The notes under the pieces: generated by a model
The model's database searches: none
What the model saw: the letters and a program-made list of their open reading frames with translations, nothing else
Told to the model about the DNA's origin: nothing
Source: Acidobacteriota bacterium
Lineage (GTDB): Bacteria; Acidobacteriota; Thermoanaerobaculia; Gp7-AA8
Length of the DNA: 64,000 nucleotides
Direction of reading: 5' to 3'
Assembly (NCBI GenBank): GCA_021781455.1
Contig: JAJXWV010000033.1
Location: forward strand, 124,001-188,000
Program-made: the position numbers and the translations under genes
In this document: one piece after another, positions 1-64,000 of the stretch
Layout of the letters: each line of letters starts with the position of its first letter
Position numbering within the stretch: position 1 is the stretch's first letter

Positions 1-559
1 AAGCCTCGTCGAGGAAGTTCTTCCAGATGTCCGGGAAATTGCGGCCCTGAATCCGGTGCAGCGGATGCCACTTCGGCCGGACGGGCTGGCGGATGAGGCG
101 GATGCTGGCTTCGTGCAGCAGCTTGTTGCCCTTGCGCACGTTGCACGGCAGACAGGCGCAGACCACGTTCTCCCAGGTCGATTTGCCGCCGCGCGATATC
201 GGCACGACGTGGTCGAGCGAGAGCTCCGAGACCGGGAACTTCCGACCGCAGTACTGGCAACGGTTGTGGTCGCGCAGGTAGATGTTTCCCCGGGAGAACT
301 TCACCTCCTGCCGCGGCAGCCGGTCAAAGGACAGAAGCTGCACGACGTGCGGGATGAGGATGTTGCGGGTCGGCGTCCTGACATAGAGGTCGCTCGGCTG
401 GACAGGGATGTCAGCCCAGTTTTCGAAGTCGTAGGTGCGGTACTCCGAATCGACGGCCCGGACCTGCCCCTTGTAGAGGAGCGTGAACGCACGCCGGACA
501 GACGTGATCTGGACGGCCTGGAACACGCGATTCAGAACGAGAACATGACCGTCGAGCAT
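1..559 (-). CDS. HNH endonuclease (3' end cut by window edge)
   Basis: Reading leftward from the ATG at 559-557 gives 186 residues before the window ends. The core is a zinc-bound HNH nuclease: CQYC at residues 101-104, LDHVVP at 115-120, GG-x-x-x-W-x-N around 124-131, and CLPCN at 136-140. The two Cys pairs hold a structural zinc and the His of LDH is the expected catalytic base. The N-terminal ~95 residues (LVLNRVFQAV, LYKGQVRAV) match the common stand-alone bacterial HNH family of about 190 residues, so only a few residues should be missing. It probably nicks or cuts DNA, but its cellular role is unknown and no restriction partner is visible. A GAGG motif precedes the chosen ATG and a good promoter lies upstream. 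Confidence 0.85.
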   Translation of the reverse strand, partial: MLDGHVLVLNRVFQAVQITSVRRAFTLLYKGQVRAVDSEYRTYDFENWADIPVQPSDLYVRTPTRNILIPHVVQLLSFDRLPRQEVKFSRGNIYLRDHNRCQYCGRKFPVSELSLDHVVPISRGGKSTWENVVCACLPCNVRKGNKLLHEASIRLIRQPVRPKWHPLHRIQGRNFPDIWKNFLDEA

Positions 560-630
560 ATTCCCTCGCCCAAACACGGAAGAGCGCGTTGGTGTTTCCA
601 CGGCCGCGTGCTTCCGAGCCCAGTGAGCAC

Positions 631-659
631 ATGATACGACTCGCTCCAAGGGCGTCCAA
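631..659 (-). promoter_or_regulatory. Sigma-70-like promoter of the HNH gene
   Basis: On the minus strand TTGGAC (659-654) and TATCAT (636-631) are separated by exactly 17 bases, close to the TTGACA/TATAAT consensus. Transcription would start near 624 and leave a leader of about 65 bases before the ATG at 559. Inferred by eye only. Confidence 0.5.
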
Positions 660-847
660 TCTTGCAAAAACACCTCATTTGATACATAGTTAGCGGCAAG
701 ACGAATCCGAATCTGCTCTTTAGAGCGGCTCTGCACGGGAGCGAACCCGGCAGTGTCCGATCGAAACTCAGAAGACGCTGCGCGCGACGGATCCGACGCA
801 AAAGGGGAGCCGGCGGGCGTTAACGGGTGTGGTTATTGGGAGGCTTT

Positions 848-2347
848 ATGCGCGTGTTTCCTCGGGTCGCTCTCGCGGTCATCGTTCTGCTGACCGCGCC
901 CATGCTGCTGGCGAATCACTTCCAGTCGGACTGTCCGCTCACTCTTGTGGCGACCGACCCGCCTGCGTCGAATTTCGCGCTCTCGCCGCACGGCATCTTC
1001 CGCTCGGGCTCACAGGTGTTTGCCTTGCGCGGACAGACGCTGACCACCTACGCCCTGAACGACGTTGGTGATCTTCAAGTCGCGAGACAGGACTTCATCG
1101 GCTCGCTCGGAGCACGGGAAACCAACGGCGGAGTTGCCTTCAGCGCCGGATACCTCTTCCTGAGCAGCGAGGCCGGTCTGGAGATCTACGATCTGCGCGG
1201 CGTTCGCCCGGGCGGCAACGCGCCGTTGCTCGTCTCGCGCACCGCCGACCTGCATTACCGCCGGCTCGCCGTCAACGGGAACATCCTGGCCGCGCTCTAC
1301 CCGGCGAGCGATCTTCCCTGTTATCCGAACAGCTTCAGCTGCGTCACGAGCATCGACCTCTTCGACATCACCAACCTGGCCGCACCCGTGCGCGTCGGGT
1401 CGATCAGCACGGCGACCGACCTCGCTCGGGATCTAGGCGGCTTCAACGACATCGCCTTCAACTTCGGTTATCTGGTGGCGGTCGGAACCAACGGCTGGGC
1501 GTCGTTCAACGTGTCGAACCCGGCGCTGCCGTTCCGCATCGGCATCGTCTCGCGGGCGGGGACATTCCTGGTCAGCAACGGGACCAACCTGGTCGGAGTC
1601 GGCAACCGCGATTCCGTCCTCGTCTACAACTTCGGCACCGACGGACGGTTCACGCCGGTGTTCCTCTACACGATCTCGCAGTCGCTGACGATCGGCCGCT
1701 CGAACGCGATTGCATTCCATCCTGAGGCCTCCTTCGACGAATCGGGCAGCCGGCTCGTCACCATGGTCGACGAGATCAACCCGCTCACCCTGCAGCCGGC
1801 GCGGACCATCGCCTTCGACGTCTTCGACTTCAGCACGCCGATGTACGAAGGCACCGATCCACGCCTGTATGAGAGCGTTTCGATGACGACCGGCGACGAA
1901 GTGAAATGGGATCCAACGTCCGTCGGGCCGTATGTCTACACCGTGGGTGAGCTCACCGGTCTCCAGAGCTGGGGCGCCTGCGAGCAGATTGCCGGAAAGA
2001 TCGAGCTCAATTCGGTAACGCAGCTCAGCTGCAACGGCGCCGAGATCCACGGCTGGGTGACGGGAACGGAGAAGATCGCCAATGTGGAGCTGTTCCTCGA
2101 CGCCGGATCGCTCGGCTCGGCATCGCTCTCGGGCGTGCCCCGAACCGACGTCAGCTCGCGGACCCCTGCCCTGACGTGGCGCATCAACGTCAACCTCGAC
2201 CAGACCGCGCGCGGTGATCACACACTCCGTGCGGTGGGCACCGACTCTCTCGGAAACCGGCGGCAGTTCGCCAGCCAGCGCGTCTTCTTCCCGGGACCGG
2301 GCCAGAACTGCACGCAGCGACGCCGGCAGTCGGCGATCCACTTCTAG
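848..2347 (+). CDS. Secreted LVIVD/beta-propeller-like protein
   Basis: A protein of 499 residues. The ATG at 848 is chosen because GGGAGG lies at 838-843 and a signal peptide follows at once (MRVFPRVALAVIVLLTAPML). Residues of about 60-370 contain repeated short strands with patterns such as LEIYDLRGV, IDLFDITNL, ASFNVSNP and VYNFGTD. These resemble LVIVD-type propeller blades found in secreted bacterial proteins. A C-terminal part of about 110 residues (IELNSVTQLSCNGAEIHGWV onward) looks like an Ig-like beta-sandwich (VELFLDAG, HTLRAVGTDSLGN). Export to the periplasm or cell surface is inferred. No catalytic motif is recognised, so no function is assigned. It appears monocistronic and converges on pyrF. 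Confidence 0.7.
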   Translation: MRVFPRVALAVIVLLTAPMLLANHFQSDCPLTLVATDPPASNFALSPHGIFRSGSQVFALRGQTLTTYALNDVGDLQVARQDFIGSLGARETNGGVAFSAGYLFLSSEAGLEIYDLRGVRPGGNAPLLVSRTADLHYRRLAVNGNILAALYPASDLPCYPNSFSCVTSIDLFDITNLAAPVRVGSISTATDLARDLGGFNDIAFNFGYLVAVGTNGWASFNVSNPALPFRIGIVSRAGTFLVSNGTNLVGVGNRDSVLVYNFGTDGRFTPVFLYTISQSLTIGRSNAIAFHPEASFDESGSRLVTMVDEINPLTLQPARTIAFDVFDFSTPMYEGTDPRLYESVSMTTGDEVKWDPTSVGPYVYTVGELTGLQSWGACEQIAGKIELNSVTQLSCNGAEIHGWVTGTEKIANVELFLDAGSLGSASLSGVPRTDVSSRTPALTWRINVNLDQTARGDHTLRAVGTDSLGNRRQFASQRVFFPGPGQNCTQRRRQSAIHF

Positions 2348-2370
2348 GGATCACGAAACGGAAATCTCGA

Positions 2371-2396
2371 AAGGGGCCGGCGATCAGCCGGCCCTT
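2371..2396. terminator. Bidirectional hairpin between convergent genes
   Basis: Arms AAGGGGCCGGC and GCCGGCCCTT pair with one bulged G around a 5-base loop. T-rich sequence (CTTTCCATTTCC) follows on the plus strand. The pyrF stop codon (2386-2384) lies in the loop, so the hairpin would serve both convergent genes. Confidence 0.6.
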
Positions 2397-3085
2397 TCCA
2401 TTTCCTCCACGATTCGCATCGCGGCATCCCGGCGTGATGCGGCAGCGGTGATCGGGCGCCCGACCACGACATAGTCGGCTCCGGCGGCAATGGCCTCGGC
2501 CGGCGTGAGCGTGCGCTTCTGGTCGTCGGCGCCGGAACCGGCGGGGCGGATTCCCGGGGTGATGATCACGAAATCCCCGCCGCATGCCTCACGAATCGCA
2601 CGGATTTCGCGGGGCGAGCTCACCACGCCTCGCAACCCGGCTGCGCGTGCCAGCAGCGCCAGCCGGACTGCGCTCTCGAGCGGGGAGTGCGCCCATCCGA
2701 TCTGTTCGATCTCTGCTGCGTCGAGACTGGTCAGGATCGTCACGCCGAGGACCACCGAAGTCCCGGCCGATTGCGCCGCGGCCCGAAGCATGGCCTCTCC
2801 GCCCGACGCGTGCACGGTCAGCATCGAGGCGCCGTGGGAGACTCCTTCGGCCACCGCGCGGCCGGCCGTATTGGGAATGTCGTGGATTTTCAGGTCGAGG
2901 AAGACGCGCTCGCCGCGGCCGACGATTTCCCTCACGATCCCCGGCCCTTGCGCGACGAAGGCCTGCAGCCCGATCTTGAAAATTCCGGCCGCGCCCCGCA
3001 GCTCGTCGATGAGTTTCAGGATCTCCTCGCGGGAGGAGAGGTCGACCGCGACCACCAGGCGGTCACGCGCTTGCATTTCCTCCAT
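2384..3085 (-). CDS. pyrF: Orotidine 5'-phosphate decarboxylase
   Basis: A TIM-barrel enzyme of 233 residues that converts OMP to UMP in the last step of de novo pyrimidine synthesis. Visible signatures are the N-terminal VAVDLSS, the catalytic D-x-K-x-x-D stretch DLKIHDIPNT, the phosphate-binding ITPGIRP and the C-terminal YVVVGRPIT. The length is normal for the short bacterial family. The start is taken at ATG 3085; a second in-frame ATG lies nine bases downstream (3076) behind GGAGGAA but with almost no spacing. The gene is alone and diverges from polX. The 100 bases between them are mostly a palindromic heptamer array, so its promoter must be in or overlap that array. Confidence 0.95.
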   Translation of the reverse strand: MEEMQARDRLVVAVDLSSREEILKLIDELRGAAGIFKIGLQAFVAQGPGIVREIVGRGERVFLDLKIHDIPNTAGRAVAEGVSHGASMLTVHASGGEAMLRAAAQSAGTSVVLGVTILTSLDAAEIEQIGWAHSPLESAVRLALLARAAGLRGVVSSPREIRAIREACGGDFVIITPGIRPAGSGADDQKRTLTPAEAIAAGADYVVVGRPITAAASRRDAAMRIVEEMERAG

Positions 3086-3103
3086 GATAGGACATGTGGA
3101 GAC

Positions 3104-3178
3104 GAGTCCTGAGTGCTGAGTCCTGAGCCCTGAGTTACAAGCCTCAGCACTCAGGCTCAGCACTCAGGACTCAGGACT
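3104..3178. repeat. Palindromic heptamer array, CTGAGTC family (copy A)
   Basis: The left arm (3104-3135) repeats CTGAGTC/CTGAGTG-type heptamers and the right arm (3143-3178) is its reverse complement (CTCAGCA, CTCAGGA units), so the array could fold into a long hairpin. It fills the divergent pyrF/polX interval and ends 8 bases before the polX ATG, so it is not a terminator here. AGGA in the last right-arm units sits at ribosome-binding distance from that ATG. Confidence 0.85.
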
Positions 3179-3185
3179 ATGGACT

Positions 3186-4928
3186 ATGGACAAGTGGACA
3201 GTCGCACGTGCGCTCCGGGAAATCGCGAGCTACATCGAGCTGAGTGAGCCGAATCCCTTCAAGGCGCGGGCATTCGAAAGCGCGGCGCGGCGAATCGAGT
3301 CGCTCGATCGCTCCGTCGACGATCTTGTCGCCACGGGCGGTCTCCATTCCACTCCCGGGATCGGCAGGTCGATCGGCCCGATCGTGGCCGACCTGGTGAC
3401 GAAGGGACACTCCGCGTACCTCGACGAGCTCCGATCGCGGTACCCGCCCGGCATCTTCGAGCTGCTTCGCGTTCCCGCTCTGGGGCTGAAGAAGATCGGA
3501 GTCCTCTATTCGGAGCTCGGCATCGCCAGCCTCGATGAGCTCGAGGCCGCGGCACAGGCGGGCCGTGTGGCCGGACTGGCGGGATTCGGCGCGAAGACGC
3601 AGAAGAAGATTCTCGACGGCATCGCGACCGCGCGCCGCCGCTCTTCGCAGTTCCTCCTTTCCTTCGGCCTCGAGGTCGGTGAATCACTTCGCGGGCGCCT
3701 GGCGCAGATTGACGCCATCGAGGACGCGATCGTTTCCGGCAGCGTGCGGCGACGGCTGGAGATCGTCGATTCAGTTGATATCGTGGTGGCGACCGGCGAT
3801 TCCGTACGCGCAATCGCAGAAGTGGAGAAACGCGGGCTCCTGGACCGTCTCGAACAGGATGGCTGGACTATGCTGCGCGGCTTCGGCCGCGATGAGATTC
3901 CGGTCTCACTCCACCTGACTGCGCCCGCCGATTGCGGCGCGGCTCTGGTCGTCACGACCGGTTCCGCAGACTTCGTCGAAGCCTTCGCCTCCACGATCGC
4001 GAAGAACGGATTCGAGCTCCGACATCGAGAGCTTTTCCACAACGGACGTCACATCAGGAGTGAGAACGAGAGCGCCCTGTTCGAACGCGTGGCAGTTCCG
4101 TTCGTCGATCCCGAGCTGCGGGAAAGCGGGGATGTGCTGAGGCGAAAGAAGAGAGTCCGGCTCGTCGAGCCCGCGGACCTGAAGGGCACCTTCCATGTGC
4201 ACACCACGTTTTCCGACGGCCGCAACTCGGTTGCGGAGATGCTCTCGGCCGCGCGCGACCGCGGTTTCGACTACGTCGGCATCTCCGATCACTCGCCGAA
4301 CGCGTTCTACGCAAACGGTGTGACCGTCGACGATCTGACGGGACAGCACGCCGAGATCGACGCTCAGCGCGCCCTCGTCGCGCCGATGCGCGTCTTCCGC
4401 GGAACCGAAGCCGACATCCTCGACGACGGCACGATCGACTACGGCCACGCCACGCTGCCGAGGTTCGACTTCGTCGTCGCCTCGATCCATTCGCGATTCG
4501 CCATGGATCGTGAGGCCATGACGGCGCGCATGCTTCGCGCTCTCGACGACCCCTTCGTGACCATTCTCGGCCACCTCACCGGACGTCTCCTCCTCGGTCG
4601 CACCGGCTATGCGATCGATTTCGACCGCGTCTTCGACCGCGCCGCCGAGCGCGGCGTCATGATCGAGATCAACGGCAATCCCCACCGTCTCGAGCTCGAC
4701 TGGAGGCTGGCCGGACGCGCCATCGATCGTGGTGTGCTGCTCTGCATCAACCCCGACGCCCACTCCATCGCCGAGCTGTCGCACGTCATCAGCGGCGTGT
4801 GGCTGGCCCGAAAGGCCGGCCTCTCTGCGAAGCACATCTTCAACACACGTCCGGTCGATGAGGTCGCGGACTATCTCGAAAAGCGCCGGCAGAAGGCAAT
4901 GGAAAGAGTACTGAGTGCTGAGTGCTGA
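3186..4928 (+). CDS. polX: PolX-family protein: degenerate polymerase, intact PHP nuclease
   Basis: A protein of 580 residues with the bacterial PolX layout: helix-hairpin-helix region (about 1-150; TPGIG at 56-60), Pol beta-like palm (about 155-315), and a C-terminal PHP domain (about 333-570). The PHP metal motifs are present: H337-x-H339, SDG, ISDHS, GTEADIL, ASIHS, GHLTGR and NPDAHS. These act as the Mn-dependent 3'-5' exonuclease/AP-endonuclease part in base excision repair. The polymerase motif is altered: family GSYRRG-x-GDID reads GSVRRR (185-190) and DSVD (195-198), which replaces the first catalytic Asp by Ser196, and the third Asp (family VDL) is Ser241. Polymerase activity is therefore doubtful (inference). 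The last codons and stop are made from repeat sequence. Confidence 0.9.
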   Translation: MDKWTVARALREIASYIELSEPNPFKARAFESAARRIESLDRSVDDLVATGGLHSTPGIGRSIGPIVADLVTKGHSAYLDELRSRYPPGIFELLRVPALGLKKIGVLYSELGIASLDELEAAAQAGRVAGLAGFGAKTQKKILDGIATARRRSSQFLLSFGLEVGESLRGRLAQIDAIEDAIVSGSVRRRLEIVDSVDIVVATGDSVRAIAEVEKRGLLDRLEQDGWTMLRGFGRDEIPVSLHLTAPADCGAALVVTTGSADFVEAFASTIAKNGFELRHRELFHNGRHIRSENESALFERVAVPFVDPELRESGDVLRRKKRVRLVEPADLKGTFHVHTTFSDGRNSVAEMLSAARDRGFDYVGISDHSPNAFYANGVTVDDLTGQHAEIDAQRALVAPMRVFRGTEADILDDGTIDYGHATLPRFDFVVASIHSRFAMDREAMTARMLRALDDPFVTILGHLTGRLLLGRTGYAIDFDRVFDRAAERGVMIEINGNPHRLELDWRLAGRAIDRGVLLCINPDAHSIAELSHVISGVWLARKAGLSAKHIFNTRPVDEVADYLEKRRQKAMERVLSAEC

Positions 4929-4967
4929 GTGGGGGGCCTGCGCACTCAGTACTCAGCACTCAGTACT
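4907..4967. repeat. Palindromic heptamer array, CTGAGTG family (copy B)
   Basis: The left arm (4907-4931) carries AGTACTGAGTGCTGAGTG-like units and the right arm (4943-4967) is its exact reverse complement. The left arm runs through the last seven codons of polX and supplies its TGA stop (4926-4928). A separate GC-rich terminator follows at 5006-5034. Confidence 0.85.
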
Positions 4968-5005
4968 TCCGGGTGTCGCAGAAAATCCAAAAAGTCCCCA
5001 TAAAC

Positions 5006-5034
5006 AAACAGCGCGGCGACGCGCCGCGCTGTTT
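5006..5034. terminator. Perfect 13-bp hairpin terminator
   Basis: AAACAGCGCGGCG pairs with CGCCGCGCTGTTT around ACG. On the minus strand it is followed by GTTTATGG and lies 26 bases after the stop of the 5060-5734 gene. It can act on both strands between convergent genes. Confidence 0.75.
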
Positions 5035-5059
5035 GCTGTGTGGAGGAGAAGACGGAGCG

Positions 5060-5734
5060 TTACTTGCGCGCCGCCAGGACGATGACGAGAGCGTTCTCGC
5101 CTTTCTTCGTCGTCACGAAGATGTAGGTTTGACCGACTTTGAGATTGAGCGTGGTTTTGTACAGATCCTTCGGTGGCCGATCCTTCTTCGCCGGATCGAG
5201 GCGGCTGACCCGCAGGTCGTTCACGCTGATGGTCTTCGACGCCGGATCGTAATCACCGAACTTGAAGTCAGCGCGATAGCCGTTGGCCATCTCCACCGCC
5301 GCTGATTCGCCTTCGTGTCCTTCGATCTCGACCTGTCCCAGGCTTTCCGCCGCAGTGAAGCCGATCATGGCCAGCTTCGGAGCGAGATCGCGCACTTCCT
5401 CGGGTACTCGTGCTGTTCCATGTCCGGCCATGACCAGTCTGATCGAGAGCTTCAACGGCCGCGGGGCCGTATCGAACTCGCCGAGCGCTGCAGCCACTGC
5501 CGCCAGATTGGCGGGCCTGTCCGTCACTGTCAGCGCATTGTTGGATGGCTGCATCGACACCGAGCCTTCGGGGCTTAGCAGCGGCTTGATGACCGCAGCG
5601 GCTCGGTCGACCGCTTTGTACTTGACCTGGAACGTCCGGGCCGGAAGCGCTTTCGCGGCCTCGGCAGCCGGTTCCGCAACCGCCGCACCCGTAGTCAGCG
5701 TCGCGAGGAGCATCAGGAGAAGAAGTCGTTTCAT
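5060..5734 (-). CDS. Exported secretin-N-like domain protein
   Basis: A protein of 224 residues with an N-terminal signal peptide (MKRLLLLMLLATLTTGAAVA). Residues of about 30-105 read FQVKYKAVDRAAAVIKPLLS...NNALTVTDRPANLAAVAAAL, the pattern of the small secretin/NolW ring-forming domain: a beta-alpha-beta module followed by a D-x-P-x-N-hydrophobic segment. The remaining ~110 residues form a beta-rich domain without recognised motifs. There is no secretin barrel, so this is a periplasmic stand-alone ring-like domain. Its ATG overlaps the anti-sigma stop by 4 bases (ATGA), making it the third gene of a sigma/anti-sigma operon and probably co-translated. Function is unknown; a sensor or scaffold under the ECF factor is a guess. 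Confidence 0.65.
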   Translation of the reverse strand: MKRLLLLMLLATLTTGAAVAEPAAEAAKALPARTFQVKYKAVDRAAAVIKPLLSPEGSVSMQPSNNALTVTDRPANLAAVAAALGEFDTAPRPLKLSIRLVMAGHGTARVPEEVRDLAPKLAMIGFTAAESLGQVEIEGHEGESAAVEMANGYRADFKFGDYDPASKTISVNDLRVSRLDPAKKDRPPKDLYKTTLNLKVGQTYIFVTTKKGENALVIVLAARK

Positions 5735-6258
5735 AAGTCCGCCGGCAGGTTCTCGTCGACGATCAAGACGACCTGCGTGTCGCTGGCCCCTTCGTTCGGC
5801 ATCTCGACGATCGTTGCATTTGCTGAGGAATACGACTGAACGACGGGCTTCGTCGTCAGCGGAGTCCGAATGATCGCGCGACGGACGGGTCGGCTCATGG
5901 CCGCCATCTGCGATGGATGCGTCGCCTGGCTACGCTCGATCTGGTAGACGATGCCGGCACCGGTGATCCCGAGCGCCAGCGTCGCCGCGATCGCGAGCTT
6001 GCGCGACCACGCCATCTCCGTGTGGCCGGCCACGGTTCCCGCGGCATCCCGCAGATGAACCACGTGCATGACGTCGGCGACAAAGGCATCGACGCCGCCC
6101 GGTGGCACCATCTCCTCGCCGCCCAGAGCCCGGAAGATCACGTCGGCGTCGATGTGTGCCGCGAAATCGAGGCAGGCATCGCACGTCCTCACGTGCTGCA
6201 ACAGCTCGGGATCACTGGTCCCGGCGTGGAATGCGGCTCGAAATTCGGTGCAGCTCAT
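5731..6258 (-). CDS. Zinc-finger anti-sigma factor, single-pass membrane protein
   Basis: A protein of 175 residues. The N-terminus has the zf-HC2 anti-sigma zinc motif H-x3-C-x2-C within LLQHVRTCDACLDF. A hydrophobic segment (KLAIAATLALGITGAGIVYQ) around residues 88-107 would place the zinc domain in the cytoplasm and about 65 C-terminal residues outside. It is expected to bind and hold the ECF sigma factor encoded immediately upstream. The ATG at 6258 overlaps the sigma stop as ATGA and is preceded by GGAGGG at good spacing; a second in-frame ATG at 6270 would overlap more. The gene is translationally coupled on both sides. Confidence 0.8.
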   Translation of the reverse strand: MSCTEFRAAFHAGTSDPELLQHVRTCDACLDFAAHIDADVIFRALGGEEMVPPGGVDAFVADVMHVVHLRDAAGTVAGHTEMAWSRKLAIAATLALGITGAGIVYQIERSQATHPSQMAAMSRPVRRAIIRTPLTTKPVVQSYSSANATIVEMPNEGASDTQVVLIVDENLPADL

Positions 6259-6869
6259 TCGGCCCTCCACAGCTGCGCATATTCGGGATAGCGCTTCTGC
6301 AACTGCTGCTGCATCAGCTTGCGCGCGTTGAACAGGTGATTGCGAACGGTCGACTCACGGCAGCCGAGGATCTTCGCGATCTCGGCGGATGGCAGGTCTT
6401 CCATCTGGTTCATGACGAAGATCGTCTTCTGCTTCGGCGAGAGGACCACCGAGACGGCCTCGAAGACGGCCTCGACTTCCTTTCGCTGCACGATCACGGA
6501 CTGCTCGGCGTCAGAAGAGGTCTTGACGAGGCGCAGGTTCGAGTTCACGGCGTTCTCGCGGGACTGCTTGTTCCTCATGTAATCGATGGCCACGTTCGTG
6601 ACCATGCGGTACAACCACGTATCGAACGCGTATTGCGGATCGTATTTCTCGAGGTTCTCCCACAGCTTGAGGAACACCAGCTGCGAGATGTCCTTGGCGT
6701 CCTCGGCGTTTCCGATGATCCGGTAGCAGACCGCGTAGACCTTCGAGGTCTTCCGGCGGACGAGCAGCTCGAAGGCGCGGTCGTCCCCCTGCCGGATCGT
6801 CTGGACCAGTTCGCGGTCGTCAGGCTCAGCTGATTGAGTCGGGATCATCAGACGAAGTTCCGCGGGCAT
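6255..6869 (-). CDS. ECF-type RNA polymerase sigma factor
   Basis: A protein of 204 residues (197 if the ATG at 6848 is used). Region 2 is clear: FELLVRRKTSKVYAVCYRI, then DAKDISQLVFLKLWENLEKY and FDTWLYRMVTNVAIDYMR for -10 recognition. A linker of about 25 residues is followed by region 4, with LSPKQKTIFVMNQMEDLPSAEI and the helix-turn-helix ILGCRESTVRNHLFNAR for -35 binding. It heads a three-gene operon with a zinc anti-sigma factor and an exported secretin-like protein, a standard arrangement for envelope-stress or extracellular signals. The inducing signal cannot be read from the sequence. It diverges from purD. Confidence 0.92.
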   Translation of the reverse strand: MPAELRLMIPTQSAEPDDRELVQTIRQGDDRAFELLVRRKTSKVYAVCYRIIGNAEDAKDISQLVFLKLWENLEKYDPQYAFDTWLYRMVTNVAIDYMRNKQSRENAVNSNLRLVKTSSDAEQSVIVQRKEVEAVFEAVSVVLSPKQKTIFVMNQMEDLPSAEIAKILGCRESTVRNHLFNARKLMQQQLQKRYPEYAQLWRAE

Positions 6870-6919
6870 CGTGACATATGTACGAGAGGCGTTTGAAGAA
6901 CGTCTAGTCTGAGGACGTG

Positions 6920-6982
6920 CTTCCCCCGGGACGGGTTCCGGCCCGGTGCCTCCACCGGGGAAGTCTTGGTCTCTGTTAGAAT
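6920..6982 (+). promoter_or_regulatory. purD upstream region: inverted repeat and -10-like box
   Basis: CTTCCCCCGG (6920-6929) and CCGGGGAAG (6955-6963) can pair around a GC-rich interior. TAGAAT at 6977-6982 lies nine bases before the purD ATG, so transcription would start almost at the start codon (leaderless). No -35 box is evident. Confidence 0.4.
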
Positions 6983-6991
6983 TCCGCGTAC

Positions 6992-8278
6992 ATGCGCGTT
7001 CTGGTAGTCGGCCAGGGTGGTCGCGAGCACGCCCTCTGCTGGAAGCTCAAGCAGTCACCCCTCGTCCGGGAGATCTACGCGGCACCGGGCAATGCTGGAA
7101 TCGCCTCCATCGCCGACTGCGTCCCGATCGGCGTCGCCGACATCATCGAATTGGCCGATTTCGCCGACAAGCTCAAGATCGACCTCACGATTGTGGGCCC
7201 GGAGCTGCCGCTTACCCTGGGAATCGTGGACGAATTCCAGAAGCGCGGCCTTTGTATTTTCGGACCGACCCGCCTCGCCGCAGAGCTCGAGGGATCGAAG
7301 GTGTTCTCGAAGGAGTTCATGCGGAAGTACAACGTCCCGACCGCCGAGGCGATCGCCTGTACCTCCGCCGACGAAGCGCGTGACGCGCTGAAGCGGATGA
7401 AGTATCCAGCCGTCATCAAGGTCGACGGACTGGCCGCCGGCAAGGGCGTCGTCATCGTGCAGTCGAAGGCCGAAGCGGACGAGTACCTGCAGATGGTGTT
7501 CGACGACAAGAAGTTCGGCAACGCGGCCGATCGGATCCTGATCGAGGAATTCCTCACCGGTGAGGAGGTCTCGTTCCTGGTACTCAGCGACGGAAAGCGG
7601 GTGGCGCCTCTCGCCCCCGCGAAGGACTACAAGAAGGCGCTCGACGGCGAGACGGGTCCGAACACGGGGGGAATGGGAGCGCATTCGCCGGCGGTGGTGC
7701 TGAGCGGCGAGACGGCCGCGGTGGTGATGAAGTCGATCGTCATGCCGACGATCCAGGGCATGGCGTCCGAGGGTCGAATGTACAGCGGGGTCCTGTACAT
7801 CGGCCTGATGCTGACCGCCGACGGTCCGAAGGTGCTCGAGTACAACTGCCGCTTCGGCGATCCGGAGACCCAGGTGCAGATGCTCCGGCTCGAAGACGAT
7901 CTCGCGGACGTCTGCCTGAAAGTGGCCCAGGGAAACCTCGGCGACACCAAGCTGACCTGGCGCAAGGAAGCCGCGGCGTGCGTCGTAGTCGCGGTGGACG
8001 GCTACCCCGACGAGTATCCGAAGGGACAGGAAGTCGAGATCGACCCGATCAGCGACGACGCCGTGGTGGTGTTCCATGCGGGGACGGTTCGCCGCGGCGC
8101 CAAGATCATCAACGTGGCAGGCCGGGTCATCAACGTCTGCGCCCGGGCGGCGACGTTGTCCGAAGCACTCGCGAAAGTGTACGAAGCCGTCCCGAAGATC
8201 CGCTTTGCCGGCGCTCGCTATCGCCACGACATCGGCTGGCGCGCCCTCGAGCAGCGCAAGCAGGCCGCCGCGGAATAG
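6992..8278 (+). CDS. purD: Phosphoribosylamine-glycine ligase (GARS)
   Basis: A protein of 428 residues, the usual GARS length. It joins glycine to 5-phosphoribosylamine with ATP in the second step of purine synthesis. The N-terminal domain begins MRVLVVGQGGREHALCWKL and contains GPELPL. The ATP-grasp domain shows KVDGLAAGKGV, EEFLTGEEVS, NTGGMGAHSP and EYNCRFGDPETQ, which binds ATP and Mg. There is no Shine-Dalgarno sequence before the ATG, which fits the leaderless promoter proposed upstream. purE follows after 91 bases with its own -10-like box, so the two purine genes are adjacent but probably have separate promoters. Confidence 0.97.
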   Translation: MRVLVVGQGGREHALCWKLKQSPLVREIYAAPGNAGIASIADCVPIGVADIIELADFADKLKIDLTIVGPELPLTLGIVDEFQKRGLCIFGPTRLAAELEGSKVFSKEFMRKYNVPTAEAIACTSADEARDALKRMKYPAVIKVDGLAAGKGVVIVQSKAEADEYLQMVFDDKKFGNAADRILIEEFLTGEEVSFLVLSDGKRVAPLAPAKDYKKALDGETGPNTGGMGAHSPAVVLSGETAAVVMKSIVMPTIQGMASEGRMYSGVLYIGLMLTADGPKVLEYNCRFGDPETQVQMLRLEDDLADVCLKVAQGNLGDTKLTWRKEAAACVVVAVDGYPDEYPKGQEVEIDPISDDAVVVFHAGTVRRGAKIINVAGRVINVCARAATLSEALAKVYEAVPKIRFAGARYRHDIGWRALEQRKQAAAE

Positions 8279-8305
8279 GCCAGGACCGATCAGACGGAGG
8301 CGGTC

Positions 8306-8362
8306 CCATCTGTCTCAGGAGTCCCATCCGTCCCATCGTTCCCCACCCCCCCGCGCTAGAAT
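8306..8362 (+). promoter_or_regulatory. purE upstream: TCCCATC repeats and -10-like box
   Basis: Three copies of TCCCATC occur at about 8306-8336 (two directly adjacent as GTCCCATCC GTCCCATCG). They are followed by TAGAAT at 8357-8362, seven bases before the purE ATG. The box position again suggests a leaderless transcript. The same heptamer and its inverse recur at 49458-49496. Confidence 0.4.
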
Positions 8363-8369
8363 CGCCGCC

Positions 8370-8867
8370 ATGTCAAAACCGTGGGTATGCATCGTCATGG
8401 GCAGCGATTCCGATGCCGAGGTGATGTCGCAGGCAGCGGCGGCACTGGACGAGTTAGGCGTGCCGTACGAAATGACGGTGGCCTCGGCTCATCGCACCCC
8501 GGAGCGAACGAAGGAAGTGGTCACGAACGCGGAGCGCGACGGCGCTGCCGTCTTCATCGCCGGCGCGGGAATGGCTGCCCATCTGCCGGGCGTCGTAGCC
8601 TCGTTCACGACACGGCCGGTGATCGGCGTGCCGCTCGCGTCGGGAGCGCTGCAGGGGGTGGACGCCCTTTACGCGATCGTGCAGATGCCGCCGGGAATTC
8701 CGGTGGCGTCGGTCGCCATCGGCGGCGCGCGGAACGCCGGGATTCTCGCCTCCCAGATCATCGCCACAGCTGACTCGGCGCTGGCGGAGCGGCTCAGACA
8801 GAAGCGGGCGGGCATGGCCGGTGCGGTGATGGAGAAGGCGAAGAAAGTCGCGCGTTCGACGCGTTGA
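8370..8867 (+). CDS. purE: N5-carboxyaminoimidazole ribonucleotide mutase
   Basis: A protein of 165 residues, the class I PurE length. It moves the carboxylate of N5-CAIR to give CAIR in purine synthesis. Diagnostic motifs are IVMGSDSDAEVM at the N-terminus, the SAHRTPER loop with the conserved active-site His, FIAGAGMAAHLPGVVAS, and GVPLASGALQGVDALYAIVQMP. The start at 8370 matches the family N-terminus (MSKPWVCIVMGSDSD); an upstream open frame is not conserved-looking. No purK is seen in the window. The CDF transporter gene begins two bases after the stop, so the two are probably cotranscribed. Confidence 0.96.
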   Translation: MSKPWVCIVMGSDSDAEVMSQAAAALDELGVPYEMTVASAHRTPERTKEVVTNAERDGAAVFIAGAGMAAHLPGVVASFTTRPVIGVPLASGALQGVDALYAIVQMPPGIPVASVAIGGARNAGILASQIIATADSALAERLRQKRAGMAGAVMEKAKKVARSTR

Positions 8868-8868
8868 C

Positions 8869-9804
8869 GTGACCATGCACCACCACGGCCACCACTCGCC
8901 GGGCAGTCAGGTCTCGCGAAAGCTGATCGCAGCGGCGATCGCCACGATCCTGTTCGTGTTCGCGGAACTGACGGTGGGCGTGTATGCGAACTCTCTCGCG
9001 CTCGTCGGCGACGCCTTTCACAATTTCACGGACGCCATCGCTCTGGGGATCGCGCTGTTTGCCATTCACCTGGAAAGACGTCCGCCGACGTACGAGAAGT
9101 CGTTCGGCTATCAGCGCGCCGGAATCCTTGCCGCCTTCATCAACAGCGGCATCCTCATCGCCCTGACGGTCTTCATCTTCCGCGAGGCCATCGTTCGTTT
9201 CCGCGAGCCTCGTCCGGTCAACAGCTTCACGATGATGATCACGGCAGCCGTGGCCGTCGTGCTCAATGCTGCCATCACGATTGCCCTGCGGAGCGACGGC
9301 CGCGACGACGTCAACATCCGCAGTGCCGTCCTGCACATGCTCGGCGACGCCGTTTCCTCCGCGGGCATCATCGTCGCGGCCGCCCTGATCGACATCACGG
9401 GCTCTTCGCGATGGGACCCTGCCATCTCCATCGTGATCGCTGCGCTGATTCTCTGGAGCAGCTGGGGCATCTTGAAAGAGACCATCAACCTGCTCCTGGA
9501 AGGCACACCTGCGAGCATCGATCCCGCAGAGGTCACGCGCGCCATTGCAGCGATCGACGGCGTGGAAGGAGTGCATCACCTGCACATCTGGGCGCTCGCC
9601 CCTTCGCGGCCGGCCCTTTCCTGTCATCTCATGGTCGGCGACGTTCCGGTTCGAAGCACCGCTCATCTCCTCGATGAGCTGACGACGATGCTGCAGGAGC
9701 GCTATCGCATCGTCCATTCGACCGTGCAGTTCGAGTTCGCCGAGTGCCGCGACGAAGACCCGCACTGTGTCCCGGTCGAGCGGGAGATGAATCACAGGTT
9801 GTAG
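8869..9804 (+). CDS. Cation diffusion facilitator (CzcD/ZitB-like) metal exporter
   Basis: A protein of 311 residues with six predicted membrane segments. It exports divalent metals, typically Zn or Co, in exchange for protons. The N-terminus is His-rich (MHHHGHHS). Transmembrane segment 2 carries LVGDAFHNFTDA and segment 5 HMLGDAVSSAG, giving the paired HxxxD metal sites of the family. A C-terminal ferredoxin-like cytoplasmic domain (about 215-311) contains VEGVHHLHIWAL. The GTG at 8869 starts two bases after the purE stop; an ATG six bases later (8875) is equally possible. Exact metal specificity cannot be read. Confidence 0.92.
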   Translation: MTMHHHGHHSPGSQVSRKLIAAAIATILFVFAELTVGVYANSLALVGDAFHNFTDAIALGIALFAIHLERRPPTYEKSFGYQRAGILAAFINSGILIALTVFIFREAIVRFREPRPVNSFTMMITAAVAVVLNAAITIALRSDGRDDVNIRSAVLHMLGDAVSSAGIIVAAALIDITGSSRWDPAISIVIAALILWSSWGILKETINLLLEGTPASIDPAEVTRAIAAIDGVEGVHHLHIWALAPSRPALSCHLMVGDVPVRSTAHLLDELTTMLQERYRIVHSTVQFEFAECRDEDPHCVPVEREMNHRL

Positions 9805-9823
9805 CCGGCGGAAGAGGTCTCCC

Positions 9824-10036
9824 GTCACTCTGACTCTGAGCCGGCGCAGCCGCGGGGTGGGTGGCTGGGTGGAGCGGCGGAGCGCGGCGAAGAGTCTCCA
9901 GATTGCACGATCGCGGTGAGCCTGCCATCACCCACGATCTGCTTCCGCCCAACCATCGTCCCGGTAAAAGATCCTGCGCCGCGCTTCACCGCTCCCGCCC
10001 ACTCACCACCCCCGCGGTTCCGCCGGCTCAGGATGA
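9824..10036. repeat. Inverted pair of a dispersed ~70-bp GC-rich repeat
   Basis: The left copy (9824-9900; GTCACTCTGA...GAGCCGGCGCAGCCGCGGGG...GCGGCGAAGAGTCTCC) and a reverse-complement copy (9969-10036, ending CCGGCTCAGGATGAC) face each other across about 70 bases. The same unit recurs at 21512-21645 and 37430-37500. The pair lies between convergent genes, and no gene is seen in 9805-10046. Confidence 0.8.
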
Positions 10037-10046
10037 CGGTGGCGCC

Positions 10047-11792
10047 CTACCGCACCTTGTACGACTCCGGATAAGTGAACGTCACCGTCGCTTTCGCCAC
10101 GCCGTACGGAATCTGCATCGTGAGATTCGGCGTCATGACGTAGAAGGGTCGCAGGTCGATCATGTTGCCGAGCAGGATGTTCCCGGAAGTCCCGCAGAGA
10201 TCGCCGTTGCGGATCACGTTCTCGATCGGACGGCGGGGCCGCATGGAAACGTAAACGCGAGAGATCTCGTCGCGCCACGCACCCTGCGGCTTCTGCGTGT
10301 ACGTCTTCGTGAACGACGGAATGGACAGATCTTCTTTGGCCAGCCGGCCGCTCGCATCGTAGGTGTACGCGATGGCCACGTTCCACTCCACGTGCGGCGC
10401 TCCTTCCGGCTGATAGCCGTCGTAGCCGCCGCGGATGGCCACCGCCGTCAGAACGTCGTTCGCGTACGAGTAGGTGGCATTCATCGAGATCAGATGATTG
10501 CAGGCTGCAGTGTTCTGGTAATCGACCTGCTGCTGCACGATGCGGTTGCCCGAATCGAAGGTGTAGTGCGACGCGTAGCGTTGCCCGTCCAGGAACAAGT
10601 CTTCCCGATCCAGCAGCCACGTGCCGTCCGTCGCCGAGTGCGCGCTGTAGCTCAGGATCTCGCCGGTGTTAGGCGCAAGGATCTTTTCCAGGTAACCGGT
10701 TCCCTGCACGTAGCGGATCTGGTTCCCCTGCTTGTCGCTCCAGCCCTGGATGATCTCGCCGGCGTAGCTCCAACCCTCCGCCTTACGCGCGTCCTGGATC
10801 GTCCGCTGGCGCCTGGGCGTGTAGCGAAGCGCGTCCAGCATCGTGCCGGGGAACAGGCACGGAAGGGAATCGTTCTTAGCGAAGCGGCCGTCGGCGTAGT
10901 ACGTCGCCCGTGTCGCGGAGGCGCCGTCGACGCACGGCCGGCTGTTCCAGATCGGCGAGCCCGTGAGATACGGGCCATGCCAGCAGCGCGGGCACCATGT
11001 CGAACCGATCGGAAGGCGAAGTCCGCAGAAGGGGCAGACGATCTTCGTCTTCATGTCGTCGATCTCGGATTCCAGCACCAGCATGCGCTGGTCGAAGCCG
11101 GCTTTGGCGCCCGGGTCGGTCTCCATCTCGCCGTAGTGGTGATACCGCTCGGAGGCTTTTTCCAGGTCGCCCATGGCCTCGAGAACGACCGCCTCGTTGT
11201 ACACGGCGGCAGGATCGGTCGGGCGTTGCTGCTCCGCCTGCTGGAATTGCCTGAGCGCCCCTTCCAGATCGTTCTTCCCGTACAGGAACCTTCCGCGATT
11301 GAAGAACTCGAGATAGTTCTCGTCGGCCTGGCGCTTCTTCTGCAGCTCGCGCTGAAACTCGAGCTCGAGCTCCAGCTTCGACACGAGCGGCCTTTCCGTT
11401 CCGACGGGAAACAACTGCAGATAGCGGTCGACCTTGGTCTGAGCCTCGGAATACCGGCCCGACTTCGCCAGCAGGACGGCCATGTCATACAGCACGCCGG
11501 GATTGTCCGGTTGCAGCGCGTCGGCTTTTGCGAACTGGTCGTATGCCGAGGCGTAGTCCTGCATCTCGAAGAACTTCCTGCCGAAGAAAACCGCCTTCGT
11601 GAACTCTTCCGCATTCGAAGGACCGGCAGGCGCAGCAGCAACCGGCGCAACCGGCGTCTGCGCGACCGCCGCCGACACCTGGGCCGGCGCCGGACTGGCG
11701 AGAGGCTGCTTGTCCGGCGAAAGCGGAATCTGTTGGGCCACCGCCGCGGCGGCGGTGAGGAACAGGGCGAGGGCAACGGTTCGTGTCTTCAT
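10047..11792 (-). CDS. Exported TPR protein with zinc ribbon and YD-like C-terminal half
   Basis: A protein of 581 residues from the ATG at 11792, which overlaps the upstream stop as ATGA. A signal peptide (MKTRTVALALFLTAAAAVAQ) and a Pro/Ala-rich spacer precede TPR helices (about 62-245; GRKFFEMQDYASAYDQFAKA, GVLYDMAVLL, GRFLYGKNDLEGALRQF). A four-Cys zinc ribbon follows (CPFC at 253-256, CPRC at 267-270). Residues 290-581 are beta-rich with YD-like phrases (YVQGTGYLEKIL, YTFDSGNRIVQQQ, IAYTYDASGRLAKE). This combination outside the cytoplasm is not one I can name. It is an operon partner of the preceding gene (11789-13165), and a role in envelope assembly is only a guess. Confidence 0.6.
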   Translation of the reverse strand: MKTRTVALALFLTAAAAVAQQIPLSPDKQPLASPAPAQVSAAVAQTPVAPVAAAPAGPSNAEEFTKAVFFGRKFFEMQDYASAYDQFAKADALQPDNPGVLYDMAVLLAKSGRYSEAQTKVDRYLQLFPVGTERPLVSKLELELEFQRELQKKRQADENYLEFFNRGRFLYGKNDLEGALRQFQQAEQQRPTDPAAVYNEAVVLEAMGDLEKASERYHHYGEMETDPGAKAGFDQRMLVLESEIDDMKTKIVCPFCGLRLPIGSTWCPRCWHGPYLTGSPIWNSRPCVDGASATRATYYADGRFAKNDSLPCLFPGTMLDALRYTPRRQRTIQDARKAEGWSYAGEIIQGWSDKQGNQIRYVQGTGYLEKILAPNTGEILSYSAHSATDGTWLLDREDLFLDGQRYASHYTFDSGNRIVQQQVDYQNTAACNHLISMNATYSYANDVLTAVAIRGGYDGYQPEGAPHVEWNVAIAYTYDASGRLAKEDLSIPSFTKTYTQKPQGAWRDEISRVYVSMRPRRPIENVIRNGDLCGTSGNILLGNMIDLRPFYVMTPNLTMQIPYGVAKATVTFTYPESYKVR

Positions 11793-13165
11793 TGCAGGAA
11801 GGAATCGACGATGGTCGTGAGCCACAACTGCTGGTCCTCGGTCGGTTGGCCGCTCGATAGCAGCACGTAGAGCGCCCGCCGCTTCTGCTGCTCGCTGTAC
11901 TTGCCCGCCGCGTCGCGAAGGACGTGCTCGACGTCCTCGTCGACTGCAGGGTCCGGCGGGAGGATCACGTCAGTGGCGTCTTTCGGTGCCCAGTGGCTCT
12001 TCATACCGTCACCAAACAGCCTGGAGACGAATTGAAGGCGCTCCTCCTCACTGTGCGCCGCGCGGGCGTTGGCCGCCAGGCGGCTCTTGGCGCCCGACAC
12101 CTCGATGAGAGCACGGAGATTCGACAGCAGCTGGATGCGCTGCATGCAGGCGTCATAGATCTTGGACTTCACCGCTTCGTCGGCGATGACGCTGCTGGCC
12201 TTGAGCACGCTTTGAATCCGCTGCGTCTCGTAAGCCACGAAGCTATCGGCCACGTCTTCGGCAGATTCTACGGACTGGGTGGACGCCGGCGCGGCGGCAG
12301 AGGCGGGTGGAGCGGGTGCGGGTTCGGCGGCCGGTGCGGGTAACACCGCGGGAGCAGTCGCAACGGTGGCGGCCGCAGCCGTTTCTGCCGGGGCCACGGC
12401 GGGCGCGGGACTCGGGACCGGCTGCGGTACGGTCTCCGCCGCTTTCGGCTCGGCGGCAACGGGAACTTCGGCAGCCGATTGAACCGGTGGGGGCGTCGCG
12501 GTCGACGTCGCGAGCGGCGCGGTCCCGCCGCCGGAAACGGCGTCGACCAGCGGCAGATCGAGATTGGCGATGGCAGGCTTGCCCGTTTCGATGGCCCGGG
12601 TCGACTTCAGGTCGGACGGGGAGTAAGTCGTCTGCACGACTGCACTCTGCGGGATCGGCACGAGCTTGGGGCCGCTGATGAGCGTCGACGGCGCGGAGAC
12701 GGGGAGTCCGACGTCACGAAAGACTTCCGAATCGGTGGGCAATTCAGCGCGGAGCATTTGTTCCCGGACGCGCTCCCGCACGTCCTCAGCCGCCCGGACT
12801 TGCGCGGTACGCTGGAGATCGGTCAAGTACCGCGGGTTGGCCTTGTCGATGGACATGTCCGCATGGCAGGTCCCGAAGCGATCCGGCTCGTACTGGTTTT
12901 GGCCGCGCACCTGCTTGAAGTAGTCGACCACGGCGAGGTTGCGCTTCATGGCCGCTTCGCGGGCCCGTTCGCACGCGCTCTGAGAAGCGAAATCGTTGAT
13001 GCCCCAGACATCGAGAAAGCCGCGCGTGTCCGGCCTGTACATCTGCACATGGAAATGAAACGGCTCCGTCGTGCGCGAAGCAGATGAGGGGCAGTCGAGC
13101 AATTGCCCCGACGCTGCGCTCGCCAGGAGAACTCCCATCGTCAGAAGCAGCCGGACCGGTTTCAT
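11789..13165 (-). CDS. Exported protein with Pro/Ala-rich linker, function unknown
   Basis: A protein of 458 residues. The ATG at 13165 begins a signal peptide (MKPVRLLLTMGVLLASAASG); the frame is open further upstream but lacks a plausible start. Residues of about 25-120 form a Cys-containing domain (FHVQMYRPDTRGFLDVWGIN, FGTCHADMSIDKANP). A low-complexity Pro/Ala/Val linker spans about 210-300. A helical C-terminal domain of about 140 residues follows (VADSFVAYETQRIQSVLKAS ... EEERLQFVSRLFGDGMKSHW). The gene is first of a two-gene operon with 4-base overlap and diverges from the Spy-like gene. I recognise no family; the two domains joined by a flexible linker suggest a spacer across the periplasm. 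Confidence 0.6.
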   Translation of the reverse strand: MKPVRLLLTMGVLLASAASGQLLDCPSSASRTTEPFHFHVQMYRPDTRGFLDVWGINDFASQSACERAREAAMKRNLAVVDYFKQVRGQNQYEPDRFGTCHADMSIDKANPRYLTDLQRTAQVRAAEDVRERVREQMLRAELPTDSEVFRDVGLPVSAPSTLISGPKLVPIPQSAVVQTTYSPSDLKSTRAIETGKPAIANLDLPLVDAVSGGGTAPLATSTATPPPVQSAAEVPVAAEPKAAETVPQPVPSPAPAVAPAETAAAATVATAPAVLPAPAAEPAPAPPASAAAPASTQSVESAEDVADSFVAYETQRIQSVLKASSVIADEAVKSKIYDACMQRIQLLSNLRALIEVSGAKSRLAANARAAHSEEERLQFVSRLFGDGMKSHWAPKDATDVILPPDPAVDEDVEHVLRDAAGKYSEQQKRRALYVLLSSGQPTEDQQLWLTTIVDSFLQ

Positions 13166-13244
13166 TGCGGACGTGCCGCGATTATACGGCTTCAACGTTC
13201 CCTGCCGTGGTTCGTACCCCGTTCGACAAACCAAGGAGAATCCA

Positions 13245-13706
13245 ATGAAGAAACGCACAGCAGTGCTCACCGCAGCAGTGGCGATCCTCGTCCTGGCAGC
13301 GGTGCCGCTGGCCTACGCACAGGCGCGCCATCGCGCCGCTGGCTTCGGCATGTTCGGCCATCTGGCGAAGATCCAGTCCGCTCTTGGCCTTACGGATCAG
13401 CAGGTCACCGATCTGAAGGCCATTGCCGCTGATCTGCGGACCGAGAACGCACCTTACCGCGCTCAGCTCAAGGGCGGCTTCGCGGCCGTGGCCCAGACGC
13501 TGATCACCAATCCGAATGACGTGCCCGGCGCCCAGGCCTTGATCGATCAGCAGGCGACTGCCAGAAAGGCGATGCAGGTCAACACCCTCAACGCCGCTTC
13601 CAAGGCGCTCAACGTGCTGACGCCCGACCAGCGCACAAAACTCGGCCAGCTGTTGCAGCAGCGCATGGCCAGACAGCAGCAGTGGATGCAGCAGCACGAT
13701 CATTAG
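13245..13706 (+). CDS. Spy/CpxP-type periplasmic chaperone
   Basis: A protein of 153 residues. The ATG at 13245 is fixed by AAGGAGAA seven bases upstream and by the signal peptide that follows (MKKRTAVLTAAVAILVLAAV). The mature part is helical and carries two LTxxQ-like motifs (LGLTDQQVTDLKAI and NVLTPDQRTKLGQL), the mark of the Spy/CpxP family. These act as ATP-independent periplasmic chaperones or stress sensors. The C-terminal tail is rich in Gln and His (QQRMARQQQWMQQHDH), possibly metal-binding. A strong hairpin follows the stop, so the gene is probably monocistronic, although an ECF sigma cluster lies just downstream. Confidence 0.85.
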   Translation: MKKRTAVLTAAVAILVLAAVPLAYAQARHRAAGFGMFGHLAKIQSALGLTDQQVTDLKAIAADLRTENAPYRAQLKGGFAAVAQTLITNPNDVPGAQALIDQQATARKAMQVNTLNAASKALNVLTPDQRTKLGQLLQQRMARQQQWMQQHDH

Positions 13707-13729
13707 CAGTGTCGTCGAGAACAGCCGCC

Positions 13730-13765
13730 GCTGCCGGGGAAGGCCCGATGGCCTTCCCCGGCAGC
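13730..13765 (+). terminator. Perfect 16-bp hairpin after the Spy-like gene
   Basis: GCTGCCGGGGAAGGCC (13730-13745) and GGCCTTCCCCGGCAGC (13750-13765) pair perfectly around CGAT, 24 bases after the stop. There is no T run, so termination may be partial or factor-dependent. The hairpin contains an in-frame ATG (13748) of the next frame, which argues against that ATG being a start. Confidence 0.7.
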
Positions 13766-13795
13766 AGTGATCTAAGCAGTGATCTAATCGGAGGG

Positions 13796-14386
13796 GTGAC
13801 GACGGAGCGGTCGGCCGGGGCGACACGCGGTGATGATCCACTGGAGCGCCGCGCGATCGCGGCGGTTCGCCAGGGCGATCCCGGCGCCTACGACTACCTG
13901 GTATCGAAGTACATGAAGCGGGTGGTCTCCATCGCCTGGGGGATCGTCCGGAACGCGCATGACGCTGAAGACCTGGCGCAGGAAGCTTTCGTGAGAGCGT
14001 ACGAACATCTGCCACGATTCCGCTCCGAGGAGCCGTTCGGACCGTGGATCTACCGCATCGTCACGAACCTGTCGCTCGACGTGGCCAAGCACCGCACGCG
14101 CTTCCGCCACGAGGAGCTGACCATGGCCGAGCCGGCCGACAGGCGCGACGACGCCGACCTGCCGGCGCATAGAAACGAGCTCGCGGCGAGGATCGATGCC
14201 GCCATCGAATCGCTCCCCGAGATGCAGCGTGTGGTCGCGCGGCTGCATCTGGTGGAACAGTTCGATCATGCCGAGATTGCGCGCATGATGAAGCTGAGCG
14301 AAGGAACGGTGCGCTCGCATCTTTCCCTCGCTCGTAAGAAACTGAGGGCCAAGCTGGCCGACCTGTACGGGGAAAACGATGAGTGA
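13796..14386 (+). CDS. ECF-type RNA polymerase sigma factor
   Basis: A protein of 196 residues from the GTG at 13796. Region 2 reads YDYLVSKYMKRVVSIAWGI, DAEDLAQEAFVRAYEHLPRF and FGPWIYRIVTNLSLDVAKHR; region 4 reads LPEMQRVVARLHLVEQFDHA and the helix-turn-helix MMKLSEGTVRSHLSLARKKL. This GTG is preferred to the ATG at 13748 because the latter lies in the hairpin loop. TCTAAT at 13783-13788 lies seven bases before the GTG, suggesting a leaderless message, and GGAGGGGTG is too tight for a normal ribosome site. The gene overlaps the next one by 8 bases, forming sigma/membrane protein/CpxP-like operon. Confidence 0.88.
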   Translation: MTTERSAGATRGDDPLERRAIAAVRQGDPGAYDYLVSKYMKRVVSIAWGIVRNAHDAEDLAQEAFVRAYEHLPRFRSEEPFGPWIYRIVTNLSLDVAKHRTRFRHEELTMAEPADRRDDADLPAHRNELAARIDAAIESLPEMQRVVARLHLVEQFDHAEIARMMKLSEGTVRSHLSLARKKLRAKLADLYGENDE

Positions 14387-14699
14387 CGACCGGTTTTTCG
14401 AGAAATTGCGCGAAGACGCGCAGCCGCTCCGTTACGAGCCGGATGACTTCATGGTCACCCGCATCACCGCCCGTGTGCAGGAGCGCATCTCCGTGCCCAC
14501 CAGCGTGAGCGGAATGCTGGCGCGGTGGTTCCGTCCGCTGGCCGCGTCCATGGCCGCCCTTGTTCTCGCCGCCAGCCTGGGACTGGCCTGGATGGAGCGA
14601 TCTGCGCAGACGACCGCCCCCTCCGTGGAATCGATTGCAGCCAACAATCCCGTTGAGATCTCGGTGGCAGGAGACGTTTACAGTGTCAACAACGAATGA
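14379..14699 (+). CDS. Small single-pass protein, probable anti-sigma partner
   Basis: A protein of 106 residues overlapping the sigma stop (ATGAGTGA). It has an N-terminal soluble part (MSDDRFFEKLREDAQPLRYE, DDFMVTRITARVQERI), one membrane segment (PLAASMAALVLAASLGLAW, about 57-75) and a short outer tail. Size, position and topology fit a minimal anti-sigma factor without zinc ligands, but no defining motif is present, so the role is inferred from context. A CpxP-like gene begins inside its last codons. Confidence 0.65.
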   Translation: MSDDRFFEKLREDAQPLRYEPDDFMVTRITARVQERISVPTSVSGMLARWFRPLAASMAALVLAASLGLAWMERSAQTTAPSVESIAANNPVEISVAGDVYSVNNE

Positions 14700-15219
14700 G
14701 CCGCTGCCGCGGTCCGGCAGTGCGCGAGCCACGACCATTGCCGCGGTCGTGGTGGTGCTGGCCTTCATCGCCGGCCTGCTCATCGGCATCGTTGGAGACC
14801 GGGTCTACGTGTTCCGGTTCCGGGAGCACGGGGGCATGCGGGGCATGCGATCCATCACGCAGCGCATCGTGGCTCGGCTCGATCGCCAGCTGCAGCTCAC
14901 GCCGCAGCAGCACGATGCGATCACGCGCATTTTCGAGACGCGACGCCAGCACATCGAGGCCATCACGGCGGCCGTGCGTCCGCAGATCCGCCGCGAGATC
15001 GACGAGGGCAATGCCGAGATCGAGAAGATCCTCACCCCGGAGCAGCGCGTGAAGTTTCAGAACATGAAGATGTACCTGCTGCCACGGCGCGACCACATGC
15101 GTGGCTTCGGGCCGGGCAGCAGGCCTTCCCATCCGCCGCTTACGGGGCCGGGCGCGGAGCGGCCTGGGTCGCCGCAGCAGCCGGCGCCGGCGCCGCCGGC
15201 TGCGTCACCACATCCGTGA
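14683..15219 (+). CDS. Membrane-anchored CpxP/Spy-like sensor protein
   Basis: A protein of 178 residues from the GTG at 14683, with AGGAG at 14671-14675; it overlaps the preceding gene by 17 bases. An N-terminal membrane anchor (TIAAVVVVLAFIAGLLIGIV) is followed by a periplasmic helical domain with two LTP-x-Q motifs (LQLTPQQHDAITRIFETR and KILTPEQRVKFQNMK). This is the architecture of the heavy-metal/CpxP-like repressors found in ECF operons. A Pro-rich tail ends the protein. It likely modulates the anti-sigma factor or binds misfolded proteins or metal (inference). Its last 80 bases overlap cysK on the opposite strand. Confidence 0.75.
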   Translation: MSTTNEPLPRSGSARATTIAAVVVVLAFIAGLLIGIVGDRVYVFRFREHGGMRGMRSITQRIVARLDRQLQLTPQQHDAITRIFETRRQHIEAITAAVRPQIRREIDEGNAEIEKILTPEQRVKFQNMKMYLLPRRDHMRGFGPGSRPSHPPLTGPGAERPGSPQQPAPAPPAASPHP

Positions 15220-16144
15220 ACTCGAAGAGCGGCGTCGACAGATAGCGCTCACCGGTATCGGGAAGAACGGCCACCACTCGTTTGCCGGGCCCGAGCTCCT
15301 TCGCGATCTGCAGCGCGGCATAGGCGACTGCGCCGGAGGAAATCCCCACGAAGATCCCTTCTCGCTTGGCCAGCCCGCGCGCCGTCTCCACCGCCTGATC
15401 GTAGGTCACGTCGAAGACGCGGTCGACGACCTTGGCGTTGTAGATCGAAGGAACGATGCCTGCGCCGATCCCCTGCAGTTTGTGCGGACCGTGCGCGCCG
15501 CCCTTCAGCACCTGCGACTCGACCGGTTCGACGGCCACCACGAGCACCGATTTCCCTATCTCCTTCTTCAGCACTTCGCCGGTTCCGGTCACCGTGCCGC
15601 CCGTGCCGACGCCGGCGACGAACGCGTCGATCTTTCCGCCCGTGTCGGCGATGATCTCGCGCGCCGTCGTCTCGCGGTGCACCTTCAGGTTTGCGGGATT
15701 GTCGAACTGCTTCGAGAGCCACGCCCCCGGTGTCTTCGCTGCGTACTCCTCGGCCTGACGCTGAGCTTCCTTGATGCCCATGGGACCGGGCGTGAGGGCC
15801 AGGAGCGCGCCGAGGGCCTGCAGCAGCTTGCGCCGCTCCACCGACATCGTGTCGGGCATGAACAGCGCGCACTTGTAGCCCCTGGCCGCCGCCACGAAGG
15901 CCAGTCCGATGCCTGTGTTCCCGCTCGTCGCTTCCACGACCGTTCCGCCGGGCTTCAGCTCTCCCGACTTCTCCGCCTCGTTGATCATCGAGACGGCAAT
16001 GCGGTCCTTCACCGATGAAAGCGGATTGAAAGCCTCGATCTTGACGTCCACCTCCGCCGATCCCTGGGCGGGGATGCGGTTGAGCCTTACCAGGGGCGTG
16101 TTTCCCATTGTCTCGGTGATGTTGTTGTAGATCCTGCCGTGCAT
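15140..16144 (-). CDS. cysK: Cysteine synthase (O-acetylserine sulfhydrylase)
   Basis: A PLP enzyme of 334 residues that makes cysteine from O-acetylserine and sulfide. The PLP lysine is K46 in NPLSSVKDRIA. Other motifs are TSGNTGIGLAF (substrate loop), GVGTGGTVTG (phosphate cup) and GISSGAVAYAAL. AGGAGG at 16150-16155 precedes the ATG. Compared with the usual ~310 residues there is a C-terminal Ala/Pro-rich extension of about 20 residues (TQPAAPAPAAAATQAAPRPAP region). That extension is encoded exactly where the gene overlaps the 3' end of the convergent CpxP-like gene. Confidence 0.96.
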   Translation of the reverse strand: MHGRIYNNITETMGNTPLVRLNRIPAQGSAEVDVKIEAFNPLSSVKDRIAVSMINEAEKSGELKPGGTVVEATSGNTGIGLAFVAAARGYKCALFMPDTMSVERRKLLQALGALLALTPGPMGIKEAQRQAEEYAAKTPGAWLSKQFDNPANLKVHRETTAREIIADTGGKIDAFVAGVGTGGTVTGTGEVLKKEIGKSVLVVAVEPVESQVLKGGAHGPHKLQGIGAGIVPSIYNAKVVDRVFDVTYDQAVETARGLAKREGIFVGISSGAVAYAALQIAKELGPGKRVVAVLPDTGERYLSTPLFEFTDVVTQPAAPAPAAAATQAAPRPAP

Positions 16145-16179
16145 GTTGCCTCCTGCCCTTCCGTCCTTTTCCGTCGGAC

Positions 16180-16213
16180 AAAAACAAAAAGGACCCGGCT
16201 TTCGCTCGGGTCC
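16180..16213 (-). terminator. Rho-independent terminator of the PDZ/kinase/regulator operon
   Basis: On the minus strand GGACCCGAGC and GCCGGGTCC pair around a GAAA loop and run into TTTTTGTTTTTG. It lies 114 bases after the response-regulator stop and 36 bases before cysK, so it separates the two units. It could also attenuate cysK read-through. Confidence 0.85.
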
Positions 16214-16326
16214 GATTCGATTCGAAATGTGAGTTGCGCCTGGTCAGCGCTTCGATCGAACAGACCTGTAGCTCGGACAGCAACAAGCAAGAGCCACTCC
16301 GTTCGTCGAAATCATGGGCGGGTATC

Positions 16327-17028
16327 CTACACCGCCGGCGCCTGGCCGAGATAGCGGTAGCCGATCTTGGCCACGGCCACGATGACCGCCGAGTCGGTGC
16401 CGACGGCCTTCTGCAGCTTGCGCCGGAGACGGGTCACATGGGTATCCACGGTTCGGCTGTTGAGGTTCAGGTCGACACGGTAGTTCCACACTCGCGAGAG
16501 CAACTCGTCACGCGGAACCACCCGCTCCTTGTTCTTGAACAGGTACATCAGCAGGTCGAACTCTTTGGGTGAGAGCTTCAGCTTCTGGTTGTTGGCGCTG
16601 GCCTCGCGGGTGGCCGGATCGAGGCGGATCAGATGGTCTTCGCAGATCGAGCGCGTCGCCGTGGCCACCTCGCTCCTGCGCATGACGGCGTCGATGCGGG
16701 CAAACAGCTCCTGCACGCCGAAGGGCTTGGTCACGTAGTCGTCGGCTCCGCCGCGCAGGCCGCGGACCTTGTCGGTCTCCTGTCCGCGCGCGGTCAGCAG
16801 GATCACCGGCACTTTCGAGATCTTGCGGATGTGGTCGAGAACTTCGAAGCCGCTCCGCTTCGGCAGCATCAAATCGAGCAGGACGAGATCGGGATTTTCG
16901 GCGTGGAACACACGCACGGCTTCCTCGCCGTCGGCCGCCACCGCCGTTTCGTAACCTTCATGGCGGAGGTTGATCTCGAGCCCCTGCCGCAGCCCCGCCT
17001 CATCCTCGACGATCAGGATCTTGGTCAT
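16327..17028 (-). CDS. OmpR/PhoB-family response regulator
   Basis: A protein of 233 residues. The receiver domain (1-120) has the acidic pair E8/D9, phospho-acceptor D52 (LLDLMLPK), T79-region VILLTAR and K101-region TKPF. The C-terminal winged helix (about 135-228) shows LSPKEFDLLMYLFKN, SRTVDTHVTRLRRKL and GYRYLG, so it binds DNA as a dimer. It is the last gene of a PDZ protein/histidine kinase/regulator operon, 53 bases after the kinase stop. Targets cannot be read from the sequence. Confidence 0.95.
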   Translation of the reverse strand: MTKILIVEDEAGLRQGLEINLRHEGYETAVAADGEEAVRVFHAENPDLVLLDLMLPKRSGFEVLDHIRKISKVPVILLTARGQETDKVRGLRGGADDYVTKPFGVQELFARIDAVMRRSEVATATRSICEDHLIRLDPATREASANNQKLKLSPKEFDLLMYLFKNKERVVPRDELLSRVWNYRVDLNLNSRTVDTHVTRLRRKLQKAVGTDSAVIVAVAKIGYRYLGQAPAV

Positions 17029-17081
17029 TTCTCACTCCCCTCGCGATACCGGTTGTACGTTCCAGCAGTCGTCACAGTTTC

Positions 17082-18635
17082 TCAAAAAGCTTCGGGTATG
17101 CGCACCAGGGTCGGCGCAGCGCTGGCCTCGACGCCCTTCCCACGCGGGAACAACAACCGGAAGGTCGAACCGATGCCCAGCTGGGAATCGACCTCCACGC
17201 GCCCCCCGTGTGCCGTCACGATCTGCTGCACCAGCGTGAGCCCGAGCCCGGCCCCACGCCTTGTCTGCGTATCCGAAAACTCGGCCCGATAGTAGGGGTC
17301 GAAGATCCGGGCCACGTCCTTCGCCTCGATGCCCAGGCCATGATCGTTGACTTCGATCACCACATTCTCGGCAGTCTGACGCAACACGACCATGATCGAC
17401 TTCTCCTCGCTCGAGTACTTGATGGCGTTGTCGATGAGGTTGAGCACCGCCCGCGAGACGGCCTCACGATCCCACAACTGCTCACCGACCGTGTCGTCGA
17501 TCTGCAGGGTCACCACGAAGCCCTTGCTGCGGATCCAGGAGTCGTAGGTGGACACCAGCGACACGACCAGGTCCCGCGGGTACACCGGCGTGAGGGCCAG
17601 GGCCTTGGCGTGGCGGTGCTGCATGCGGGCGACGTCGAGCACATTCTCGACCAGATGGGACAGGTGCAGCACTTCCCGGAGGATCTGCTCCTCGATCTGC
17701 ACGCGTTCGTCGTGGGTCAGCTTGGCGCTGCCGCGGCGCAGGGTCTCCGCGCCGAGGCGGATCATCGACAACGGCGTGCGGAGCTCGTGCGATACGTTGG
17801 CGATCAGCGCGCCGCGCAGGTTCATCGTCTCCGCTTCCCTGTTCAGCCCACGCATCGTGAGGACTCCGCCGAGTCCCATCAGTGCCAGCGCGACGAATGC
17901 CAGCACCAGGCTGATGACGCGCTGGTTCTCCAGGCCGGCCCCAATGTACGACATCGGCACAACGGCGCGGATCGCATACGCCGACAGCGGCGCATCAAGC
18001 GGCGCCACGAAGGCGAAACCCTCTTTCGCGCTCACCAGTCCGGTCTTCCTCGGCGTGCTGATGACCGTGATCGTGGCCTGTGGCGACTGCAGGGCGTTAG
18101 CCGGCGTTCGGATCAGGGGCTGCTGCCGGATGGCACCCTCCACGCGCGCCAGAAGGCGCTTCGGGTCGTACGTGTAGCGCACCGTGCCGCTGGCCGTGTA
18201 GAACTCGCGCGTCAGTGCGTGCGGCCGATGATCCTTGCCCTCCACCTCGCTGACGTAGATCGCCCCTCCCGGATCGGCGTCCGGAATGTAGATGGCCGAC
18301 ACCACCCAGCCATAGTGGTTGATCCACTGCCGGAGCATGTCGAAATCCGGGGTGGTACTGCGCTCCACCTGCTGCCATTCGTCTGAGGCGCGTCCGAACT
18401 CGGTGTGGATCGCCGCGTCCGCCCTGCGCGCGCTGATCTCCCCGGCATAGCTGGCGTACTGAATGGCCAGCGTGCTGGCCCCGCGCTGAATGCGCACCGA
18501 CAGCTGATACGACCGCCAGGCCAGCACTCCCATCCCCGCCGCAATGATCAGGAACGGCAGCAGGATCGAAACGCGATCCGGTCGCTCTCCCTCACGGGGG
18601 AACCGGTTGTACTTCGCCAGCAGATTGCGGAACAT
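17082..18635 (-). CDS. Membrane sensor histidine kinase
   Basis: A protein of 517 residues. Membrane segments lie at about 22-42 and 238-261 and flank a periplasmic sensor of about 195 residues with no recognised fold. The dimerisation/phosphoacceptor box is VSHELRTPLSM with H283. ATPase motifs follow: N box LNLIDNAIKYS, G1 NDHGLGIEAKD, F box IFDPYY, G2 GAGLGLTLVQQI. A single HAMP is not obvious; the H box follows the second membrane segment closely. It should autophosphorylate and pass phosphate to the adjacent OmpR-type regulator. The PDZ gene ends eight bases upstream, suggesting that the exported PDZ protein takes part in sensing. Confidence 0.93.
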   Translation of the reverse strand: MFRNLLAKYNRFPREGERPDRVSILLPFLIIAAGMGVLAWRSYQLSVRIQRGASTLAIQYASYAGEISARRADAAIHTEFGRASDEWQQVERSTTPDFDMLRQWINHYGWVVSAIYIPDADPGGAIYVSEVEGKDHRPHALTREFYTASGTVRYTYDPKRLLARVEGAIRQQPLIRTPANALQSPQATITVISTPRKTGLVSAKEGFAFVAPLDAPLSAYAIRAVVPMSYIGAGLENQRVISLVLAFVALALMGLGGVLTMRGLNREAETMNLRGALIANVSHELRTPLSMIRLGAETLRRGSAKLTHDERVQIEEQILREVLHLSHLVENVLDVARMQHRHAKALALTPVYPRDLVVSLVSTYDSWIRSKGFVVTLQIDDTVGEQLWDREAVSRAVLNLIDNAIKYSSEEKSIMVVLRQTAENVVIEVNDHGLGIEAKDVARIFDPYYRAEFSDTQTRRGAGLGLTLVQQIVTAHGGRVEVDSQLGIGSTFRLLFPRGKGVEASAAPTLVRIPEAF

Positions 18636-18643
18636 TCGGCTCG

Positions 18644-19135
18644 CTAAGGTTGCGATGCCGCGACAGCCCCCGGGTGACTCTGGGCCAGATGCGCGGCGAT
18701 GATCTTGTCGACTTGCGCCTTGGGATACGGCTCCAATCGCAGTTCGACTTTCCTATACGCGCCTCGCCGCTGGATGATCATGAAGATCTTCCCGGTCTCC
18801 TTGGCGTCGGCGAGCGACTGCTTGAACTGCTTGACGCTCGCCGTCATCATCTGCTTGCCATTGACCGCAATGATCCGGTCGCCCGGCCTGAGGTCGCGCG
18901 CCGCGGGTCCGTCGGCGCTGGTCGACTTCACGATGAGTCCCGGATTCTCGTCGATGATCTGCGCGCCGAGATAGCGCCGACCGGAGAGCATCTTCCGGAT
19001 CGCTTCCTCGCACTCGCGCGGCGTGGAGTTACAGCGCTGCTGATTCTCCTGGGACCGAGGCGCATCCTGCGCGAACACGGCCGCTGCGGTGATCAGCACG
19101 GCGATGACACTCCAACTGGTAGTCCTGGAACTCAT
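18644..19135 (-). CDS. Exported single-PDZ protein
   Basis: A protein of 163 residues: signal peptide (SWSVIAVLITAAAVFAQ), then a short Cys-containing segment (CNSTPRECEEAIRKML) and one PDZ domain (about 55-130). The domain shows the carboxylate-binding loop-like YLGAQIID and the core GPAARDLRPGDRIIAVNGKQ. There is no protease domain, so it is a peptide-binding adaptor in the periplasm. As first gene of the kinase/regulator operon it may present unfolded or C-terminal peptides to the kinase sensor (inference from context). Confidence 0.8.
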   Translation of the reverse strand: MSSRTTSWSVIAVLITAAAVFAQDAPRSQENQQRCNSTPRECEEAIRKMLSGRRYLGAQIIDENPGLIVKSTSADGPAARDLRPGDRIIAVNGKQMMTASVKQFKQSLADAKETGKIFMIIQRRGAYRKVELRLEPYPKAQVDKIIAAHLAQSHPGAVAASQP

Positions 19136-19247
19136 CGAAATTGTGGTCCTCTGGCGACAAACGAATGTAGTCGATCGTCGGGAGGCACAGATTACAAATC
19201 AGAAAATGTCGAATGAATTCCTGTGATCAAAGGCGTTAGCGGCGCCC

Positions 19248-19883
19248 TCACCCCTCAAAACGCAGGGTGCCAAACGCGGCCGTGACATGAAAATCGGCTG
19301 GGCGCTTCAAGGTCGGATGCCAGGCCGAGTACTCGTCGCCGAGCTTGGGATGACGATCGATGCGGAAGAAATTCGCCCTCCAGCTCTCCCCGCTCCGGGG
19401 CATCCCCACCCCCAGCGACGTGAACGGAACGCGCACGACGGTGTCGATGCTCGTGACCCCGCTCGACTCTTGGCGCCTGCGCACCGCCGCGAAGAGGCCC
19501 TTGCAGTTCCAGGAACGGTCGGCGTTCATCGTCGAGCGGATACCGTCCGGCGACTCGATCCGCGCGTCGAAGGCCGTGCCCCGCGGGCTGACCTCGATCT
19601 CGAAGTACTCGGAAATCGCCTTCGGAGCGAGGAATACTTCCACCACGTCCTCTTCGTACAGCGGAGCGTCGTGCTCGAGGTGCGTGGCCACGACCAGGTC
19701 GTCGGCGGCGGAGAAAAGGACGTTCAGGAAATCGTTGTCGAAGTAAGCGACGACGGCGGTCGCCAGCCGCGGTGGAGTGCCGTCGGTGGCGCGCCGGAGA
19801 CGGACCAGTTCGCCCTGCGGCGGAACGGCCCACGGGTCCTCGATCGAGAACTCCGCCCGTCGAACGACGTAAGTTTCCGCCAT
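19248..19883 (-). CDS. CBM9/DOMON-like carbohydrate-binding protein
   Basis: A protein of 211 residues, without a signal peptide. It resembles the carbohydrate-binding-module-9-like beta-sandwich proteins: VVAYFDNDFLNVLFSAAD, DAPLYEEDVVEVFLAP, YFEIEVSPRGTAFDARI, and RVPFTSLGV...WRANFFRIDR toward the end. Such proteins usually bind glycans. The role of a cytoplasmic or leaderless-secreted member is unknown. It stands alone, diverges from the Hpt gene, and its upstream region is occupied by a heptamer array. Confidence 0.75.
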   Translation of the reverse strand: MAETYVVRRAEFSIEDPWAVPPQGELVRLRRATDGTPPRLATAVVAYFDNDFLNVLFSAADDLVVATHLEHDAPLYEEDVVEVFLAPKAISEYFEIEVSPRGTAFDARIESPDGIRSTMNADRSWNCKGLFAAVRRRQESSGVTSIDTVVRVPFTSLGVGMPRSGESWRANFFRIDRHPKLGDEYSAWHPTLKRPADFHVTAAFGTLRFEG

Positions 19884-19897
19884 CGACTGGCAATGAT

Positions 19898-19989
19898 AAG
19901 TCCTGAGTCCTGAGTCCTGAGTCCTGAGAAGGCAGAGAGCGGTTCATGCAGCGAAACACTCAGGACTCAGCACTCAGCACTCAGGACTT
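19898..19989. repeat. Palindromic heptamer array, CTGAGTC family (copy C)
   Basis: Left arm 19898-19928 is four CTGAGTC-type units; right arm 19958-19989 is the reverse complement. The 29-base spacer is unrelated sequence. It lies between two divergent genes, so a terminator role is unlikely. Confidence 0.85.
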
Positions 19990-20037
19990 CGGCTCTCTGG
20001 CGCATCCTGTGCAGCGAGGCGCTCCTCGGGACCGATC

Positions 20038-20364
20038 ATGGTTGACTACGAGCTCAACGCACTCAAGCGCGAGTTTCTGGCCGAAGCGGAAGAGAAGGCC
20101 CGGGAGATCGAAACGGCGCTCAACAGCAACAGCGACGGGCTGCAGCGACTGGCCTACCTCGCTCATCAGCTGAAGGGCTCCGGTGGCAGCTACGGCTATG
20201 CCTCGATCTCGGCTGATGCGGCCGAGATCGAGAGAACGGCGGAGAAAGTCGCGGCCGGCGAGGCATCGCTCGACGGCGCTCGCGGGGCGCTGCAGAGAAC
20301 CGTGCGGAGGCTGCGCGAAAACATCGCAGCATCTGCGCGCGAGCTGTCATCGGCTCACGCCTGA
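20038..20364 (+). CDS. Histidine phosphotransfer (Hpt) domain protein
   Basis: A protein of 108 residues consisting of a single helical Hpt domain. The phospho-acceptor His is in AHQLKGSGGSYGY (H43), with the typical H-x-L-K-G-S-x-x-x-x-G pattern. Such proteins shuttle phosphate between receivers in phosphorelays. Its 3' end overlaps by 18 bases that of the convergent REC-GGDEF gene, an obvious candidate partner (inference). No hybrid kinase is nearby. Confidence 0.85.
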   Translation: MVDYELNALKREFLAEAEEKAREIETALNSNSDGLQRLAYLAHQLKGSGGSYGYASISADAAEIERTAEKVAAGEASLDGARGALQRTVRRLRENIAASARELSSAHA

Positions 20365-21345
20365 GGGGCGCCGCTGAGATTTCCGCACGTCGGCCACCGC
20401 GGTTCTGCGGCGGTCGAGGTCGCGCCGTTTCTCCGCCTGCACCTGGTTGCGGCCGTTGCGCTTGGCGCGATAGAGCGCCTTGTCTGCGGCCACGATCAGC
20501 TCCTTGGCCGAGTGCAGTTTCGAGTGCGGCACCGTGGCTACGCCGATGCTGACCGTCGTCTTCAGCTCACCGGCCTGCGTCCGCACGGGCGTGCGCTCGA
20601 TCATGTCGCGGATCTTCTCCGCGAACACGAGGCCGTCCTCGAGGTTGGTTTCCGGCATCATCACTGCGAATTCCTCGCCGCCGTAACGCGCCGCCAGATC
20701 GGTGCTGCGGATGCTCTCGTGGAAAACCCTGGCCAGCTCCCGGAGCACTTCGTCACCGACCGCGTGCCCGTGCGTGTCGTTGACTCTCTTGAAGAAATCG
20801 ATGTCGATGATGGCCAGCGACAGCGGCCGCTCATAGCGCTGCGATTCCTCGAAGGCACGGGCCAGCTGGTCCTGAAAATGACGGTGGTTGTACAGCTTCG
20901 TCAGGCCGTCGGTGATCGACAGCAGTTCCAGCCGCCGGTTCGTCTCCATCAGCTCCCTCTGCAGATCAGCGATGCGCTGGCCGGCGCGGATGCGCGCCAG
21001 GAACTCCGGAACCTGGAAAGGCTTGGTGATGTAGTCGTCGGCGCCGAGCTCGAGACCTTCGACCTTCGCCTCCTGGTCGTCCTCGCCGGTGAGCATGATG
21101 ACGTAGCGGCTGCGGTAGACCGGATCGGCCCTCAGTTCCTGGCAGAGCACGACCCCGTCCATGTCGGGCAGTTTTCGGTCGAGAACGGCCAGGTCCCAGT
21201 CGCGGCTCGTCAGGGCCTGTCGGGCTTCTTCGCCCGTCGTGCATACAAACGTCTCATATCCGGCGCGCGCCAGAATCAGCCCGACCAGACGCCGGATCGC
21301 CGGATCGTCGTCGACGATCGCGATGGTGAACCGTGACTCGGCCAT
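20347..21345 (-). CDS. Response regulator with diguanylate cyclase output (REC-GGDEF)
   Basis: A protein of 332 residues from the ATG at 21345. The receiver (5-120) has D12-D14 and phospho-acceptor D56 (LAVLDRKLPDMDG) and TKPF. A short coiled coil links to a GGDEF domain (about 140-305): DIDFFKRVNDTHGHAVGD binds metal and GTP, the active loop is GGEEF (222-226), and the inhibitory product site RxxD is present as RSTD (213-216). It is expected to make c-di-GMP when phosphorylated, with product inhibition. The PleD/WspR-like layout fits motility-biofilm control. The tail is basic and not conserved-looking. Confidence 0.94.
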   Translation of the reverse strand: MAESRFTIAIVDDDPAIRRLVGLILARAGYETFVCTTGEEARQALTSRDWDLAVLDRKLPDMDGVVLCQELRADPVYRSRYVIMLTGEDDQEAKVEGLELGADDYITKPFQVPEFLARIRAGQRIADLQRELMETNRRLELLSITDGLTKLYNHRHFQDQLARAFEESQRYERPLSLAIIDIDFFKRVNDTHGHAVGDEVLRELARVFHESIRSTDLAARYGGEEFAVMMPETNLEDGLVFAEKIRDMIERTPVRTQAGELKTTVSIGVATVPHSKLHSAKELIVAADKALYRAKRNGRNQVQAEKRRDLDRRRTAVADVRKSQRRPSGVSR

Positions 21346-21380
21346 TGATCTCGTCAGCGGCAAAGAGCGCGCCAGTACGA

Positions 21381-21485
21381 GCGGGTGACGGGTGGCGGGT
21401 AGCGGAGTAGCGGGTAGCGGGGGTAGCGGGTAGCGGGTAGCGGGTAGCGGGTAGCGGGTAGCGGGTTAGCGGGTAGCGGGTAGCG
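21381..21485. repeat. Tandem heptamer array, GTAGCGG family
   Basis: About a dozen GGGTAGC/GTAGCGG units, nearly perfect from 21394 to 21484, with occasional one-base slips. No inverted arm is adjacent. It lies 36 bases upstream of the diguanylate cyclase start. The same unit occurs as an inverted pair at 42657-42704. Confidence 0.9.
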
Positions 21486-21511
21486 AATGAGATCAGGGCG
21501 GCGAAGGTCAG

Positions 21512-21645
21512 GTGTCATCCTGAGCCGGCGGAACCGCGGGGGCGGTGGATGGGCGGGAGCGGTGGAGCGCAGGTGTCATCCTGAGCCGGCGCAACCGCGG
21601 GGCCGGTCGGGTGGCGGGAGCGGTGGAGCGCGGCGAAGGATCCCC
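21512..21645 (+). repeat. Two tandem copies of the dispersed GAGCCGGCGGAACCGCGG repeat
   Basis: Copies at 21512-21570 and 21572-21645 begin TGTCATCCTGAGCCGGCG. They contain GCGGGAGCGGTGGAGCGC, and the second ends CGGCGAAGGATCC. They match the elements at 9824-10036 and 37430-37500. With the heptamer array they fill the whole 317-base gap between the cyclase and nadC, where no gene is seen. Confidence 0.85.
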
Positions 21646-21662
21646 CGCAAACGCCACCACCT

Positions 21663-22517
21663 TCACCCCTCGATCCTCATCGAAATGTCCAGCGCCATCG
21701 CCGAATGCGTCAGTGCCCCCACCGAGATCCGATCGACGCCCGTCTCCGCAATCGCCCGCACCGACTCGAGCGTGACGCCACCTGACGCCTCCAGCGGCAC
21801 CGCACCGGCGGTCCGCTGCACGGCCTCGCGCATGACCGCGGTGCTCATGTTGTCGAGGAGGATGAAATCGGGGTGGAGGGCGAGTGCCTCGTCGAGCTCG
21901 CGGAGGTCGCGCACCTCCACCATGATCGGCTGCGCCATCTTTCGTGCGCGGATCCGCTCCACCGCTGCCGTGATCGACCCCGCCTTGTCGACATGATTGT
22001 TCTTGACGAGGAACATGTCGAAGAGACCGAAGCGGTGATTCTCACCGCCGCCGGCCCGCACCGCAGCCTTGTCGAGCAGGCGCAGCCCGGGCGCAGTCTT
22101 GCGGGTGTCATAGATCTTCGCCCGCGTGCCGCGCACAGCGTCGACATAGCGGCGCGTCATCGTGGCAATGCCCGAGGCCCGCTGCAGGAAGTTGAGGGCG
22201 GTCCGCTCGCCGGACAGCAGGGCGATCACGCTCGCTCCGACCTCGGCGATGACTTCGCCGTTCGCCACTGCAGCCCCCTCCGACATGCGCGCCGCGAAGA
22301 CGCTGCTGCCGTCGAGCATCGCGAAAGTTTCCCGCGCGAAAGCGAGGCCCGACACGATGCCCGTCGCTTTGGCGATGAATCGGGCGCGGCCGCGCTCGCC
22401 TGCTCCAAAGACGGCCTCGCTCGTGATGTCGGGGAGGTCTTCATCGAGCGCGCGACGGACGAGGTCGGTGATTCCCTTGGGTGTCGGGGGTCGGGGGTCG
22501 GGGGTCGGGGATGCCAT
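21663..22517 (-). CDS. nadC: Nicotinate-nucleotide pyrophosphorylase (carboxylating)
   Basis: A protein of 284 residues. It converts quinolinate and PRPP to nicotinate mononucleotide in de novo NAD synthesis. Family motifs: ALDEDLPDITSEA, SGERTALNFLQRASGIAT, YDTRKTAPGLRLLDKAAVRAGGGENHR, FLVKNNHV, ILLDNMS, LEASGGV and GVDRISVGALTHS. From the ATG at 22517 the first codons (SPTPDPRPPTPKG) are written in GTCGGGG heptamer repeat sequence, so the extreme N-terminus is repeat-derived. The conserved fold starts at GITDLVRRAL. An upstream ATG at 22526 is also in frame. No nadA or nadB is adjacent. Confidence 0.95.
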   Translation of the reverse strand: MASPTPDPRPPTPKGITDLVRRALDEDLPDITSEAVFGAGERGRARFIAKATGIVSGLAFARETFAMLDGSSVFAARMSEGAAVANGEVIAEVGASVIALLSGERTALNFLQRASGIATMTRRYVDAVRGTRAKIYDTRKTAPGLRLLDKAAVRAGGGENHRFGLFDMFLVKNNHVDKAGSITAAVERIRARKMAQPIMVEVRDLRELDEALALHPDFILLDNMSTAVMREAVQRTAGAVPLEASGGVTLESVRAIAETGVDRISVGALTHSAMALDISMRIEG

Positions 22518-22611
22518 CGCGTGCAATCGTAGCCTCAGCGGAAGTTTCCCGTCGCTTTCAGCAAGTCAGCCACCCGAGACCCGATACCCGACACCCGACA
22601 CCCGACACCCA
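22479..22611. repeat. Palindromic heptamer array, GTCGGGG family
   Basis: The left arm (22479-22510) consists of GTCGGGG units inside the 5' end of nadC. The right arm (22571-22611) carries the reverse complement, CGACACC/CCGATAC units. A 60-base spacer holds the nadC start and presumably its promoter. Confidence 0.85.
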
Positions 22612-22680
22612 AGAGCCCAGAGCCAAAACGAAATCTCTGACCGCCCCCCCGCGTTCCACCAGACAGTTCGTTGACAATCT

Positions 22681-23030
22681 GGGGGCGCAACGGCTTCGAC
22701 GGGGACATGTCGGGGTCGCGGTTGCATGCCGAGCTGATTGACTCGTAAATCCGATCAACCTGAGTAGCTGCGAACAACAGCGAACTCGCACTCGCGGCCT
22801 AAAAAACCGCGACGCTCTACCGCTGGTCGCTCACGCCGGCGCGACGAGTGTCATTAAGGTGAGCTAAGGGTCCGGGCCCGCCTCGTCTCGGATCTCGAAA
22901 ATTTAGAGGCTGGCTTACTTCAGTCCCCGTTTTCCGGGCCGGAGCGAGCGAGATCAAAGGAAAACTAAGCATGTAGGAGCCAGGCTGCCACTGTTTTCGG
23001 ACGCGGGTTCAACTCCCGCCGCCTCCACCA
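22681..23030 (+). ncRNA. ssrA: Transfer-messenger RNA (tmRNA)
   Basis: A 350-nt RNA that rescues stalled ribosomes by trans-translation. The 5' end GGGGGCGCAACGGCTTCGAC and the 3' end with T arm GGGTTCAACTCCCGCC and acceptor GCCTCCACCA form the tRNA-like part; the 7-bp acceptor stem pairs GGGGGCG with CGCCTCC. The reading frame resumes at GCG (22770-22772), after TAGCT, and encodes the tag ANNSELALAA followed by TAA (22800-22802), the usual ALAA degradation signal. The CCA end is encoded. GACAAT at 22671-22676 could be its -10 box. An accessory island begins just after its 3' end. Confidence 0.97.
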
Positions 23031-23092
23031 AATTTTCGAGCGAGCAGGGGGTAGCGTGCGCGACCTCCGATGCTCGTCCGAGCAACGAACAG

Positions 23093-23131
23093 ACGAACGG
23101 CCGAGGAGCGATCCTCGGCCGTTCGTGTTTT
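23093..23131 (+). terminator. Terminator of tmRNA
   Basis: ACGAACGGCCGAGGA and TCCTCGGCCGTTCGT pair perfectly (15 bp) around a 4-base loop, followed by GTTTT. It sits 62 bases after the tmRNA 3' end and may also stop minus-strand transcripts from the toxin-antitoxin genes. Confidence 0.9.
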
Positions 23132-23134
23132 CGG

Positions 23135-23245
23135 TCAATCAACGCGCAGTTCGATGATGTCTTCGAGCACCCGCGACATCGTTTCGTAGAACGCCGGGGA
23201 GACGACCTGTTCGTTGATGATCTTTTTCCGACCGGCTCGATCAGT
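23135..23245 (-). pseudogene. Relic C-terminal fragment, possibly type I restriction HsdR-like
   Basis: In the same frame as the VapC gene and directly after its stop, 36 codons read (in part) KKIINEQVVSPAFYETMS and RVLEDIIELRVD before a stop at 23137-23135. The composition is protein-like and the other frames are not. It recalls the helical C-terminal tail of HsdR-type proteins (x-KII-x-EQ-x-x-x-P-x-x-YE-x-MS-x-LLE-x-II), but the match is from memory. No start codon or N-terminal part exists, so it is a gene remnant left by insertion or deletion beside ssrA. Confidence 0.4.
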
Positions 23246-23632
23246 TCAGACCTTGCGAACCGGACCGCCATAGCGGGCGAGCTGCGCGTCAGCCGTGAGA
23301 AGTGTGATTCCCTCGACGAGAGCCTGCGCAAGGAGCAGCCGGTCGAACGGATCTTTGTGAAGAAGCGACAGAGTATCGACGCTGACCGCGTGCTCGCTCG
23401 TGACCGGTAGCTCGACGTAGCCGTTGTCGAGCAGACCGCGGCGAAGGACGCGCGGCTCGACGCGAAAATCGTCGCGCCCGAGCGTCGCCTTGATGGTGAT
23501 CTCCCAGAGACTGGCTGCGCTGAAGAGCAGCTCGTTGTCAGGATCGTTGAGGCGGCGCCTGGCTCTCGGAGAAAGCCGTTCCGGCTGACCGGCGGCCCAG
23601 AGGAGGAGCTGCGTGTCGAGCAGGAGCTTCAT
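23246..23632 (-). CDS. vapC: VapC-type PIN-domain toxin
   Basis: A protein of 128 residues, the usual VapC size. PIN-domain RNases cut RNA with Mg bound by conserved acidic residues; these appear as D6 (LLLDTQLLLW), E44 (SLWEITIK), D94 (HKDPFDRLL) and D115 (LLTADAQL). The form LLLDTQLLLWA and KDPFDRLLLAQA marks the PIN subgroup paired with Phd/YefM-like antitoxins. The start overlaps the antitoxin stop by 4 bases. It lies in the small island downstream of tmRNA. Confidence 0.93.
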   Translation of the reverse strand: MKLLLDTQLLLWAAGQPERLSPRARRRLNDPDNELLFSAASLWEITIKATLGRDDFRVEPRVLRRGLLDNGYVELPVTSEHAVSVDTLSLLHKDPFDRLLLAQALVEGITLLTADAQLARYGGPVRKV

Positions 23633-23868
23633 GCGCCGATGCCGAAGAGGGCGGCGATCTCCCGCTCGCCCATTCGATCGAAGTCGTCCGGAACCTCGAT
23701 CTCGCCCTTGAGGAACCCGAGTCGCTTCGGTTGGGCGGGCGCGTCCACTGGCGATACTTTCACCAGCGGCTTCCCCGCCCTGGCGATGACAAAGGGCTCG
23801 CCTCTCGCCGCGCGATCGACGAGCCGCGAGAGCTGCGTCTTGGCCTCGTGGATGTTAACGGTGTTCAT
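23629..23868 (-). CDS. vapB: Phd/YefM-type antitoxin (VapB)
   Basis: A protein of 79 residues. The N-terminal MNTVNIHEAKTQLSRLVD and FVIARAGKPLVKVSPV are the classic Phd/YefM DNA-binding domain. The C-terminal part (GFLKGEIEVPDDFDRMGERE) would wrap the PIN toxin, and VPDDFD is typical of partners of this VapC subgroup. The ATG at 23868 is preferred over longer upstream reading because the domain starts there. It precedes and overlaps vapC, and likely represses its own promoter via the direct repeat just upstream. Confidence 0.93.
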   Translation of the reverse strand: MNTVNIHEAKTQLSRLVDRAARGEPFVIARAGKPLVKVSPVDAPAQPKRLGFLKGEIEVPDDFDRMGEREIAALFGIGA

Positions 23869-23869
23869 G

Positions 23870-23890
23870 AGTGGACTAATCCGAGTGGAC
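23870..23890 (-). promoter_or_regulatory. Direct repeat upstream of vapB, possible operator
   Basis: AGTGGAC occurs at 23870-23876 and 23884-23890, 14 bases apart, immediately before the antitoxin start. That position suits autoregulation by a Phd/YefM dimer; no proof from sequence. Confidence 0.35.
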
Positions 23891-24033
23891 CAACTGTAAT
23901 TCCTCAGATCGCGGCGCGTCAACGAGGCGGATGCAGCCCCGCCCGCGAAAACGCCGGGATCTCTCCTCGCGTTTGTTCGTCTGGTTCTTCCATGCTCCCA
24001 GGGTGCGGCCGGGCATTCGTTACAATCGTCTCG

Positions 24034-24348
24034 ATGCCGTCTACTCGGGACCTCGCCATGCCGATCCCGCACGAAGCGATCGCGGACTTCTGCCGCAAAT
24101 GGCGCATCCAAAAGCTGTCGTTTTTCGGATCAGTCGTCCGCGACGACTTCGGCCCCCAGAGTGACGTCGACGTGCTCGTCGAATTTCGACCGGACGCGAA
24201 GATCAGCTGGAACATCGTCATCGCGGAACAGGAGCTCAGCCGCATCCTTGGCCGTCGCGCCGATCTCCGCACGCCGCCGGAACTGAGCCGCTGGATGGTC
24301 AAGGACGTCATGAGCGAAGCGGTCGTCGAATATGTCGAAACGAATTGA
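24034..24348 (+). CDS. mntA: MNT-type nucleotidyltransferase antitoxin
   Basis: A protein of 104 residues with the minimal nucleotidyltransferase fold: FFGSVVRDDFGPQSDVDVLV holds the GS motif (32-33) and metal-binding D44-x-D46. In HEPN/MNT toxin-antitoxin pairs this enzyme adds AMP to a tyrosine next to the HEPN active site and so neutralises it. TACAAT (24021-24026) lies seven bases before the ATG at 24034, fitting a leaderless transcript; an ATG at 24058 is the alternative start. The next gene overlaps by 17 bases. Confidence 0.9.
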   Translation: MPSTRDLAMPIPHEAIADFCRKWRIQKLSFFGSVVRDDFGPQSDVDVLVEFRPDAKISWNIVIAEQELSRILGRRADLRTPPELSRWMVKDVMSEAVVEYVETN

Positions 24349-24676
24349 TCTCGTCTACCTCGGCGACATGCTCGATGCAGCGCGCCGCGTCACCGCAAAG
24401 ATCGCGGGAAAAACTCTCGACGATTTCCGCGCTGACGACAATCTCCAGCTCGCTGTCGTTCACCTCATTCAGGTGATCGGTGAGGCGGCGAACCGCGTCA
24501 GCCCCAAACTGCGCGATGAAGCCTCCGCCGTTCCGTGGGCGGCCCTCATCGGAATGCGCCACCGTCTGGTGCACGACTACGGCAACATCAATTACGACAT
24601 CGTGTGGAGCGTTGCGGAATCGGAACTGCCAACGCTGATCGCCGCGATCGAGCGAATCGTTCCAGGCGAGCCTTGA
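24332..24676 (+). CDS. hepT: HEPN-domain (DUF86) RNase toxin
   Basis: A helical protein of 114 residues. It carries the HEPN catalytic motif R-x4-H-x-Y as RHRLVHDY (R76, H81, Y83) after the DUF86 signature QLAVVHLIQVIGEAANR. R and H are expected to cut RNA, and Y83 is the residue class AMPylated by the partner nucleotidyltransferase. It overlaps mntA by 17 bases, so translation is coupled. All key residues are intact, so the pair looks functional. It belongs to the island next to tmRNA. Confidence 0.92.
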   Translation: MSKRIDLVYLGDMLDAARRVTAKIAGKTLDDFRADDNLQLAVVHLIQVIGEAANRVSPKLRDEASAVPWAALIGMRHRLVHDYGNINYDIVWSVAESELPTLIAAIERIVPGEP

Positions 24677-24796
24677 GGCGCAGTTGCTCCTGATGCGAGC
24701 TCGCGCGCTGTGATCGAGCTGGCGCTGCTGGCCGAGAGATCCGAGCGGCCTTTTCCCACAACTTCTCAGCGCTGTCCGACTCCGTGTCGCAGCCGC

Positions 24797-24863
24797 CAAA
24801 CCCCGCGTTGTAGTGCGGGGCACGGTCGGAGCGCCAAAGGGGCGACAAATACCAGCTAGCCGA
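24797..24863. repeat. Double-hairpin element, REP-like
   Basis: CCCCGC/GCGGGG (24801-24806 with 24815-24820) and CGCC/GGCG (24832-24835 with 24841-24844) form two small hairpins, followed by GACAAATACCAGCTAGCC. It looks like a structured intergenic element rather than coding. The rest of 24677-24913 holds no recognisable gene. Confidence 0.4.
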
Positions 24864-24913
24864 CGCCATCCAGGAAGGGTCCATCCGCGCGTCCGGAATC
24901 GGGAGCTGAGAAG

Positions 24914-27900
24914 ATGCATAGCGAGATCATGCCCATGGTCCGCCCGAGCGCTCTGTCGCGGTCGCGGCGGGTGTTCGCGGCTTCATCGTCCGCAGCACGG
25001 ATGTTTGTGGCGGCGGTCCTCGCCTGCCTCATCGCACCGCCGCTTCATGCGGATACGTGCAGCGCACAGGGCGGCCGGTTCGACTGGAACGCTCCGGCCG
25101 CGTGGTCGTGCACGGGGACGAATGGCAGCACCTACCCCGGCGAGAAGGGCATCGACATCGCAACGATGTCCGGGGATCTGCCCGTCATGGCGAACATCGT
25201 CGCGCCGACCCCGTTTCCGGTCACTTTTTCCACAGGCGGCCAGGGCGCAATCCTGGCCCTGCAGCCGAACGGGTCGCTCACCCTCGGGGAGGGAAGCGCC
25301 ATCGGCGCTCTCGACTCCATCAACATCGCGGGCGGAGCTCTGGTCATCGACACCGGAGCGCTCCTGCAGACTCAGGGACGCATCACTCTCGACAGCGGCA
25401 CACTGACGCTGAACTCGGATCTCGAGCTGGGAGTCGCGGAAGTTCCGTTCGCGTTCAACGGCGGCACGATCAGCGGCCCCGGAAACCTGACGATCGCATC
25501 CGGGATGCTGTTCACGGGAAGCGTCGGCGCAATGACGATCAGCGGCGCCACGATCAACGTTCTGGGGAGCGCGGACTACTCGGCCACGAGTCCGACCACA
25601 CTCTCGATCAACAGCGGCGGCCGCATCAGGGTCATCGGCCCGGGAGAGCTGTCGCTGAGCGGCACCGGAACGATCAACGCCGACGCTCTTTCGTCGATTG
25701 ACGTTCTCACCGGAGCAAACCTCTACGTCTACGCCAGCCCTGCGACGATCAATGCCACGGTCAACAACGAAGGAACCGTGACGTCGGATGCTCAGCTGCA
25801 GCTGAAGGGCGGCGGAAACCATTTCGGTCGGTTCGACGCCATCAACGCGGGCTCGATCCTCTTTTCCGGCACGCACAATTTCGGGGGAGGGACTTCGTTC
25901 ACGAACTCGACAGGTGCTCCTGCGTTTCAGTTCGACGGTGCCGCCTCGCAGTTCAACATCAACACCGGCTTCGTGAACATCCCCGGACTGAACTGGACGG
26001 GCGGAACGATCGGCGGCGGGAACACCCTCTCGCTCCTGACTTCGAACATCTTCGACGGGTCCGCGCTGGCGATCGGCAGCGGGACGACGATCCACATTCC
26101 GGCGGATGTGTCGGGCTCGCTGTCGCTCGGCACGTCGACGAATGTCGCCGGCCCGGGAGCTCTGGAGCTCGGCCTCGGCGCGACGATCACAGTGAACGGA
26201 AGCCCGAACGTCATCAGCGCACCCGTGACGATCGGAAGTCCGACGATCGTGTTCGGCAACTTCGGCGCCATCACCTTCAGCGGCGGCGGAACGATCAATT
26301 CCGGGACGTTTGCGACCACGGACCTGACCAACACATTCACGTTTGGCGGATCCTTTCTCGTCCACGCAGGGACGTTCCGGGGGCCGGGCGCTTTCTGCAT
26401 CAGTCCAGGCGGAGTGTTCACGATCGACAACATGAACGCACCGGTCGCCTTCGTCGGAACACCAGGTTCTTCGAGGCTCTACAACGCCGGCACGATCGCG
26501 TTTCTCCCGCCGGCAACGAGCGTCGACGTGAGCGGATTCGCGATCAGGAACGACCCGTCCGGCACCATCGACCTGCAGAACGACACGTCGCTGACTGCTG
26601 CGACACAGGCCGCAACGATTCTGAACGACGGGGGCGTCTTCGAAAAGACCGCTGGTTCACTGACGTCCTCAATCCAGCCCGCGTTCACGAATGGGAGCAC
26701 CGTGATCGTGAAGACGGGAACGCTGGATTTCACCAACGCCTACACGCAATCCGGAGGGACCACGATCCTCGCCGGCGGCACGCTGGCCATGCTCGGAGGA
26801 GCGGGCACCTTCACTCTGAACAGCGGTAACCTCGAGGGCACGGGAACCATTCAGGGAAAATTGGCGACGTACCCCGGAGGTGTCGTGTGGCCGGGTCTCA
26901 GGTCGCCGCTTTCACCCGGCAGTATCAGGGTGACCGGCGACTACGTGCAGAGCGGCGCATTGCAGGTCGACCTCGGCGGCACCGTTCCCGGTTCCGGCTA
27001 CGACGTTCTCAATGTCGACGGAAACGCGACGATCGGCGGAGCGCTGGGGATCACCTACATTTCGCCGTTTACGACCCCCAACGGCCAGGCCTACAGCGTG
27101 CTCACGAGCGCGAATCCGGTGAGCGGCACGTTCTCGGTCATCCATTATCCCGACCTATCGCCCGCGTGGAAGACGACCTACGCCGCGAACGCCGTGCAGA
27201 TCGCCATGACTCAGGCCGATCTGGCAATTGCGCATACGGCTGCGACGAGCGTCGCCAACGGCCAGGACATCGTCTACACGATCAACGTCACCAACAACGA
27301 TCCGACGCTGACGGCGACGAACCTGTCGATCTCGAACATGTTCACCGCAACATTCAAAGCCGTCTCCCCTTCGCCCTGCGTTACGAACGATCCGAACTGG
27401 ATCACGTGCTCCGTGGCGTCGCTCGCTCCCGGCGCGACTTACACGATCACTCTGACCCTGACGACGAGCGCCGTCGGCAGCGTCTCGAATCTGGCGGGCG
27501 TGAACGGCGCTGAGTTCGACCCGAACACCGCAAACAACGAATCGACGGCAACGGTCGAAGTCACACCGGCAGTCGATCTCGGCGTGACCCTCACCGACAC
27601 GCCTGATCCGGTCCTGGCCGGCGCGAATGTCACCTATACGATCGACGTCGCAAATGGCGGCCTCGACCCGAGCGCCACGGAAGATCTGCTGACGCTGACC
27701 CTGAACGACGGCACGATCGTCTCCGTCTCCAGCCCCTTCCCGTGCTCGAACACCACCACGAAGGCGATCTGTAAGATGCCCGCGATTCCGATTGGTGGCA
27801 ATGCGTCGATGACCATCGTCGCGACCGCCAGCACTGCCGCGGAAATGTCTCTCGACGCCACGGCAACGGATGCAAACGACACGAACCCGGCCAATAACGC

Positions 27901-30900
27901 CGCCTCTCAACGTACGACGATCACGCCGGCGGCCGACCTCGCCGTCTCGCAGAGCGCCTCACCGACGACGCTGTTCAACGGCAAGGGCAGCGTCGTCACC
28001 GTGACCGTGACGAACATCGGACCGTCGACGGCGACGAGCATCCCGCTGACCGATTTGTTCGGCGGACCGGTCACGATCAGCGGCGCCACGACTGCGGATG
28101 GAACGTGCCTCATCACAGGTCCGAAGGTCTCCTGCACGATTCTTTCGCTCGCCAGTGGCGCATCGGCCGTCGTCACGATCGACGTTCTGGCAGCCGGATC
28201 CGGCACAGTCACCAGCTCACCAGCGGTCCCGACATCCACTCCGCCGCTGAGCCAGCACGATCCGATTCCGGCGAACAACTCGGCGGTGCCTGTCTCGATC
28301 ACGGTGAATCCCGCGTCGGACCTCAGTATCGCAGTCACACCTCCGGCCTCGGTCTACGCAGGCAAGGACGGCGCGTTCTCCGTCGCAATCTACAACGCCG
28401 GTCCTGACGCCGCGGCGTCGTATGACGCGAGCCTCACGATCACAGGCGGAACCATCGTCAGTGCCACCGGCGCGATGACGTGCACCACGACCGCGACCTC
28501 CGCGGGCTGCTCCGGCTCCAGCCTCGCCGCAGGCGGTACCGCAACGGTGAGCATCGTCGCAACGGCGGACGCCGGCGCCTCACTCGCAATCGAAGGGACC
28601 GTCGCCGCGGCGAGTGATCCAAACGCGACCAACAACGGACCGGTTTCGACCAGCGTTGCGATCACCGCGAGCGCGGACGTGTCGGCTTCGCAATCCGCGC
28701 CCGCTTCCGTCTTTCACGGACAGAACGCCACGGTCACGGTGATCATCGGCAATACCGGGCCTTCCACGGCCACGAACGTGACCCTGACCGACGCGTTCAC
28801 CAACGGCTCATTCGTCTCGGCGACCGCCTCTCAAGGCACGTGCTCCGGCACCACGGCCGTCACCTGCGCGATCGGCACGCTCGCCTCCGGCGCGTCTGCC
28901 ACGGTCACCCTGGTCCTCACCGCGACCGGCGCCTCGCCGCTGACCAACAGCGCCAGCGCCATGGCAGCCGAGCACGATCCGCTGCCCTCCAACAACACGC
29001 CGGCTCCGCTCGCGGTCGCCGTCAACCCGAGCGCGGACGTGTCGGCTTCGCAATCCGCGCCCGCTTCCGTCTTTCACGGACAGAACGCCACGGTCACGGT
29101 GATCATCGGCAATACCGGGCCTTCCACGGCCACGAACGTGACCCTGACCGACGCGTTCACCAACGGCTCATTCGTCTCGGCGACCGCCTCTCAAGGCACG
29201 TGCTCCGGCACCACGGCCGTCACCTGCGCGATCGGCACGCTCGCCTCCGGCGCGTCTGCCACGGTCACCCTGGTCTTCACCGCGACCGGCGCCTCGCCGC
29301 TGACCAACAGCGCCAGCGCCGTGGCAGCCGAGCACGATCCGCTGCCCTCCAACAACACGCCGGCTCCGCTCGCGGTCGCCGTCAACCCGAGCGCGGACCT
29401 CTCCGTCACGCAGACCGGCCCTGCTGCGTTATTCGACGGCCAGAACGCTGTCCTGAAGATCGTCGTCACGAACCACGGCCCCTCGACTGCAACAAGCGTC
29501 GGAATCAGCGACAGCTACAGCGGCGGCACGTTCGGATCGGTGTCGTCGACCGGCGGGAGTTCGTGCAGCGGCACCCTCCCCGTCGCCTGCTCGATTTCGT
29601 CGCTCGCCGCCGGCGCGACCGAGACCATCACGCTCACGCTCACCGCCAATGTCCCCGGAACAATGTCCAACACCGTCTCTGCGACCTCGCCGATCTTCGA
29701 CGGCGATCCGGCGAACAACAACTCTTCGGCGACGGTGAAGGTCACGGCCACGGCTGATCTCGCGGTCAGCTGTACCGCGTCCCCGAATCCTGTGGACCCG
29801 GCTCGTGACACGACGATCACCGCGTCGATCAGGAATCTCGGTCCGTCGACAGCTGCGGACGTGAAATTCACGGACTCGTTCACCGGATCGACGTCCGCAT
29901 CGGTCGCTACCAGCCAGGGAACCTGTAGCCTATCGACGACGATCAACTGCTCGATCGGCACGCTCGCCCCGGGAGCGACGGCCCAAGTCACAATCGCGCT
30001 GCGCGCTGGCACCGTTGACATCCAGAACAGCGCCAGCGTCTCTGCGAGTGAGACCGATCCGAACGGCAACAACAATTCATCGACGCTGACGATCGCCTTG
30101 ACGCGCGCTGATGTATGGGTGAGCAAGAGCGGACCGGTATCGGCGTCGCCGGGAGACAGCGTCACCTACACCATCACCATCGGCAATGATGGCCCTTCGA
30201 CGTCGACGGCCATCAGCCTCACCGATCCAACGCCCGCGGGTCTGACGGCAGCTTCAGTCAGGGGCGCGTGCGTTCTGCTCCCTTGCTTGATTTCCCCGCT
30301 GCACGCAGGCGCCAACGCGACGATTTCCGCAACGTACACCGTCGCCACGGGCGGCGATGCTCCAGCGCTGATCACGAACACGGCCTCCGTGCTTGCCGAC
30401 AACGATCCGAGCTCATCGAACGACAGCTCCTCGGTCACGACGTCGCTGGCCTGCAAGACACAACCTCCGACGCCCGTCTCGCCCCTCACGGGCGAAGTCA
30501 TCGGCTCGCCGGTCACGTTCACCTGGACAGCGGTCGCGAACGCCACGGCGTATGAGGTCTACGTCACGCAGGGCACGACACTCTCTCTGGGAACGACTTC
30601 CGGGACATCGCTGACCGGATCGGTCGGCAATGGTCCTTTCTCCTGGTACGTCGTCGCCACGACATCGGATTGCGGGCCGATGACGTCCGCCAGCGTCAGT
30701 CCGAGCGCCTGCAACCGACCCGACACGCCGCTGGCCAGCGTGGTTGCGAACGCCGCTTCGGGACAGACCTACTCGGTGCAATGGGCTGCCGTCGACGGCG
30801 CGGGCAGCTACGAGGTTCAGGAAGCAGGCAGCGTCGACTTCACGGATGCCACGACGCAGGCCGTGACCGGCACGTCGCTTTCCTTCACCCACGCCGCCAC

Positions 30901-32815
30901 GAGCACGGTGCGCCCCTTCTTCTATCGAGTCCGGTCCGTTGCGTCATGCGATCCGCAGCAGAAGAGTGACTACTCGAGCATCGACCGCGTGGTCATCGCG
31001 CCGATCCCCACGGAAATCCTCAGCCCGAACGCCAACGTCCCCTCCGGCAGCACGACGATCGTCATTCAGGACGTGCCGATCGCCGGAATCGGCGACGGCA
31101 ACAGCTACGCGTTCACAGCGGCGGTCGACAAACCGTGGATGTCGGTCAGCCCGTCGAGCGGCATCCTCCCGCCGTCCGGGATCGTCCTGCAGATCAGCGC
31201 CGATCCCTCATCGCTGAGCAACGGCACATCCACCGGCACTCTGATCGTCACCATCGTTGCGATGACGACGTCGAACGCACGCACAAGCTCGACGACCAGC
31301 GTCTCGGTCCCAATCTCGATCAGCCTCGTCACTCCGGTAACACCGGCGAGCCCGAGCACGACTCCGGCAAACGCCCTGGTCATCCCGTCGGTGGGCCACC
31401 TCGACGGCATCGACTCGCAGTGGCAGTCCGACGTCCGCGTCGCTAATCCTGGCTTCTCCCGGCAGCAGCTCCTCCTCACTTTCGTTCCGGCCTCGAGCGA
31501 CTCGAGCATCGTCACCACCGGCATGAAGCAGACCACCGTCACCGTCGACGCCGGAGCGACTGTCGCTCTCGACGACATCGCCCGCAACTGGTTCGGCATC
31601 GGATCGCTCGGCGAGGCAGCAAACGGAATCCTCATGATCCGTCCCCTCGCAACTGCCCACTCGAACGCCAGCACGCCGAGCGTCTCCGGCGTCGTAGCCT
31701 CCAGCCGCACCTACAGCGTTTCGAGCTCGGGAACCCGTGGCCAGTACATCCCCGCGATTCCGTTCTCCTCGTTCATCGGAACACCTGCCAGCGGGCAGCT
31801 TCCTTCCGTTCTGAGCCTGCAGCACATCGCCCAGTCGGACGCCTTCCGCACCAATGTCGGCATTGTCGAGGCGGCAGGCGCTCCGGCCGCCGTCACTCTG
31901 AGGGTCTTTGACGCTTCCGGCAGCAACATCCAGGATGTACCGCTGACGATCAGCGCGTACCAGCAGATCCAGCTCAACTCCTTCCTCGCTTCACACGGCA
32001 TCACGCTCAACGACGGGCGCATCGAAGTCCAGGTCACGAGCGGCACCGGCAAGGTCACGGCCTACGCCTCCGTCGTCGACAATGTCACCGGCGACCCGCT
32101 GCTGGTCTCCGGCGTACCTCTGAACCAGACACTGGCCAGCCGCTACGTGCTGCCGGGCGTGGCGCACTTCGACAACGGTCAGACCTGCTGGCGCAGCGAC
32201 ATCCGAATCTTCAACGGCGGCGCCGCGCCGCATGCAGCCACGCTGACGCTTTATCCGCTCGGCGGCGGCACGCCTCTGACCGCATCCGAGACGCTCAACC
32301 CGGGCGAGGTCAGACTGCTCGACAGCGCCGTGCAGTCGCTCTTCGGCGTCACCAACGTCGGCGGTGCGCTCCATGTCACGACTGCAAGCGACTCGAGCCT
32401 GGTCGTCACCGGCCGCACCTACAACGCAGTGGACGGCGGCGGGACGTACGGTCAGTTCATCCCCGCGGTGACCTCGGCTGACGCGGTCGGCAGCGGAGAA
32501 CGCACGCTGCACATCCTGCAGGTCGAGGAGTCGCCGCGGTACCGGACCAACCTGGGAATCGCCGAAGTCACCGGAGAGTCGGCGACCGCCGAGGTCACGG
32601 TCTACCTGCCCGATTCGAAGGTGGCGCCGCGGGTGCAGATTCCGCTGAACGCCTATGAGTACCGGCAGTTTCCAATCATCCAGCAGCTGGGGCTGGGCAA
32701 CGTCTACAACGCGCGAATCGGTATCAGTGTCGTAGGCGGCAACGGAAGGATCACAGCGTACGGCTCGATCATCGACCAGCAGAGCCAGGATCCGACCTAC
32801 GTGCCCGCGCAATGA
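24914..32815 (+). CDS. Giant secreted DUF11-repeat surface protein
   Basis: A protein of 2633 residues. The signal segment ends near residue 47 (ARMFVAAVLACLIAPPLHA). Residues of about 50-770 are a repetitive Gly/Thr/Ser-rich beta-helix-like region (repeated GGTISG, SGATINV, GSGTTIHI). Residues of about 770-1850 hold nine DUF11 domains, each opening with (A/V/S)D-L/V and containing T-x-x-N-x-GPSTAT. Two fibronectin-like segments follow (FTWTAVANATAYEVYVTQG and VQWAAVDGAGSYEVQEAG), then a BACON-like segment (WMSVSPSSGILPP). The end is a double domain with paired phrases (HLDGIDSQWQSDVRVAN / HFDNGQTCWRSDIRIFN; FRTNVGIVE / YRTNLGIAE). No membrane anchor or sorting tail is seen, so release or surface adhesion are both possible. 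It contains a recent internal duplication. Confidence 0.88.
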   Translation: MHSEIMPMVRPSALSRSRRVFAASSSAARMFVAAVLACLIAPPLHADTCSAQGGRFDWNAPAAWSCTGTNGSTYPGEKGIDIATMSGDLPVMANIVAPTPFPVTFSTGGQGAILALQPNGSLTLGEGSAIGALDSINIAGGALVIDTGALLQTQGRITLDSGTLTLNSDLELGVAEVPFAFNGGTISGPGNLTIASGMLFTGSVGAMTISGATINVLGSADYSATSPTTLSINSGGRIRVIGPGELSLSGTGTINADALSSIDVLTGANLYVYASPATINATVNNEGTVTSDAQLQLKGGGNHFGRFDAINAGSILFSGTHNFGGGTSFTNSTGAPAFQFDGAASQFNINTGFVNIPGLNWTGGTIGGGNTLSLLTSNIFDGSALAIGSGTTIHIPADVSGSLSLGTSTNVAGPGALELGLGATITVNGSPNVISAPVTIGSPTIVFGNFGAITFSGGGTINSGTFATTDLTNTFTFGGSFLVHAGTFRGPGAFCISPGGVFTIDNMNAPVAFVGTPGSSRLYNAGTIAFLPPATSVDVSGFAIRNDPSGTIDLQNDTSLTAATQAATILNDGGVFEKTAGSLTSSIQPAFTNGSTVIVKTGTLDFTNAYTQSGGTTILAGGTLAMLGGAGTFTLNSGNLEGTGTIQGKLATYPGGVVWPGLRSPLSPGSIRVTGDYVQSGALQVDLGGTVPGSGYDVLNVDGNATIGGALGITYISPFTTPNGQAYSVLTSANPVSGTFSVIHYPDLSPAWKTTYAANAVQIAMTQADLAIAHTAATSVANGQDIVYTINVTNNDPTLTATNLSISNMFTATFKAVSPSPCVTNDPNWITCSVASLAPGATYTITLTLTTSAVGSVSNLAGVNGAEFDPNTANNESTATVEVTPAVDLGVTLTDTPDPVLAGANVTYTIDVANGGLDPSATEDLLTLTLNDGTIVSVSSPFPCSNTTTKAICKMPAIPIGGNASMTIVATASTAAEMSLDATATDANDTNPANNAASQRTTITPAADLAVSQSASPTTLFNGKGSVVTVTVTNIGPSTATSIPLTDLFGGPVTISGATTADGTCLITGPKVSCTILSLASGASAVVTIDVLAAGSGTVTSSPAVPTSTPPLSQHDPIPANNSAVPVSITVNPASDLSIAVTPPASVYAGKDGAFSVAIYNAGPDAAASYDASLTITGGTIVSATGAMTCTTTATSAGCSGSSLAAGGTATVSIVATADAGASLAIEGTVAAASDPNATNNGPVSTSVAITASADVSASQSAPASVFHGQNATVTVIIGNTGPSTATNVTLTDAFTNGSFVSATASQGTCSGTTAVTCAIGTLASGASATVTLVLTATGASPLTNSASAMAAEHDPLPSNNTPAPLAVAVNPSADVSASQSAPASVFHGQNATVTVIIGNTGPSTATNVTLTDAFTNGSFVSATASQGTCSGTTAVTCAIGTLASGASATVTLVFTATGASPLTNSASAVAAEHDPLPSNNTPAPLAVAVNPSADLSVTQTGPAALFDGQNAVLKIVVTNHGPSTATSVGISDSYSGGTFGSVSSTGGSSCSGTLPVACSISSLAAGATETITLTLTANVPGTMSNTVSATSPIFDGDPANNNSSATVKVTATADLAVSCTASPNPVDPARDTTITASIRNLGPSTAADVKFTDSFTGSTSASVATSQGTCSLSTTINCSIGTLAPGATAQVTIALRAGTVDIQNSASVSASETDPNGNNNSSTLTIALTRADVWVSKSGPVSASPGDSVTYTITIGNDGPSTSTAISLTDPTPAGLTAASVRGACVLLPCLISPLHAGANATISATYTVATGGDAPALITNTASVLADNDPSSSNDSSSVTTSLACKTQPPTPVSPLTGEVIGSPVTFTWTAVANATAYEVYVTQGTTLSLGTTSGTSLTGSVGNGPFSWYVVATTSDCGPMTSASVSPSACNRPDTPLASVVANAASGQTYSVQWAAVDGAGSYEVQEAGSVDFTDATTQAVTGTSLSFTHAATSTVRPFFYRVRSVASCDPQQKSDYSSIDRVVIAPIPTEILSPNANVPSGSTTIVIQDVPIAGIGDGNSYAFTAAVDKPWMSVSPSSGILPPSGIVLQISADPSSLSNGTSTGTLIVTIVAMTTSNARTSSTTSVSVPISISLVTPVTPASPSTTPANALVIPSVGHLDGIDSQWQSDVRVANPGFSRQQLLLTFVPASSDSSIVTTGMKQTTVTVDAGATVALDDIARNWFGIGSLGEAANGILMIRPLATAHSNASTPSVSGVVASSRTYSVSSSGTRGQYIPAIPFSSFIGTPASGQLPSVLSLQHIAQSDAFRTNVGIVEAAGAPAAVTLRVFDASGSNIQDVPLTISAYQQIQLNSFLASHGITLNDGRIEVQVTSGTGKVTAYASVVDNVTGDPLLVSGVPLNQTLASRYVLPGVAHFDNGQTCWRSDIRIFNGGAAPHAATLTLYPLGGGTPLTASETLNPGEVRLLDSAVQSLFGVTNVGGALHVTTASDSSLVVTGRTYNAVDGGGTYGQFIPAVTSADAVGSGERTLHILQVEESPRYRTNLGIAEVTGESATAEVTVYLPDSKVAPRVQIPLNAYEYRQFPIIQQLGLGNVYNARIGISVVGGNGRITAYGSIIDQQSQDPTYVPAQ
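28681..29400 (+). repeat. Recent 360-bp tandem duplication of one DUF11 domain
   Basis: 28681-29040 and 29041-29400 are identical except for C/T at 28916/29276, A/G at 28961/29321 and G/C at 29039/29399 at the boundary. Each unit is 120 codons, so the frame is kept. All other DUF11 copies have diverged strongly. Confidence 0.97.
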
Positions 32816-32860
32816 ACACAGGCTTTCGTCCGGTGCCGGAGAAGGCAGCGGCGCGGCAGC

Positions 32861-34165
32861 TCAAACGACGAACATCGCTACACCGGCGACGAACATCGCT
32901 GCGGTCGTGATCCCGACGATGATCTGGCTCGTCCGCGAGCTGCACTGGTTGTACATAATGTAGGGATCGCGCGCCACGACCAGAATTCCCACCAGCAGGA
33001 ATGGCGCGATCAGGCCATTGAGGACCGCGCTCCAGTACAACGCACGCACGGGATTGATGTCTGCGAAATCGAATCCGATGCCGATCGCCGTGGAGAGGAG
33101 CACCACGGCGTAGAACGCACGCGCCTTCTCGAGCTTTTCATCCAGTCCCTGTTTCCACCCGAACGTCTCGGCCAGCGCGTAAGCGGCCGAGCCCGAGAGC
33201 GTCGGAATGGCCAGCAGCCCCGTTCCGATCACACCCGCCGTGAACAGCAGAAAGCATCCCGGCCCCGCCAGCGGACGCAGCGCCTCGGCTGCCTGCCGCG
33301 TGGTCTCGATGTGGGTGACGCCGTGCGTGTGCAGCGTGAACGCAGTGGTGACGATGATGAAGAACATCACGATGTTCGAGAAAAACGTGCCCACGCCGAT
33401 GTCGAGCCTGCGCGTCATGAGCTCGGAAGGCGAAGCGCCGATCCGCTCGATGGTCTGGTGCCGCCCGAGGAATTTCTCTTCCTCGACTTCCTGCGACGAT
33501 TGCCAGAAGAACAGGTAGGGACTGATCGTCGTGCCGAGGATCGCTACGAGCGTGGCCCAGGCATCCCTCCCCCTGGGCAAGGTCGGGATGATCGTGTCCT
33601 TCAAGACCGCCAGCCAGTCCGGCTCGACGACGATGGCCGTGAAGATGTACGCAAAGAGAAAGAGGGCCAGCCATTTCAGCACGCCGGCGATCTTTCCGTA
33701 CGGCAGCCATACCGTCGCTCCGCCGATCGCCACGCCGAACACGATGACCCAGAGATGTGAGGTCAGGCCGGTGAGCATCTCCATCGCGTCGGCCATGCCG
33801 GAAAAGTCGGCACCGATGTTGATGATGTTGGCCGCGAGGAGCGCCAGCGCCGCGGCGGCAACGACCGGGGTCGGAAACTTTCGCCGCAGGGCACGAGCCA
33901 GCCCGTAGCCGGTAGTCATGCCGATCCGCGCGCACATCTGCTGGACCGCAGCCATCAGAGGCCAGGTCAGCAGCGACGTCCAGATCAGCGAGGTCCCGAA
34001 CTGCGCTCCGGTGATGGAGTAGGTGGCAATGCCCGACGGATCGTCATCCGCAGCGCCGGTGATGAGACCCGGCCCCAGCGCGCCGAAGAATCGGCGGATG
34101 AGATTCGGCTTCCTCTTCGAGCTCAACGGTACGAAGAGAATAGACAGGTACGCAGCATTCGACAA
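32861..34165 (-). CDS. Nramp-related divalent metal transporter
   Basis: A protein of 434 residues with about 11 membrane segments. The family pattern is clear (GLITGAADDDPSGIATYS, LLTWPLMAAVQQMCARIGM, NIINIGADFSGMADA, GTTISPYLFFWQSSQEVEEE). The TM1 signature reads DPSG where classical MntH/Nramp has DPGN, and the TM6 signature reads ISPYLFFW where classical has MPHNLFLH. These substitutions place it in the Nramp-related group that lacks the soft Met ligand; members have been linked to transport of harder ions such as Mg or Mn. Substrate is therefore uncertain. The gene is monocistronic, with no visible Mn/Fe regulatory site. Confidence 0.88.
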   Translation of the reverse strand: MSNAAYLSILFVPLSSKRKPNLIRRFFGALGPGLITGAADDDPSGIATYSITGAQFGTSLIWTSLLTWPLMAAVQQMCARIGMTTGYGLARALRRKFPTPVVAAAALALLAANIINIGADFSGMADAMEMLTGLTSHLWVIVFGVAIGGATVWLPYGKIAGVLKWLALFLFAYIFTAIVVEPDWLAVLKDTIIPTLPRGRDAWATLVAILGTTISPYLFFWQSSQEVEEEKFLGRHQTIERIGASPSELMTRRLDIGVGTFFSNIVMFFIIVTTAFTLHTHGVTHIETTRQAAEALRPLAGPGCFLLFTAGVIGTGLLAIPTLSGSAAYALAETFGWKQGLDEKLEKARAFYAVVLLSTAIGIGFDFADINPVRALYWSAVLNGLIAPFLLVGILVVARDPYIMYNQCSSRTSQIIVGITTAAMFVAGVAMFVV

Positions 34166-34246
34166 TCACCCGGTTGAGGGCGCGCCAGGGATCGACGAGC
34201 GCACCGCTCCGTTTTCATTGCGATCGACTGCTGTGGGTGACATGAA

Positions 34247-34299
34247 TCCCCTCATCCGGCCTTCGGCCACCTTCTCCCCGCTGGCGCGGGGAGAAGGGC
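34247..34299. repeat. Short dispersed-type hairpin repeat
   Basis: CCCTCATCCGGCCTTCGGCC followed by CTTCTCCCCG (34271-34280) and its complement CGGGGAGAAG (34287-34296). I recall this kind of intergenic hairpin from many unrelated bacterial genomes. It lies upstream of the Nramp-related gene. Confidence 0.5.
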
Positions 34300-34327
34300 C
34301 ATGATTGAACATCGCGTGGAGCTCTCG

Positions 34328-34392
34328 ACCTCACAACCTCACAACCTCGTGACCTCGTGACCTCGCAACTTCGCAACCTTGCAACCCCTCAC
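34328..34392. repeat. Octamer array, ACCTCACA/ACCTCGTG family
   Basis: Period-8 units such as ACCTCACA, ACCTCGTG and ACCTCGCA, eight copies with drift, ending at the stop of the phosphoribosyltransferase frame (34389). No inverted arm is adjacent. A related octamer array with two arms is at 51610-51730. Confidence 0.75.
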
Positions 34393-35064
34393 GCCCGCGC
34401 CCTCCGCCCCTCCGGCTCCGCGGCACGATCGAGCAGCGCGTGCACTTCCTCGTCCGTGGTCTGCGCGAAGTCGCGATACCACAGCCCGACCGCTTCGAAC
34501 GGCTCGGGCGTGCGCAGACAGATCAACGGCTCGGCCTCCTGACGGAAGTCTTCACATGTCGACGGCGCCGCCACCGGGACGGCCACGACAGATCGTCCGC
34601 GGATGCATCTCGCGGAGGGCCCGCACCGCAGCACGCATGCTCGATCCGGTGGCCAGACCGTCGTCGACCACGACGACGGTTCGTCCCTCCACGTTCAGGG
34701 GCGGGCGCTTGCCGCGGTACGACTTTTCACGCCGGTGCAACTCCCGCTCCTCGCGCTCGGCGACCGCTTCAATCGCCGACGGCGGAATCGGCAGGTACTC
34801 CAGCACCTCGTCGTTGAGCACGCGCACGCCGCCGCTGGCGATCGCTCCCATGGCCAGCTCCTCGTGGCCGGGGACACCGAGTTTGCGAACCACGAACACG
34901 TCGAGTGGCACGCCGAGAGCCTGAGCCACGCCGTAGCCGACTGGAACGCCGCCCCGTGGCAGGGCCAGCACGATGGCATCGGCAGGCCGGCCGATGCGCC
35001 TGGCGACCTCCTCGCCGAGGAGGCGGCCGGCCTCTTCCCGATTGAAGAACGGTTCAACCCGCAT
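34389..35064 (-). pseudogene. Phosphoribosyltransferase gene with a +1 frameshift
   Basis: From the ATG at 35064 the first ~160 codons encode a PRT-family domain: FNREEAGRLLGEEVARRI, LALPRGGVPVGYGVAQAL, the PRPP loop VVVVDDGLATGSSMRAAV, then REMHPRTI. After this the frame breaks and ends in GGGAVDM. One frame over, the protein continues as expected (VVAVPVAAPSTCEDFRQEAE ... FEAVGLWYRDFAQTTDEEVH) to a stop at 34389. Removing one base near 34590 restores about 225 residues of the ComF/PRT-like family often annotated with dienelactone-hydrolase-type neighbours. It is either an inactive gene, a programmed shift, or a sequencing error. Confidence 0.8.
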
Positions 35065-35169
35065 GACTCTCCCGCAAACGTGGCTCTGGTTTGCCTTCGG
35101 TGCAACTCGCATTCCCCGAAAAACGAGCCACCGTCCTCTCCAGAGCGTGTTGAGACCGTCCGTGTTTCA

Positions 35170-35931
35170 ATGTGCGCCGTGACCGTGAACGCCGCGTCGA
35201 GCGTGTCGCTCGAGGACGTCTCCGTCGTTTCGCCGCGGGGCGAGACGATCCTGAACGCGATCGCACTGCGCATCGAGGCGGGCGACTCGGTGGCGCTGGC
35301 CGGCCGGAGCGGAGCGGGAAAGACGACCATCCTGCGACTGCTCAACGGCCTGACCGCTCCGTCGACAGGCCGCGTGCTGATCGACGGCGTGGAGATGAAC
35401 GGCGATCTCACAGAGCGCCGCCGGCACATCGGGACGATCCTGCAGGCGCCGGCGCTCTTCCCGCATCGCAGCGTGTACGACAACGTGGCCACGGTGCCGC
35501 GGCTCCTGGACTGGCCCGAGGAACGGATTCGCGAAGCGGCGCGCGAGATGCTCGACCGGCTGGGCATGCCGCTCGACCGCTTCGGACCGCGCTTCCCGCG
35601 ATCGCTCTCCGGGGGCGAGCAGCAGCGCATCGGCATTGCCCGGGCCATGATCGCGCAACCGGCGCTGCTTTTGTGCGACGAGCCCTTCAGCGCGCTCGAT
35701 CCGCTCGTCCGGCGCGATCTGCAGGACGAGTTCGTGGGCCTGCGCGACCGCGGACACGTTACGATGCTCTTCGTGACGCACGATCTGGCCGAGGCTCTTC
35801 GCGTGGGGCGCCGCATCGTCCTGATCGATCGCGGGGAGATCGTCTGCGACCTGCCGCGCGAGGCGTTCGTCCGCTCGGATCACCCGCTGGTCCGGCAGTT
35901 CATCGAGGCCTCGCGGCTGCCGGAGATCTGA
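35170..35931 (+). CDS. opuCA: Osmoprotectant ABC transporter ATP-binding protein
   Basis: A protein of 253 residues with a single ABC domain: Walker A GRSGAGKTT, Q loop ILQAPALFP, signature LSGGEQQR, Walker B LLLCDEPF, switch His in FVTHDL. The absence of CBS domains distinguishes it from full-length OpuCA/ProV. Assignment to glycine-betaine/choline-type uptake comes from the permease and binding protein that follow. The ATG at 35170 is chosen; GTG codons at 35179 and 35185 are alternatives. The permease starts three bases after the stop. Confidence 0.85.
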   Translation: MCAVTVNAASSVSLEDVSVVSPRGETILNAIALRIEAGDSVALAGRSGAGKTTILRLLNGLTAPSTGRVLIDGVEMNGDLTERRRHIGTILQAPALFPHRSVYDNVATVPRLLDWPEERIREAAREMLDRLGMPLDRFGPRFPRSLSGGEQQRIGIARAMIAQPALLLCDEPFSALDPLVRRDLQDEFVGLRDRGHVTMLFVTHDLAEALRVGRRIVLIDRGEIVCDLPREAFVRSDHPLVRQFIEASRLPEI

Positions 35932-35934
35932 CCG

Positions 35935-36555
35935 ATGGCCGACGAAATCCTGCGAGCGACCGGACAGCACGTGGTGATCGTGGCGATCTCGGTGCTCATC
36001 GCCACGGCGGCCGGGATCCCCTTGGGCATCCTCTGCATCCGGCACGCCCGTATCGGCAAGGTCACGCTGCGCATCGTCGACATCGTGCAGACGATTCCAT
36101 CGCTCGCACTTTTCGGATTTCTCATACCGCTGCCGCTGATCGGAGGAATCGGCGTCCGCACGGCCATCGTGGCGCTGATCCTCTACTCACTCCTGCCGAT
36201 CGTGAGGAACACGGTCACCGGAATTGCGGGCATCGACCCGCTGATCCGCGAGGCAGCCATCGTGGTGGGGATGACGGACCGGCAGCGATTGTTAGGCGTG
36301 GAGCTTCCCCTGGCGCTGCCGTCGATCTTCGGCGGCCTGCGCATCGCCACGGTGATCGCCATCGGCGTGGCCACGATCGGCGCGGCCGTCGGCGGCGGAG
36401 GGCTGGGGACGCTGATCTTCCGCGGCGTGGCCATGGTCGACTCGACGCGAATCCTGGCCGGCGCCCTTCCGGCGGCGGCACTGGCCCTGATCGCGGATCT
36501 TGGTTTCGCCGGGCTGGAGCGGGTGGCGGCGCGGCGGTTCGGGACGTCCGGATGA
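35935..36555 (+). CDS. opuCB: Osmoprotectant ABC transporter permease
   Basis: A protein of 206 residues with five membrane segments, of the ProW/OpuCB type (HVVIVAISVLIATAAGIPLG, IVQTIPSLALFGFLIPL). The EAA coupling loop reads REAAIVVGMTDRQRLLGVELPLALPSI and contacts the ATPase. Only one permease is present, so it would act as a homodimer. The binding-protein start overlaps its stop (ATGA). Confidence 0.92.
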   Translation: MADEILRATGQHVVIVAISVLIATAAGIPLGILCIRHARIGKVTLRIVDIVQTIPSLALFGFLIPLPLIGGIGVRTAIVALILYSLLPIVRNTVTGIAGIDPLIREAAIVVGMTDRQRLLGVELPLALPSIFGGLRIATVIAIGVATIGAAVGGGGLGTLIFRGVAMVDSTRILAGALPAAALALIADLGFAGLERVAARRFGTSG

Positions 36556-37424
36556 TGCGACGCCTTCTCCTGCTGGCGATCGTTCTCGTCACTGCGTGCC
36601 GCCAGGGTCCGCAGCCGATCGTCGTCGGTTCGAAGAACTTCACCGAGTCCGTGCTGCTCGGCGAGATCATCGCCCAGCGTCTGGAGCAGGCCGGCTGTCG
36701 CGTCGAGAAGAAGCTCGACCTCGGCGGCACGCTGGTCTGCGACCGCGCCATCACCGCCGGTGCGATCGACGTCTATCCCGAATACTCCGGGACCGCGCTG
36801 ACGGCGATCCTCCACCGTCCGGCGAACCTCGACCGGCAGGCGGTCATGCGCCAGCTCGTCGATGCCTATGCCCGCCGCGGCCTTCACTGGGGACCGGCAC
36901 TGGGGTTCGAGAACACGTTTGCCATGATCGTCCGCCGCAGCGACGCGGAACGGCTTGGGCTGCGGCGCATTTCGGATCTGCGCAGCGTGACCGGCACGTT
37001 CCGCCCCGGCTTCGGCTACGAGTTCGTGGAGCGCCCGGACGGCTGGAGCGGCCTGACAAAGCGATACGGGCTCCAGTTTTCCGAGCCGCCGCGCACGATG
37101 GACCTCGGGCTCACCTATCGGGCTCTGGCCAGCGGGCAGATCGATTTGATCGCCGGAAACTCGACCGACGGGCTGATTGCCGCGTTAGGCCTGGCAGTGC
37201 TGGAGGACGACATGCGCTATTTCCCGCCTTACGACGCCGCTGTCGTCCAGCGCCAGGACATCGGCCGCAAGTGCGCCGCCGCGCCCGGCGCTCTGGCCTC
37301 GCTGGCAAACACGCTCGACGCCGCGACGATGCGCCGGCTCAACTACGAGATCGACGGCCGCCACCGCGGCGCCGCCGAGGTGGCGCGCGAGGTCCTGAAG
37401 AAGTTGCCGGCTGCACGGCGCTGA
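36552..37424 (+). CDS. opuCC: Osmoprotectant ABC transporter substrate-binding lipoprotein
   Basis: A protein of 290 residues. The signal peptide ends in a lipobox (LVTAC), so the protein is tethered to the membrane. The mature part is the OpuAC/ProX-like fold: IVVGSKNFTESVLLGEIIAQ, GGTLVCDRAITAGAIDVYPEYSGTALT, LRSVTGTFRPGFGYEF and LIAGNSTDGLIAALG. SKNFTE and YPEYSGT line the ligand pocket in glycine-betaine/choline binding proteins. The exact ligand (betaine, choline or carnitine) is not determinable by eye. It completes a three-gene opuC operon for osmotic stress. Confidence 0.92.
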   Translation: MMRRLLLLAIVLVTACRQGPQPIVVGSKNFTESVLLGEIIAQRLEQAGCRVEKKLDLGGTLVCDRAITAGAIDVYPEYSGTALTAILHRPANLDRQAVMRQLVDAYARRGLHWGPALGFENTFAMIVRRSDAERLGLRRISDLRSVTGTFRPGFGYEFVERPDGWSGLTKRYGLQFSEPPRTMDLGLTYRALASGQIDLIAGNSTDGLIAALGLAVLEDDMRYFPPYDAAVVQRQDIGRKCAAAPGALASLANTLDAATMRRLNYEIDGRHRGAAEVAREVLKKLPAARR

Positions 37425-37429
37425 CGCCC

Positions 37430-37500
37430 CGTCACTCTGAGCCGGCGGAACCGCGGGGGCGGTGGACGGGCGGGAGCGGTGGAGCGCGGCGAAGAGTCTC
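37430..37500 (+). repeat. Copy of the dispersed GAGCCGGCGGAACCGCGG repeat
   Basis: GTCACTCTGAGCCGGCGG, then GCGGGAGCGGTGGAGCGC and CGGCGAAGAGTCTC; the same unit as at 9824-10036 and 21512-21645. It begins six bases after the opuC operon. Confidence 0.85.
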
Positions 37501-37529
37501 TTACCGGGATGATCTGTCCGCTGGAGACC

Positions 37530-37681
37530 TTTCACCACAGAGAACGCAGAGAACACAGCGCAGGCTCGCTGCACTCGTCCGCAACCCAGGTTGTTCCGCT
37601 CTTCTCACCCAATTCTTCGCACGCCGCGCAAAACCCGGGGTTAGTAAATACCTCTGTGTTCTCAGTGCTCTCTGTGGTGAA
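37530..37681. repeat. Palindromic nonamer array, CACAGAGAA family
   Basis: The left arm (37530-37558; TTTCACCACAGAGAACGCAG) repeats CAGAGAACA with period 9. The right arm (37651-37681; CTCTGTGTTCTCAGTGCTCT) is its inverse, ending GTGGTGAA. The 92-base spacer has no gene. With the preceding repeat it accounts for most of the 323-base gap 37425-37747. Confidence 0.8.
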
Positions 37682-37747
37682 CGACAGTCCGGCAATCGCG
37701 GCTTCAGCCGCGCTGTCTTCGACCACGATCGCGCGCGCAAAGCGCAA

Positions 37748-39454
37748 TCAAACCGGCATTTCTTCGCGCTGCGGCCCCATCCGCCCGAGCACGTGGTGGA
37801 TCATGCCGCGGGCAAGCTCGTGCTCGCCCATGAAGACCTCGCCCGCGTTCTCCCTGCGAAGCAGCGCCTCCTCCTCGTCACTGTGCGTCCGGAGCACGAT
37901 CTCGATGCCCGGATTCAGCATGCGCGCGATCTCAACCATCTTTCGCATCTGCACCGGCTCGGGCGTGGCGATGACGAGCATCCGCGCGCGCGCCACGTGA
38001 CCCTGGATCAGTACCGAAGGCTCGGCGCCATTCCCCGAGACCGCGGGAACGTGCCGCTGCCGGAGCTTCTCGACGATCTCGCGGCTCTGCTCCACGACGA
38101 CGAACGGCACGCGCTTCTCCAACAGTGCCCGCGCGATCCGCCGCCCCACCCGCCCGTATCCGACGAGCACGACGTGATCTGTCAGAACCGAGGAATCGAC
38201 GTTCATGGGCAGCTCGGCCAGAGGATCGGTACTTCGCTCGAGCTGCCGGGCAACAGCAGAGCGACGGCGGATCCAGCGCTGCGCTGGCTCGAGCAGCGCG
38301 AATACGGCCGGGTTGATCGCGATCGAGATGAGCGCTCCCGCGAGGATCAGGCCGCGGCCGTCTGGCGTAAGAAGACCGAGCGATAGCCCCAGTCCGGCCA
38401 CGATGAACGAGAACTCGCCGATCTGCGCCAGGCTTGCTCCTACGGTAAGCGCGGTATTGAGCGGATAACGAAACGCCAGCACGATGGCGATGGCGATCAG
38501 AGGCGTGCCGACCACGACGATCGCCACCACCGCGGTCACGGCCAGAGGCTGGCGAACCACGACCATCGGATCGAAGAGCATGCCCACCGAGACGAAGAAG
38601 AGCACCGCGAATGCATCGCGTAGAGGCAGCGAGGCCTCGGCGGCTCGATGGCTGAGCGCCGATTCGCGCATCATTATCCCGGCAAAAAACGCGCCCAGCG
38701 CGAACGACACGCCGAACAGGTGCGCCGAGCCGTAGGCCACACCGACGGCCGCCGCGATCACAGCGAGTGTGAACAGCTCGCGCGACCCGGTCTTAGCCAC
38801 GAGCCACAACAAGCGCGGCATGACGCGGCGGCCCACCACCAGCATCAGCACGACGAACGCGGCCACCTCCGCGAAGGTGATGGCCAGCATCGCACCCACT
38901 CCCCGGCCGGCGTGCTCCGCCTTTCCGCCGAGCGATCCCGCCAGAGGAGGAAGCAGAACCAGAACGAGCACCATCACCAGGTCCTGAACGATCAGCCAGC
39001 CCACCGCAACGCTGCCGTTGAACGACTTCATGGCGCCGCGACTCTCCAGCGCGCGAAGCACGACGACGGTGCTGGCCACCGACAGCGAAACGCCGAACAC
39101 GAGCGCCGCCTCGAAGCTCCAGCCCCACAAGATGGCCGTCCCGATCCCGAGAGCCGTGGCGACGGTCATCTGGATCAGCGCGCCCGGCACGACCAGTTTG
39201 CGGACCGCGATCAGGTCGTCGAGCGAAAAGTGCAGACCGACCCCGAACATCAGCAGCATCACACCGATGTCGGCGAGCTGGCTGGCAAGGGCGACGTCCG
39301 CCACGAACCCGCGGGTGTACGGCCCGATGATGATGCCGGCCAGCAGATAGCCGACCAGCGGAGGCATCTTCAGCCTGACGGCCACAAACCCCAAAATCGT
39401 CGCCAGACCGAGGCTCGCGGCAATCGTGGTGATGAGGTTCAGCGAGTGCGGCAT
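37748..39454 (-). CDS. ybaL: YbaL-like monovalent cation:proton antiporter with RCK domain
   Basis: A protein of 568 residues from the ATG at 39454. The CPA2 transport domain (about 1-385) has around 12 membrane segments, with LKMPPLVGYLLAGIIIGP, LMFGVGLHFSLDDL and VLFFVSVGMLFDP. The C-terminal RCK/TrkA-N domain (about 415-525) has the Rossmann motif VLVGYGRVGRRIARALLE and EQSREIVEKLRQRH, so it senses a nucleotide. The combination matches Kef/YbaL-type K+/H+ antiporters used in pH or electrophile stress. Upstream in-frame ATGs at 39475 and 39517 are less likely. It is monocistronic. Confidence 0.92.
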   Translation of the reverse strand: MPHSLNLITTIAASLGLATILGFVAVRLKMPPLVGYLLAGIIIGPYTRGFVADVALASQLADIGVMLLMFGVGLHFSLDDLIAVRKLVVPGALIQMTVATALGIGTAILWGWSFEAALVFGVSLSVASTVVVLRALESRGAMKSFNGSVAVGWLIVQDLVMVLVLVLLPPLAGSLGGKAEHAGRGVGAMLAITFAEVAAFVVLMLVVGRRVMPRLLWLVAKTGSRELFTLAVIAAAVGVAYGSAHLFGVSFALGAFFAGIMMRESALSHRAAEASLPLRDAFAVLFFVSVGMLFDPMVVVRQPLAVTAVVAIVVVGTPLIAIAIVLAFRYPLNTALTVGASLAQIGEFSFIVAGLGLSLGLLTPDGRGLILAGALISIAINPAVFALLEPAQRWIRRRSAVARQLERSTDPLAELPMNVDSSVLTDHVVLVGYGRVGRRIARALLEKRVPFVVVEQSREIVEKLRQRHVPAVSGNGAEPSVLIQGHVARARMLVIATPEPVQMRKMVEIARMLNPGIEIVLRTHSDEEEALLRRENAGEVFMGEHELARGMIHHVLGRMGPQREEMPV

Positions 39455-39523
39455 CGTTGCTCCGGGCGATGCCATCTTAGCCGCGGAGGCACAGACACTC
39501 TTGTGCCGGCTTCCCAACGGCGC

Positions 39524-40021
39524 TTACCGCGCCGGAGCGACGACCAGGATCTGACCCGACATCGCCGGCTGATGAACCGTGCAATAGAACGGAAACAGCC
39601 CTTCCTCGTGGAACGTCATCACGAACGTCGTCTTCGACAACGGCGGCAGCTTCGTCTGCAGGAGAACCTTGTTGTGCGGATCGGTGAGCATGAAATCGTG
39701 CTCGTCGTCGGGCTGCAGGTTCCAGAACGTCACCTGCGCGGGCTCGTCGCGGCGCACCGCGAAGAAGTCCGGCGAGAACGCGTACACCTCGCCGAATTTC
39801 TGAACCGTCGCCGCAGGCCCGGTCTCCCTGATCGCCGTGCCGATCGTGGTCACGGTGATCCGGACCTTGGCCGGGCCCGAGCGGGCGATGGTCACTGGCG
39901 GGCCGCTGGCAGCCGGTTTTCGGCCGCACGCCAGAGCGGACACGAGCAGCAACAGCACGAGGCTGCGCCGGGCGATCACGGGCGAATCATGCACGTCGCC
40001 GCACTGCGCCGCAAACGCCAT
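39524..40021 (-). CDS. Cupredoxin-domain lipoprotein
   Basis: A protein of 165 residues as written; the export signal (RRSLVLLLLVSALAC) ends in a lipobox. A GTG at 39979 may be the true start, since the first 14 residues look spurious. The mature domain is a cupredoxin: type I copper ligands are H in DEHDFMLTDP and C-x-x-H-x-x-x-M in FYCTVHQPAM. Such proteins transfer electrons or hold copper in the periplasm. It begins five bases after the stop of a receiver-domain gene, so both are probably cotranscribed. Confidence 0.85.
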   Translation of the reverse strand: MAFAAQCGDVHDSPVIARRSLVLLLLVSALACGRKPAASGPPVTIARSGPAKVRITVTTIGTAIRETGPAATVQKFGEVYAFSPDFFAVRRDEPAQVTFWNLQPDDEHDFMLTDPHNKVLLQTKLPPLSKTTFVMTFHEEGLFPFYCTVHQPAMSGQILVVAPAR

Positions 40022-40025
40022 CCGC

Positions 40026-40469
40026 TCAGCTCGTCTCGACTTCCGGCTCCGGGCCTCGTTCCGGGATGAGGGGCCCTGCGTCCGAGCGGCCGGCGGTCCT
40101 TCGCGCCCGGCAGGCAGAGGCGATCGCCTCGGAGAGCCGGTCGAGGTCGAAGGGCTTTCGCAGGACGGCTCGAACGACCCCCGGATCGAGGCGATCGAGC
40201 TCGAGATTGCGCACCACCGCCGTCACCACGATCACCGGTACCGGCAGCTGCTTCTCGCGAATGTACAGGATGACGTCGTACCCACTGGTCACGGGCATCA
40301 TCAGGTCGAGGACGACGACGTCGAAGTCACTGCCGTCGCCGATCCGCGCGATAGCGTCCGCGCCGGTGCCGCACGCCTCGGTCGCAAAGCCCCAGCGCGT
40401 GGCAGCGACGCTGAGGAGGTTTCGAATGGACTGATCGTCTTCGACGATGAGGACGCGGCACTGAGGCAT
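40026..40469 (-). CDS. Single-domain response regulator
   Basis: A protein of 147 residues: a receiver domain (about 4-122) with E10-D11-D12, phospho-acceptor D55 in VVVLDLMMPV, T83 region VIVVTAV and K in LRKPF. There is no output domain, only an acidic, Pro-rich tail of about 25 residues (GPLIPERGPEPEVETS). It may act in a phosphorelay or by protein contact. Its downstream neighbour is the cupredoxin lipoprotein. Confidence 0.9.
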   Translation of the reverse strand: MPQCRVLIVEDDQSIRNLLSVAATRWGFATEACGTGADAIARIGDGSDFDVVVLDLMMPVTSGYDVILYIREKQLPVPVIVVTAVVRNLELDRLDPGVVRAVLRKPFDLDRLSEAIASACRARRTAGRSDAGPLIPERGPEPEVETS

Positions 40470-40542
40470 GTTCGCCTGCTGAATGAGCGAATGACGTGCC
40501 AGAAAGCAGGCGCGGCTGTCGACCCGATTCGGCGTCCATTTC

Positions 40543-40574
40543 CAAAAAGAATGGCCGGGACGAGCCCGGCCATT
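40543..40574 (-). terminator. Terminator of the CsbD-like gene
   Basis: AATGGCCGGG and CCCGGCCATT pair around a short loop; on the minus strand a TTCTTTTT tract follows. It lies about 30 bases after the CsbD-like stop. Confidence 0.8.
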
Positions 40575-40601
40575 GCCTCTTTTCTATTGCGAAGCTGGTC
40601 G

Positions 40602-40811
40602 TCAGCCCCCAATCTTTTTACCTGCATCACGGACGGCGTCGCCAACCTTCCGCCGGGCCTTGCCGATGCCCTCCTCGAGGTCACCGGAGCTCTGCTGGTC
40701 GATTCCTTCCTGCTCAAGGTCGGGGTCGTCATTCTTGCGTCCGATGGCCTGCTTCGCCTTGCCGGCGACCTTGTCGATCTTTCCGCGGACTTCGTCTTCG
40801 TTGGGTCTCAT
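40602..40811 (-). CDS. CsbD-like stress protein
   Basis: A hydrophilic protein of 69 residues (EDEVRGKIDKVAGKAKQAIG, SSGDLEEGIGKARRKVGDAV). The K-x-x-G-K-x-K-x-x-x-G repeats are typical of the small CsbD family, abundant general-stress proteins of unknown mechanism. The ATG at 40811 follows GGAGG with five bases spacing. It is followed by a strong terminator, so monocistronic. Confidence 0.85.
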   Translation of the reverse strand: MRPNEDEVRGKIDKVAGKAKQAIGRKNDDPDLEQEGIDQQSSGDLEEGIGKARRKVGDAVRDAGKKIGG

Positions 40812-40927
40812 GGACACCTCCGACGGTGACTACTCCAAGAATCACGCCCGAAAGCATGCGGCGAGTTCGGCGTTATCGAACGAAAGGAGAGCTGCGGACG
40901 CGCTGCTGCGCGTCCCTGCGAACATCC

Positions 40928-41557
40928 CTACGAGATGCCTTCTCGCGCGCACCAGCGGGGCACGACCAGGCCGGCAATGGCGTCGTACGCAAAGTGCACG
41001 ACGATCGCGGGAAGGAGCGACTGCCCGACGATGACGACGGCGTGAAAACCGACCGCGAAGACGAAGATCACGGCCGCGCTGCGCCATCCCTGCACCATGT
41101 GACCGAGGGCAAACACGAATGCCGCGACGGCCACGGCAATGACGATCGAATGCGAGAGGCGGAACAGGAGTCGGTAGGCCACGCCCCGGTAGGCCACCTC
41201 CTCGGCGATGGCCGCGACCAGGCAGAGCAACAGGTAGGGCATGAGCTCGCTGCGGTCGTGGGGAAGCAGATCGCAGAGGCGGTCCTTCGACTGATCGGAG
41301 CGGGTCGGCCAGAAGACGCGAAGGGCGAGCAGCGCTACGCCGAGGAGGGCCAGCGCCCAGAGCGCGCGCGGTGTTCTCGGCACGACGTTCAGGACGATGA
41401 GATTCGTGGCCGCCGCGACGAGAGCCAAAGCGTAGAGGATGACCTGCAGCAGGATGGTCTGCCAGTAAAAGACGGGCCGGGGAATCGGCAGCCGTCGTCC
41501 GCCTAACAACTGCTGCGTGCGGATGGCCAGTAGCGGCAGGACGATCGCGATGACCAC
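40928..41557 (-). CDS. CPBP-family intramembrane metalloprotease
   Basis: A protein of 209 residues with about six membrane segments. Catalytic motifs of the CPBP/CAAX-protease family are complete: EE-x3-R in AEEVAYRGV, F-x3-H in FALGHM, and H-x3-D in HFAYDA. Members process prenylated or other membrane proteins, or protect against bacteriocins; no partner is adjacent, so the role is open. The GTG at 41557 has no ribosome site. GGAGG at 41607-41603 precedes an in-frame ATT (41596-41594) that would add 13 residues (IHWRIDVWGTAYL), so the true start may be there. Confidence 0.85.
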   Translation of the reverse strand: MVIAIVLPLLAIRTQQLLGGRRLPIPRPVFYWQTILLQVILYALALVAAATNLIVLNVVPRTPRALWALALLGVALLALRVFWPTRSDQSKDRLCDLLPHDRSELMPYLLLCLVAAIAEEVAYRGVAYRLLFRLSHSIVIAVAVAAFVFALGHMVQGWRSAAVIFVFAVGFHAVVIVGQSLLPAIVVHFAYDAIAGLVVPRWCAREGIS

Positions 41558-41657
41558 CAGGTACGCAGTGCCCCAGACGTCGATGCGCCAGTGAATCGGG
41601 TGCCTCCGTAAAGCGTCTGCAGTCTATTGAAGAATTGCGGGAGACGCAGAAGGCGAT

Positions 41658-41775
41658 CTTGTCATCCCGGGCGTCAGCGAAGGGATCTGGGTGGGTGGGG
41701 CGCCCGGATCGACCATGCGAAGGTGAAATCTCGCGCCGCCCCTCTCACCCGGATCCCTCACGCTCGGGATGACAG
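41658..41775. repeat. 115-bp inverted repeat, TGTCATCCCG...CGGGATGACA
   Basis: TGTCATCCCGGGCGTCAGCG at the left and CTCACGCTCGGGATGACA at the right, with internal complementary GGGATC/GATCCC and CACCC/GGGTG segments. It is related in style to the TGTCATCCTGAGC repeats. It lies between two divergent genes and ends about 25 bases before the -10 box of the next gene. Confidence 0.75.
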
Positions 41776-41801
41776 GTTTCCCGTTTTCGATTTCTCCTCT
41801 C

Positions 41802-41807
41802 TACAAT
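41802..41807 (+). promoter_or_regulatory. -10-like TACAAT box, leaderless type
   Basis: TACAAT ends ten bases before the ATG at 41818. It overlaps an earlier in-frame ATG (41806), which argues that 41818 is the real start. Confidence 0.4.
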
Positions 41808-41817
41808 GCCGCGCCTC

Positions 41818-42483
41818 ATGACGACGCGCTTCGACCGCCTCATCGCTGCGCTGGCGCGGACCGAGCTCTCCGAGCGGGCCTGCAACCAGTACTCCCGCAC
41901 GACCGGCGACCTTCGCGGCAACACCGTCCGGCGCCGCAATCTCCGGCTCTACCTCGGCGAGATGGCGGCCATCGGCCCGCGCGTGCTGCTGATCGGCGAA
42001 GCAGTCAGCCACCGCGGCGGCCGCCTCACCGGAATCGCGTTCGTCAGCGAGACCGTGATGCTTCGCGGCGTCGACATCGCCTCTCCGCCGCACCACATCC
42101 TCGGCGCCCCTGCGGGATACCGGAAGGCCACTTCCGGCGAGCAACTCTCCACCGAAGCGAGCGCCACGATGGTGTGGGGAACCATCCGCCACCTCGATCC
42201 GCTGCCTCTGCTCTGGAACGCCTTTCCCTTCCATCCCTTTCACCCGGCCTCGCCACTGTCGAACCGCGTCCCCTCCTCATCCGAGCTGGAGATCGGATCG
42301 CGCTTCATTCACACGATCCTCGGTTTTTTCCCGATCGAGCACGTCGTCGCCATCGGCAATCAGGCCGCCTCATCGCTGACCAGGCTCGGCATCGAGCACG
42401 AAAAAGTGCGGCACCCGTCGATGGGAGGCAAGAAGACATTCATTGACGGAATGGCCCGGCTGTCGCACTCTTCACAGCCATGA
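41818..42483 (+). CDS. Uracil-DNA-glycosylase-superfamily protein
   Basis: A protein of 221 residues from the ATG at 41818. The UDG-superfamily fold is suggested by LLIGEAVSHRGGRLTGIAFV (motif 1 region, GEA), LWNAFPFHPF (LWN-x-x-PFHP), the LSNRVPSSSE turn, AIGNQAASSLTRLG and the C-terminal motif VRHPSMGGKK (motif 2 with H-P-S). It likely recognises or removes damaged bases. The normal motif 1 catalytic Asp/Asn is not obvious, so activity is uncertain. A 58-codon gene starts inside its stop codon, a coupling also seen for paired repair factors. Confidence 0.72.
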   Translation: MTTRFDRLIAALARTELSERACNQYSRTTGDLRGNTVRRRNLRLYLGEMAAIGPRVLLIGEAVSHRGGRLTGIAFVSETVMLRGVDIASPPHHILGAPAGYRKATSGEQLSTEASATMVWGTIRHLDPLPLLWNAFPFHPFHPASPLSNRVPSSSELEIGSRFIHTILGFFPIEHVVAIGNQAASSLTRLGIEHEKVRHPSMGGKKTFIDGMARLSHSSQP

Positions 42484-42656
42484 AGAAGAGCCAGATTCAG
42501 GAGATCAAGGAAGGCAAGGCCATGCGCACCCGGACGTACACGGGTCGCCTGCAGCCGTTCGGCCCCAAGGCGCCGCTGCCGACGAAGAACGCCGTGCGGC
42601 TGTCGACCGTGGGGAGCTCCGCGAAAGAGAAGTTCGACGGCGGGAAGGACAAGTGA
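42480..42656 (+). CDS. Small basic protein coupled to the UDG-like gene
   Basis: A protein of 58 residues (MKKSQIQEIKEGKAMRTRTY ... KEKFDGGKDK), rich in Lys and Arg, with no signal or membrane segment. The ATG overlaps the upstream stop as ATGA (42480-42483), so it is translated by coupling. Codon use resembles its neighbours. I recognise no family; charge and context suggest binding to nucleic acid or to the glycosylase-like partner. Confidence 0.7.
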   Translation: MKKSQIQEIKEGKAMRTRTYTGRLQPFGPKAPLPTKNAVRLSTVGSSAKEKFDGGKDK

Positions 42657-42704
42657 GCGGGCAGCGGGCAGCGGGTAGGAGAGGCCCGCTACCCGCTACC
42701 CGCC
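42657..42704. repeat. Palindromic heptamer array, GTAGCGG family
   Basis: Left arm 42657-42677 (GCGGGCA, GCGGGTA units), right arm 42685-42704 (CCCGCTA units). It lies between convergent genes. The moaA stop codon TAG (42698-42696) is formed by the right arm. Confidence 0.85.
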
Positions 42705-43706
42705 GATGTGATACATCTCGACCTTCTGCATGCGCCGCGTTTCCTCGGATCGGATCTCCGAATAGCGGTCGGTCCGGGCGGTCCAGACGCGGGCGATGGC
42801 CGCGGCAATCTCGTCGTCCGACGCTCCACCGCGCATGACCGCTCGCAGGTCGAAGCCGCGCGCCGCAAAAAGGCAGGTGAAGAGCTCACCCTGCGCTGAC
42901 AGCCTGGCGCGCGTGCACGATCGGCAGAACGGCTGCGACACCGAGGAGATCACGCCGATTTCGCCGTTGCCATCGGCATAAAGCCAGCGGCCGGCGACCT
43001 CGCCGAAGTAATTCGGGTCCGCTGGAAGGAGCGGCCACTGGGCGGCGAGGGCGTCGATGATTGCGCGCGCCGGGACGACGTCGCGCAGTTGCCATCCATT
43101 CGTCGTTCCGACGTCCATGTACTCGATGAAGCGGACGATGTGGCCTGTGCCACGGAAACGGCGCGCCATGTCCACGATGCCGCTTTCGTTGACGCCGCGT
43201 TTGACCACCATGTCGATCTTGACCGGATGCAATCCTGCCGCGCCGGCGGCCTCGATGGCCTCGAGGACGCGGCCCACCGGAAAATCGACGTCGTTCATCG
43301 AGCGGAAGACGGCGTCGTCGAGAGAGTCGAGGCTGATGGTGATTCGCTGCAGCCCGGCATCGCGGAGCGACCGCGCCTTGGCGGGCGTGAGGAGCGATCC
43401 ATTGGTGGTCAGCGTCAGGTCGCGCAGCCCGTCGATGGAAGCGAGGGCCTCCACGAGCCGCTCCAGGTCACGGCGGATGAGCGGCTCGCCGCCCGTGAGC
43501 CGGATCTTCTCCACGCCTTCGCGGACGAAGAGTCGGGCGGCACGCGCGATCTCCTCGAACGTCAGCAGGTCGGCGCGGCGCAGGAAGACGAAGCCCGGGC
43601 CGAAGACGTCCTTCGGCATGCAGTACGTGCAGCGGAAGTTGCAGCGGTCCGTCACGGAGATCCGCAGATCGCGCAGAGGGCGGGAGAGCGTGTCCTGCAC
43701 CGTCAC
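42696..43706 (-). CDS. moaA: GTP 3',8-cyclase (molybdenum cofactor)
   Basis: A radical-SAM enzyme of 336 residues that starts molybdopterin synthesis from GTP. The SAM-binding cluster motif C-x3-C-x2-C is [10 protein letters not shown] (C22, C26, C29). The second 4Fe-4S site is [19 protein letters not shown]. The essential C-terminal Gly-Gly is kept (MYHIGG). Other motifs: [26 protein letters not shown]. The start overlaps the upstream esterase stop by 4 bases. No other moa gene is in the window. Confidence 0.96.
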
Positions 43707-44564
43707 GGCGAGGAGAACGGCTCGGGCGGGAACAAAAACTCCATGACTTTTCGCGTTCGGCCGGCCCAGGCGCGCTCGCTGTGGTCCCCGCGACGGTCCT
43801 CGTACCAGGTCAGGTTCGAGTCGTTCCAGCCGTTGGCGAGAAGGTGTTCGCGCAGGGCCCGCACGTCTTCGATCGCCTCGCGCCCCTCGCGGCCGCCAAC
43901 GTCGAGCCAGATCCGCGGACGCCTCGCACCCCGGAACTCATCGACCTCCCGGAGGATGGCCCGGCCGTTCCACCAGACCGAGGGAGACATCACCGCCGCG
44001 CTGCCGAAGACGTCGCGGTGAGCCAGGGCCAGGTGCAGAGCGATCAGGCCACCCATCGACGAGCCGCCGATCGCCGTATCGGCCCGATCCGGCCTCGTGC
44101 GGTACTGCGCGTCGATGAGAGGCTTGAGCTCCTCGACGAGCATCCGGCCGTAATCGCCGCCTCGACCTCCCTCGTTGCGCGCCTCATCGCGGGCCGGCGT
44201 GTATTCCTCGATGCGAGCGCTTCCGGCATGGTCGATCCCTACGATGATGGCCGGAGCTGCGGTGCGGGCGGCGATCGCGTGATCCGCCGCCTCCTGCAGT
44301 TTCCAGTGCTGACCTCTGATGAAGGCACGGCCGGGATCGAACAGGTTCTGACCGTCCTGCATGTAGAGCACGGGATACCGGCGGTCCTGCCGCTCCCCGT
44401 AACCGGGGGGGCAGATAGACGGTGACCTGGCGGCGAGTCCCGAAGATCTGCGATTCGAAGTCGGGAAGGACGTCGAGGCGGCCGGCGCGAACGGCGGCGC
44501 GCCGGTTCTCCTTCCTGATGACTCGCTCGAAGGCCGAGCGAAGAGTTCGACGCATGTCTTGCAT
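43703..44564 (-). pseudogene. Fes-like esterase with a frameshift in a seven-C tract
   Basis: From the ATG at 44564 (or 44555) one frame encodes RRTLRSAFERVIRKENRRA ... FGTRRQVTVYLPP. A run of seven C on the coding strand (44405-44411) then shifts the frame. The next frame continues without loss: GYGERQDRRYPVLYMQDGQN, and on to GGSSMGGLIALHLALAHRD (nucleophile Ser) and the GDHSERAW His region, ending at 43703. Deleting one C gives an intact alpha/beta-hydrolase of the enterochelin-esterase/S-formylglutathione-hydrolase-like D group. The stop overlaps moaA by ATGA. Could be a sequencing error, a pseudogene, or phase variation by slippage. Confidence 0.8.
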
Positions 44565-44599
44565 GTGCGCTGTCGAAGGGACGCTATGGTCGCGAAAAC

Positions 44600-45070
44600 C
44601 TACGGCATCGGGTGATAACCACCGCGGAAATACAGCAGCGGCTTGCCCTGCCGGACGGCAGTTGCAACGACCTCGCCGACGAAGATCGAGTGATCGCCGC
44701 CGGGCAGCTGGTCGTGAAGCGCGCACTCGATCGTGGTCAGGGCGTTCACGATCAGCGGCAGGCCGAGTGTGCCGTTCGCCCATTCCACTCCGGTGAACTT
44801 GTCCTCGCTCCGGGAGGCGAAACGGGTGGAGAGTTCGCCCTGGTGAGCGGCCAGGATGTTCACGGCGAACTTCTTCGCCGAGGCGATGGCGTCGTGAGTC
44901 TTCACCGATTTCTCGATGCAGACCACCACCAGAGGCGGCCGCAGCGACAGCGATGCGAACGACGCCACAGTCATCCCGTATGGCTTTCCGTTCCACTCGG
45001 TCGTCACGACCGTGATTCCGCTGGCGAAATGCGAAAGCGCCAGCTTGAACTCTGCGTCATCGACCGGCAT
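44600..45070 (-). CDS. Flavin reductase-like FMN-binding protein
   Basis: A protein of 156 residues of the flavin reductase/FMN-binding split-barrel family: FASGITVVTTEWNGKPYGMT, VASFASLSLRPPLVVVCIEK, FAVNILAAHQGELSTRFA and HSIFVGEVVATAV...LLYFRGGYHP. Such proteins reduce FMN with NAD(P)H for a partner monooxygenase, or carry FMN themselves. No monooxygenase is adjacent. The 45071-45239 gap upstream holds a heptamer array. Confidence 0.9.
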   Translation of the reverse strand: MPVDDAEFKLALSHFASGITVVTTEWNGKPYGMTVASFASLSLRPPLVVVCIEKSVKTHDAIASAKKFAVNILAAHQGELSTRFASRSEDKFTGVEWANGTLGLPLIVNALTTIECALHDQLPGGDHSIFVGEVVATAVRQGKPLLYFRGGYHPMP

Positions 45071-45115
45071 CGGCTCTCCTCCGCGGCGCGGAGTTTACAA
45101 CGGCGACTGAGAACG

Positions 45116-45247
45116 GAGTGCTGAGTGCTGAGTACTGAGTGCTGAGTGCTGAGTGCTGAGTGTGCTTGCGAGTGCGCTTGCGGATGCCGGGCACGTTCGC
45201 TGTGTGCCGCCCGTCCACTCAGGACTCAGGACTCAGCACTCAGGACT
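45116..45247. repeat. Palindromic heptamer array, CTGAGTG family (copy D)
   Basis: Left arm 45116-45164 (seven CTGAGTG/CTGAGTA units), right arm 45217-45247 (CTCAGGA/CTCAGCA units). The right arm contains the stop codon of the FAD oxidoreductase (45242-45240). Confidence 0.85.
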
Positions 45248-46598
45248 GGGTCTCGGCGATGATCGCTCGCGCTGCCGCGCGTGCACTGGCCAGAGCGGCA
45301 TCGGAGAGGATGCCTTCGCTTCCGACCCAGTCGCCAGCCACGTACAAGCCCCGCACGGAAGTCCGCACGTCGGGGCGCCTGGTCTGCGGCGTGACGAGCG
45401 CGTTCGAGACCGTCATCGACGGCAGAAAGCGCCGGTGCACGAGGACGTCCCGCCATCCCGGCTGCAGATCGTCGAGCAGCGATTCCAGCTCGCGCTCGTC
45501 GTCCGACACAAGCGCCTGAGGCGGTGCGCTGGAATCGAATTCATCGTCCGACATGGCCGCCTGCCGGCTGCGGTACCTGGCCACGTGGATCAGCGCACCC
45601 CCGTGCGGCGATAGTTGTCCCCACCGCGAGTGAACCGAGAAGTACGTCGGCCGGTCGATCCCGACGGCGAAGGTATTGCGCGCCACTGGAAGCCGCGACA
45701 GCGCCACGTCCAGACAAGTCGCAGTCACCGGCGTGAGTTCCGGCCAGTCGATGCCTCTGGTCATGGCCCGGGCGCTGGCCGGATCCACGGCGAGCAGCAC
45801 GGCCTCGGCGGGAATCCGAGTCCCCGTTTCCTCGCCGCTCAGCTGTGGCAGCGCCACGGACTGCGTGTCCCGGCGTTGCGACATCTCGAGCTCCCCGAGC
45901 TCGACGCCTCGCACCGCGCCGTCGTGATCGACGCGCACGACCCGGGAGCTGGTCACGAAATTCACGCCGATGGCGACGGCGTGGCTGTGCAGGGCGTCGA
46001 CGATCTTCTGCCAGCCTTCATCGATGTACACCACCCCACGGCGGGCGATCTTCAGCTGATCGACGGCCACGGCGGCACTCTGCTGATCCGCTGCCGCTGA
46101 ATACGTGGCCAGTCGGACAAACGCCTCGACGACGAGGCGGAGCTGCGAATCGTGAACGCTGTCGTCGAGCCACTGGCGCACGGTCATGGCGGCGAATCGC
46201 GACGGATCCGCACTGCGGATGCGGAACATCAGCGCGGCGGCTTCCGCCTTCGCCTTCGGCGTCAGCGCCGTGGTCAGGAGAAGCGACAGAAGACCGGCGG
46301 GCAGACGGTGACGGGTTCCATTGAGCAGAGCCAGGCCGCGGCCCGACGGCCGGCCGCCGCGAATTGGGATGCCAAGCTCGCGGTAGATCCTGGCCGCGGA
46401 ACCTCCGCGATAAAGCGCGTGCGGGCCGAGGTTGAAGCGGAAACCTTTGCGGAGGTGCGTCACGGCGCGGCCACCGAGGTCGCGGCGCCGCTCGAAAATC
46501 GTCACCGCTCGCCCTTCTCGCGCCAGATAGATCGAGGCCGCCAGGCCCGCGATTCCGCCTCCGACAATCACAATATTGGTGGCCACGAGTGACGGCAT
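45240..46598 (-). CDS. FAD-dependent oxidoreductase, phytoene-desaturase/amine-oxidase type
   Basis: A protein of 452 residues. The Rossmann FAD motif is IVIVGGGIAGLAASIYLAREG, followed by ERRRDLGGRAVT and the NLGPHALYRGG segment. The C-terminal FAD closure is GLYVAGDWVGSEGILSDAALASA. The family includes carotenoid desaturases/isomerases and protoporphyrinogen-oxidase-like enzymes; no carotenoid genes are adjacent, so the substrate is unknown. The last codon and stop are formed by array D. It diverges from the 46752 gene. Confidence 0.88.
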   Translation of the reverse strand: MPSLVATNIVIVGGGIAGLAASIYLAREGRAVTIFERRRDLGGRAVTHLRKGFRFNLGPHALYRGGSAARIYRELGIPIRGGRPSGRGLALLNGTRHRLPAGLLSLLLTTALTPKAKAEAAALMFRIRSADPSRFAAMTVRQWLDDSVHDSQLRLVVEAFVRLATYSAAADQQSAAVAVDQLKIARRGVVYIDEGWQKIVDALHSHAVAIGVNFVTSSRVVRVDHDGAVRGVELGELEMSQRRDTQSVALPQLSGEETGTRIPAEAVLLAVDPASARAMTRGIDWPELTPVTATCLDVALSRLPVARNTFAVGIDRPTYFSVHSRWGQLSPHGGALIHVARYRSRQAAMSDDEFDSSAPPQALVSDDERELESLLDDLQPGWRDVLVHRRFLPSMTVSNALVTPQTRRPDVRTSVRGLYVAGDWVGSEGILSDAALASARAAARAIIAETQS

Positions 46599-46698
46599 GG
46601 TAGCTCAGATTTCCCGTGATTCGCCTCGACCACGAAGCCGCTCGACCACACACGCCATCACTGTTGTCAGCGTCAATTTGCTATTCCCGCTTTTTTGG

Positions 46699-46704
46699 TA
46701 GAAT
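46699..46704 (+). promoter_or_regulatory. -10-like TAGAAT box of the 46752 gene
   Basis: TAGAAT follows a T-rich stretch (CTTTTTTGG) and would give a leader of about 40 bases containing GGAAGGTGG before the ATG. Here the message is leadered, unlike the other TAGAAT cases. Confidence 0.4.
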
Positions 46705-46751
46705 CCCGCGCGGTTAAGCGGTTCAGCTGATCCAATCGGAAGGTGGCGTTC

Positions 46752-47207
46752 ATGAGAAAGCTCGTCCTCGGACTCGCTCTGTTTCTGTCTGCAATTACAG
46801 TGTTCGGGGCCGATCGCCCCGCCACTCCCGACATCACGCCGCCCGCGAATGGTGACGAATGGCTCAAGCTCAGCAGCACCGAGAAGCTGTTCTGGGCCAT
46901 CGGCTACTCGCAGGGATACCAGGACGCGCTGACCAAGATCGACGTCGCCGCAGGGCCGACGTCGCCGTGCGCCGCACTGGCTAATCGCACTGAGCGCCAG
47001 ACCTCGACGCTCGGCAAAGTCTCCGGATTTGAGCTCGTATCGGGTCTGGAAAAGTTCTACTCCGACCCGGCGAATACAGTCATTCCGATCGGCAGTGCGG
47101 TCCGTATCTACCTCCTGCAGGCGAGTGGAAAAGATCAGACCACGATCCAGGAGCTGATCGAGACCGCCCGACTGCTCGGCGCGGAAACCCGGCGCGTCCA
47201 GAAATAG
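46752..47207 (+). CDS. Exported protein of unknown function
   Basis: A protein of 151 residues. The ATG at 46752 follows a purine-rich ribosome site (GGAAGGTGG) and begins a signal peptide (MRKLVLGLALFLSAITVFGA). The mature part is helical (STEKLFWAIGYSQGYQDALT, TIQELIETARLLGAETRRV) with one Cys. W-x-x-GY-x-x-G-x-x-x-A resembles small exported helical proteins of unknown role. A hairpin follows. Confidence 0.65.
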   Translation: MRKLVLGLALFLSAITVFGADRPATPDITPPANGDEWLKLSSTEKLFWAIGYSQGYQDALTKIDVAAGPTSPCAALANRTERQTSTLGKVSGFELVSGLEKFYSDPANTVIPIGSAVRIYLLQASGKDQTTIQELIETARLLGAETRRVQK

Positions 47208-47252
47208 CCGTTTCGACGTCCAACGACAGGGGCGCTGTCAGGCGCCTGCAGG

Positions 47253-47273
47253 CGGCGGCCGCTTCGGCCGCCG
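47253..47273 (+). terminator. GC hairpin after the 46752 gene
   Basis: CGGCGGCCG and CGGCCGCCG pair perfectly around CTT; only a short GTTTG follows. Weak as an intrinsic terminator. Confidence 0.5.
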
Positions 47274-47385
47274 TCGGCGTTTGTGGCGATCCCGTCGCTG
47301 CAATGAATCGTCACGCGACGCCCTCTTGGCGTGATCGCGCTACACTACGTCTGCTCAACATAATCAGTGCCGAAGGGAGGGCAGC

Positions 47386-48294
47386 GTGGGTCAAAGTGCA
47401 ACGATCGCGTTCCTGGCCGTGATCGTCTCCAGCAGCATTGCGACCGCACAGACAACCGCGGTGAAGCCGAATGTACCAGCGGCGACACGGACCACGGCCG
47501 CCACGGCCCTTGTGGGCGACGTCCCCGCAGAGCCGGTACACACGCCGGCGGTAAGAGCTCCCGGCACACTTCGCGAAGCCGCCGAGGCGGACGATTTCGC
47601 ATCGTTCGACAGACTCGTCCGTAAGGCCAGAGCGAATGGCGAGGCGTTAGGCGCGTTTGCCGACTTGTACGAGGTCTGGAGCTTCGCCCAGTCGAACGCT
47701 ACCGGCGCGTATTTCGGCGCGGCCATGCACGACCGCCTCGCGGCCAGGTACCCCGACTACACGAAGTTCATCGACGACTATCGGATCACCGACAGCCGTG
47801 GAGTGGCTTTCTACCCGAGCGCGGAAACGAGGTCGTTCCTGCTCCAGCAGGCGATCGAAGGCAACGATCCCGTTGTCGCGGCCGCACCGGTTGGCGGGCA
47901 GGCGGCAATCACGACCGCGCCGTCGAGCGCTGCCGCTCCACATGCCCCGTCTTCGAAGGTCACAGCGCGGACGGCCGCGCCGGGTGCCGTCGAGCCGGCG
48001 GAGCCGCTTCCGGCTGACGCGCAGGCGAGCGACATGAGCAAGGTCACACGACAGCCGCAGCCGCAGATCGAGGCGCAGCCGAAGCTGGCCGAGGCCGAAA
48101 TGGTCGATTCGGGCGCGACCACGCGCGGGATCTTCCTGATCATCCTCGGCCTGATCGGAATCGGCGTGCTGACCATGACGATGCAGGCCTCAGGCAGCGA
48201 TGTGCATGTCGCGGACGACGAGACGCACGTCGAACGTCCGGTGACGATCGCGGCGGCTCCTGGCGATGCGCACCCGAGCGGATCACGGAGCTGA
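47386..48294 (+). CDS. Membrane-anchored protein of unknown function
   Basis: A protein of 302 residues with a GTG start after GAAGGGAGGGCAGC. It has an N-terminal export signal (SATIAFLAVIVSSSIATAQ), a soluble part with a helical stretch (ADDFASFDRLVRKARANGEA, RFLLQQAIEG-like), a low-complexity Ala/Pro region, and a C-terminal membrane segment (GIFLIILGLIGIGVLTMTM, about 245-265). A short tail follows. TACACT at 47340-47345 is a possible -10. No family recognised. Confidence 0.6.
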   Translation: MGQSATIAFLAVIVSSSIATAQTTAVKPNVPAATRTTAATALVGDVPAEPVHTPAVRAPGTLREAAEADDFASFDRLVRKARANGEALGAFADLYEVWSFAQSNATGAYFGAAMHDRLAARYPDYTKFIDDYRITDSRGVAFYPSAETRSFLLQQAIEGNDPVVAAAPVGGQAAITTAPSSAAAPHAPSSKVTARTAAPGAVEPAEPLPADAQASDMSKVTRQPQPQIEAQPKLAEAEMVDSGATTRGIFLIILGLIGIGVLTMTMQASGSDVHVADDETHVERPVTIAAAPGDAHPSGSRS

Positions 48295-48332
48295 GGCGCA
48301 GGTCTCGCCAGAACAAACCTCCTTCGTGGCCG

Positions 48333-48338
48333 TAGAAT
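48333..48338 (+). promoter_or_regulatory. -10-like TAGAAT box, leaderless type
   Basis: TAGAAT ends six bases before the GTG start at 48345, so the predicted transcript begins at the start codon. No -35 box or ribosome site is visible. Confidence 0.4.
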
Positions 48339-48344
48339 CCGAAC

Positions 48345-49451
48345 GTGGCGCGACTCCGCGATTGGGTAGACCTCGGCCGTAACACGATCAAATCGATTAG
48401 CACCGACGAGATCACGAACCTCTACGTCCGCGACTGGACGGAGACGCGGAAGACGCTCGTCGCCGACTACCAGAGCTCGCTCGATCAGGAGCCGCGGCGG
48501 GTGCGGCGGTTCGTTCGAACGACCAGCGCCATGTTCCACGGGCTCGCCAAACGGCTGTCGCCGATCCGGCGGGTTGTGTTCCTGGTCGCGTTCGTCTGGT
48601 TCTTCGTCACGTTCATCCGCTTCGTTGCGCGGCATGACGAGTTTCCGCTGAGCACCTTCGTCGGACTCTCCGGCACGTTCCTCCTGATGACGATCCTGCT
48701 GGCGATGGAGCTGATCGACAAGCTCAAGTACCGCGACGAGCTGACGCTTGCCCGCGACCTGCAGGCCACTCTCATCCCAAAGTACCCGCCACGCTCCGAG
48801 GTCTACGACATCGCCGCGTTCAACTACATCGCCAACACGGTCGGCGGCGACCTTTATGACTTCGCGCCGCTCGCCGATGGCCGCCTGGCGATTCTGTTCG
48901 GCGATGCCTCAGGACACGGAATGGCCGCCGGGCTGGTCATGGCTGTCGCGCATGCGGGATTCCGCACTCAGGTCGACATCGATGCCTCGCCGTCGGCGGT
49001 GATCAGCAGCCTCAATCGCATTCTCTGCCGCACCGGGACCTCGCGATCCTTCTTCGCAGCCTGCTACGTGCTTCTTTCGCCGGACGGCTTCTACTCGGCG
49101 ACACTGGCCGGCCATCCACCCATTCTGAAGATCGACAGCAACGGAAAGGTCATCGAGCGGATCGGGCGTGGCGCCTACCCTCTCGGCATCAAGACCGACC
49201 TGCAATGGGAAGAGACCACTGGTGTTCTCCAGCGCGGGCAAAGCCTGCTGTTGCATTCGGACGGACTGCCGGAGTCCCGCAATGCGGATGATCGCGAATT
49301 CGGTGATCCGTACATCGAAGTGGTCATCGGCTGGAATGCCAACGCACCGGCCTCGTCGCTGGTGCAGGCGCTTGTCGACGAGTGGCGGAAGTTCACAGTG
49401 AAGCGGGCGGCCGAGGACGACGTTTCGATCGCCGTGATCGAACGGCGTTGA
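48345..49451 (+). CDS. SpoIIE/RsbU-type PP2C phosphatase, membrane-bound
   Basis: A protein of 368 residues with a GTG start. Two membrane segments lie at about 80-97 and 105-124. A coiled linker and a SpoIIE-type phosphatase domain follow (about 130-368): LARDLQATLIPKYPPRSE, GGDLYDFAPLADGRLAILFGDASGHGMAAGL (metal-binding D residues), FFAACYVLLSPDG, GHPPILKI, LLLHSDGLPESRN and AEDDVSIAVIER. Such enzymes dephosphorylate anti-anti-sigma proteins in partner-switching control. No STAS or RsbW-type partner is in the window. Confidence 0.92.
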   Translation: MARLRDWVDLGRNTIKSISTDEITNLYVRDWTETRKTLVADYQSSLDQEPRRVRRFVRTTSAMFHGLAKRLSPIRRVVFLVAFVWFFVTFIRFVARHDEFPLSTFVGLSGTFLLMTILLAMELIDKLKYRDELTLARDLQATLIPKYPPRSEVYDIAAFNYIANTVGGDLYDFAPLADGRLAILFGDASGHGMAAGLVMAVAHAGFRTQVDIDASPSAVISSLNRILCRTGTSRSFFAACYVLLSPDGFYSATLAGHPPILKIDSNGKVIERIGRGAYPLGIKTDLQWEETTGVLQRGQSLLLHSDGLPESRNADDREFGDPYIEVVIGWNANAPASSLVQALVDEWRKFTVKRAAEDDVSIAVIERR

Positions 49452-49457
49452 GCGAAC

Positions 49458-49496
49458 GATGGGACCCTGGGGCCCGATGGCCCCATGCGTCCCATC
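49458..49496. terminator. Palindromic hairpin between convergent genes
   Basis: GATGGGA...GGGGCC CGAT GGCCCC...TCCCATC forms a nested hairpin just after the phosphatase stop. It overlaps by two bases the end of the convergent methyltransferase gene. It uses the same TCCCATC heptamer as 8306-8340. Confidence 0.6.
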
Positions 49497-51363
49497 ACGT
49501 CGTCGCTTGTGCGCGTGTCTCCACCAGCCCGTCGAACACCTGCAGGGCCAGGTCGACCCGGCCTAACGGCGCCGAGACCTGTACGCCGGCCACGCGGCCG
49601 CGCACGTGCGCCAGAGTCTCGCGTGCGATGGCCACGCCTTCGCGAAGACCGAACTCTTTCCCGCGATCGCTGGCGATGCGCATCCGCTCCATGACCTCGT
49701 CGGGGACGTTCACGCCGGGAACTTCGTTGTTCATGAACTGCGCATTGCGGTAGGAGAGCAACGGCCAGATGCCGGGAATGATCGGCAGCTTCCAACCCTC
49801 GATGCGCTTCAGGAAGCTCTCCAGCTGGCGGACGTCGAAGACGGGCTGAGTGATCGCGTATTCAGCGCCGGCCTTCATCTTCCACTCCAGACGCTCGAGC
49901 TCCTTGTCCAGGTCGAGGTGCCCGGGGTTGACGCCCACGCCGATCGTGAATCGGGTGGCCTCGCCGAAGGGATTGCCACCGAGGTCGAGGCCGCGGTTCA
50001 TCAGGCTGACCATGTTGGTCAGGCCGATCGAGTCGATGTCGAAGACGGCCGTCGCCTCGGGATAAGGCCCCATCTTGGGAGGGTCGCCCGTGATCAGCAG
50101 GAGATTGCGGATGCCGAGGGCGGCGCATCCGAGGAGATCCGAGTGCATGCCCAGGAGGTTGCGGTCCCGGCAGCAGTAGTGCAGAACCGGCTCGATGTGC
50201 ACGCGCTGATGAAGAAGCACGGACACGGCGATGGCACCCATGCGGTTCTGCGCGCGCGGTCCGTCCGGAACGTTCACCGCGTCGACGCCGGCGTCCTTGA
50301 TGGCCTGCGCCGACTTGAGCATGGCCTCGGGGTTCGGTCCTTTCGGCGGCGTGATCTCGATGGTGGTCACGAACTCGCCGCGGGCGATCTTCCCGCCCCA
50401 GTGCGAGCGCGTCTCCAGCGGCGCCGGCTCCACTCCGGGGTTCTTCTTCCCGTTCGCTTCGCTCTCGATGACCACGAAGGAGCGCCGCGGCGAGAGCGGC
50501 CGCACCGCGTCGCGCATCACCTTGATGTGCGCCGGCGTCGTTCCGCAGCATCCGCCGAGGAACTTCACTCCCTTTTGAATGAGGCGCCTGCCGTATTCGC
50601 CCATGTACTCGGGCGAGGCCATGTACATCTGCCGTCCGTCGACTTCGCGGGGAAGACCCGCGTTCGGCTGGCAGGAGATCTTTTTCGCCGTAACGGCGCT
50701 CATCTCTTCGACGGCATCGAGCATGACGTCAGGACCGACCGAGCAGTTCAGCCCGATCACATCGGCACCGGCAGCGTCCAGCCGTTTGGCGATGGTGACC
50801 GGCGTGTCGCCAAAGGCAGTGCGGTGGTCGTTGCCGATCGTCATCTGGGCGATCACCGGCAGCGTGCAGACGTCGCGCACGGCCAGGATGGCCTGTTCGG
50901 CCTCGGCCACATTGGCGATCGTCTCGATGATGATCACGTCGACTCCGCCGTCCCGCAGGGCCTCGGCCTGCTCGCGGAAGAACGCGCGGGCTTCCTCGAG
51001 CGCCGTCGGCCCGTACGGCTCGATGCGGATGCCCAGCGGCCCCATCGCTCCAGCCACATAGACGGAATCACCCGCGGCCTTGCGTGCGAGCTCCACCGCG
51101 GCCAGGTTGATGTCGCGCAACTCCTCTGCGATCCCGAAGGTGTGCAGCTTGAGGCGATTCGCACCGTACGTGTTCGTCTCGAGAATCTCCGCGCCGGCAT
51201 TGACGTACTGCCGATGGACGTCCAGCACCAGGTCGGGGCTGCGGAGATTCAGAGCGTCGTAGCACTGGTTGATGAACACACCCTTGGCGTAGAGCATCGT
51301 CCCCATCGCACCATCGAAGAGGTACACATGCTCGTCGGCGATCGCTTGAATGAAGTCCTGCAC
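49495..51363 (-). CDS. yitJ: Bifunctional homocysteine S-methyltransferase / methylenetetrahydrofolate reductase
   Basis: A protein of 622 residues. Domain 1 (about 1-290) is a Zn-dependent homocysteine methyltransferase: LFDGAMGTMLYAKG, TNTYGAN, GPLG, CQPNAGLPR and the zinc pair GGCCGTTP with the earlier Cys in GLNCS. Domain 2 (about 325-610) is MTHFR: VTTIEITPPKG, DAVNVPDGPRAQNRMGAIA, LLLITGDPPK and AEYAITQPVFDV, making 5-methyl-THF. The fusion couples methyl supply to methionine formation. A SAM-II riboswitch and a terminator precede it. The GTG start directly follows a heptamer array; the last array units (AGGACTCAGGACT) may act as ribosome site. Confidence 0.94.
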   Translation of the reverse strand: MQDFIQAIADEHVYLFDGAMGTMLYAKGVFINQCYDALNLRSPDLVLDVHRQYVNAGAEILETNTYGANRLKLHTFGIAEELRDINLAAVELARKAAGDSVYVAGAMGPLGIRIEPYGPTALEEARAFFREQAEALRDGGVDVIIIETIANVAEAEQAILAVRDVCTLPVIAQMTIGNDHRTAFGDTPVTIAKRLDAAGADVIGLNCSVGPDVMLDAVEEMSAVTAKKISCQPNAGLPREVDGRQMYMASPEYMGEYGRRLIQKGVKFLGGCCGTTPAHIKVMRDAVRPLSPRRSFVVIESEANGKKNPGVEPAPLETRSHWGGKIARGEFVTTIEITPPKGPNPEAMLKSAQAIKDAGVDAVNVPDGPRAQNRMGAIAVSVLLHQRVHIEPVLHYCCRDRNLLGMHSDLLGCAALGIRNLLLITGDPPKMGPYPEATAVFDIDSIGLTNMVSLMNRGLDLGGNPFGEATRFTIGVGVNPGHLDLDKELERLEWKMKAGAEYAITQPVFDVRQLESFLKRIEGWKLPIIPGIWPLLSYRNAQFMNNEVPGVNVPDEVMERMRIASDRGKEFGLREGVAIARETLAHVRGRVAGVQVSAPLGRVDLALQVFDGLVETRAQATT

Positions 51364-51452
51364 AGTCCTGAGTCCTGAGTCCCGAGTCCTGAGTGCTGAG
51401 TGCTGAGTGGATTTGGGGCCACTCAGGACTCAGCACTCGGGAACTCAGGACC
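51364..51452. repeat. Palindromic heptamer array, CTGAGTC family (copy E)
   Basis: Left arm 51364-51410, right arm 51421-51452, lying entirely within the leader between the riboswitch terminator and the start codon. Here the array must be transcribed and could form a hairpin next to the start. Confidence 0.85.
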
Positions 51453-51484
51453 AAAAAAAAGCCCCACGCCGTCTAACGTGGGGC
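51453..51484 (-). terminator. Intrinsic terminator in the riboswitch expression platform
   Basis: On the minus strand GCCCCACG...CGTGGGGC (8 bp, loop TTAGACGG) is followed by eight T. It is between the SAM-II aptamer and the coding region, so ligand binding could control read-through. Confidence 0.9.
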
Positions 51485-51507
51485 CAGGGTCGAAATCGAA
51501 TTCGGAT

Positions 51508-51562
51508 CCCGCGGCGATTTAGCTTTTTTTAGGCTGGTTGCAAGCGGCCCCAAATCAGTCCA
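51508..51562 (-). promoter_or_regulatory. SAM-II (metA-type) riboswitch aptamer
   Basis: On the minus strand the core contains GATTTGGGGCCGCTTGCAAC, then CAGCCTAAAAAAAGCTAAATC, and GCCGCGGG. The conserved GCTTGCA loop, A-rich loop and GCTAAA are those of the SAM-II pseudoknot, and GATTT can pair with AAATC. It starts at or just after the predicted transcription start. It lies upstream of a methionine/folate gene, the expected regulon. Confidence 0.82.
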
Positions 51563-51572
51563 GCGAGCGACG

Positions 51573-51601
51573 AATGTAAACCTGCCATCTGGGGATGTCA
51601 A
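51573..51601 (-). promoter_or_regulatory. Sigma-70 promoter of the riboswitch gene
   Basis: TTGACA (51601-51596) and TACATT (51578-51573), with exactly 17 bases between; the best consensus match in the window. Start predicted near 51566. Confidence 0.75.
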
Positions 51602-51609
51602 TTTTACCG

Positions 51610-51730
51610 GGGGGGGTTGCGGGGTTGCGCGGTGGTCGGCCTTTCGTCCGTGCTTTCCCTTCTCCCCGTCGAATACAAGGAAGAGAAGCGAGCCAGAGCG
51701 CGCACCGCGCAACCGCGTAACCTCGTAACC
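51610..51730. repeat. Palindromic octamer array, GGTTGCGG family
   Basis: Left arm 51610-51632 (GGTTGCGG units), right arm 51704-51730 (ACCGCGCA, ACCGCGTA, ACCTCGTA). The spacer of about 70 bases holds no gene. It separates the promoter above from the penicillin-binding protein stop. Confidence 0.7.
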
Positions 51731-51738
51731 AGTCGGTC

Positions 51739-53898
51739 TTACTGGCCGAAGATCCGTTTCAGCCGATCCCAGCCCTTTTCGACCTGCTGGCGCTCGCGGT
51801 CGACCTGTCCGGCCCACTCGCGGAACTGTTCGTACGTGATCGCCGGCGGTTCGTCGAAATGCTTACGGTCGAAAAAGATCCGCCGGACGATTCGGCCGAG
51901 CATTCCTGTCGGACAGTGGCGCGTTGGCGCCGTGCCGTCGAGAAAAACCTCATGGAACGGTCCCGGGCAGCCGTCGCTCCACAGCATGCCGGTCTCGGGA
52001 TCGATGTCGCGGAACGTCACGCCCGCTGGCGGCGCGGGCTGGGACGTGCTGTGCGGGATCGCGCTCATGTACGAGCCCCAGATCGGGATGGCAGCCTCGC
52101 CGGAAGAGAGCCGCAGCGGCTCGCCGCGGTCGAAGCCCAGCCATACCGTGGTGACCATGTCGGCGGTGTAACCGACGAACCAGGCGTCGCGATAATCGCT
52201 CGTGGTACCGGTCTTTCCGGCGGCGTAACCGAGTCCGTAACGCTTCAGGCGGTACGCCGTTCCGCGCTCGACGACGCCGCGCAGCAGAGTGTGCATGACG
52301 TACGCGACGTCGGCGCCGATCACACGCTTCTGATCCACGTGGTGCGCCATCAGAACCTTGCCGCCGGCGTCGCGGACTTCCCGGACCAGGAAAGGCTCCG
52401 ACCGCAGTCCGAGGGTCGGGAAAGCGGTGTATGCAGCAGTGAGCTCGCGCATCGTCACTTCGGTGACGCCGAGAGGGAGCGCCGGAATGTCGCCGAAGCG
52501 CTCCCCGAATCCGAACTTCTCGGCGGTGCTGGCGACGCGCTCGATCCCGACCTGCTGGCTGAGCCGCACCGTCGGCACGTTCAGCGAATCCTCGAATGCC
52601 TCGCGGACCGACACGCGCCCCCGGTAGCGCATGTCGTAGTTGTGCGGCTGCCAGGTCTGTCCGCCGCTCACGTCGATGGAGAGGGGCGCGTCGAGCAGCA
52701 GGGACGCCGTCGTGACGCGGCGCGAGGCGATGGCGGCGGCATACGCAAAGGCCTTGAAGGCCGACCCGGGCTGGCGACGCATGTGGGAGGTCCTGTCGAA
52801 GGGCGAGAGATCGAAGTCAGACCCTCCCACCAGAGCGCGAACTCCGCCCGTTCGCGGGTCAACCGAAAGGATCGCCACCTGCAGCGGCTCGTCTTCGGAC
52901 TGTCGGCGGATCCACGAATACTTCGCTTCGAGCTGCTGCGGCCCGCGGCGCGCGGCCTGCTCAGCTGCCACCTGCGCTTTCGGATCGATTTCGCAGGTGA
53001 TGGTCAGGCCGCCTTCGATGACCGGCGCGACACCGATCTGCTGCACGATCTCGGAACGGAGAGCGCGAAGATAAAACGGGTACGGCGCCCGCGGAATCGA
53101 GCCGGTCGTGAATTGCACGTCGTGCAAAACAGCATCGCGATATTGCTGGTCGGTGATCCAGCCATGCTTCCGCATCACCTGCAGGATGGCGTCGCGGCGT
53201 GCGCGCACGACCTCCGGCCGCTTTCCCGGCGTGTCGCGGTTAGGCGCCCGGACGATGCTGGCCAGCAGCGCGGCCTGATCGAGCCGCAGCCGGGAAGGCG
53301 GCTTGCCGAAGTAGAGACGCGACGCCTCGTCGATGCCGAGCACCGGCTTGCCGGCGTTGTGGCCGAGGTAGACGTCGTTGAGGTAGATCTCCAGGATCTC
53401 GTCTTTCGACATTCGGGCGTCGAGGAGCACCGCCAGAAGCATCTCCACGATCTTTCGCTGCCAGGTGCGCTCCGGCGTCAGGAAACGCGCCCTGATGATC
53501 TGCTGGTCGATCGTGCTTCCTCCCTCCGCGATGCCGCGCAAGCGAATGTCGGCAACCAGGGCGCGCAAAATGCCGATCGGGTCGATCCCGAAGTGGTGGC
53601 GGAAGCGCACGTCCTCGGCGGCCATGAAGGCATCGCCCACATACGGGGGAAGGCCGGCCAGGGAGGCAGGCGGGGTGGGGCGCCAATCGACTCCGTAGAG
53701 GCGGGCCACCTCGGCGTTCGTCCCTCCGGCGGCCGAGACAATCACGGTCGGCTCGCGCCACGTGTGTCGCACCAGCTGGCGTGTGACACGCAGATCGAGG
53801 ACCAGCAGGTAGACCGCCGCAGCTTCGAGCACCAGCCAGAGCGCGATCGCGATGACGAGCGTCACTCGCGGACAGCGAAGGCGTGACAATCGCAGCAT
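51739..53898 (-). CDS. Class A penicillin-binding protein (PBP1-like)
   Basis: A protein of 719 residues, short for the family. One N-terminal membrane anchor (about 11-33) is followed by a GT51 glycosyltransferase (catalytic E95 in AAEDVRFRHHFGID; GGSTIDQQI; EILEIYLNDVYLG). The transpeptidase then shows SxxK in PGSAFKAF, SxN in EDSLNVPT and KTG in GYAAGKTGTTSDYRDAWFVGY. It polymerises and crosslinks peptidoglycan. GGSTIDQQI replaces the usual GGSTITQQ at one position. The 102-base upstream gap is shared with the divergent histone-like gene. Confidence 0.94.
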   Translation of the reverse strand: MLRLSRLRCPRVTLVIAIALWLVLEAAAVYLLVLDLRVTRQLVRHTWREPTVIVSAAGGTNAEVARLYGVDWRPTPPASLAGLPPYVGDAFMAAEDVRFRHHFGIDPIGILRALVADIRLRGIAEGGSTIDQQIIRARFLTPERTWQRKIVEMLLAVLLDARMSKDEILEIYLNDVYLGHNAGKPVLGIDEASRLYFGKPPSRLRLDQAALLASIVRAPNRDTPGKRPEVVRARRDAILQVMRKHGWITDQQYRDAVLHDVQFTTGSIPRAPYPFYLRALRSEIVQQIGVAPVIEGGLTITCEIDPKAQVAAEQAARRGPQQLEAKYSWIRRQSEDEPLQVAILSVDPRTGGVRALVGGSDFDLSPFDRTSHMRRQPGSAFKAFAYAAAIASRRVTTASLLLDAPLSIDVSGGQTWQPHNYDMRYRGRVSVREAFEDSLNVPTVRLSQQVGIERVASTAEKFGFGERFGDIPALPLGVTEVTMRELTAAYTAFPTLGLRSEPFLVREVRDAGGKVLMAHHVDQKRVIGADVAYVMHTLLRGVVERGTAYRLKRYGLGYAAGKTGTTSDYRDAWFVGYTADMVTTVWLGFDRGEPLRLSSGEAAIPIWGSYMSAIPHSTSQPAPPAGVTFRDIDPETGMLWSDGCPGPFHEVFLDGTAPTRHCPTGMLGRIVRRIFFDRKHFDEPPAITYEQFREWAGQVDRERQQVEKGWDRLKRIFGQ

Positions 53899-54000
53899 GT
53901 TCGTCTAAATTGCGCTTCTAGCAACCAGATTGCCACGCAGCTTGAATCCCTGACCCCTGGGCAAGGCTCCCTAACCGATTCTGGCGAACAGGAGAAACGA

Positions 54001-54507
54001 ATGGCTGCCTCTAAGAAATCGAAGAAGAGCTCGAAGAAATCCGCGTCCAGAAAATCCTCGAAGAAGTCCTCCAAGTCTGCGAAGTCGGCGAAGAAACCGG
54101 CCCGGAAATCCGCCGCGAAGAAGTCGAGCAAGCGGAAAGCGAGCAAGCCGGTCAAGAAGGCGAGCCGTTCGGGCAAGCGGCCAGCAGCAAAGAAGGCCGC
54201 CCCGAAGAAGAGCGCTCCGAAGGCCAAAGCGGCCCCGAAGAAGGCTGCTCCGAAGAAAGCCGCTCCCAAAAAAGCCGCTCCGAAGATGGCTGCTCCGAAG
54301 AAGAGCGTCATCAGCCGTGTGGTCGATCAGGTCCGCGAGACGGCTTCGAACGTCGGCCAGAGCGTGACGTCGATGTTGCCGGGCCAGAGCCAGCCTCAGC
54401 CCGAGGCGCCCAAGCCGCCTTCGCCGCCAAAAACGCCTTCGTACGACAGCGGCACGTCGGGCGGCGGCGGCATGCCCCCGACCGGCGGCACCACTCCGAA
54501 CTTCTAG
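54001..54507 (+). CDS. Histone H1-like Lys/Ala/Pro-rich protein
   Basis: A protein of 168 residues. The first ~100 residues are almost only Lys, Ala, Ser and Pro in KKS/KKAAPKK repeats, as in bacterial H1-like proteins and eukaryotic H1 tails. They should bind DNA without sequence preference. The C-terminal part (VISRVVDQVRETASNVGQSV, then Gln/Pro/Gly-rich) is different. AGGAG precedes the ATG. DNA of 54225-54300 is a 15-base tandem repeat (GCTCCGAAGAAGGCT-like), a hotspot for length change. Confidence 0.85.
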   Translation: MAASKKSKKSSKKSASRKSSKKSSKSAKSAKKPARKSAAKKSSKRKASKPVKKASRSGKRPAAKKAAPKKSAPKAKAAPKKAAPKKAAPKKAAPKMAAPKKSVISRVVDQVRETASNVGQSVTSMLPGQSQPQPEAPKPPSPPKTPSYDSGTSGGGGMPPTGGTTPNF

Positions 54508-54515
54508 CGCGCCTC

Positions 54516-54552
54516 AGGGGCGAAGCATTTCAAGCCTGGAATCTTCGCCCCT
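54516..54552. terminator. Hairpin between convergent genes
   Basis: AGGGGCGAAG (54516-54525) and CTTCGCCCCT (54543-54552) pair around a 17-base loop. No T tract. Confidence 0.5.
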
Positions 54553-54561
54553 GCCGGCTCG

Positions 54562-55629
54562 TCAGCCGCCGACGGTTTCGAAGAACTTCCGGATGCGCCT
54601 GGAGAAGTAGCGCTCCGGCAGGCCGTTCTTCCACGAGCGCGTCTTCTTCGCTTTCGTGAACGAGTCGATGGCCGCTTTCCTGTACGTTTCGTCGGCCTCG
54701 AAGGCGTACTGCGAATACTGCGACGCACCGAGGAAAGCCCAGATCCAGCCGTTGTTCGGCATCGTTCGGGAGAGCTGCTCGAAACCGCGGGCAGCCGATG
54801 CGAACTCGCCGGCGAAGTAATTGTTGAGCGCCGTGCGCAGGACCGACTTGTAATCCGCGATTGCCGCTTCAGTGGCCGCAGCGGCGCGTGGGGTCACCGT
54901 CGCGGCACGCACGGGCGGTGAAGCGGGGGCACCCGGCGGCACGGCGGAATCGGCGAGCAGTGCCGCGTTCTCGGCCGCGGCGAGTGCGGCGTTCAGATCG
55001 TCGTTGCTTTTCGCGGTGGCCAGTCTTGTGTTCGCTTCGGTGAGTGACTGGAGGGCTTGCGCGTACTGCGGCGAGGTGCCCGCCTTACGACCACGCGCCC
55101 CGGCCAGGCTGGTGTTCGCCTTCTGGACCGCCGAAGCGACGCGCCCGCGGAGCGCCGGGTCGATGGACGGCGCTGCCGGAGTCACGGGAACGGGCGTCGC
55201 CGGGACCGGCCGCGGCGGCTGCTGGGCAACGGTCGCAGGTTCCTGCGGCGGCGGTGCGCTGGCAGCGGCGAGCTTCGTCTTGGCTCGCTGCATGAGCGTG
55301 TCCAGCGAGCCGAGGTCCACCTCGCCAGCGCCGCTGGTCTTCTCGAACTCGCTGATGGCCTGGTCGTACTTACCGAGGTTCAGGTAGGCGACGCCACGGT
55401 AATAGTGCGGGTGATAGTTGATGAAGATCGCGCCGTAGGTCCGCTCGTTGTTGCTCTCTTTGTCGTGAGCGTTGATGGCCGCGGTCATCTTCTGGACGGC
55501 CACGGACCACTGGCCCTTGCGCACGGCGTTGAGACCGGCGTCGTAATCGTCGTACCACGACGCCAGGGCCGCGCCGGCCGTGAGCAGCGCGATGAAGAAC
55601 GCGATGGACAGAACTCGAACCCGGATCAT
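54562..55629 (-). CDS. Exported TPR-type protein, last gene of the kinase operon
   Basis: A protein of 355 residues with a signal peptide (VLSIAFFIALLTAGAALA). TPR-like helices occur near 30-110 (YDAGLNAVRKGQWSVAVQKM, YRGVAYLNLGKYDQAISEFE). A Pro/Ala spacer follows, then a C-terminal helical repeat domain (NNYFAGEFASAARGFEQLSR, WIWAFLGASQYSQYAFEADE). The ATG overlaps the kinase stop by 4 bases. It would act in the periplasm, next to the outer part of the kinase. Role unknown. Confidence 0.7.
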   Translation of the reverse strand: MIRVRVLSIAFFIALLTAGAALASWYDDYDAGLNAVRKGQWSVAVQKMTAAINAHDKESNNERTYGAIFINYHPHYYRGVAYLNLGKYDQAISEFEKTSGAGEVDLGSLDTLMQRAKTKLAAASAPPPQEPATVAQQPPRPVPATPVPVTPAAPSIDPALRGRVASAVQKANTSLAGARGRKAGTSPQYAQALQSLTEANTRLATAKSNDDLNAALAAAENAALLADSAVPPGAPASPPVRAATVTPRAAAATEAAIADYKSVLRTALNNYFAGEFASAARGFEQLSRTMPNNGWIWAFLGASQYSQYAFEADETYRKAAIDSFTKAKKTRSWKNGLPERYFSRRIRKFFETVGG

Positions 55630-57404
55630 TGGCCCATTTCCTTGATGAGGTTGTCGATGTCGACGTTACCCATGTCCACCCTCTGCGTGGTCGGCTGGCC
55701 TGCCTTGATGTCGACGTCGATGGTCTTGGTCCCGTTCATGCCGCTGAGAGTGACGATGTACTTGCCCGGTGCGAGCTCGATGCGCGCCGGCGTCGAGCTG
55801 GCGTCGCTGGGTAGATCGACCTTCGACTGATCCCTGGCATTCACGATCTTGTCGACGTCGCCCCACGGGGATGCCGAGAGCAGCAGGACACCGCGATCGC
55901 CGCTGATCGGCTTGGCGGCCGGCGCGGTCGCGGTCACGGCGGTCGTGGCCGGCACCGCGGTCAACGTGGCCGCGCTCTGCGGACTCGGGCGTCGAACCAT
56001 CACGAAAATCGCAATGCCCACGGCGATGACTACAACCGCGGCGATGGCGGCAAGGACGGCCACGTTCTTCCTGGGTGGAGGGGCGGGCGCGGGCTGCATC
56101 TGCCGCTCCAGAACGGTCGGCTCCGCTGCCGCGGTCGAGCCGAACTTTCCCTTCGTCTCGAGAAGGGTCGCCTCGGAGCCGGCGCCGCCGGCTCTCTCCA
56201 TGACCGTGGCCTCGTCGCTGCCGGTCGTCTTGCGCTCGAGGACGGTCGGCGCACCCGAAGCTGTGGCGCCCGTAACGCCGCGCTCGATGACGGTGGCCTC
56301 GTCCGCCGGTCGTCCGACGGTGCGCGCCGGCTTCGTGCCGCCCTGCATCGTCCCGCCGGTGAAGGCGGGCAGGTCGGCCAGGGTCTTCGCGCCCGAAAGC
56401 GTGACCAGCTTGTCGCCGAGGCCGTACCTGGCGTCGGGAGCGACGTCGTTCCTGATGGCCTCCAGCGCGGCAACGAAGTCACCGGCGTCCGCATAGCGGT
56501 TGTCGCGGCTCTTCTCGAGCGACCTCATGATGATCGCCTCGAGCGCCGGCGGAACCTTCGTCTCGGGGTTCGTCTCGACGATCGGAGCCGGCTTTTCCGT
56601 GACGTGCTTGAGGATGTACCCGTGTGGATTCGTGGCCTGGAAGGGGGCCCGGCCGGCCAGCATCTCGTACATCACGATGCCGAACGAATAGAGGTCGGAT
56701 CGCGGATCGAGATGCTCCCCTTCCTTGAGAAATCCAGCCTGCTCGGGCGAGGCGTACTTGAGTTTCCCCAGGAACATGCCGGTCTGCGTGAGGCCGTGGC
56801 CCGACTCCCCTTCGGCGAGCGACTTGGCGATGCCGAAGTCGATCACTTTGACCAGGAGCTTTCCGTGGTGATCCTGCGAAAGCATGATGTTTTCGGGGGA
56901 AATGTCGCGGTGGATGAGGCCCATCGAGTGCAGGTGCTCGAGCCCGGTGAGGGCCTGGATGGCGATCTCCACGCTCAGCCGCGGCGGCACGGGACCGTTC
57001 TGGGCGATCCACTTCTGAATGTTGGTGCCGTCGATGAACTCCCAGACCATGTAGTAGGAGCCGTCGTCGAGCTGGGCGAAGTCATAGAGCATCGCCAGAT
57101 TGCGATGCTTGATCATCGTGGAGGTGCGCGCCTCCTGCAGGAAGCGCTGCATGCCCTGGTCGTCAGCAGCCACGTTCGGCCGCATGATCTTGATGACGCG
57201 CAGCTCGTTGAGGTGGATGTGCCGGACGCGGAAAATCTCGCCCATCCCGCCGATGCCGAGGCGATCGAGGATCTGGTACTTGCCGTCGATCAGGCGCGCC
57301 GAATACGTGCGCTGGAACAGCGTCACGCGCTCGCCGCAGCTGGGGCACTGCTCGACCTCGGAATCGATCGACTGCCGGCATCGAAGACAGGTGATTTGGC
57401 TCAT
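55626..57404 (-). CDS. Ser/Thr protein kinase with zinc ribbon and TVxER repeats
   Basis: A protein of 592 residues. A zinc ribbon (C6-x2-C9, C20-x2-C23) precedes a Hanks-type kinase domain (about 43-310): GIGGMGEIF loop, K72, HRDISPEN (catalytic D167), VIDFGIAK and YASPEQAG. The cytoplasmic linker (365-440) repeats a short motif five times (ATVIER, PTVLER, ATVMER, ATLLET, PTVLER), likely phospho-Thr sites. A membrane segment (448-471) leads to an outer domain with a PEGA-like end (RIELAPGKYIVTLSGM). It sits in an operon with three FHA-domain proteins and a PP2C phosphatase. Array F separates it from the previous gene. Confidence 0.9.
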   Translation of the reverse strand: MSQITCLRCRQSIDSEVEQCPSCGERVTLFQRTYSARLIDGKYQILDRLGIGGMGEIFRVRHIHLNELRVIKIMRPNVAADDQGMQRFLQEARTSTMIKHRNLAMLYDFAQLDDGSYYMVWEFIDGTNIQKWIAQNGPVPPRLSVEIAIQALTGLEHLHSMGLIHRDISPENIMLSQDHHGKLLVKVIDFGIAKSLAEGESGHGLTQTGMFLGKLKYASPEQAGFLKEGEHLDPRSDLYSFGIVMYEMLAGRAPFQATNPHGYILKHVTEKPAPIVETNPETKVPPALEAIIMRSLEKSRDNRYADAGDFVAALEAIRNDVAPDARYGLGDKLVTLSGAKTLADLPAFTGGTMQGGTKPARTVGRPADEATVIERGVTGATASGAPTVLERKTTGSDEATVMERAGGAGSEATLLETKGKFGSTAAAEPTVLERQMQPAPAPPPRKNVAVLAAIAAVVVIAVGIAIFVMVRRPSPQSAATLTAVPATTAVTATAPAAKPISGDRGVLLLSASPWGDVDKIVNARDQSKVDLPSDASSTPARIELAPGKYIVTLSGMNGTKTIDVDIKAGQPTTQRVDMGNVDIDNLIKEMGQ

Positions 57405-57422
57405 TGGGGCTCCGTGGTTCTA

Positions 57423-57485
57423 AGTCCTGAGTCCTGAGTGCTGAGTCCTGAGAAGGTGCCACTCAGGACTCAGCTCTCAGCACTC
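57423..57485. repeat. Palindromic heptamer array, CTGAGTC family (copy F)
   Basis: Left arm 57423-57452, right arm 57461-57485, in the 83-base gap between two codirectional kinase genes, 19 bases before the start codon. If the six genes are one transcript, this array is inside it. Confidence 0.85.
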
Positions 57486-57487
57486 GT

Positions 57488-58714
57488 TCAATGGTCTCTC
57501 AGCACGTAACTGCAGGACGGGTCGGCGCCGAATCGCACGACGTCGCCTGGTTTCAGGTTTGCGCGCTCGATGCGAGCGTTGTTCACATATGTTCCGTTGG
57601 CGGACTTCAGGTCCTCCAGCACGCATGACGATCCGCTGAATGTGATTTTCGCGTGGCGCCGCGACACGGCCGGATGCGTCAGCACGATCGAGCAGGTCCG
57701 GTCGCGGCCCACCATGACCTCGCCGTCGATCGAGTATTTCTCGTTCGAGTCGTTCTTCACGCCGACCAGGGCCCACTGGTTCTTCTTCTCCGCCGGGTTC
57801 GGCAGATCGACCCGTGTGGCCATGGCCACGGGGGCCATCTTCGCCGCGGGCCGCAGGGGCTGACGGGCCTCGTACTCCTCGAGCGCCTCGTAGAATTCGC
57901 GTGCGCTCTCAAAGCGCTGATCCATGCGCGGGCTCATGGATTTCAGAACGATCGCCTCGAGCTCCTTGTCCACTTCCGGGCGCAGCGCACTGGGCGGCTG
58001 CTTTTCGCCGCGGTAGATCGCGTCGATGAGCTTCGGCAGCGACCGGCTGTTGAAGGGCAGCTGGCCAGTCAGCATCTCGTAGAGCACGACTCCCGACGAG
58101 TAGACGTCCGCCCTGGCGCCGGCGTCCTTCGGCTCGCGGATCTGTTCCGGCGACATGTAGTGCGGTGTGCCGAGCAGAAAGCCCGACTTCGTGAGCACAG
58201 TCTGTCCCGGGCTGGTGCCGCCCTCCCTGATCTTGGCGATCCCGAAGTCCGTCACCTTGACGTTGCCGGACTTTTCGCGAATCAGGTTGGCGGGCTTGAT
58301 GTCGCGGTGCACGATCCCCTTGCCGTGCGCGTAGACGAGCGCCTCGAGGAGGTTCTGGGCGATGCCGATCGCATCCTGGAGAGGGAGCGCTCCCTTTTCC
58401 GCGAGGAGGACGTCGACGGGCGTTCCCTCCACGTACTCCATGATCAGGACAGCGTGTTGGGCGTCGTTGATGAACTCGTAAAACCGGGTGATGTACCGAT
58501 GGCGGAGCTTGGCCAGGATCTGCGCTTCCTTGACGAAACGCTTGCGGGCCGTGACTTCTCCGGCCAGTTCGTCGGACATGACCTTGAGCACGACCGGATA
58601 GTCGAGAGGGAGCACCTCCGTCGCGCAAAGGGTGCGCCCGACGAAGACGTGGCTCATGCCGCCCTCGCCGATTTCACGGTCTATCCGATAGTTTCCGATG
58701 ACGCTGCCGTTCAT
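57488..58714 (-). CDS. Ser/Thr protein kinase with C-terminal FHA domain
   Basis: A protein of 408 residues without membrane segments. Kinase domain (about 8-270): EIGEGGMSHVF, VVLKVM, VHRDIKPANLI, VTDFGIAKIREGG and PHYMSPEQIREP. FHA domain (about 320-405): MVGRDRTCSIVLTHPAVSRR (R and S/H that bind phospho-Thr), LKSANGTYVNNARI. It can phosphorylate and then bind phospho-Thr targets or itself. The stop of the FHA gene upstream overlaps its ATG by 4 bases. Confidence 0.93.
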   Translation of the reverse strand: MNGSVIGNYRIDREIGEGGMSHVFVGRTLCATEVLPLDYPVVLKVMSDELAGEVTARKRFVKEAQILAKLRHRYITRFYEFINDAQHAVLIMEYVEGTPVDVLLAEKGALPLQDAIGIAQNLLEALVYAHGKGIVHRDIKPANLIREKSGNVKVTDFGIAKIREGGTSPGQTVLTKSGFLLGTPHYMSPEQIREPKDAGARADVYSSGVVLYEMLTGQLPFNSRSLPKLIDAIYRGEKQPPSALRPEVDKELEAIVLKSMSPRMDQRFESAREFYEALEEYEARQPLRPAAKMAPVAMATRVDLPNPAEKKNQWALVGVKNDSNEKYSIDGEVMVGRDRTCSIVLTHPAVSRRHAKITFSGSSCVLEDLKSANGTYVNNARIERANLKPGDVVRFGADPSCSYVLRDH

Positions 58715-59370
58715 TGAAGAACGCCCTCACTGTCCCAGATGAATCCTTCGCCGCAGAGCGGTACGAAGAGAAACCGATGTGAACCGATACGGACGACGTC
58801 GCCTGAGACCAGATCGCGGCGCGGCTCGATCTCCGCTTCGTTGACGTAGGTGCCGTTGGTGGAGTTGTGGTCCATCAGGATGTAGCGCCGCTCCTCGGGA
58901 CGAAAAACCAGATCGGCATGATGCGCCGAGGCCTGGTCGTCGTTGATGACGACATCCGAACGGCGGTCGCGGCCGAGAACGTTGCGACCGATGCGGACCG
59001 TGTACGACTCGCCGCGGGCAGTGGCGTTGAGCCCGACCAGCCAGGCCACCACGTACCTCTTCGCCTGCCCGTTGACGTCGATCTTCTGCACTGCCACCGT
59101 GCGTTCCATCGGCGGCGGCTGGACCGTTGGAGGAACGTCGCGGCGCGGTGGCGGGGCAGGCGCCGGAGGAACAGGAACCGCAGTGACCGGACCGCGCTGC
59201 GGCAGCGACGGCGGCTGCGGCGCGCGAGGTGGCTCCGGCTGAACTCGCGCCGGCCGGACGATGGGCATGTCGGGCTCGCTCTTGTCCGCCGGACAGTACG
59301 GACAGAGATCCCACGACTCGTCGATGAAGTGTCCGTTTTCGCACCGCTTGTCCGCCACGTTCAACCTCAC
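58711..59370 (-). CDS. Zinc ribbon-FHA adaptor protein
   Basis: A protein of 219 residues. N-terminal zinc ribbon (C9-x2-GH...CPYC), a Pro-rich linker (about 40-90), and a C-terminal FHA domain (about 125-205): RIGRNVLGRDRRSDVVINDD, ASAHHADLVF and DHNSTNGTYVNEAEI. It has no enzyme part, so it is likely a phospho-Thr-binding adaptor for the kinases. Starts and stops overlap neighbours (ATGA both sides). Confidence 0.88.
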   Translation of the reverse strand: MRLNVADKRCENGHFIDESWDLCPYCPADKSEPDMPIVRPARVQPEPPRAPQPPSLPQRGPVTAVPVPPAPAPPPRRDVPPTVQPPPMERTVAVQKIDVNGQAKRYVVAWLVGLNATARGESYTVRIGRNVLGRDRRSDVVINDDQASAHHADLVFRPEERRYILMDHNSTNGTYVNEAEIEPRRDLVSGDVVRIGSHRFLFVPLCGEGFIWDSEGVLQ

Positions 59371-61004
59371 GCGTGAAACGCAACCGCTACGGCATTGCGA
59401 CCGCCGAAATAAATGATGTCGCCGTCGTTGAGGTAACGCTTATCGATCTTCTGGTCATTGACATACGTACCGTTGGACGAGTTCCGGTCGATGAGCAGCA
59501 CTTTGCCGTCGATGGAAACCACCTCGGCATGGAGCCGCGAGACCTTGGGGTTGTCCAATACGATCTCACAAATCGTGCGCTCGCGGCCGATGCGGATGCC
59601 CGAACCGCCGAGCCCGAGACGCTCACCCGCGCGGGCACCATTGAGAATCGTGAAACGGCCGAGGAGACGCTGCGCCGACCCCAGCATTCCTTCGCGGTCC
59701 GGCGAGACGATCGTCTCGACCGTCTTTGCATTCGTCAGGTCGCGGGGAATGCGGTTCCTGCGGATCCCGGCAAACAAGCCGAACATCAGCACCGCGGCCG
59801 CGGCGGTCGCCGTTGCGGTCGTGGCCACGGGATGAAGCGTCCACACCGGCAGGTTCTTCATTGCCCGGTCGATGTCGTTGCCGAATCGGAGCACGTCCGG
59901 AGACTTCGGGAAGAACGCCGCGGCCGCGGAAAGCTCCTTCCGCGCAACCACCCACTTGCCGTCCGCCGCGTCGTCGAGAGCCTGGCGATAACGGCGGTTG
60001 AACTCACCGTCGACGTTGATCGGGACGCCGGCCCGGTTGAGAATGTCCCTGGCCACGTTGATCGGCACGAGAAACTTGATCTGCTCGGCCTCGCTGTGCC
60101 CCCACGTCGAGATCGCCACCACATCCCCGTCGCGGTCGACGGCCGGACCGCCCGAATTCCCCGGATAAATCGCCACGTTCGACTGCAGCACCGGAATGTT
60201 GGCGACGTTGCGCTTGATGGCCGTGATCATGCCCGGATTGGAAGTGGCTTCCAGGTCGCTGTCGCGCGAAAGCCATCCACCGATGACTTCGTCGGAACTG
60301 CTGGCCACGGCCGGATAGCCGACCGACAGGACCGAATCGCCAACGCGCACCGTGTCGGAGTCGCCGAGGTGCAGCACCGGCAGATTGTTCTGCTGCACTT
60401 TCAGCAGCGCCACGTCAGTGCCTCGCGCGCTCAGATCGGGAGAATAGACGCGCGTCGTGAACGGCAGCGTCTCGCCGTTGGAGAGCTCGACCGTGTTCAC
60501 GATGGCGGTCTTCTCCACGCTCCCCGCCGCGGCAATCTCTCCGATGAAACGCTCCAGGCCGTCGGTCCGGTAGATCGAGCGCAGCTCATCGACCGGAAAG
60601 TGCTTCACCAGTGCTGCGATCGCTCCGTTGCGCCTGAGCTCGCGGTCGAGCGAAGCGCGGTCGCGTGTCGGTGCCACGACATGTCCGCTCGTGAGGATGA
60701 AGCCCGACGGATGAACGATGAATCCACTGCCCGAACCGCCGGCGCCCGTCGGGATCAAGCCATCGCCGGCCGGCAGGCCTCGCGGCGCCGACAAACCTTC
60801 GCGCCCATGAGCAATCTCGTTAGCTACGTTGTTGATCGCCGCCGCCGGATACCGGAATTGCGCCGTGGCGTACGCGCTGATCCTCACGACCGCGGGCTTG
60901 ACGCTGTAAGCCATCTTTCGGCCCTCATCGAGCCGGACCGTGCGATGGCAGCCTGTGACCAGGGCCAATGAACTCGCGAGCAGGACCAGGGGGCGGCGGA
61001 GCAT
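59367..61004 (-). CDS. Trypsin-like membrane protease with cytoplasmic FHA domain
   Basis: A protein of 545 residues. A lipobox-like signal (SLALVTGC) leads to a HtrA-type serine protease domain (about 85-330): H108 in TSGHVV, D197 in GTDVALLK and S284 in YPGNSGGPAVD. A helical region follows, then a membrane segment (about 395-425; AAAAVLMFGLFAGIRR) and an FHA domain (about 470-545): IRIGRERTICEIVLDNPKVS, RNSSNGTYVNDQKI. No PDZ domain. The topology puts the protease outside and the FHA inside, so phosphorylation could control, or report on, outer proteolysis. Overlaps the zinc ribbon-FHA gene by 4 bases. Confidence 0.9.
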   Translation of the reverse strand: MLRRPLVLLASSLALVTGCHRTVRLDEGRKMAYSVKPAVVRISAYATAQFRYPAAAINNVANEIAHGREGLSAPRGLPAGDGLIPTGAGGSGSGFIVHPSGFILTSGHVVAPTRDRASLDRELRRNGAIAALVKHFPVDELRSIYRTDGLERFIGEIAAAGSVEKTAIVNTVELSNGETLPFTTRVYSPDLSARGTDVALLKVQQNNLPVLHLGDSDTVRVGDSVLSVGYPAVASSSDEVIGGWLSRDSDLEATSNPGMITAIKRNVANIPVLQSNVAIYPGNSGGPAVDRDGDVVAISTWGHSEAEQIKFLVPINVARDILNRAGVPINVDGEFNRRYRQALDDAADGKWVVARKELSAAAAFFPKSPDVLRFGNDIDRAMKNLPVWTLHPVATTATATAAAAVLMFGLFAGIRRNRIPRDLTNAKTVETIVSPDREGMLGSAQRLLGRFTILNGARAGERLGLGGSGIRIGRERTICEIVLDNPKVSRLHAEVVSIDGKVLLIDRNSSNGTYVNDQKIDKRYLNDGDIIYFGGRNAVAVAFHA

Positions 61005-61008
61005 GTCT

Positions 61009-62079
61009 TCAGTGGATCCAGTACAGCCAGGCGCCTGTGAAGCCGAGCACCATTACGACGATGAACATCCACTTCAGAAAAGGATTCCGCGTCCGTGCGC
61101 CGGGCCGGCTCTCGGATGGGGCGGGTTCGGGTGCGGTGACGGGCTCCCCGGGGCTCGCTGCTGGTCCAGGGGACGTCGTTGCGGACGAGGGCTGCAGCAT
61201 CGGGGCGGGCACGTCGCGGACGGTGTCGTCGAACATAGCGCGATCGGAGTGCTCGACCAGAGTCTCCTCGAGGTGAGCCGTGCCTTCTCCCCCGCGCTCG
61301 GCGCGCGCCACGATGACGGTGACGTTGTCGGGAGCGCCGCGCTCCAGGGCCCGACGGATGAATTCGTCAGCCGCCGCCTCGATCGATTGCCGCGCCACGT
61401 CACGGATCTCCTGTTCCTTGACCACGCCATGCAGCCCATCGCTGCAGATGATGAACGTGTCTCCGATCTCGATCTTCAGGGGACCGCGAATGTCGATCTC
61501 CACCTCTTCGGAGACGCCGATCGAGCGTTGAAGGACGTTGCGCCGGGGATGGTTTTCCGCCTCCTGTGCCGTGAGGAGACCTTCGCGAACCATCGAAGCG
61601 ACGAGCGAGTGATCATCGGTAAGCTGACGGATCTCGTCGTGGCGCACCAGATAGATGCGCGAGTCGCCGACGTGTGCAAACCATGCCTCGTCATCGCGAA
61701 CGACAAGCGCCGAGGTGGTCGTGCCCATGCCCCGCAGATCGGGATTCGACTGCGCCTCGGCGAACACGCGGGCATTGGCGCGAGTCAGTGCGTCGCGAAG
61801 GGCGCTGGCCACGTCATCGGTCTCGCTGCCGAGGTACTGTGCCTTCACGGTCTCGGTGGCAATACGCGACGCCGTGGCACCGCCGCGGTGCCCGCCCATG
61901 CCATCGGCGACGATCATCAGCCGGCCGCCGGGATGCCCGTCCCGCCCCTCCTCTTCGCGCGTCGATAGCACGCCGAAGTCCTGGTTTTCGGAGCGGACTC
62001 GTCCCACGTCCGTGCGCAAGACGGCCCGGATCACCAGGGACTTGGACGGCGTGGGCGGTAGGGCTGTCGATTCGCTCAT
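61009..62079 (-). CDS. PP2C-type Ser/Thr protein phosphatase, tail-anchored
   Basis: A protein of 356 residues from the ATG at 62079 (GGAG upstream). The PP2C domain (about 15-260) has metal motifs VRSENQDFG, IVADGMGGHRGG, GTTTSALVV, HVGDSRIYLV, ICSDGLHG and GAPDNVTVIV. A Pro-rich linker and one C-terminal membrane segment (WMFIVVMVLGFTGAWLYWI) anchor it with the enzyme in the cytoplasm. As first gene of the operon it should reverse phosphorylation by the two kinases. A TATAAT lies upstream. Confidence 0.93.
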   Translation of the reverse strand: MSESTALPPTPSKSLVIRAVLRTDVGRVRSENQDFGVLSTREEEGRDGHPGGRLMIVADGMGGHRGGATASRIATETVKAQYLGSETDDVASALRDALTRANARVFAEAQSNPDLRGMGTTTSALVVRDDEAWFAHVGDSRIYLVRHDEIRQLTDDHSLVASMVREGLLTAQEAENHPRRNVLQRSIGVSEEVEIDIRGPLKIEIGDTFIICSDGLHGVVKEQEIRDVARQSIEAAADEFIRRALERGAPDNVTVIVARAERGGEGTAHLEETLVEHSDRAMFDDTVRDVPAPMLQPSSATTSPGPAASPGEPVTAPEPAPSESRPGARTRNPFLKWMFIVVMVLGFTGAWLYWIH

Positions 62080-62142
62080 GACGGCTCCAGGCGCAATTCG
62101 TTGCGCCGAAGTCGATCGCTTCTCTGCGGGAACGAGACACCA

Positions 62143-62148
62143 ATTATA
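62143..62148 (-). promoter_or_regulatory. -10 box of the phospho-signalling operon
   Basis: TATAAT on the minus strand, 64 bases before the PP2C ATG; -35 not clear. The remaining part of the divergent 62080-62393 interval shows no gene or repeat that I can recognise. Confidence 0.45.
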
Positions 62149-62393
62149 GACGGTAATCGCACCGCCGCCGGGAACTCGGTTACCCCTTAGATTGGCCGGA
62201 TGGGAACCGGGCACATCACCCTGTGCGTCCGAGGCATACGCCTCTGTGCGGTTCAACGGCAGGCGGCCGACGCCCCACAAGGACCTCTTCCCCTGGTTTC
62301 GGATGGTTTCCCGACGTCTTTGACCTGTGTACACGCTTCGCGCGAAACGCGTACCCTACCGCAGGCATGGCGAGAGCGAGGAGGGTGTGGCGC

Positions 62394-63872
62394 ATGGTCG
62401 CGCTGCTGATGGCCCTGGCTGGAGCAGCGTCCGCTGCGGACACTGACCAGACCGTACGGGAGGCGCTGCGGGCGCGCGCCGCCGGCGAGTACAGCACTGC
62501 CTCACGGCTGCTCCGCGATGCGCTCGCCCAGGCGCCCGGCCGCTCCGACGTCGAGCTCCTTCTGGCCGAGACTCTCGCGTGGAACAAGCAGTTCGCCGAA
62601 GCCGAGAGGTCGTACCTCGATCTCCTGGTCCGCACGCCTCAATCCCGCGCCGCGCGCCTCGGTCTGGCCCGCGTGCTGTTGTGGAAGGGCGAGTACGCCG
62701 CCGCGCGGCGGCAGTTCGGCGCGTTGCTGCGGGAGAATCCGCGCGATGCCGACGCGCTCGAAGGGAGCGCTACAGCTGCGTACTGGAGCGGCGACTTCCG
62801 ATCCGCGGCTGCCGCATTTCGCCAGACACTGGCGCTCGACCCGAGCCGCGATTTCCCGCGCCGCAGCCTCGCCGAGATCGCCGCAGCATCGGTTCCGGAG
62901 GAGCGCGTCTCGTTCGGGTACGTCGATGACAACCAGCCCTACCGGTTGCTTCGAAGTGAGCTTCACGCGGCGTTCTCGTCGGATCCGCTGACGCGATGGA
63001 GCGCTGCAGCCGGTGAATATCGGAGCAGCGCGCCGATCTATGGCCGTGCTTCGCTGCCATTCATTCGAATCGGCAACCGCATTGGGCTGCCCGGTATTCG
63101 GCTGACCGTGGACACGTCGCTCGGCGTGCTGAAATATGCCGATGGCGTGGTGCGGCCTGTCGGCGGGCTGACGCTGACACGACGCGTGTTCACGAACGGG
63201 GCCCTGATCGTCCGCGCTGAACAGCGCGAATTGCTCGCGACCGCCACCGGCATGAGGACGCATCCCTCGGTGGCGACGTTCAGCGCGGGCTGGCGGCGCG
63301 AATCGACCGACGGCTGGCTGGCCGCAGCGAACGCTTCGATTCTCCGTTACTTCGACGCCAACCGCGGGAAGGAGGCGTACGCGTACGCGCTCGTTCCGTT
63401 CTACAGCCACGGCCAGTCGCGGCTCTACGCGGGAGCGTCGGCGACCTATCGCGATTCGCGCAGCAGCCGGTTCTCCTTCGCCGCCGTTTCCTCGACGCGG
63501 ATTGCCCCAAACGATTTTGCCTACGCATACCGCGGCACCTACGCTCCTTACTGGACGCCGCAGCAATCTCGTGAAGCGCGCGCCGTGATCGTGGCCCAGA
63601 CGAAGGTCCGCTCGATCGCTCTCAAACTGCATGTCGACGCCGGCGTCGGGCGCGATCGCGCCATCGCGTTCGGACCGGACCAGGGCAGGACGCCCCTTCC
63701 GGCGTCGATCTATCCGGTCGCGTTCCAGCGGCGCTTCCATCCATACGATGCCGACCTCACCGCCGCGATTCCTCTCGGTCGCGATCTCACCGCCGAGCTC
63801 GGAGTCGAGTCGCTCAGCACCGTCTTCTATCGCGCAAAGAGCTTCCATGCCTTTCTGGTCCGACACCGCTGA
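62394..63872 (+). CDS. TPR protein with outer-membrane barrel, exopolysaccharide type
   Basis: A protein of 492 residues from the ATG at 62394, which follows GAGGAGGG and starts a signal peptide (MVALLMALAGAASA); 62367 is the alternative. TPR helices cover about 20-150 (SRLLRDALAQAPGRSDVELL, ARLGLARVLLWKGEYAAARR, TAAYWSGDFRSAAAAFRQTL). The remaining ~320 residues have alternating aromatic beta-strands (ASLPFIRIGNRIG, AYAYALVPFYSHGQSRLYAG, ASATYRDSRSSRFSFAAVS), as in PgaA/YaiO-like barrels. This is the layout of exopolysaccharide export porins. The next gene overlaps by 26 bases. Confidence 0.75.
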   Translation: MVALLMALAGAASAADTDQTVREALRARAAGEYSTASRLLRDALAQAPGRSDVELLLAETLAWNKQFAEAERSYLDLLVRTPQSRAARLGLARVLLWKGEYAAARRQFGALLRENPRDADALEGSATAAYWSGDFRSAAAAFRQTLALDPSRDFPRRSLAEIAAASVPEERVSFGYVDDNQPYRLLRSELHAAFSSDPLTRWSAAAGEYRSSAPIYGRASLPFIRIGNRIGLPGIRLTVDTSLGVLKYADGVVRPVGGLTLTRRVFTNGALIVRAEQRELLATATGMRTHPSVATFSAGWRRESTDGWLAAANASILRYFDANRGKEAYAYALVPFYSHGQSRLYAGASATYRDSRSSRFSFAAVSSTRIAPNDFAYAYRGTYAPYWTPQQSREARAVIVAQTKVRSIALKLHVDAGVGRDRAIAFGPDQGRTPLPASIYPVAFQRRFHPYDADLTAAIPLGRDLTAELGVESLSTVFYRAKSFHAFLVRHR

Positions 63873-64000
63873 CATCTTCCGGCACCGCCGCGCTCCGGAG
63901 GTGAAGACGTGGGAACGCGTCGTCCTGGGGGTGCTTCTGTTTCTTGGCGTGCAGAGCGTCGCTTACTTCGGTCTGTGGTGGTTCCGCCTCGAGCACGTCA
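63847..64000 (+). CDS. Start of a membrane glycosyltransferase (3' end outside window)
   Basis: Open from the ATG at 63847 to the window edge (51 codons): MPFWSDTADIFRHRRAPEVK, then a membrane segment (ERVVLGVLLFLGVQSVAYFG) and WWFRLEHV. The W-F-x-x-x-H-V pattern after the first membrane helix is typical of family-2 glycosyltransferases/cellulose-synthase-like proteins. With the preceding TPR/barrel gene this suggests an exopolysaccharide locus. Based on a short N-terminus only. Confidence 0.55.
   Translation, partial: MPFWSDTADIFRHRRAPEVKTWERVVLGVLLFLGVQSVAYFGLWWFRLEHV

Follow-up and report, generated by a model that had tools for sequence, protein, structure and literature searches.

The polX gene of an Acidobacteriota soil bacterium, a member of a little-studied lineage, very probably encodes a noncanonical PolX, in which a polymerase scaffold that no longer properly binds either the two catalytic metals or dNTP is coupled to a working PHP nuclease, the most likely task of the protein being the trimming of 3' ends in break repair. 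The gene lies in a contiguous stretch of 64,000 nucleotides, hereafter the window. We regard the protein as an ordinary added member of the noncanonical group already published by Prostova in 2022 (PMC9226535). Its study widens that polymerase-dead group to take in every PolX of an entire Acidobacteriota family (16 of 16) and much of the class (45 of 80 alignment rows), and yields two small leads, namely a palm arginine pair that is invariant past the loss of catalysis and a natural co-absence of polX and NHEJ genes in one genus. Name-based annotation of such proteins would still say 'DNA polymerase X'.

Results

Architecture of the window's PolX

The gene encodes a full-length PolX of 580 residues (Table 1), and the bacterial domain set of 8-kDa domain, thumb, palm, fingers and PHP is found in this one chain. 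Pfam matches were obtained for HHH_8, DNA_pol_B_thumb and PHP, and the NCBI PolX model NF006375 spans residues 1-567 with 406.7 bits, narrowly missing its curated cut-off of 426. Searches with phmmer aligned residues 5-568 to T. thermophilus PolX (TtPolX; E 6e-84) and residues 7-568 to D. radiodurans PolX (E 4e-87); the closest solved structures, 2w9m from D. radiodurans and 3b0x/3au2 from T. thermophilus, are full-length matches. An AlphaFold model, for which 20 sequences of the class served as input, reached a mean pLDDT of 89.3 and a pTM of 0.73, and its top structural match was TtPolX 3au6 (Z 42.0, rmsd 3.8, 554 residues aligned). No second, canonical PolX was found in the window's genome.

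Table 1 Features of the polX locus and of associated genes; plain coordinates are those of the window
Feature	Coordinates	Strand	Basis
pyrF, divergent conserved neighbour	2384..3163	-	NF001273; tblastn
polX, noncanonical X-family polymerase with PHP nuclease	3186..4928	+	NF006375, Pfam, 2w9m/3b0x matches, AlphaFold model
8-kDa N-terminal helix-hairpin-helix domain, aa 4-75	3195..3410	+	PF14716 (HHH_8), E 1.2e-10
GSVRRRLE palm motif, aa 185-192	3738..3761	+	alignment rows
Ser196, at the catalytic Asp 1 position	3771..3773	+	alignment
Asp198, catalytic Asp 2, retained	3777..3779	+	alignment
Ser241, at the catalytic Asp 3 position	3906..3908	+	alignment
Degenerate dNTP-binding motif VTTGSADFV, aa 256-264	3951..3977	+	canonical consensus [YH]FTGSKEHN
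PHP nuclease domain, about aa 336-568	4191..4889	+	PF02811, E 1.7e-9; 9/9 ligands, six DNA-contact positions
Secretin-like protein, putative anti-sigma factor and ECF sigma factor, conserved downstream	5060..6869	-	
purD, conserved outer locus flank	6992..8278	+	TIGR00877
NHEJ genes of the window's genome	L201 6477-7403, 7345-8286; L200 7019-7909; L202 3899-5824; L203 5682-6824; G000:C86:170238-170564		
Empty polX site, genus g4	L215 = G004:C101:11500-17500		
Empty polX site, genus g4	L216 = G013:C118:1-5500		

The polymerase site is broken

An earlier note on this DNA had placed serines at two of the three catalytic aspartate positions and had proposed multiple alignment with characterised PolX proteins as the check; the alignment upholds serine at both. 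It comprised 156 PolX rows: 79 genomes of the class contributed 80, named records 74 and references two, six named rows that duplicated family members having been left out. With D or E scored as acidic, 82 rows were canonical and 74 noncanonical. Ser196 faces D198 of TtPolX, a position held by D in all 82 canonical rows, and Ser241 faces D243, at which the canonical rows have D in 81 cases and E in one; the retained Asp198 faces D200, again D in 82 of 82. The register is secure because the GS-x-RR-xx-E anchor aligns gap-free to TtPolX, with D195-S196-V197-D198 of the window's protein opposite G197-D198-L199-D200. The neighbouring D195 was considered as a shifted catalytic aspartate and ruled out, this being the Gly/Lys position of PolX (G in 47 and K in 30 of the 82 canonical rows).

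The triad therefore reads S-D-S, which departs from the three acidic palm residues of canonical PolX and shows the partial triad loss of the noncanonical form. The dNTP pocket is likewise altered: the Y/H-F steric gate is replaced by V256-T257, the dNTP-site lysine by A261 and the asparagine by V264, giving the hydrophobic residue at the N279 equivalent and the loss of basic residue and steric gate that mark the noncanonical dNTP site. Neither the palm (67 residues) nor the fingers (63 residues) carries a deletion, both being canonical-like in length, and the protein belongs with the least degraded members of its family. Chance or sequencing error is excluded as the source of the altered triad, because all 16 PolX proteins of the family have altered triads.

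The PHP nuclease site is intact

The same note had stated that every PHP metal motif is kept, and this is what we found: all nine ligands are present (H337, H339, D344, H369, E408, H435, H463, D524 and H526). Complete ligand sets occur in 73 of the 74 noncanonical rows, the one remaining row being an end-cut fragment. Mutagenesis of B. subtilis PolX identified six PHP DNA-contact positions needed for nuclease activity (PMC6616362), and the window's protein keeps all six as F438, R467, R472, N496, R501 and K543, equivalent to F440, R469, R474, N498, R503 and K545 of the B. subtilis protein.

Distribution and conservation

PolX is carried by 16 of the 18 genomes of the window's family, in one copy each, and the triad is broken in every case: S-D-S in the window, N-E-L in its genus mate and N-N-x in the other 14. 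Since every PolX triad of the family is broken, the noncanonical state is old and stable, and no recent mutation. Fingers cut to 44-48 residues are found in 12 of the 16 proteins. Of the 80 PolX rows of the whole class, 45 have the noncanonical state and 35 the canonical one. Mean identity within the family is 0.72 for the PHP domain and 0.63 for the 8-kDa/thumb region. The ratio of non-identity in palm and fingers to that in PHP ranges from 1.72 to 2.98 in six noncanonical families and from 0.88 to 1.48 in eight of nine canonical families, the ninth (f6, two rows) standing at 1.90; the higher ratio in noncanonical families indicates that their palm has been relieved of constraint and their PHP domain has not.

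Named records from the window's family are Acidobacteria or Acidobacteriota MAGs, one of them tagged Thermoanaerobaculia, and a single scan of viral contigs gave no confirmed relatives. Separately, genomes of families f4, f5 and f9 encode PHP-only proteins that closely resemble the PHP domain of PolX (E about 1e-50 to 1e-67) and match model positions about 315-558 only; in some of these genomes a complete PolX is encoded too. According to PMC12926913, PolX-like proteins devoid of the polymerase part are almost exclusively actinobacterial, and the PHP-only proteins seen here may broaden that set or may be PHP proteins of another kind.

Within the palm, R188 and R189 are invariant in all 74 noncanonical and all 82 canonical rows, and position 192 is E in 69 of the 74 noncanonical rows. 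Otherwise, across positions 155-313 of the noncanonical rows, only G185, E295 and the stretch 309-313 that leads to PHP are fixed to 95%. In the accessible part of PMC9226535, complete conservation (100%) of the second arginine is stated for canonical PolX only, and in Pol beta this residue (R183) interacts with the GS turn of the fingers beside the nucleotide. The R188/R189 pair may have a structural role or may be the mark of a surviving binding function.

Origin of the noncanonical state

A quick tree made without the palm and fingers columns, with 128 rows after 28 near-copies had been dropped from the 156, groups the window's family with noncanonical PolX of Bacteroidetes and D. radiodurans (SH-aLRT 89). 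It places the remaining noncanonical families of the class elsewhere, a separation that is not firm. In AU tests, a single clade of 38 noncanonical class rows (f3 left out) gave a p-AU of 0.793 and a likelihood better than that of the free tree, and a single clade of 53 noncanonical rows (c_L025, n_L056 and n_L098 left out) was not rejected either (p-AU 0.478). Several independent losses within the class, which corresponded to six state changes on that tree, were dropped as an explanation, since single clades were not rejected; for the same reason one ancient loss is possible.

The polX locus

By tblastn, pyrF adjoins polX in 16 of 16 family loci, and the window's gene order, pyrF-polX-secretin-like-anti-sigma-sigma-purD, recurs in each of the four long named loci of the family that were examined. 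The two genomes of genus g4 (G004 and G013) are without polX; pyrF, the three downstream genes and purD are all in place, with about 130 bases from the pyrF match to the match of the next gene.

Elsewhere in the window there is a tmRNA gene with the tag ANNSELALAA (22681-23030, + strand) and an open reading frame of 2633 residues (24914-32815, + strand) with nine DUF11 repeats and CARDB domains, which probably encodes a large surface or secreted protein. Long open frames were also seen at 9861-11870 (+), 10047-11825 (-) and 827-2347 (+); those at 827-2347 and 9861-11870 had no Pfam or NCBIfam matches, and some long frames in this GC-rich window are probably antisense shadows of genes.

NHEJ genes

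Three Ku genes are encoded in the window's genome. Its LigD functions are divided: one LigD unites ligase and polymerase but lacks a nuclease, and a further LigD-type polymerase and a LigD nuclease domain are each encoded separately. The whole set is scattered, and two of the Ku genes overlap in tandem. All 16 PolX-bearing genomes of the family have Ku and a LigD polymerase domain, and 14 of the 16 have a separate LigD nuclease domain. The two g4 genomes gave no match for Ku, LigD polymerase or LigD nuclease domain; this joint absence of polX and NHEJ genes represents one event in one genus.

Across 148 genomes of the class no association between PolX and Ku was found, Ku occurring in 39 of 85 genomes with PolX versus 35 of 63 without (Fisher p 0.32), and a class-wide tie of PolX to Ku is thus unsupported. 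For this test the canonical or noncanonical label was set by family; six genomes with PolX fragments only (G071, G073, G100, G102, G119 and G126) were counted as PolX genomes and have no triad row, and the other 79 account for the 80 triad rows. Ku was absent in all 22 genomes of f5 and f9 that have noncanonical PolX. The idea that PolX stands in for a missing LigD nuclease is weakened as well, given that such a nuclease is encoded separately and does not need PolX just as its replacement. End joining is a plausible setting for the window's PolX, in which its role is one that we only infer.

Discussion

The earlier note had predicted that DNA synthesis is lost and the PHP nuclease retained, a prediction supported by the lost triad and dNTP site, the intact PHP domain and the behaviour of assayed relatives. 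We infer both the lack of synthesis and the exonuclease activity from these relatives: PolX of D. radiodurans (triad AEE) and of D. gobiensis (ARE) had no polymerase activity and robust Mn-dependent 3'-5' exonuclease activity (PMC9226535). The evolutionary conversion of a polymerase into a nuclease that the note also suggested is no novelty and not peculiar to this gene, being an old, shared and published state.

In mechanistic terms, the 8-kDa/thumb/palm part would most likely dock the protein at gaps, nicks or breaks in DNA, whereupon the PHP metal centre would take off 3' nucleotides and blocked 3' ends in a Mn-dependent manner and might also cut abasic sites. Synthesis would be left to other polymerases, for example the LigD primase-polymerase domains of the same genome.

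It could be argued that some polymerisation persists, such as Mn2+-supported single-nucleotide gap filling through Asp198 with serine or water ligands, given that Asp198 and GS-x-RR are kept in a palm of full length, that serine could in principle hold a water-bridged metal and that an older report credited D. radiodurans PolX with synthesis (cited in PMC9226535). We consider this very improbable, because the dNTP-site residues have gone along with the aspartates and an acidic pair is not maintained in the family, where the genus mate reads N-E-L and the remaining members N-N-x. Moreover, according to PMC9226535, a single aspartate change, D203A, abolishes synthesis by B. subtilis PolX, and no synthesis was seen when D. 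radiodurans PolX was tested again in 2022, the earlier report being ascribed to contamination. That the gene is simply decaying, its polymerase half in transit to loss and without a selected function, is hardly credible: the clean loss of polX from one genus (two genomes) would fit, yet a full-length open reading frame persists at the same locus in 16 of the 18 family genomes, PHP and 8-kDa/thumb identities remain at the levels given above with invariant metal ligands, and the palm arginines R188 and R189 do not vary.

The conservation of those arginines invites a refinement that is compatible with a 3'-end trimmer, namely that the palm is kept as a non-catalytic sensor of nucleotides or DNA ends that regulates the PHP nuclease. 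R188, R189 and, in most noncanonical rows, E192 have outlasted the aspartates, the steric gate, the lysine and the asparagine, and the Pol beta R183 interaction with the GS turn of the fingers (PMC9226535) offers a precedent; the pair may, however, be purely structural, lying at a short helix, 185-188, that follows the first palm strand in the model, and its partner in the fingers is less well kept, with S260 in 38 of the 74 noncanonical rows. On balance we judge a sensor palm rather unlikely. It is tempting to speculate further that the family PolX is a dedicated NHEJ end-trimming subunit whose palm, as a non-catalytic arginine-pair sensor of nucleotides or DNA ends, gates the PHP domain. Such an arrangement strikes us as decidedly doubtful; if it were true, the joint absence of polX, Ku and LigD domains in g4 would be expected, polX being useless without the NHEJ machinery.

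Comparison with known systems

We return to the reading of the window's protein as a polymerase-dead, PHP-active PolX. The accessible part of PMC9226535 counts 809 sequences (27.5% of prokaryotic PolX) whose acidic triad is partly or wholly lost, with 302 triad variants among them; their PHP domain is intact, and deletions of palm or fingers occur in many members and are not required. Like these proteins, the window's PolX has a broken triad and dNTP site, an intact 8-kDa domain and PHP, and NHEJ genes alongside; unlike many of them, its palm and fingers are undeleted. The main noncanonical cluster is formed by Bacteroidetes and Deinococcus, with a few other phyla, Acidobacteria included, and the window's lineage is an Acidobacteriota family that receives no detailed treatment in the accessible part of that paper. 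None of the papers listed in our literature searches deals with the PolX of this family.

D. radiodurans PolX (2w9m), the best PDB sequence match, shares the complete PHP domain and the domain order with the window's protein; the two are 34% identical by structural alignment and differ in their triads (AEE against S-D-S) and in palm length (59 against 67 residues, by boundaries set in this analysis). The canonical PolX proteins of T. thermophilus and B. subtilis have the same fold over the whole length, but both still have their acidic triad and dNTP site and make DNA. For bacterial PolX generally, PMC12926913 confirms that conservation is stronger at the PHP site than at the polymerase site. 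PolX-like proteins without the polymerase region, as described in the same source, retain the PHP nuclease as the window's PolX does, whereas the latter keeps the entire polymerase scaffold.

Follow-up and report, generated by a model that had tools for sequence, protein, structure and literature searches.

What does a periplasmic-type protease do when it is joined through a transmembrane (TM) helix to a phosphothreonine-binding FHA domain and encoded together with Ser/Thr kinases and a protein phosphatase? The question is raised by six genes in a 64,000-nucleotide stretch of an Acidobacteriota genome (hereafter, the window; contig JAJXWV010000033.1, positions 124,001 to 188,000). A preliminary description of the window had proposed that these genes form a self-contained trans-envelope signalling complex. 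Here we report that the operon is real and conserved throughout a bacterial order, and that it combines known parts with one unusual part, the protease-FHA fusion. We regard it as a variant of bacterial Ser/Thr kinase-PP2C-FHA signalling in which the membrane-spanning protease-FHA protein is the component for which we found no description in the open-access texts searched.

The six open reading frames occupy positions 54562-62079 of the minus strand and are read in the order PP2C phosphatase (61009-62079), protease-FHA (59367-61004), zinc ribbon-FHA (58711-59370), soluble kinase-FHA (57488-58714), a second kinase carrying TVxER repeats, designated here kinase2 (55626-57404), and an exported TPR protein (54562-55629). 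The ORF list and Pfam searches bear out the six reading frames and their domains as originally described. The junctions had been characterized as mostly 4-base overlaps, which holds for three of the five in the window (protease/zinc ribbon-FHA, zinc ribbon-FHA/kinase-FHA and kinase2/TPR), but the PP2C and protease genes are separated by a 4-bp gap and the two kinase genes by 83 bp. Of 18 loci, 17 keep the zinc ribbon-FHA/kinase-FHA overlap, and the 15 loci that show both kinase2 and the TPR gene all keep the overlap between these two. The start of the PP2C gene, previously placed at position 62148, had to be revised: there is no start codon at that site, and alignment with orthologs fixes the ATG at 62079. 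Position 62148 is instead the first base of a perfect and conserved TATAAT (62143-62148, minus strand), the probable -10 element of the operon promoter. The hexamer precedes the PP2C ATG by 26-73 nt in 16 of 16 loci, against 0.16 expected by shuffling when 130 nt upstream are searched, and was found upstream of the five internal genes in none of 85 cases. Because the box precedes PP2C in every locus and none of the internal genes, the six genes read as one transcription unit, as had been proposed. A search of the region for a sigma-70 type hexamer pair found none, and terminator-like sites did not exceed the shuffle background.

The protein that sets this operon apart is 545 aa long and consists of a signal peptide with lipobox, an HtrA-like protease domain, a two-helix TPR-like segment, a TM helix and an FHA domain, as delineated by Pfam (Trypsin_2, 2.7e-23; FHA, 5e-19), AlphaFold2 and Foldseek. 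In the AlphaFold2 model (mean pLDDT 86, pTM 0.68) the protease barrel and the TPR-like segment are followed by the TM helix (about residues 392-411), a disordered linker and the FHA domain (447-545). The best Foldseek matches are HtrA1/MucD (E 1.7e-15), and a PDB profile search likewise placed HtrA1, MucD and DegP nearest. The protease fold and the catalytic triad (H108, D197 and S284) are thus shared with HtrA, DegP and DegS, whereas the fusion departs from these proteins in having a helical insert between His108 and Asp197 (AlphaFold2) and a C-terminal TM helix and FHA domain, and in lacking a PDZ domain (none was found by Pfam); the best score to a full-length HtrA model of NCBIfam was 92.5 bits against a cut-off of 450. 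Within the order the N-terminal signal sequence ends in an invariant Cys and fits a lipobox in most members, and relatives outside the order carry ordinary signal peptides. If this reading of the topology is right, the protease domain is periplasmic and the FHA domain cytoplasmic.

Alignment of 37 protease-FHA proteins revealed that the residues of the FHA phosphothreonine pocket (G473, R474, S489, H492 and N511) are invariant (37/37), whereas the catalytic triad is complete in 35, from which it follows that the binding function is more strictly conserved than the cutting function. In the two exceptions, from genomes G222 (locus L058, same family as the window) and G047 (locus L069, family f16), the His and Asp are lost and the Ser and the full FHA pocket are retained; by their residues, these proteins are predicted pseudoproteases that belong to two separate lineages.

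The remaining components supply what the preliminary description had called writers, erasers and readers: the operon encodes two complete kinases, one PP2C and, counting that of the fusion, three complete FHA domains. As had also been claimed, its products are predicted to have parts on both sides of the membrane. The PP2C protein (356 aa; Pfam PP2C_2, 2.5e-17) has a C-terminal TM helix and is of the Stp1/IreP type, exceeding the Stp1/IreP/PstP cut-off of NCBIfam NF033484 (250.5 bits vs 230); among the matches listed, none of the other five proteins passed a curated NCBIfam cut-off. The zinc ribbon-FHA protein is soluble (FHA, 1e-17 by Pfam) and keeps a CxNGHx8CPYC signature in 18 of 18 orthologs. 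Kinase-FHA, also soluble, joins a kinase domain (Pkinase, 2e-48) to a C-terminal FHA domain (8.7e-22), and its HRDIKPAN motif and FHA residues are kept in all orthologs long enough to cover them. Kinase2 is composed of a zinc ribbon, a kinase domain (Pkinase, 2.3e-44) whose LTQT activation loop was present in all 16 orthologs found, the TVxER repeats, a TM helix and a domain that had been labelled PEGA-like. This label is tentative: four of 14 orthologous domains match Pfam PEGA (best E 2.5e-4), and the window copy itself gives no match. Both kinases match the same PADLOC models of anti-phage kinase systems (PD-T4-6, MADS), mostly within the generic kinase domain and in an output that carries no cut-offs. 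The TPR protein (355 aa) gives a weak Pfam TPR match in the window, and TPR matches are found in 14 of 14 orthologs. Its AlphaFold2 model is all-helical (pLDDT 79, pTM 0.36); a fold search returned nothing below E 0.001, with generic TPR superhelices at the top of the list, and in a sample of 297 genomes full-length matches were confined to this order.

The TVxER motif reported earlier in kinase2 was confirmed. Five T[VIL]xE motifs are present in the window copy, and the juxtamembrane linkers of 15 orthologs contain 42 T[VIL]xE[RKS] motifs, where 0.4 are expected by shuffling. Related threonine motifs recur in other components: a DDTVRDV-like motif in the PP2C tail, seen in the ortholog alignment together with related motifs in ortholog tails; an [ED]RTV-like motif just ahead of the FHA domain in most of the 18 zinc ribbon-FHA orthologs; and a TV-type motif between the TM helix and the FHA domain in 26 of 37 protease-FHA proteins, the last count resting on a loose pattern with no shuffle control. 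In the distant family represented by locus L061, three TVLE/TLLE motifs stand beside the FHA domain of the FHA protein. Precedents exist in PknB, whose phosphorylated juxtamembrane region binds the FHA protein FhaA, and in StkP, where phosphorylation of the juxtamembrane region helps to recruit division proteins (PMC12077195). By analogy, we infer that the TVxER-type motifs are FHA ligands.

Conservation of the gene set outside this genome had been named as a check, and it is observed throughout the order. All 13 complete loci carry the six genes in identical order, and five further loci ending at contig ends are consistent with the six-gene order as far as their sequence reaches. Since the proteases of the complete loci are only 38-72% identical to the window copy, an arrangement shared by all of them is not attributable to chance. 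Protease-FHA proteins were detected in 17 of the 18 family genomes, the exception (G300) being a fragmented assembly, and also in the single genome that represents a second family of the order in the sample. None was found among the genomes listed for the rest of the class, and a search of plasmids for relatives returned partial HtrA matches only, with no fusion. In a sample of the phylum, 27 of 396 genomes match the protease-FHA profile, G365 among them with a protein that lacks the FHA domain, and outside the order the fusion is sporadic. The co-occurrence of the six families holds across the order, but elsewhere in the phylum protease-FHA is accompanied by subsets of them only. Seven of 12 phylum families (f1, f2, f16, f19, f27, f43 and f57) have a kinase, a PP2C and/or an FHA gene linked to it, and in the other five (f21, f31, f73, f74 and f78) no kinase, PP2C or zinc ribbon-FHA gene was found nearby, the one related neighbour being an FHA-GGDEF gene in f21 (L123:11140-12144). 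This gene adjoins protease-FHA and provides a second link of such loci to nucleotide second messengers. In f16, a SecA gene lies immediately 3' of protease-FHA (L061:9988-12627).

The flanks of the operon vary between loci. In 10 relatives it is adjoined by a divergent FHA gene of about 550 aa, and the one copy scanned with Pfam (L046:11625-13304) encodes an FHA-GAF-adenylate/guanylate cyclase, the first such link. In the genome of the window, an FHA gene is found instead some 9 kb upstream of the operon (C43:195390-195590). Given this recurrent neighbour and the subsets of genes found elsewhere in the phylum, "self-contained" is too strong a term, although the six-gene set itself is constant within the order. 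On the downstream side, a plus-strand ORF (54001-54507) whose product is rich in Lys, Ala and Pro and resembles histone H1 is convergent with the operon. It is followed by a class A penicillin-binding protein (PBP) gene (51739-53898), which forms a block with a metF-like gene.

Several known systems share parts of this design. The mycobacterial PknA/PknB-PstP-FhaA/FhaB cluster likewise groups a membrane Ser/Thr kinase, a Stp1/PstP-type PP2C and FHA readers, and in both systems the juxtamembrane linker of the kinase is a likely FHA docking site. The operon differs from that cluster in lacking PASTA domains, RodA and PbpA, and in adding kinase-FHA, a reader fused to a periplasmic protease, a PEGA-like outer domain and the TPR protein. 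An explanation modelled on this likeness, in which the operon is a cell-wall module regulating the PBP encoded downstream, appears improbable to us. It draws on the Stp1/IreP type of the PP2C and on the class A PBP gene: of 14 loci whose sequence extends beyond the TPR gene, 11 have it downstream in the same orientation. That gene, however, is a separate unit, set off in the window by the intervening opposite-strand ORF, and in three loci that retain all six genes (L047, L057 and L058) no adjoining PBP gene was found. Moreover, the two kinases score 281 and 268 bits to the PASTA kinase model NF033483 (cut-off 450), over the kinase domain only, and the best score to the FhaB equivalog NF049868 is 58.9 bits (cut-off 125). 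The threonine phosphorylation pathway of type VI secretion (PpkA-PppA-Fha1) also links a kinase, a PP2C and an FHA protein, and this common toolkit is what could make the operon a phosphorylation cassette of a T6SS or T7SS. We consider this highly unlikely. The protease-FHA and TPR proteins are foreign to the T6SS pathway, and most genomes here lack a T6SS. The sheath component VipB is absent from the window's own genome and from 15 of 18 family genomes (present in three), WXG100 proteins of T7SS/ESX exceed the cut-off in none of the 18, and no secretion genes were found among the neighbours tested. With these machinery markers absent, the secretion cassette is largely refuted. TerY-P triads comprise the vWA protein TerY, a PP2C and a kinase with a zinc ribbon; the PP2C and zinc ribbon-kinase are shared with the operon, and Pfam found no vWA domain among the six proteins.

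The reading we favour, and to which we give an even chance, is that the operon encodes a trans-envelope phosphothreonine switch through which the cytoplasm controls a periplasmic HtrA-like protease. Its more specific form, which we advance tentatively, is inside-out, kinase-gated proteolysis, in which a cytoplasmic phosphothreonine array recruits and switches the membrane-spanning HtrA-FHA protease; this way of controlling the envelope was not found described in the open-access texts searched. The anatomy can be read in the sequence; the direction of signalling and the substrate we infer. HtrA proteases act as trimers or larger oligomers. Under the proposed scheme, kinase2 would use its PEGA-like domain to sense a cue from the envelope and become activated by autophosphorylation at the LTQT loop. 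It would then, together with the soluble kinase-FHA, phosphorylate the TVxER threonines and the similar motifs in other components, on which the FHA domains of protease-FHA, zinc ribbon-FHA and kinase-FHA could dock. Docking would cluster the protease beside the kinase, and clustering or release might switch periplasmic proteolysis or, in the two lineages with pseudoproteases, the capture of substrates. Kinase-FHA, once recruited, would probably serve as an amplifier at the array. For the exported TPR protein an outer-side role as adaptor or substrate is probable, and the membrane-anchored PP2C would reset the array. The switch model is supported by the intact operon and its order-wide synteny, by the topology and fold of the fusion, in which a TM helix connects the protease with the FHA domain, by the invariant FHA pocket, by the TVxE[RKS] array and the threonine motifs in protease-FHA linkers and in the TVLE-containing L061 protein, by the kinase, PP2C or FHA genes linked to protease-FHA in seven of the 12 families, and by the PknB/FhaA and StkP precedents (PMC12077195). 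Weighing against it are the five families in which protease-FHA has no kinase, PP2C or zinc ribbon-FHA gene nearby, and the loss of the catalytic His and Asp in two lineages, because of which proteolysis cannot always be the output.

The same observations could be read in the opposite direction. The periplasmic protease-like domain might be a sensor whose ligands or cleavage substrates are misfolded envelope proteins or the TPR protein, with the FHA domain merely tethering it to the kinase and with a cytoplasmic output through other substrates or the neighbouring FHA-cyclase. An HtrA protease that serves as an envelope sensor is already known in DegS. The stricter retention of FHA residues than of the triad would fit such an outside-in flow, as would the recurrence of the divergent FHA(-GAF-cyclase) gene beside the operon and the persistence of the two pseudoproteases in loci linked to PP2C or to the whole operon. 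We nevertheless hold it to be possible rather than probable: 35 of 37 proteins keep the full triad, and therefore catalysis is under selection in most lineages.

The known targets of bacterial Ser/Thr kinase circuits lie in the cytoplasm or the membrane. A direct physical link between a phosphothreonine reader and a periplasmic protease, as in the inside-out switch, would constitute a new outward route of information across the inner membrane, by which phosphorylation inside the cell could govern the cutting of proteins beyond it. Neither a trypsin/HtrA-FHA fusion nor this operon was found described in the open-access full texts searched; the nearest literature was a 2005 survey of kinase architectures (PMC1262709) and a 2020 eLife study of conflict systems that mentions trypsin and FHA separately (PMC7159879). 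The operon is compact, is conserved through an order known mostly from metagenomes, and offers precise handles for experiment in the TVxER phosphopeptides, FHA Arg474 and protease Ser284, the pseudoprotease lineages representing a natural separation of binding from cutting.

Two further features of the window deserve mention. Beside the operon, at 62394-63999 and beyond (L041:10394-14575), genes for a TPR protein, a family 2 glycosyltransferase/cellulose synthase-like protein and a GH26 protein take the place of the FHA-cyclase gene, and may form an exopolysaccharide cluster. At a distance from it, a 2604-aa ORF (25001-32815) contains nine DUF11 and two CARDB matches.
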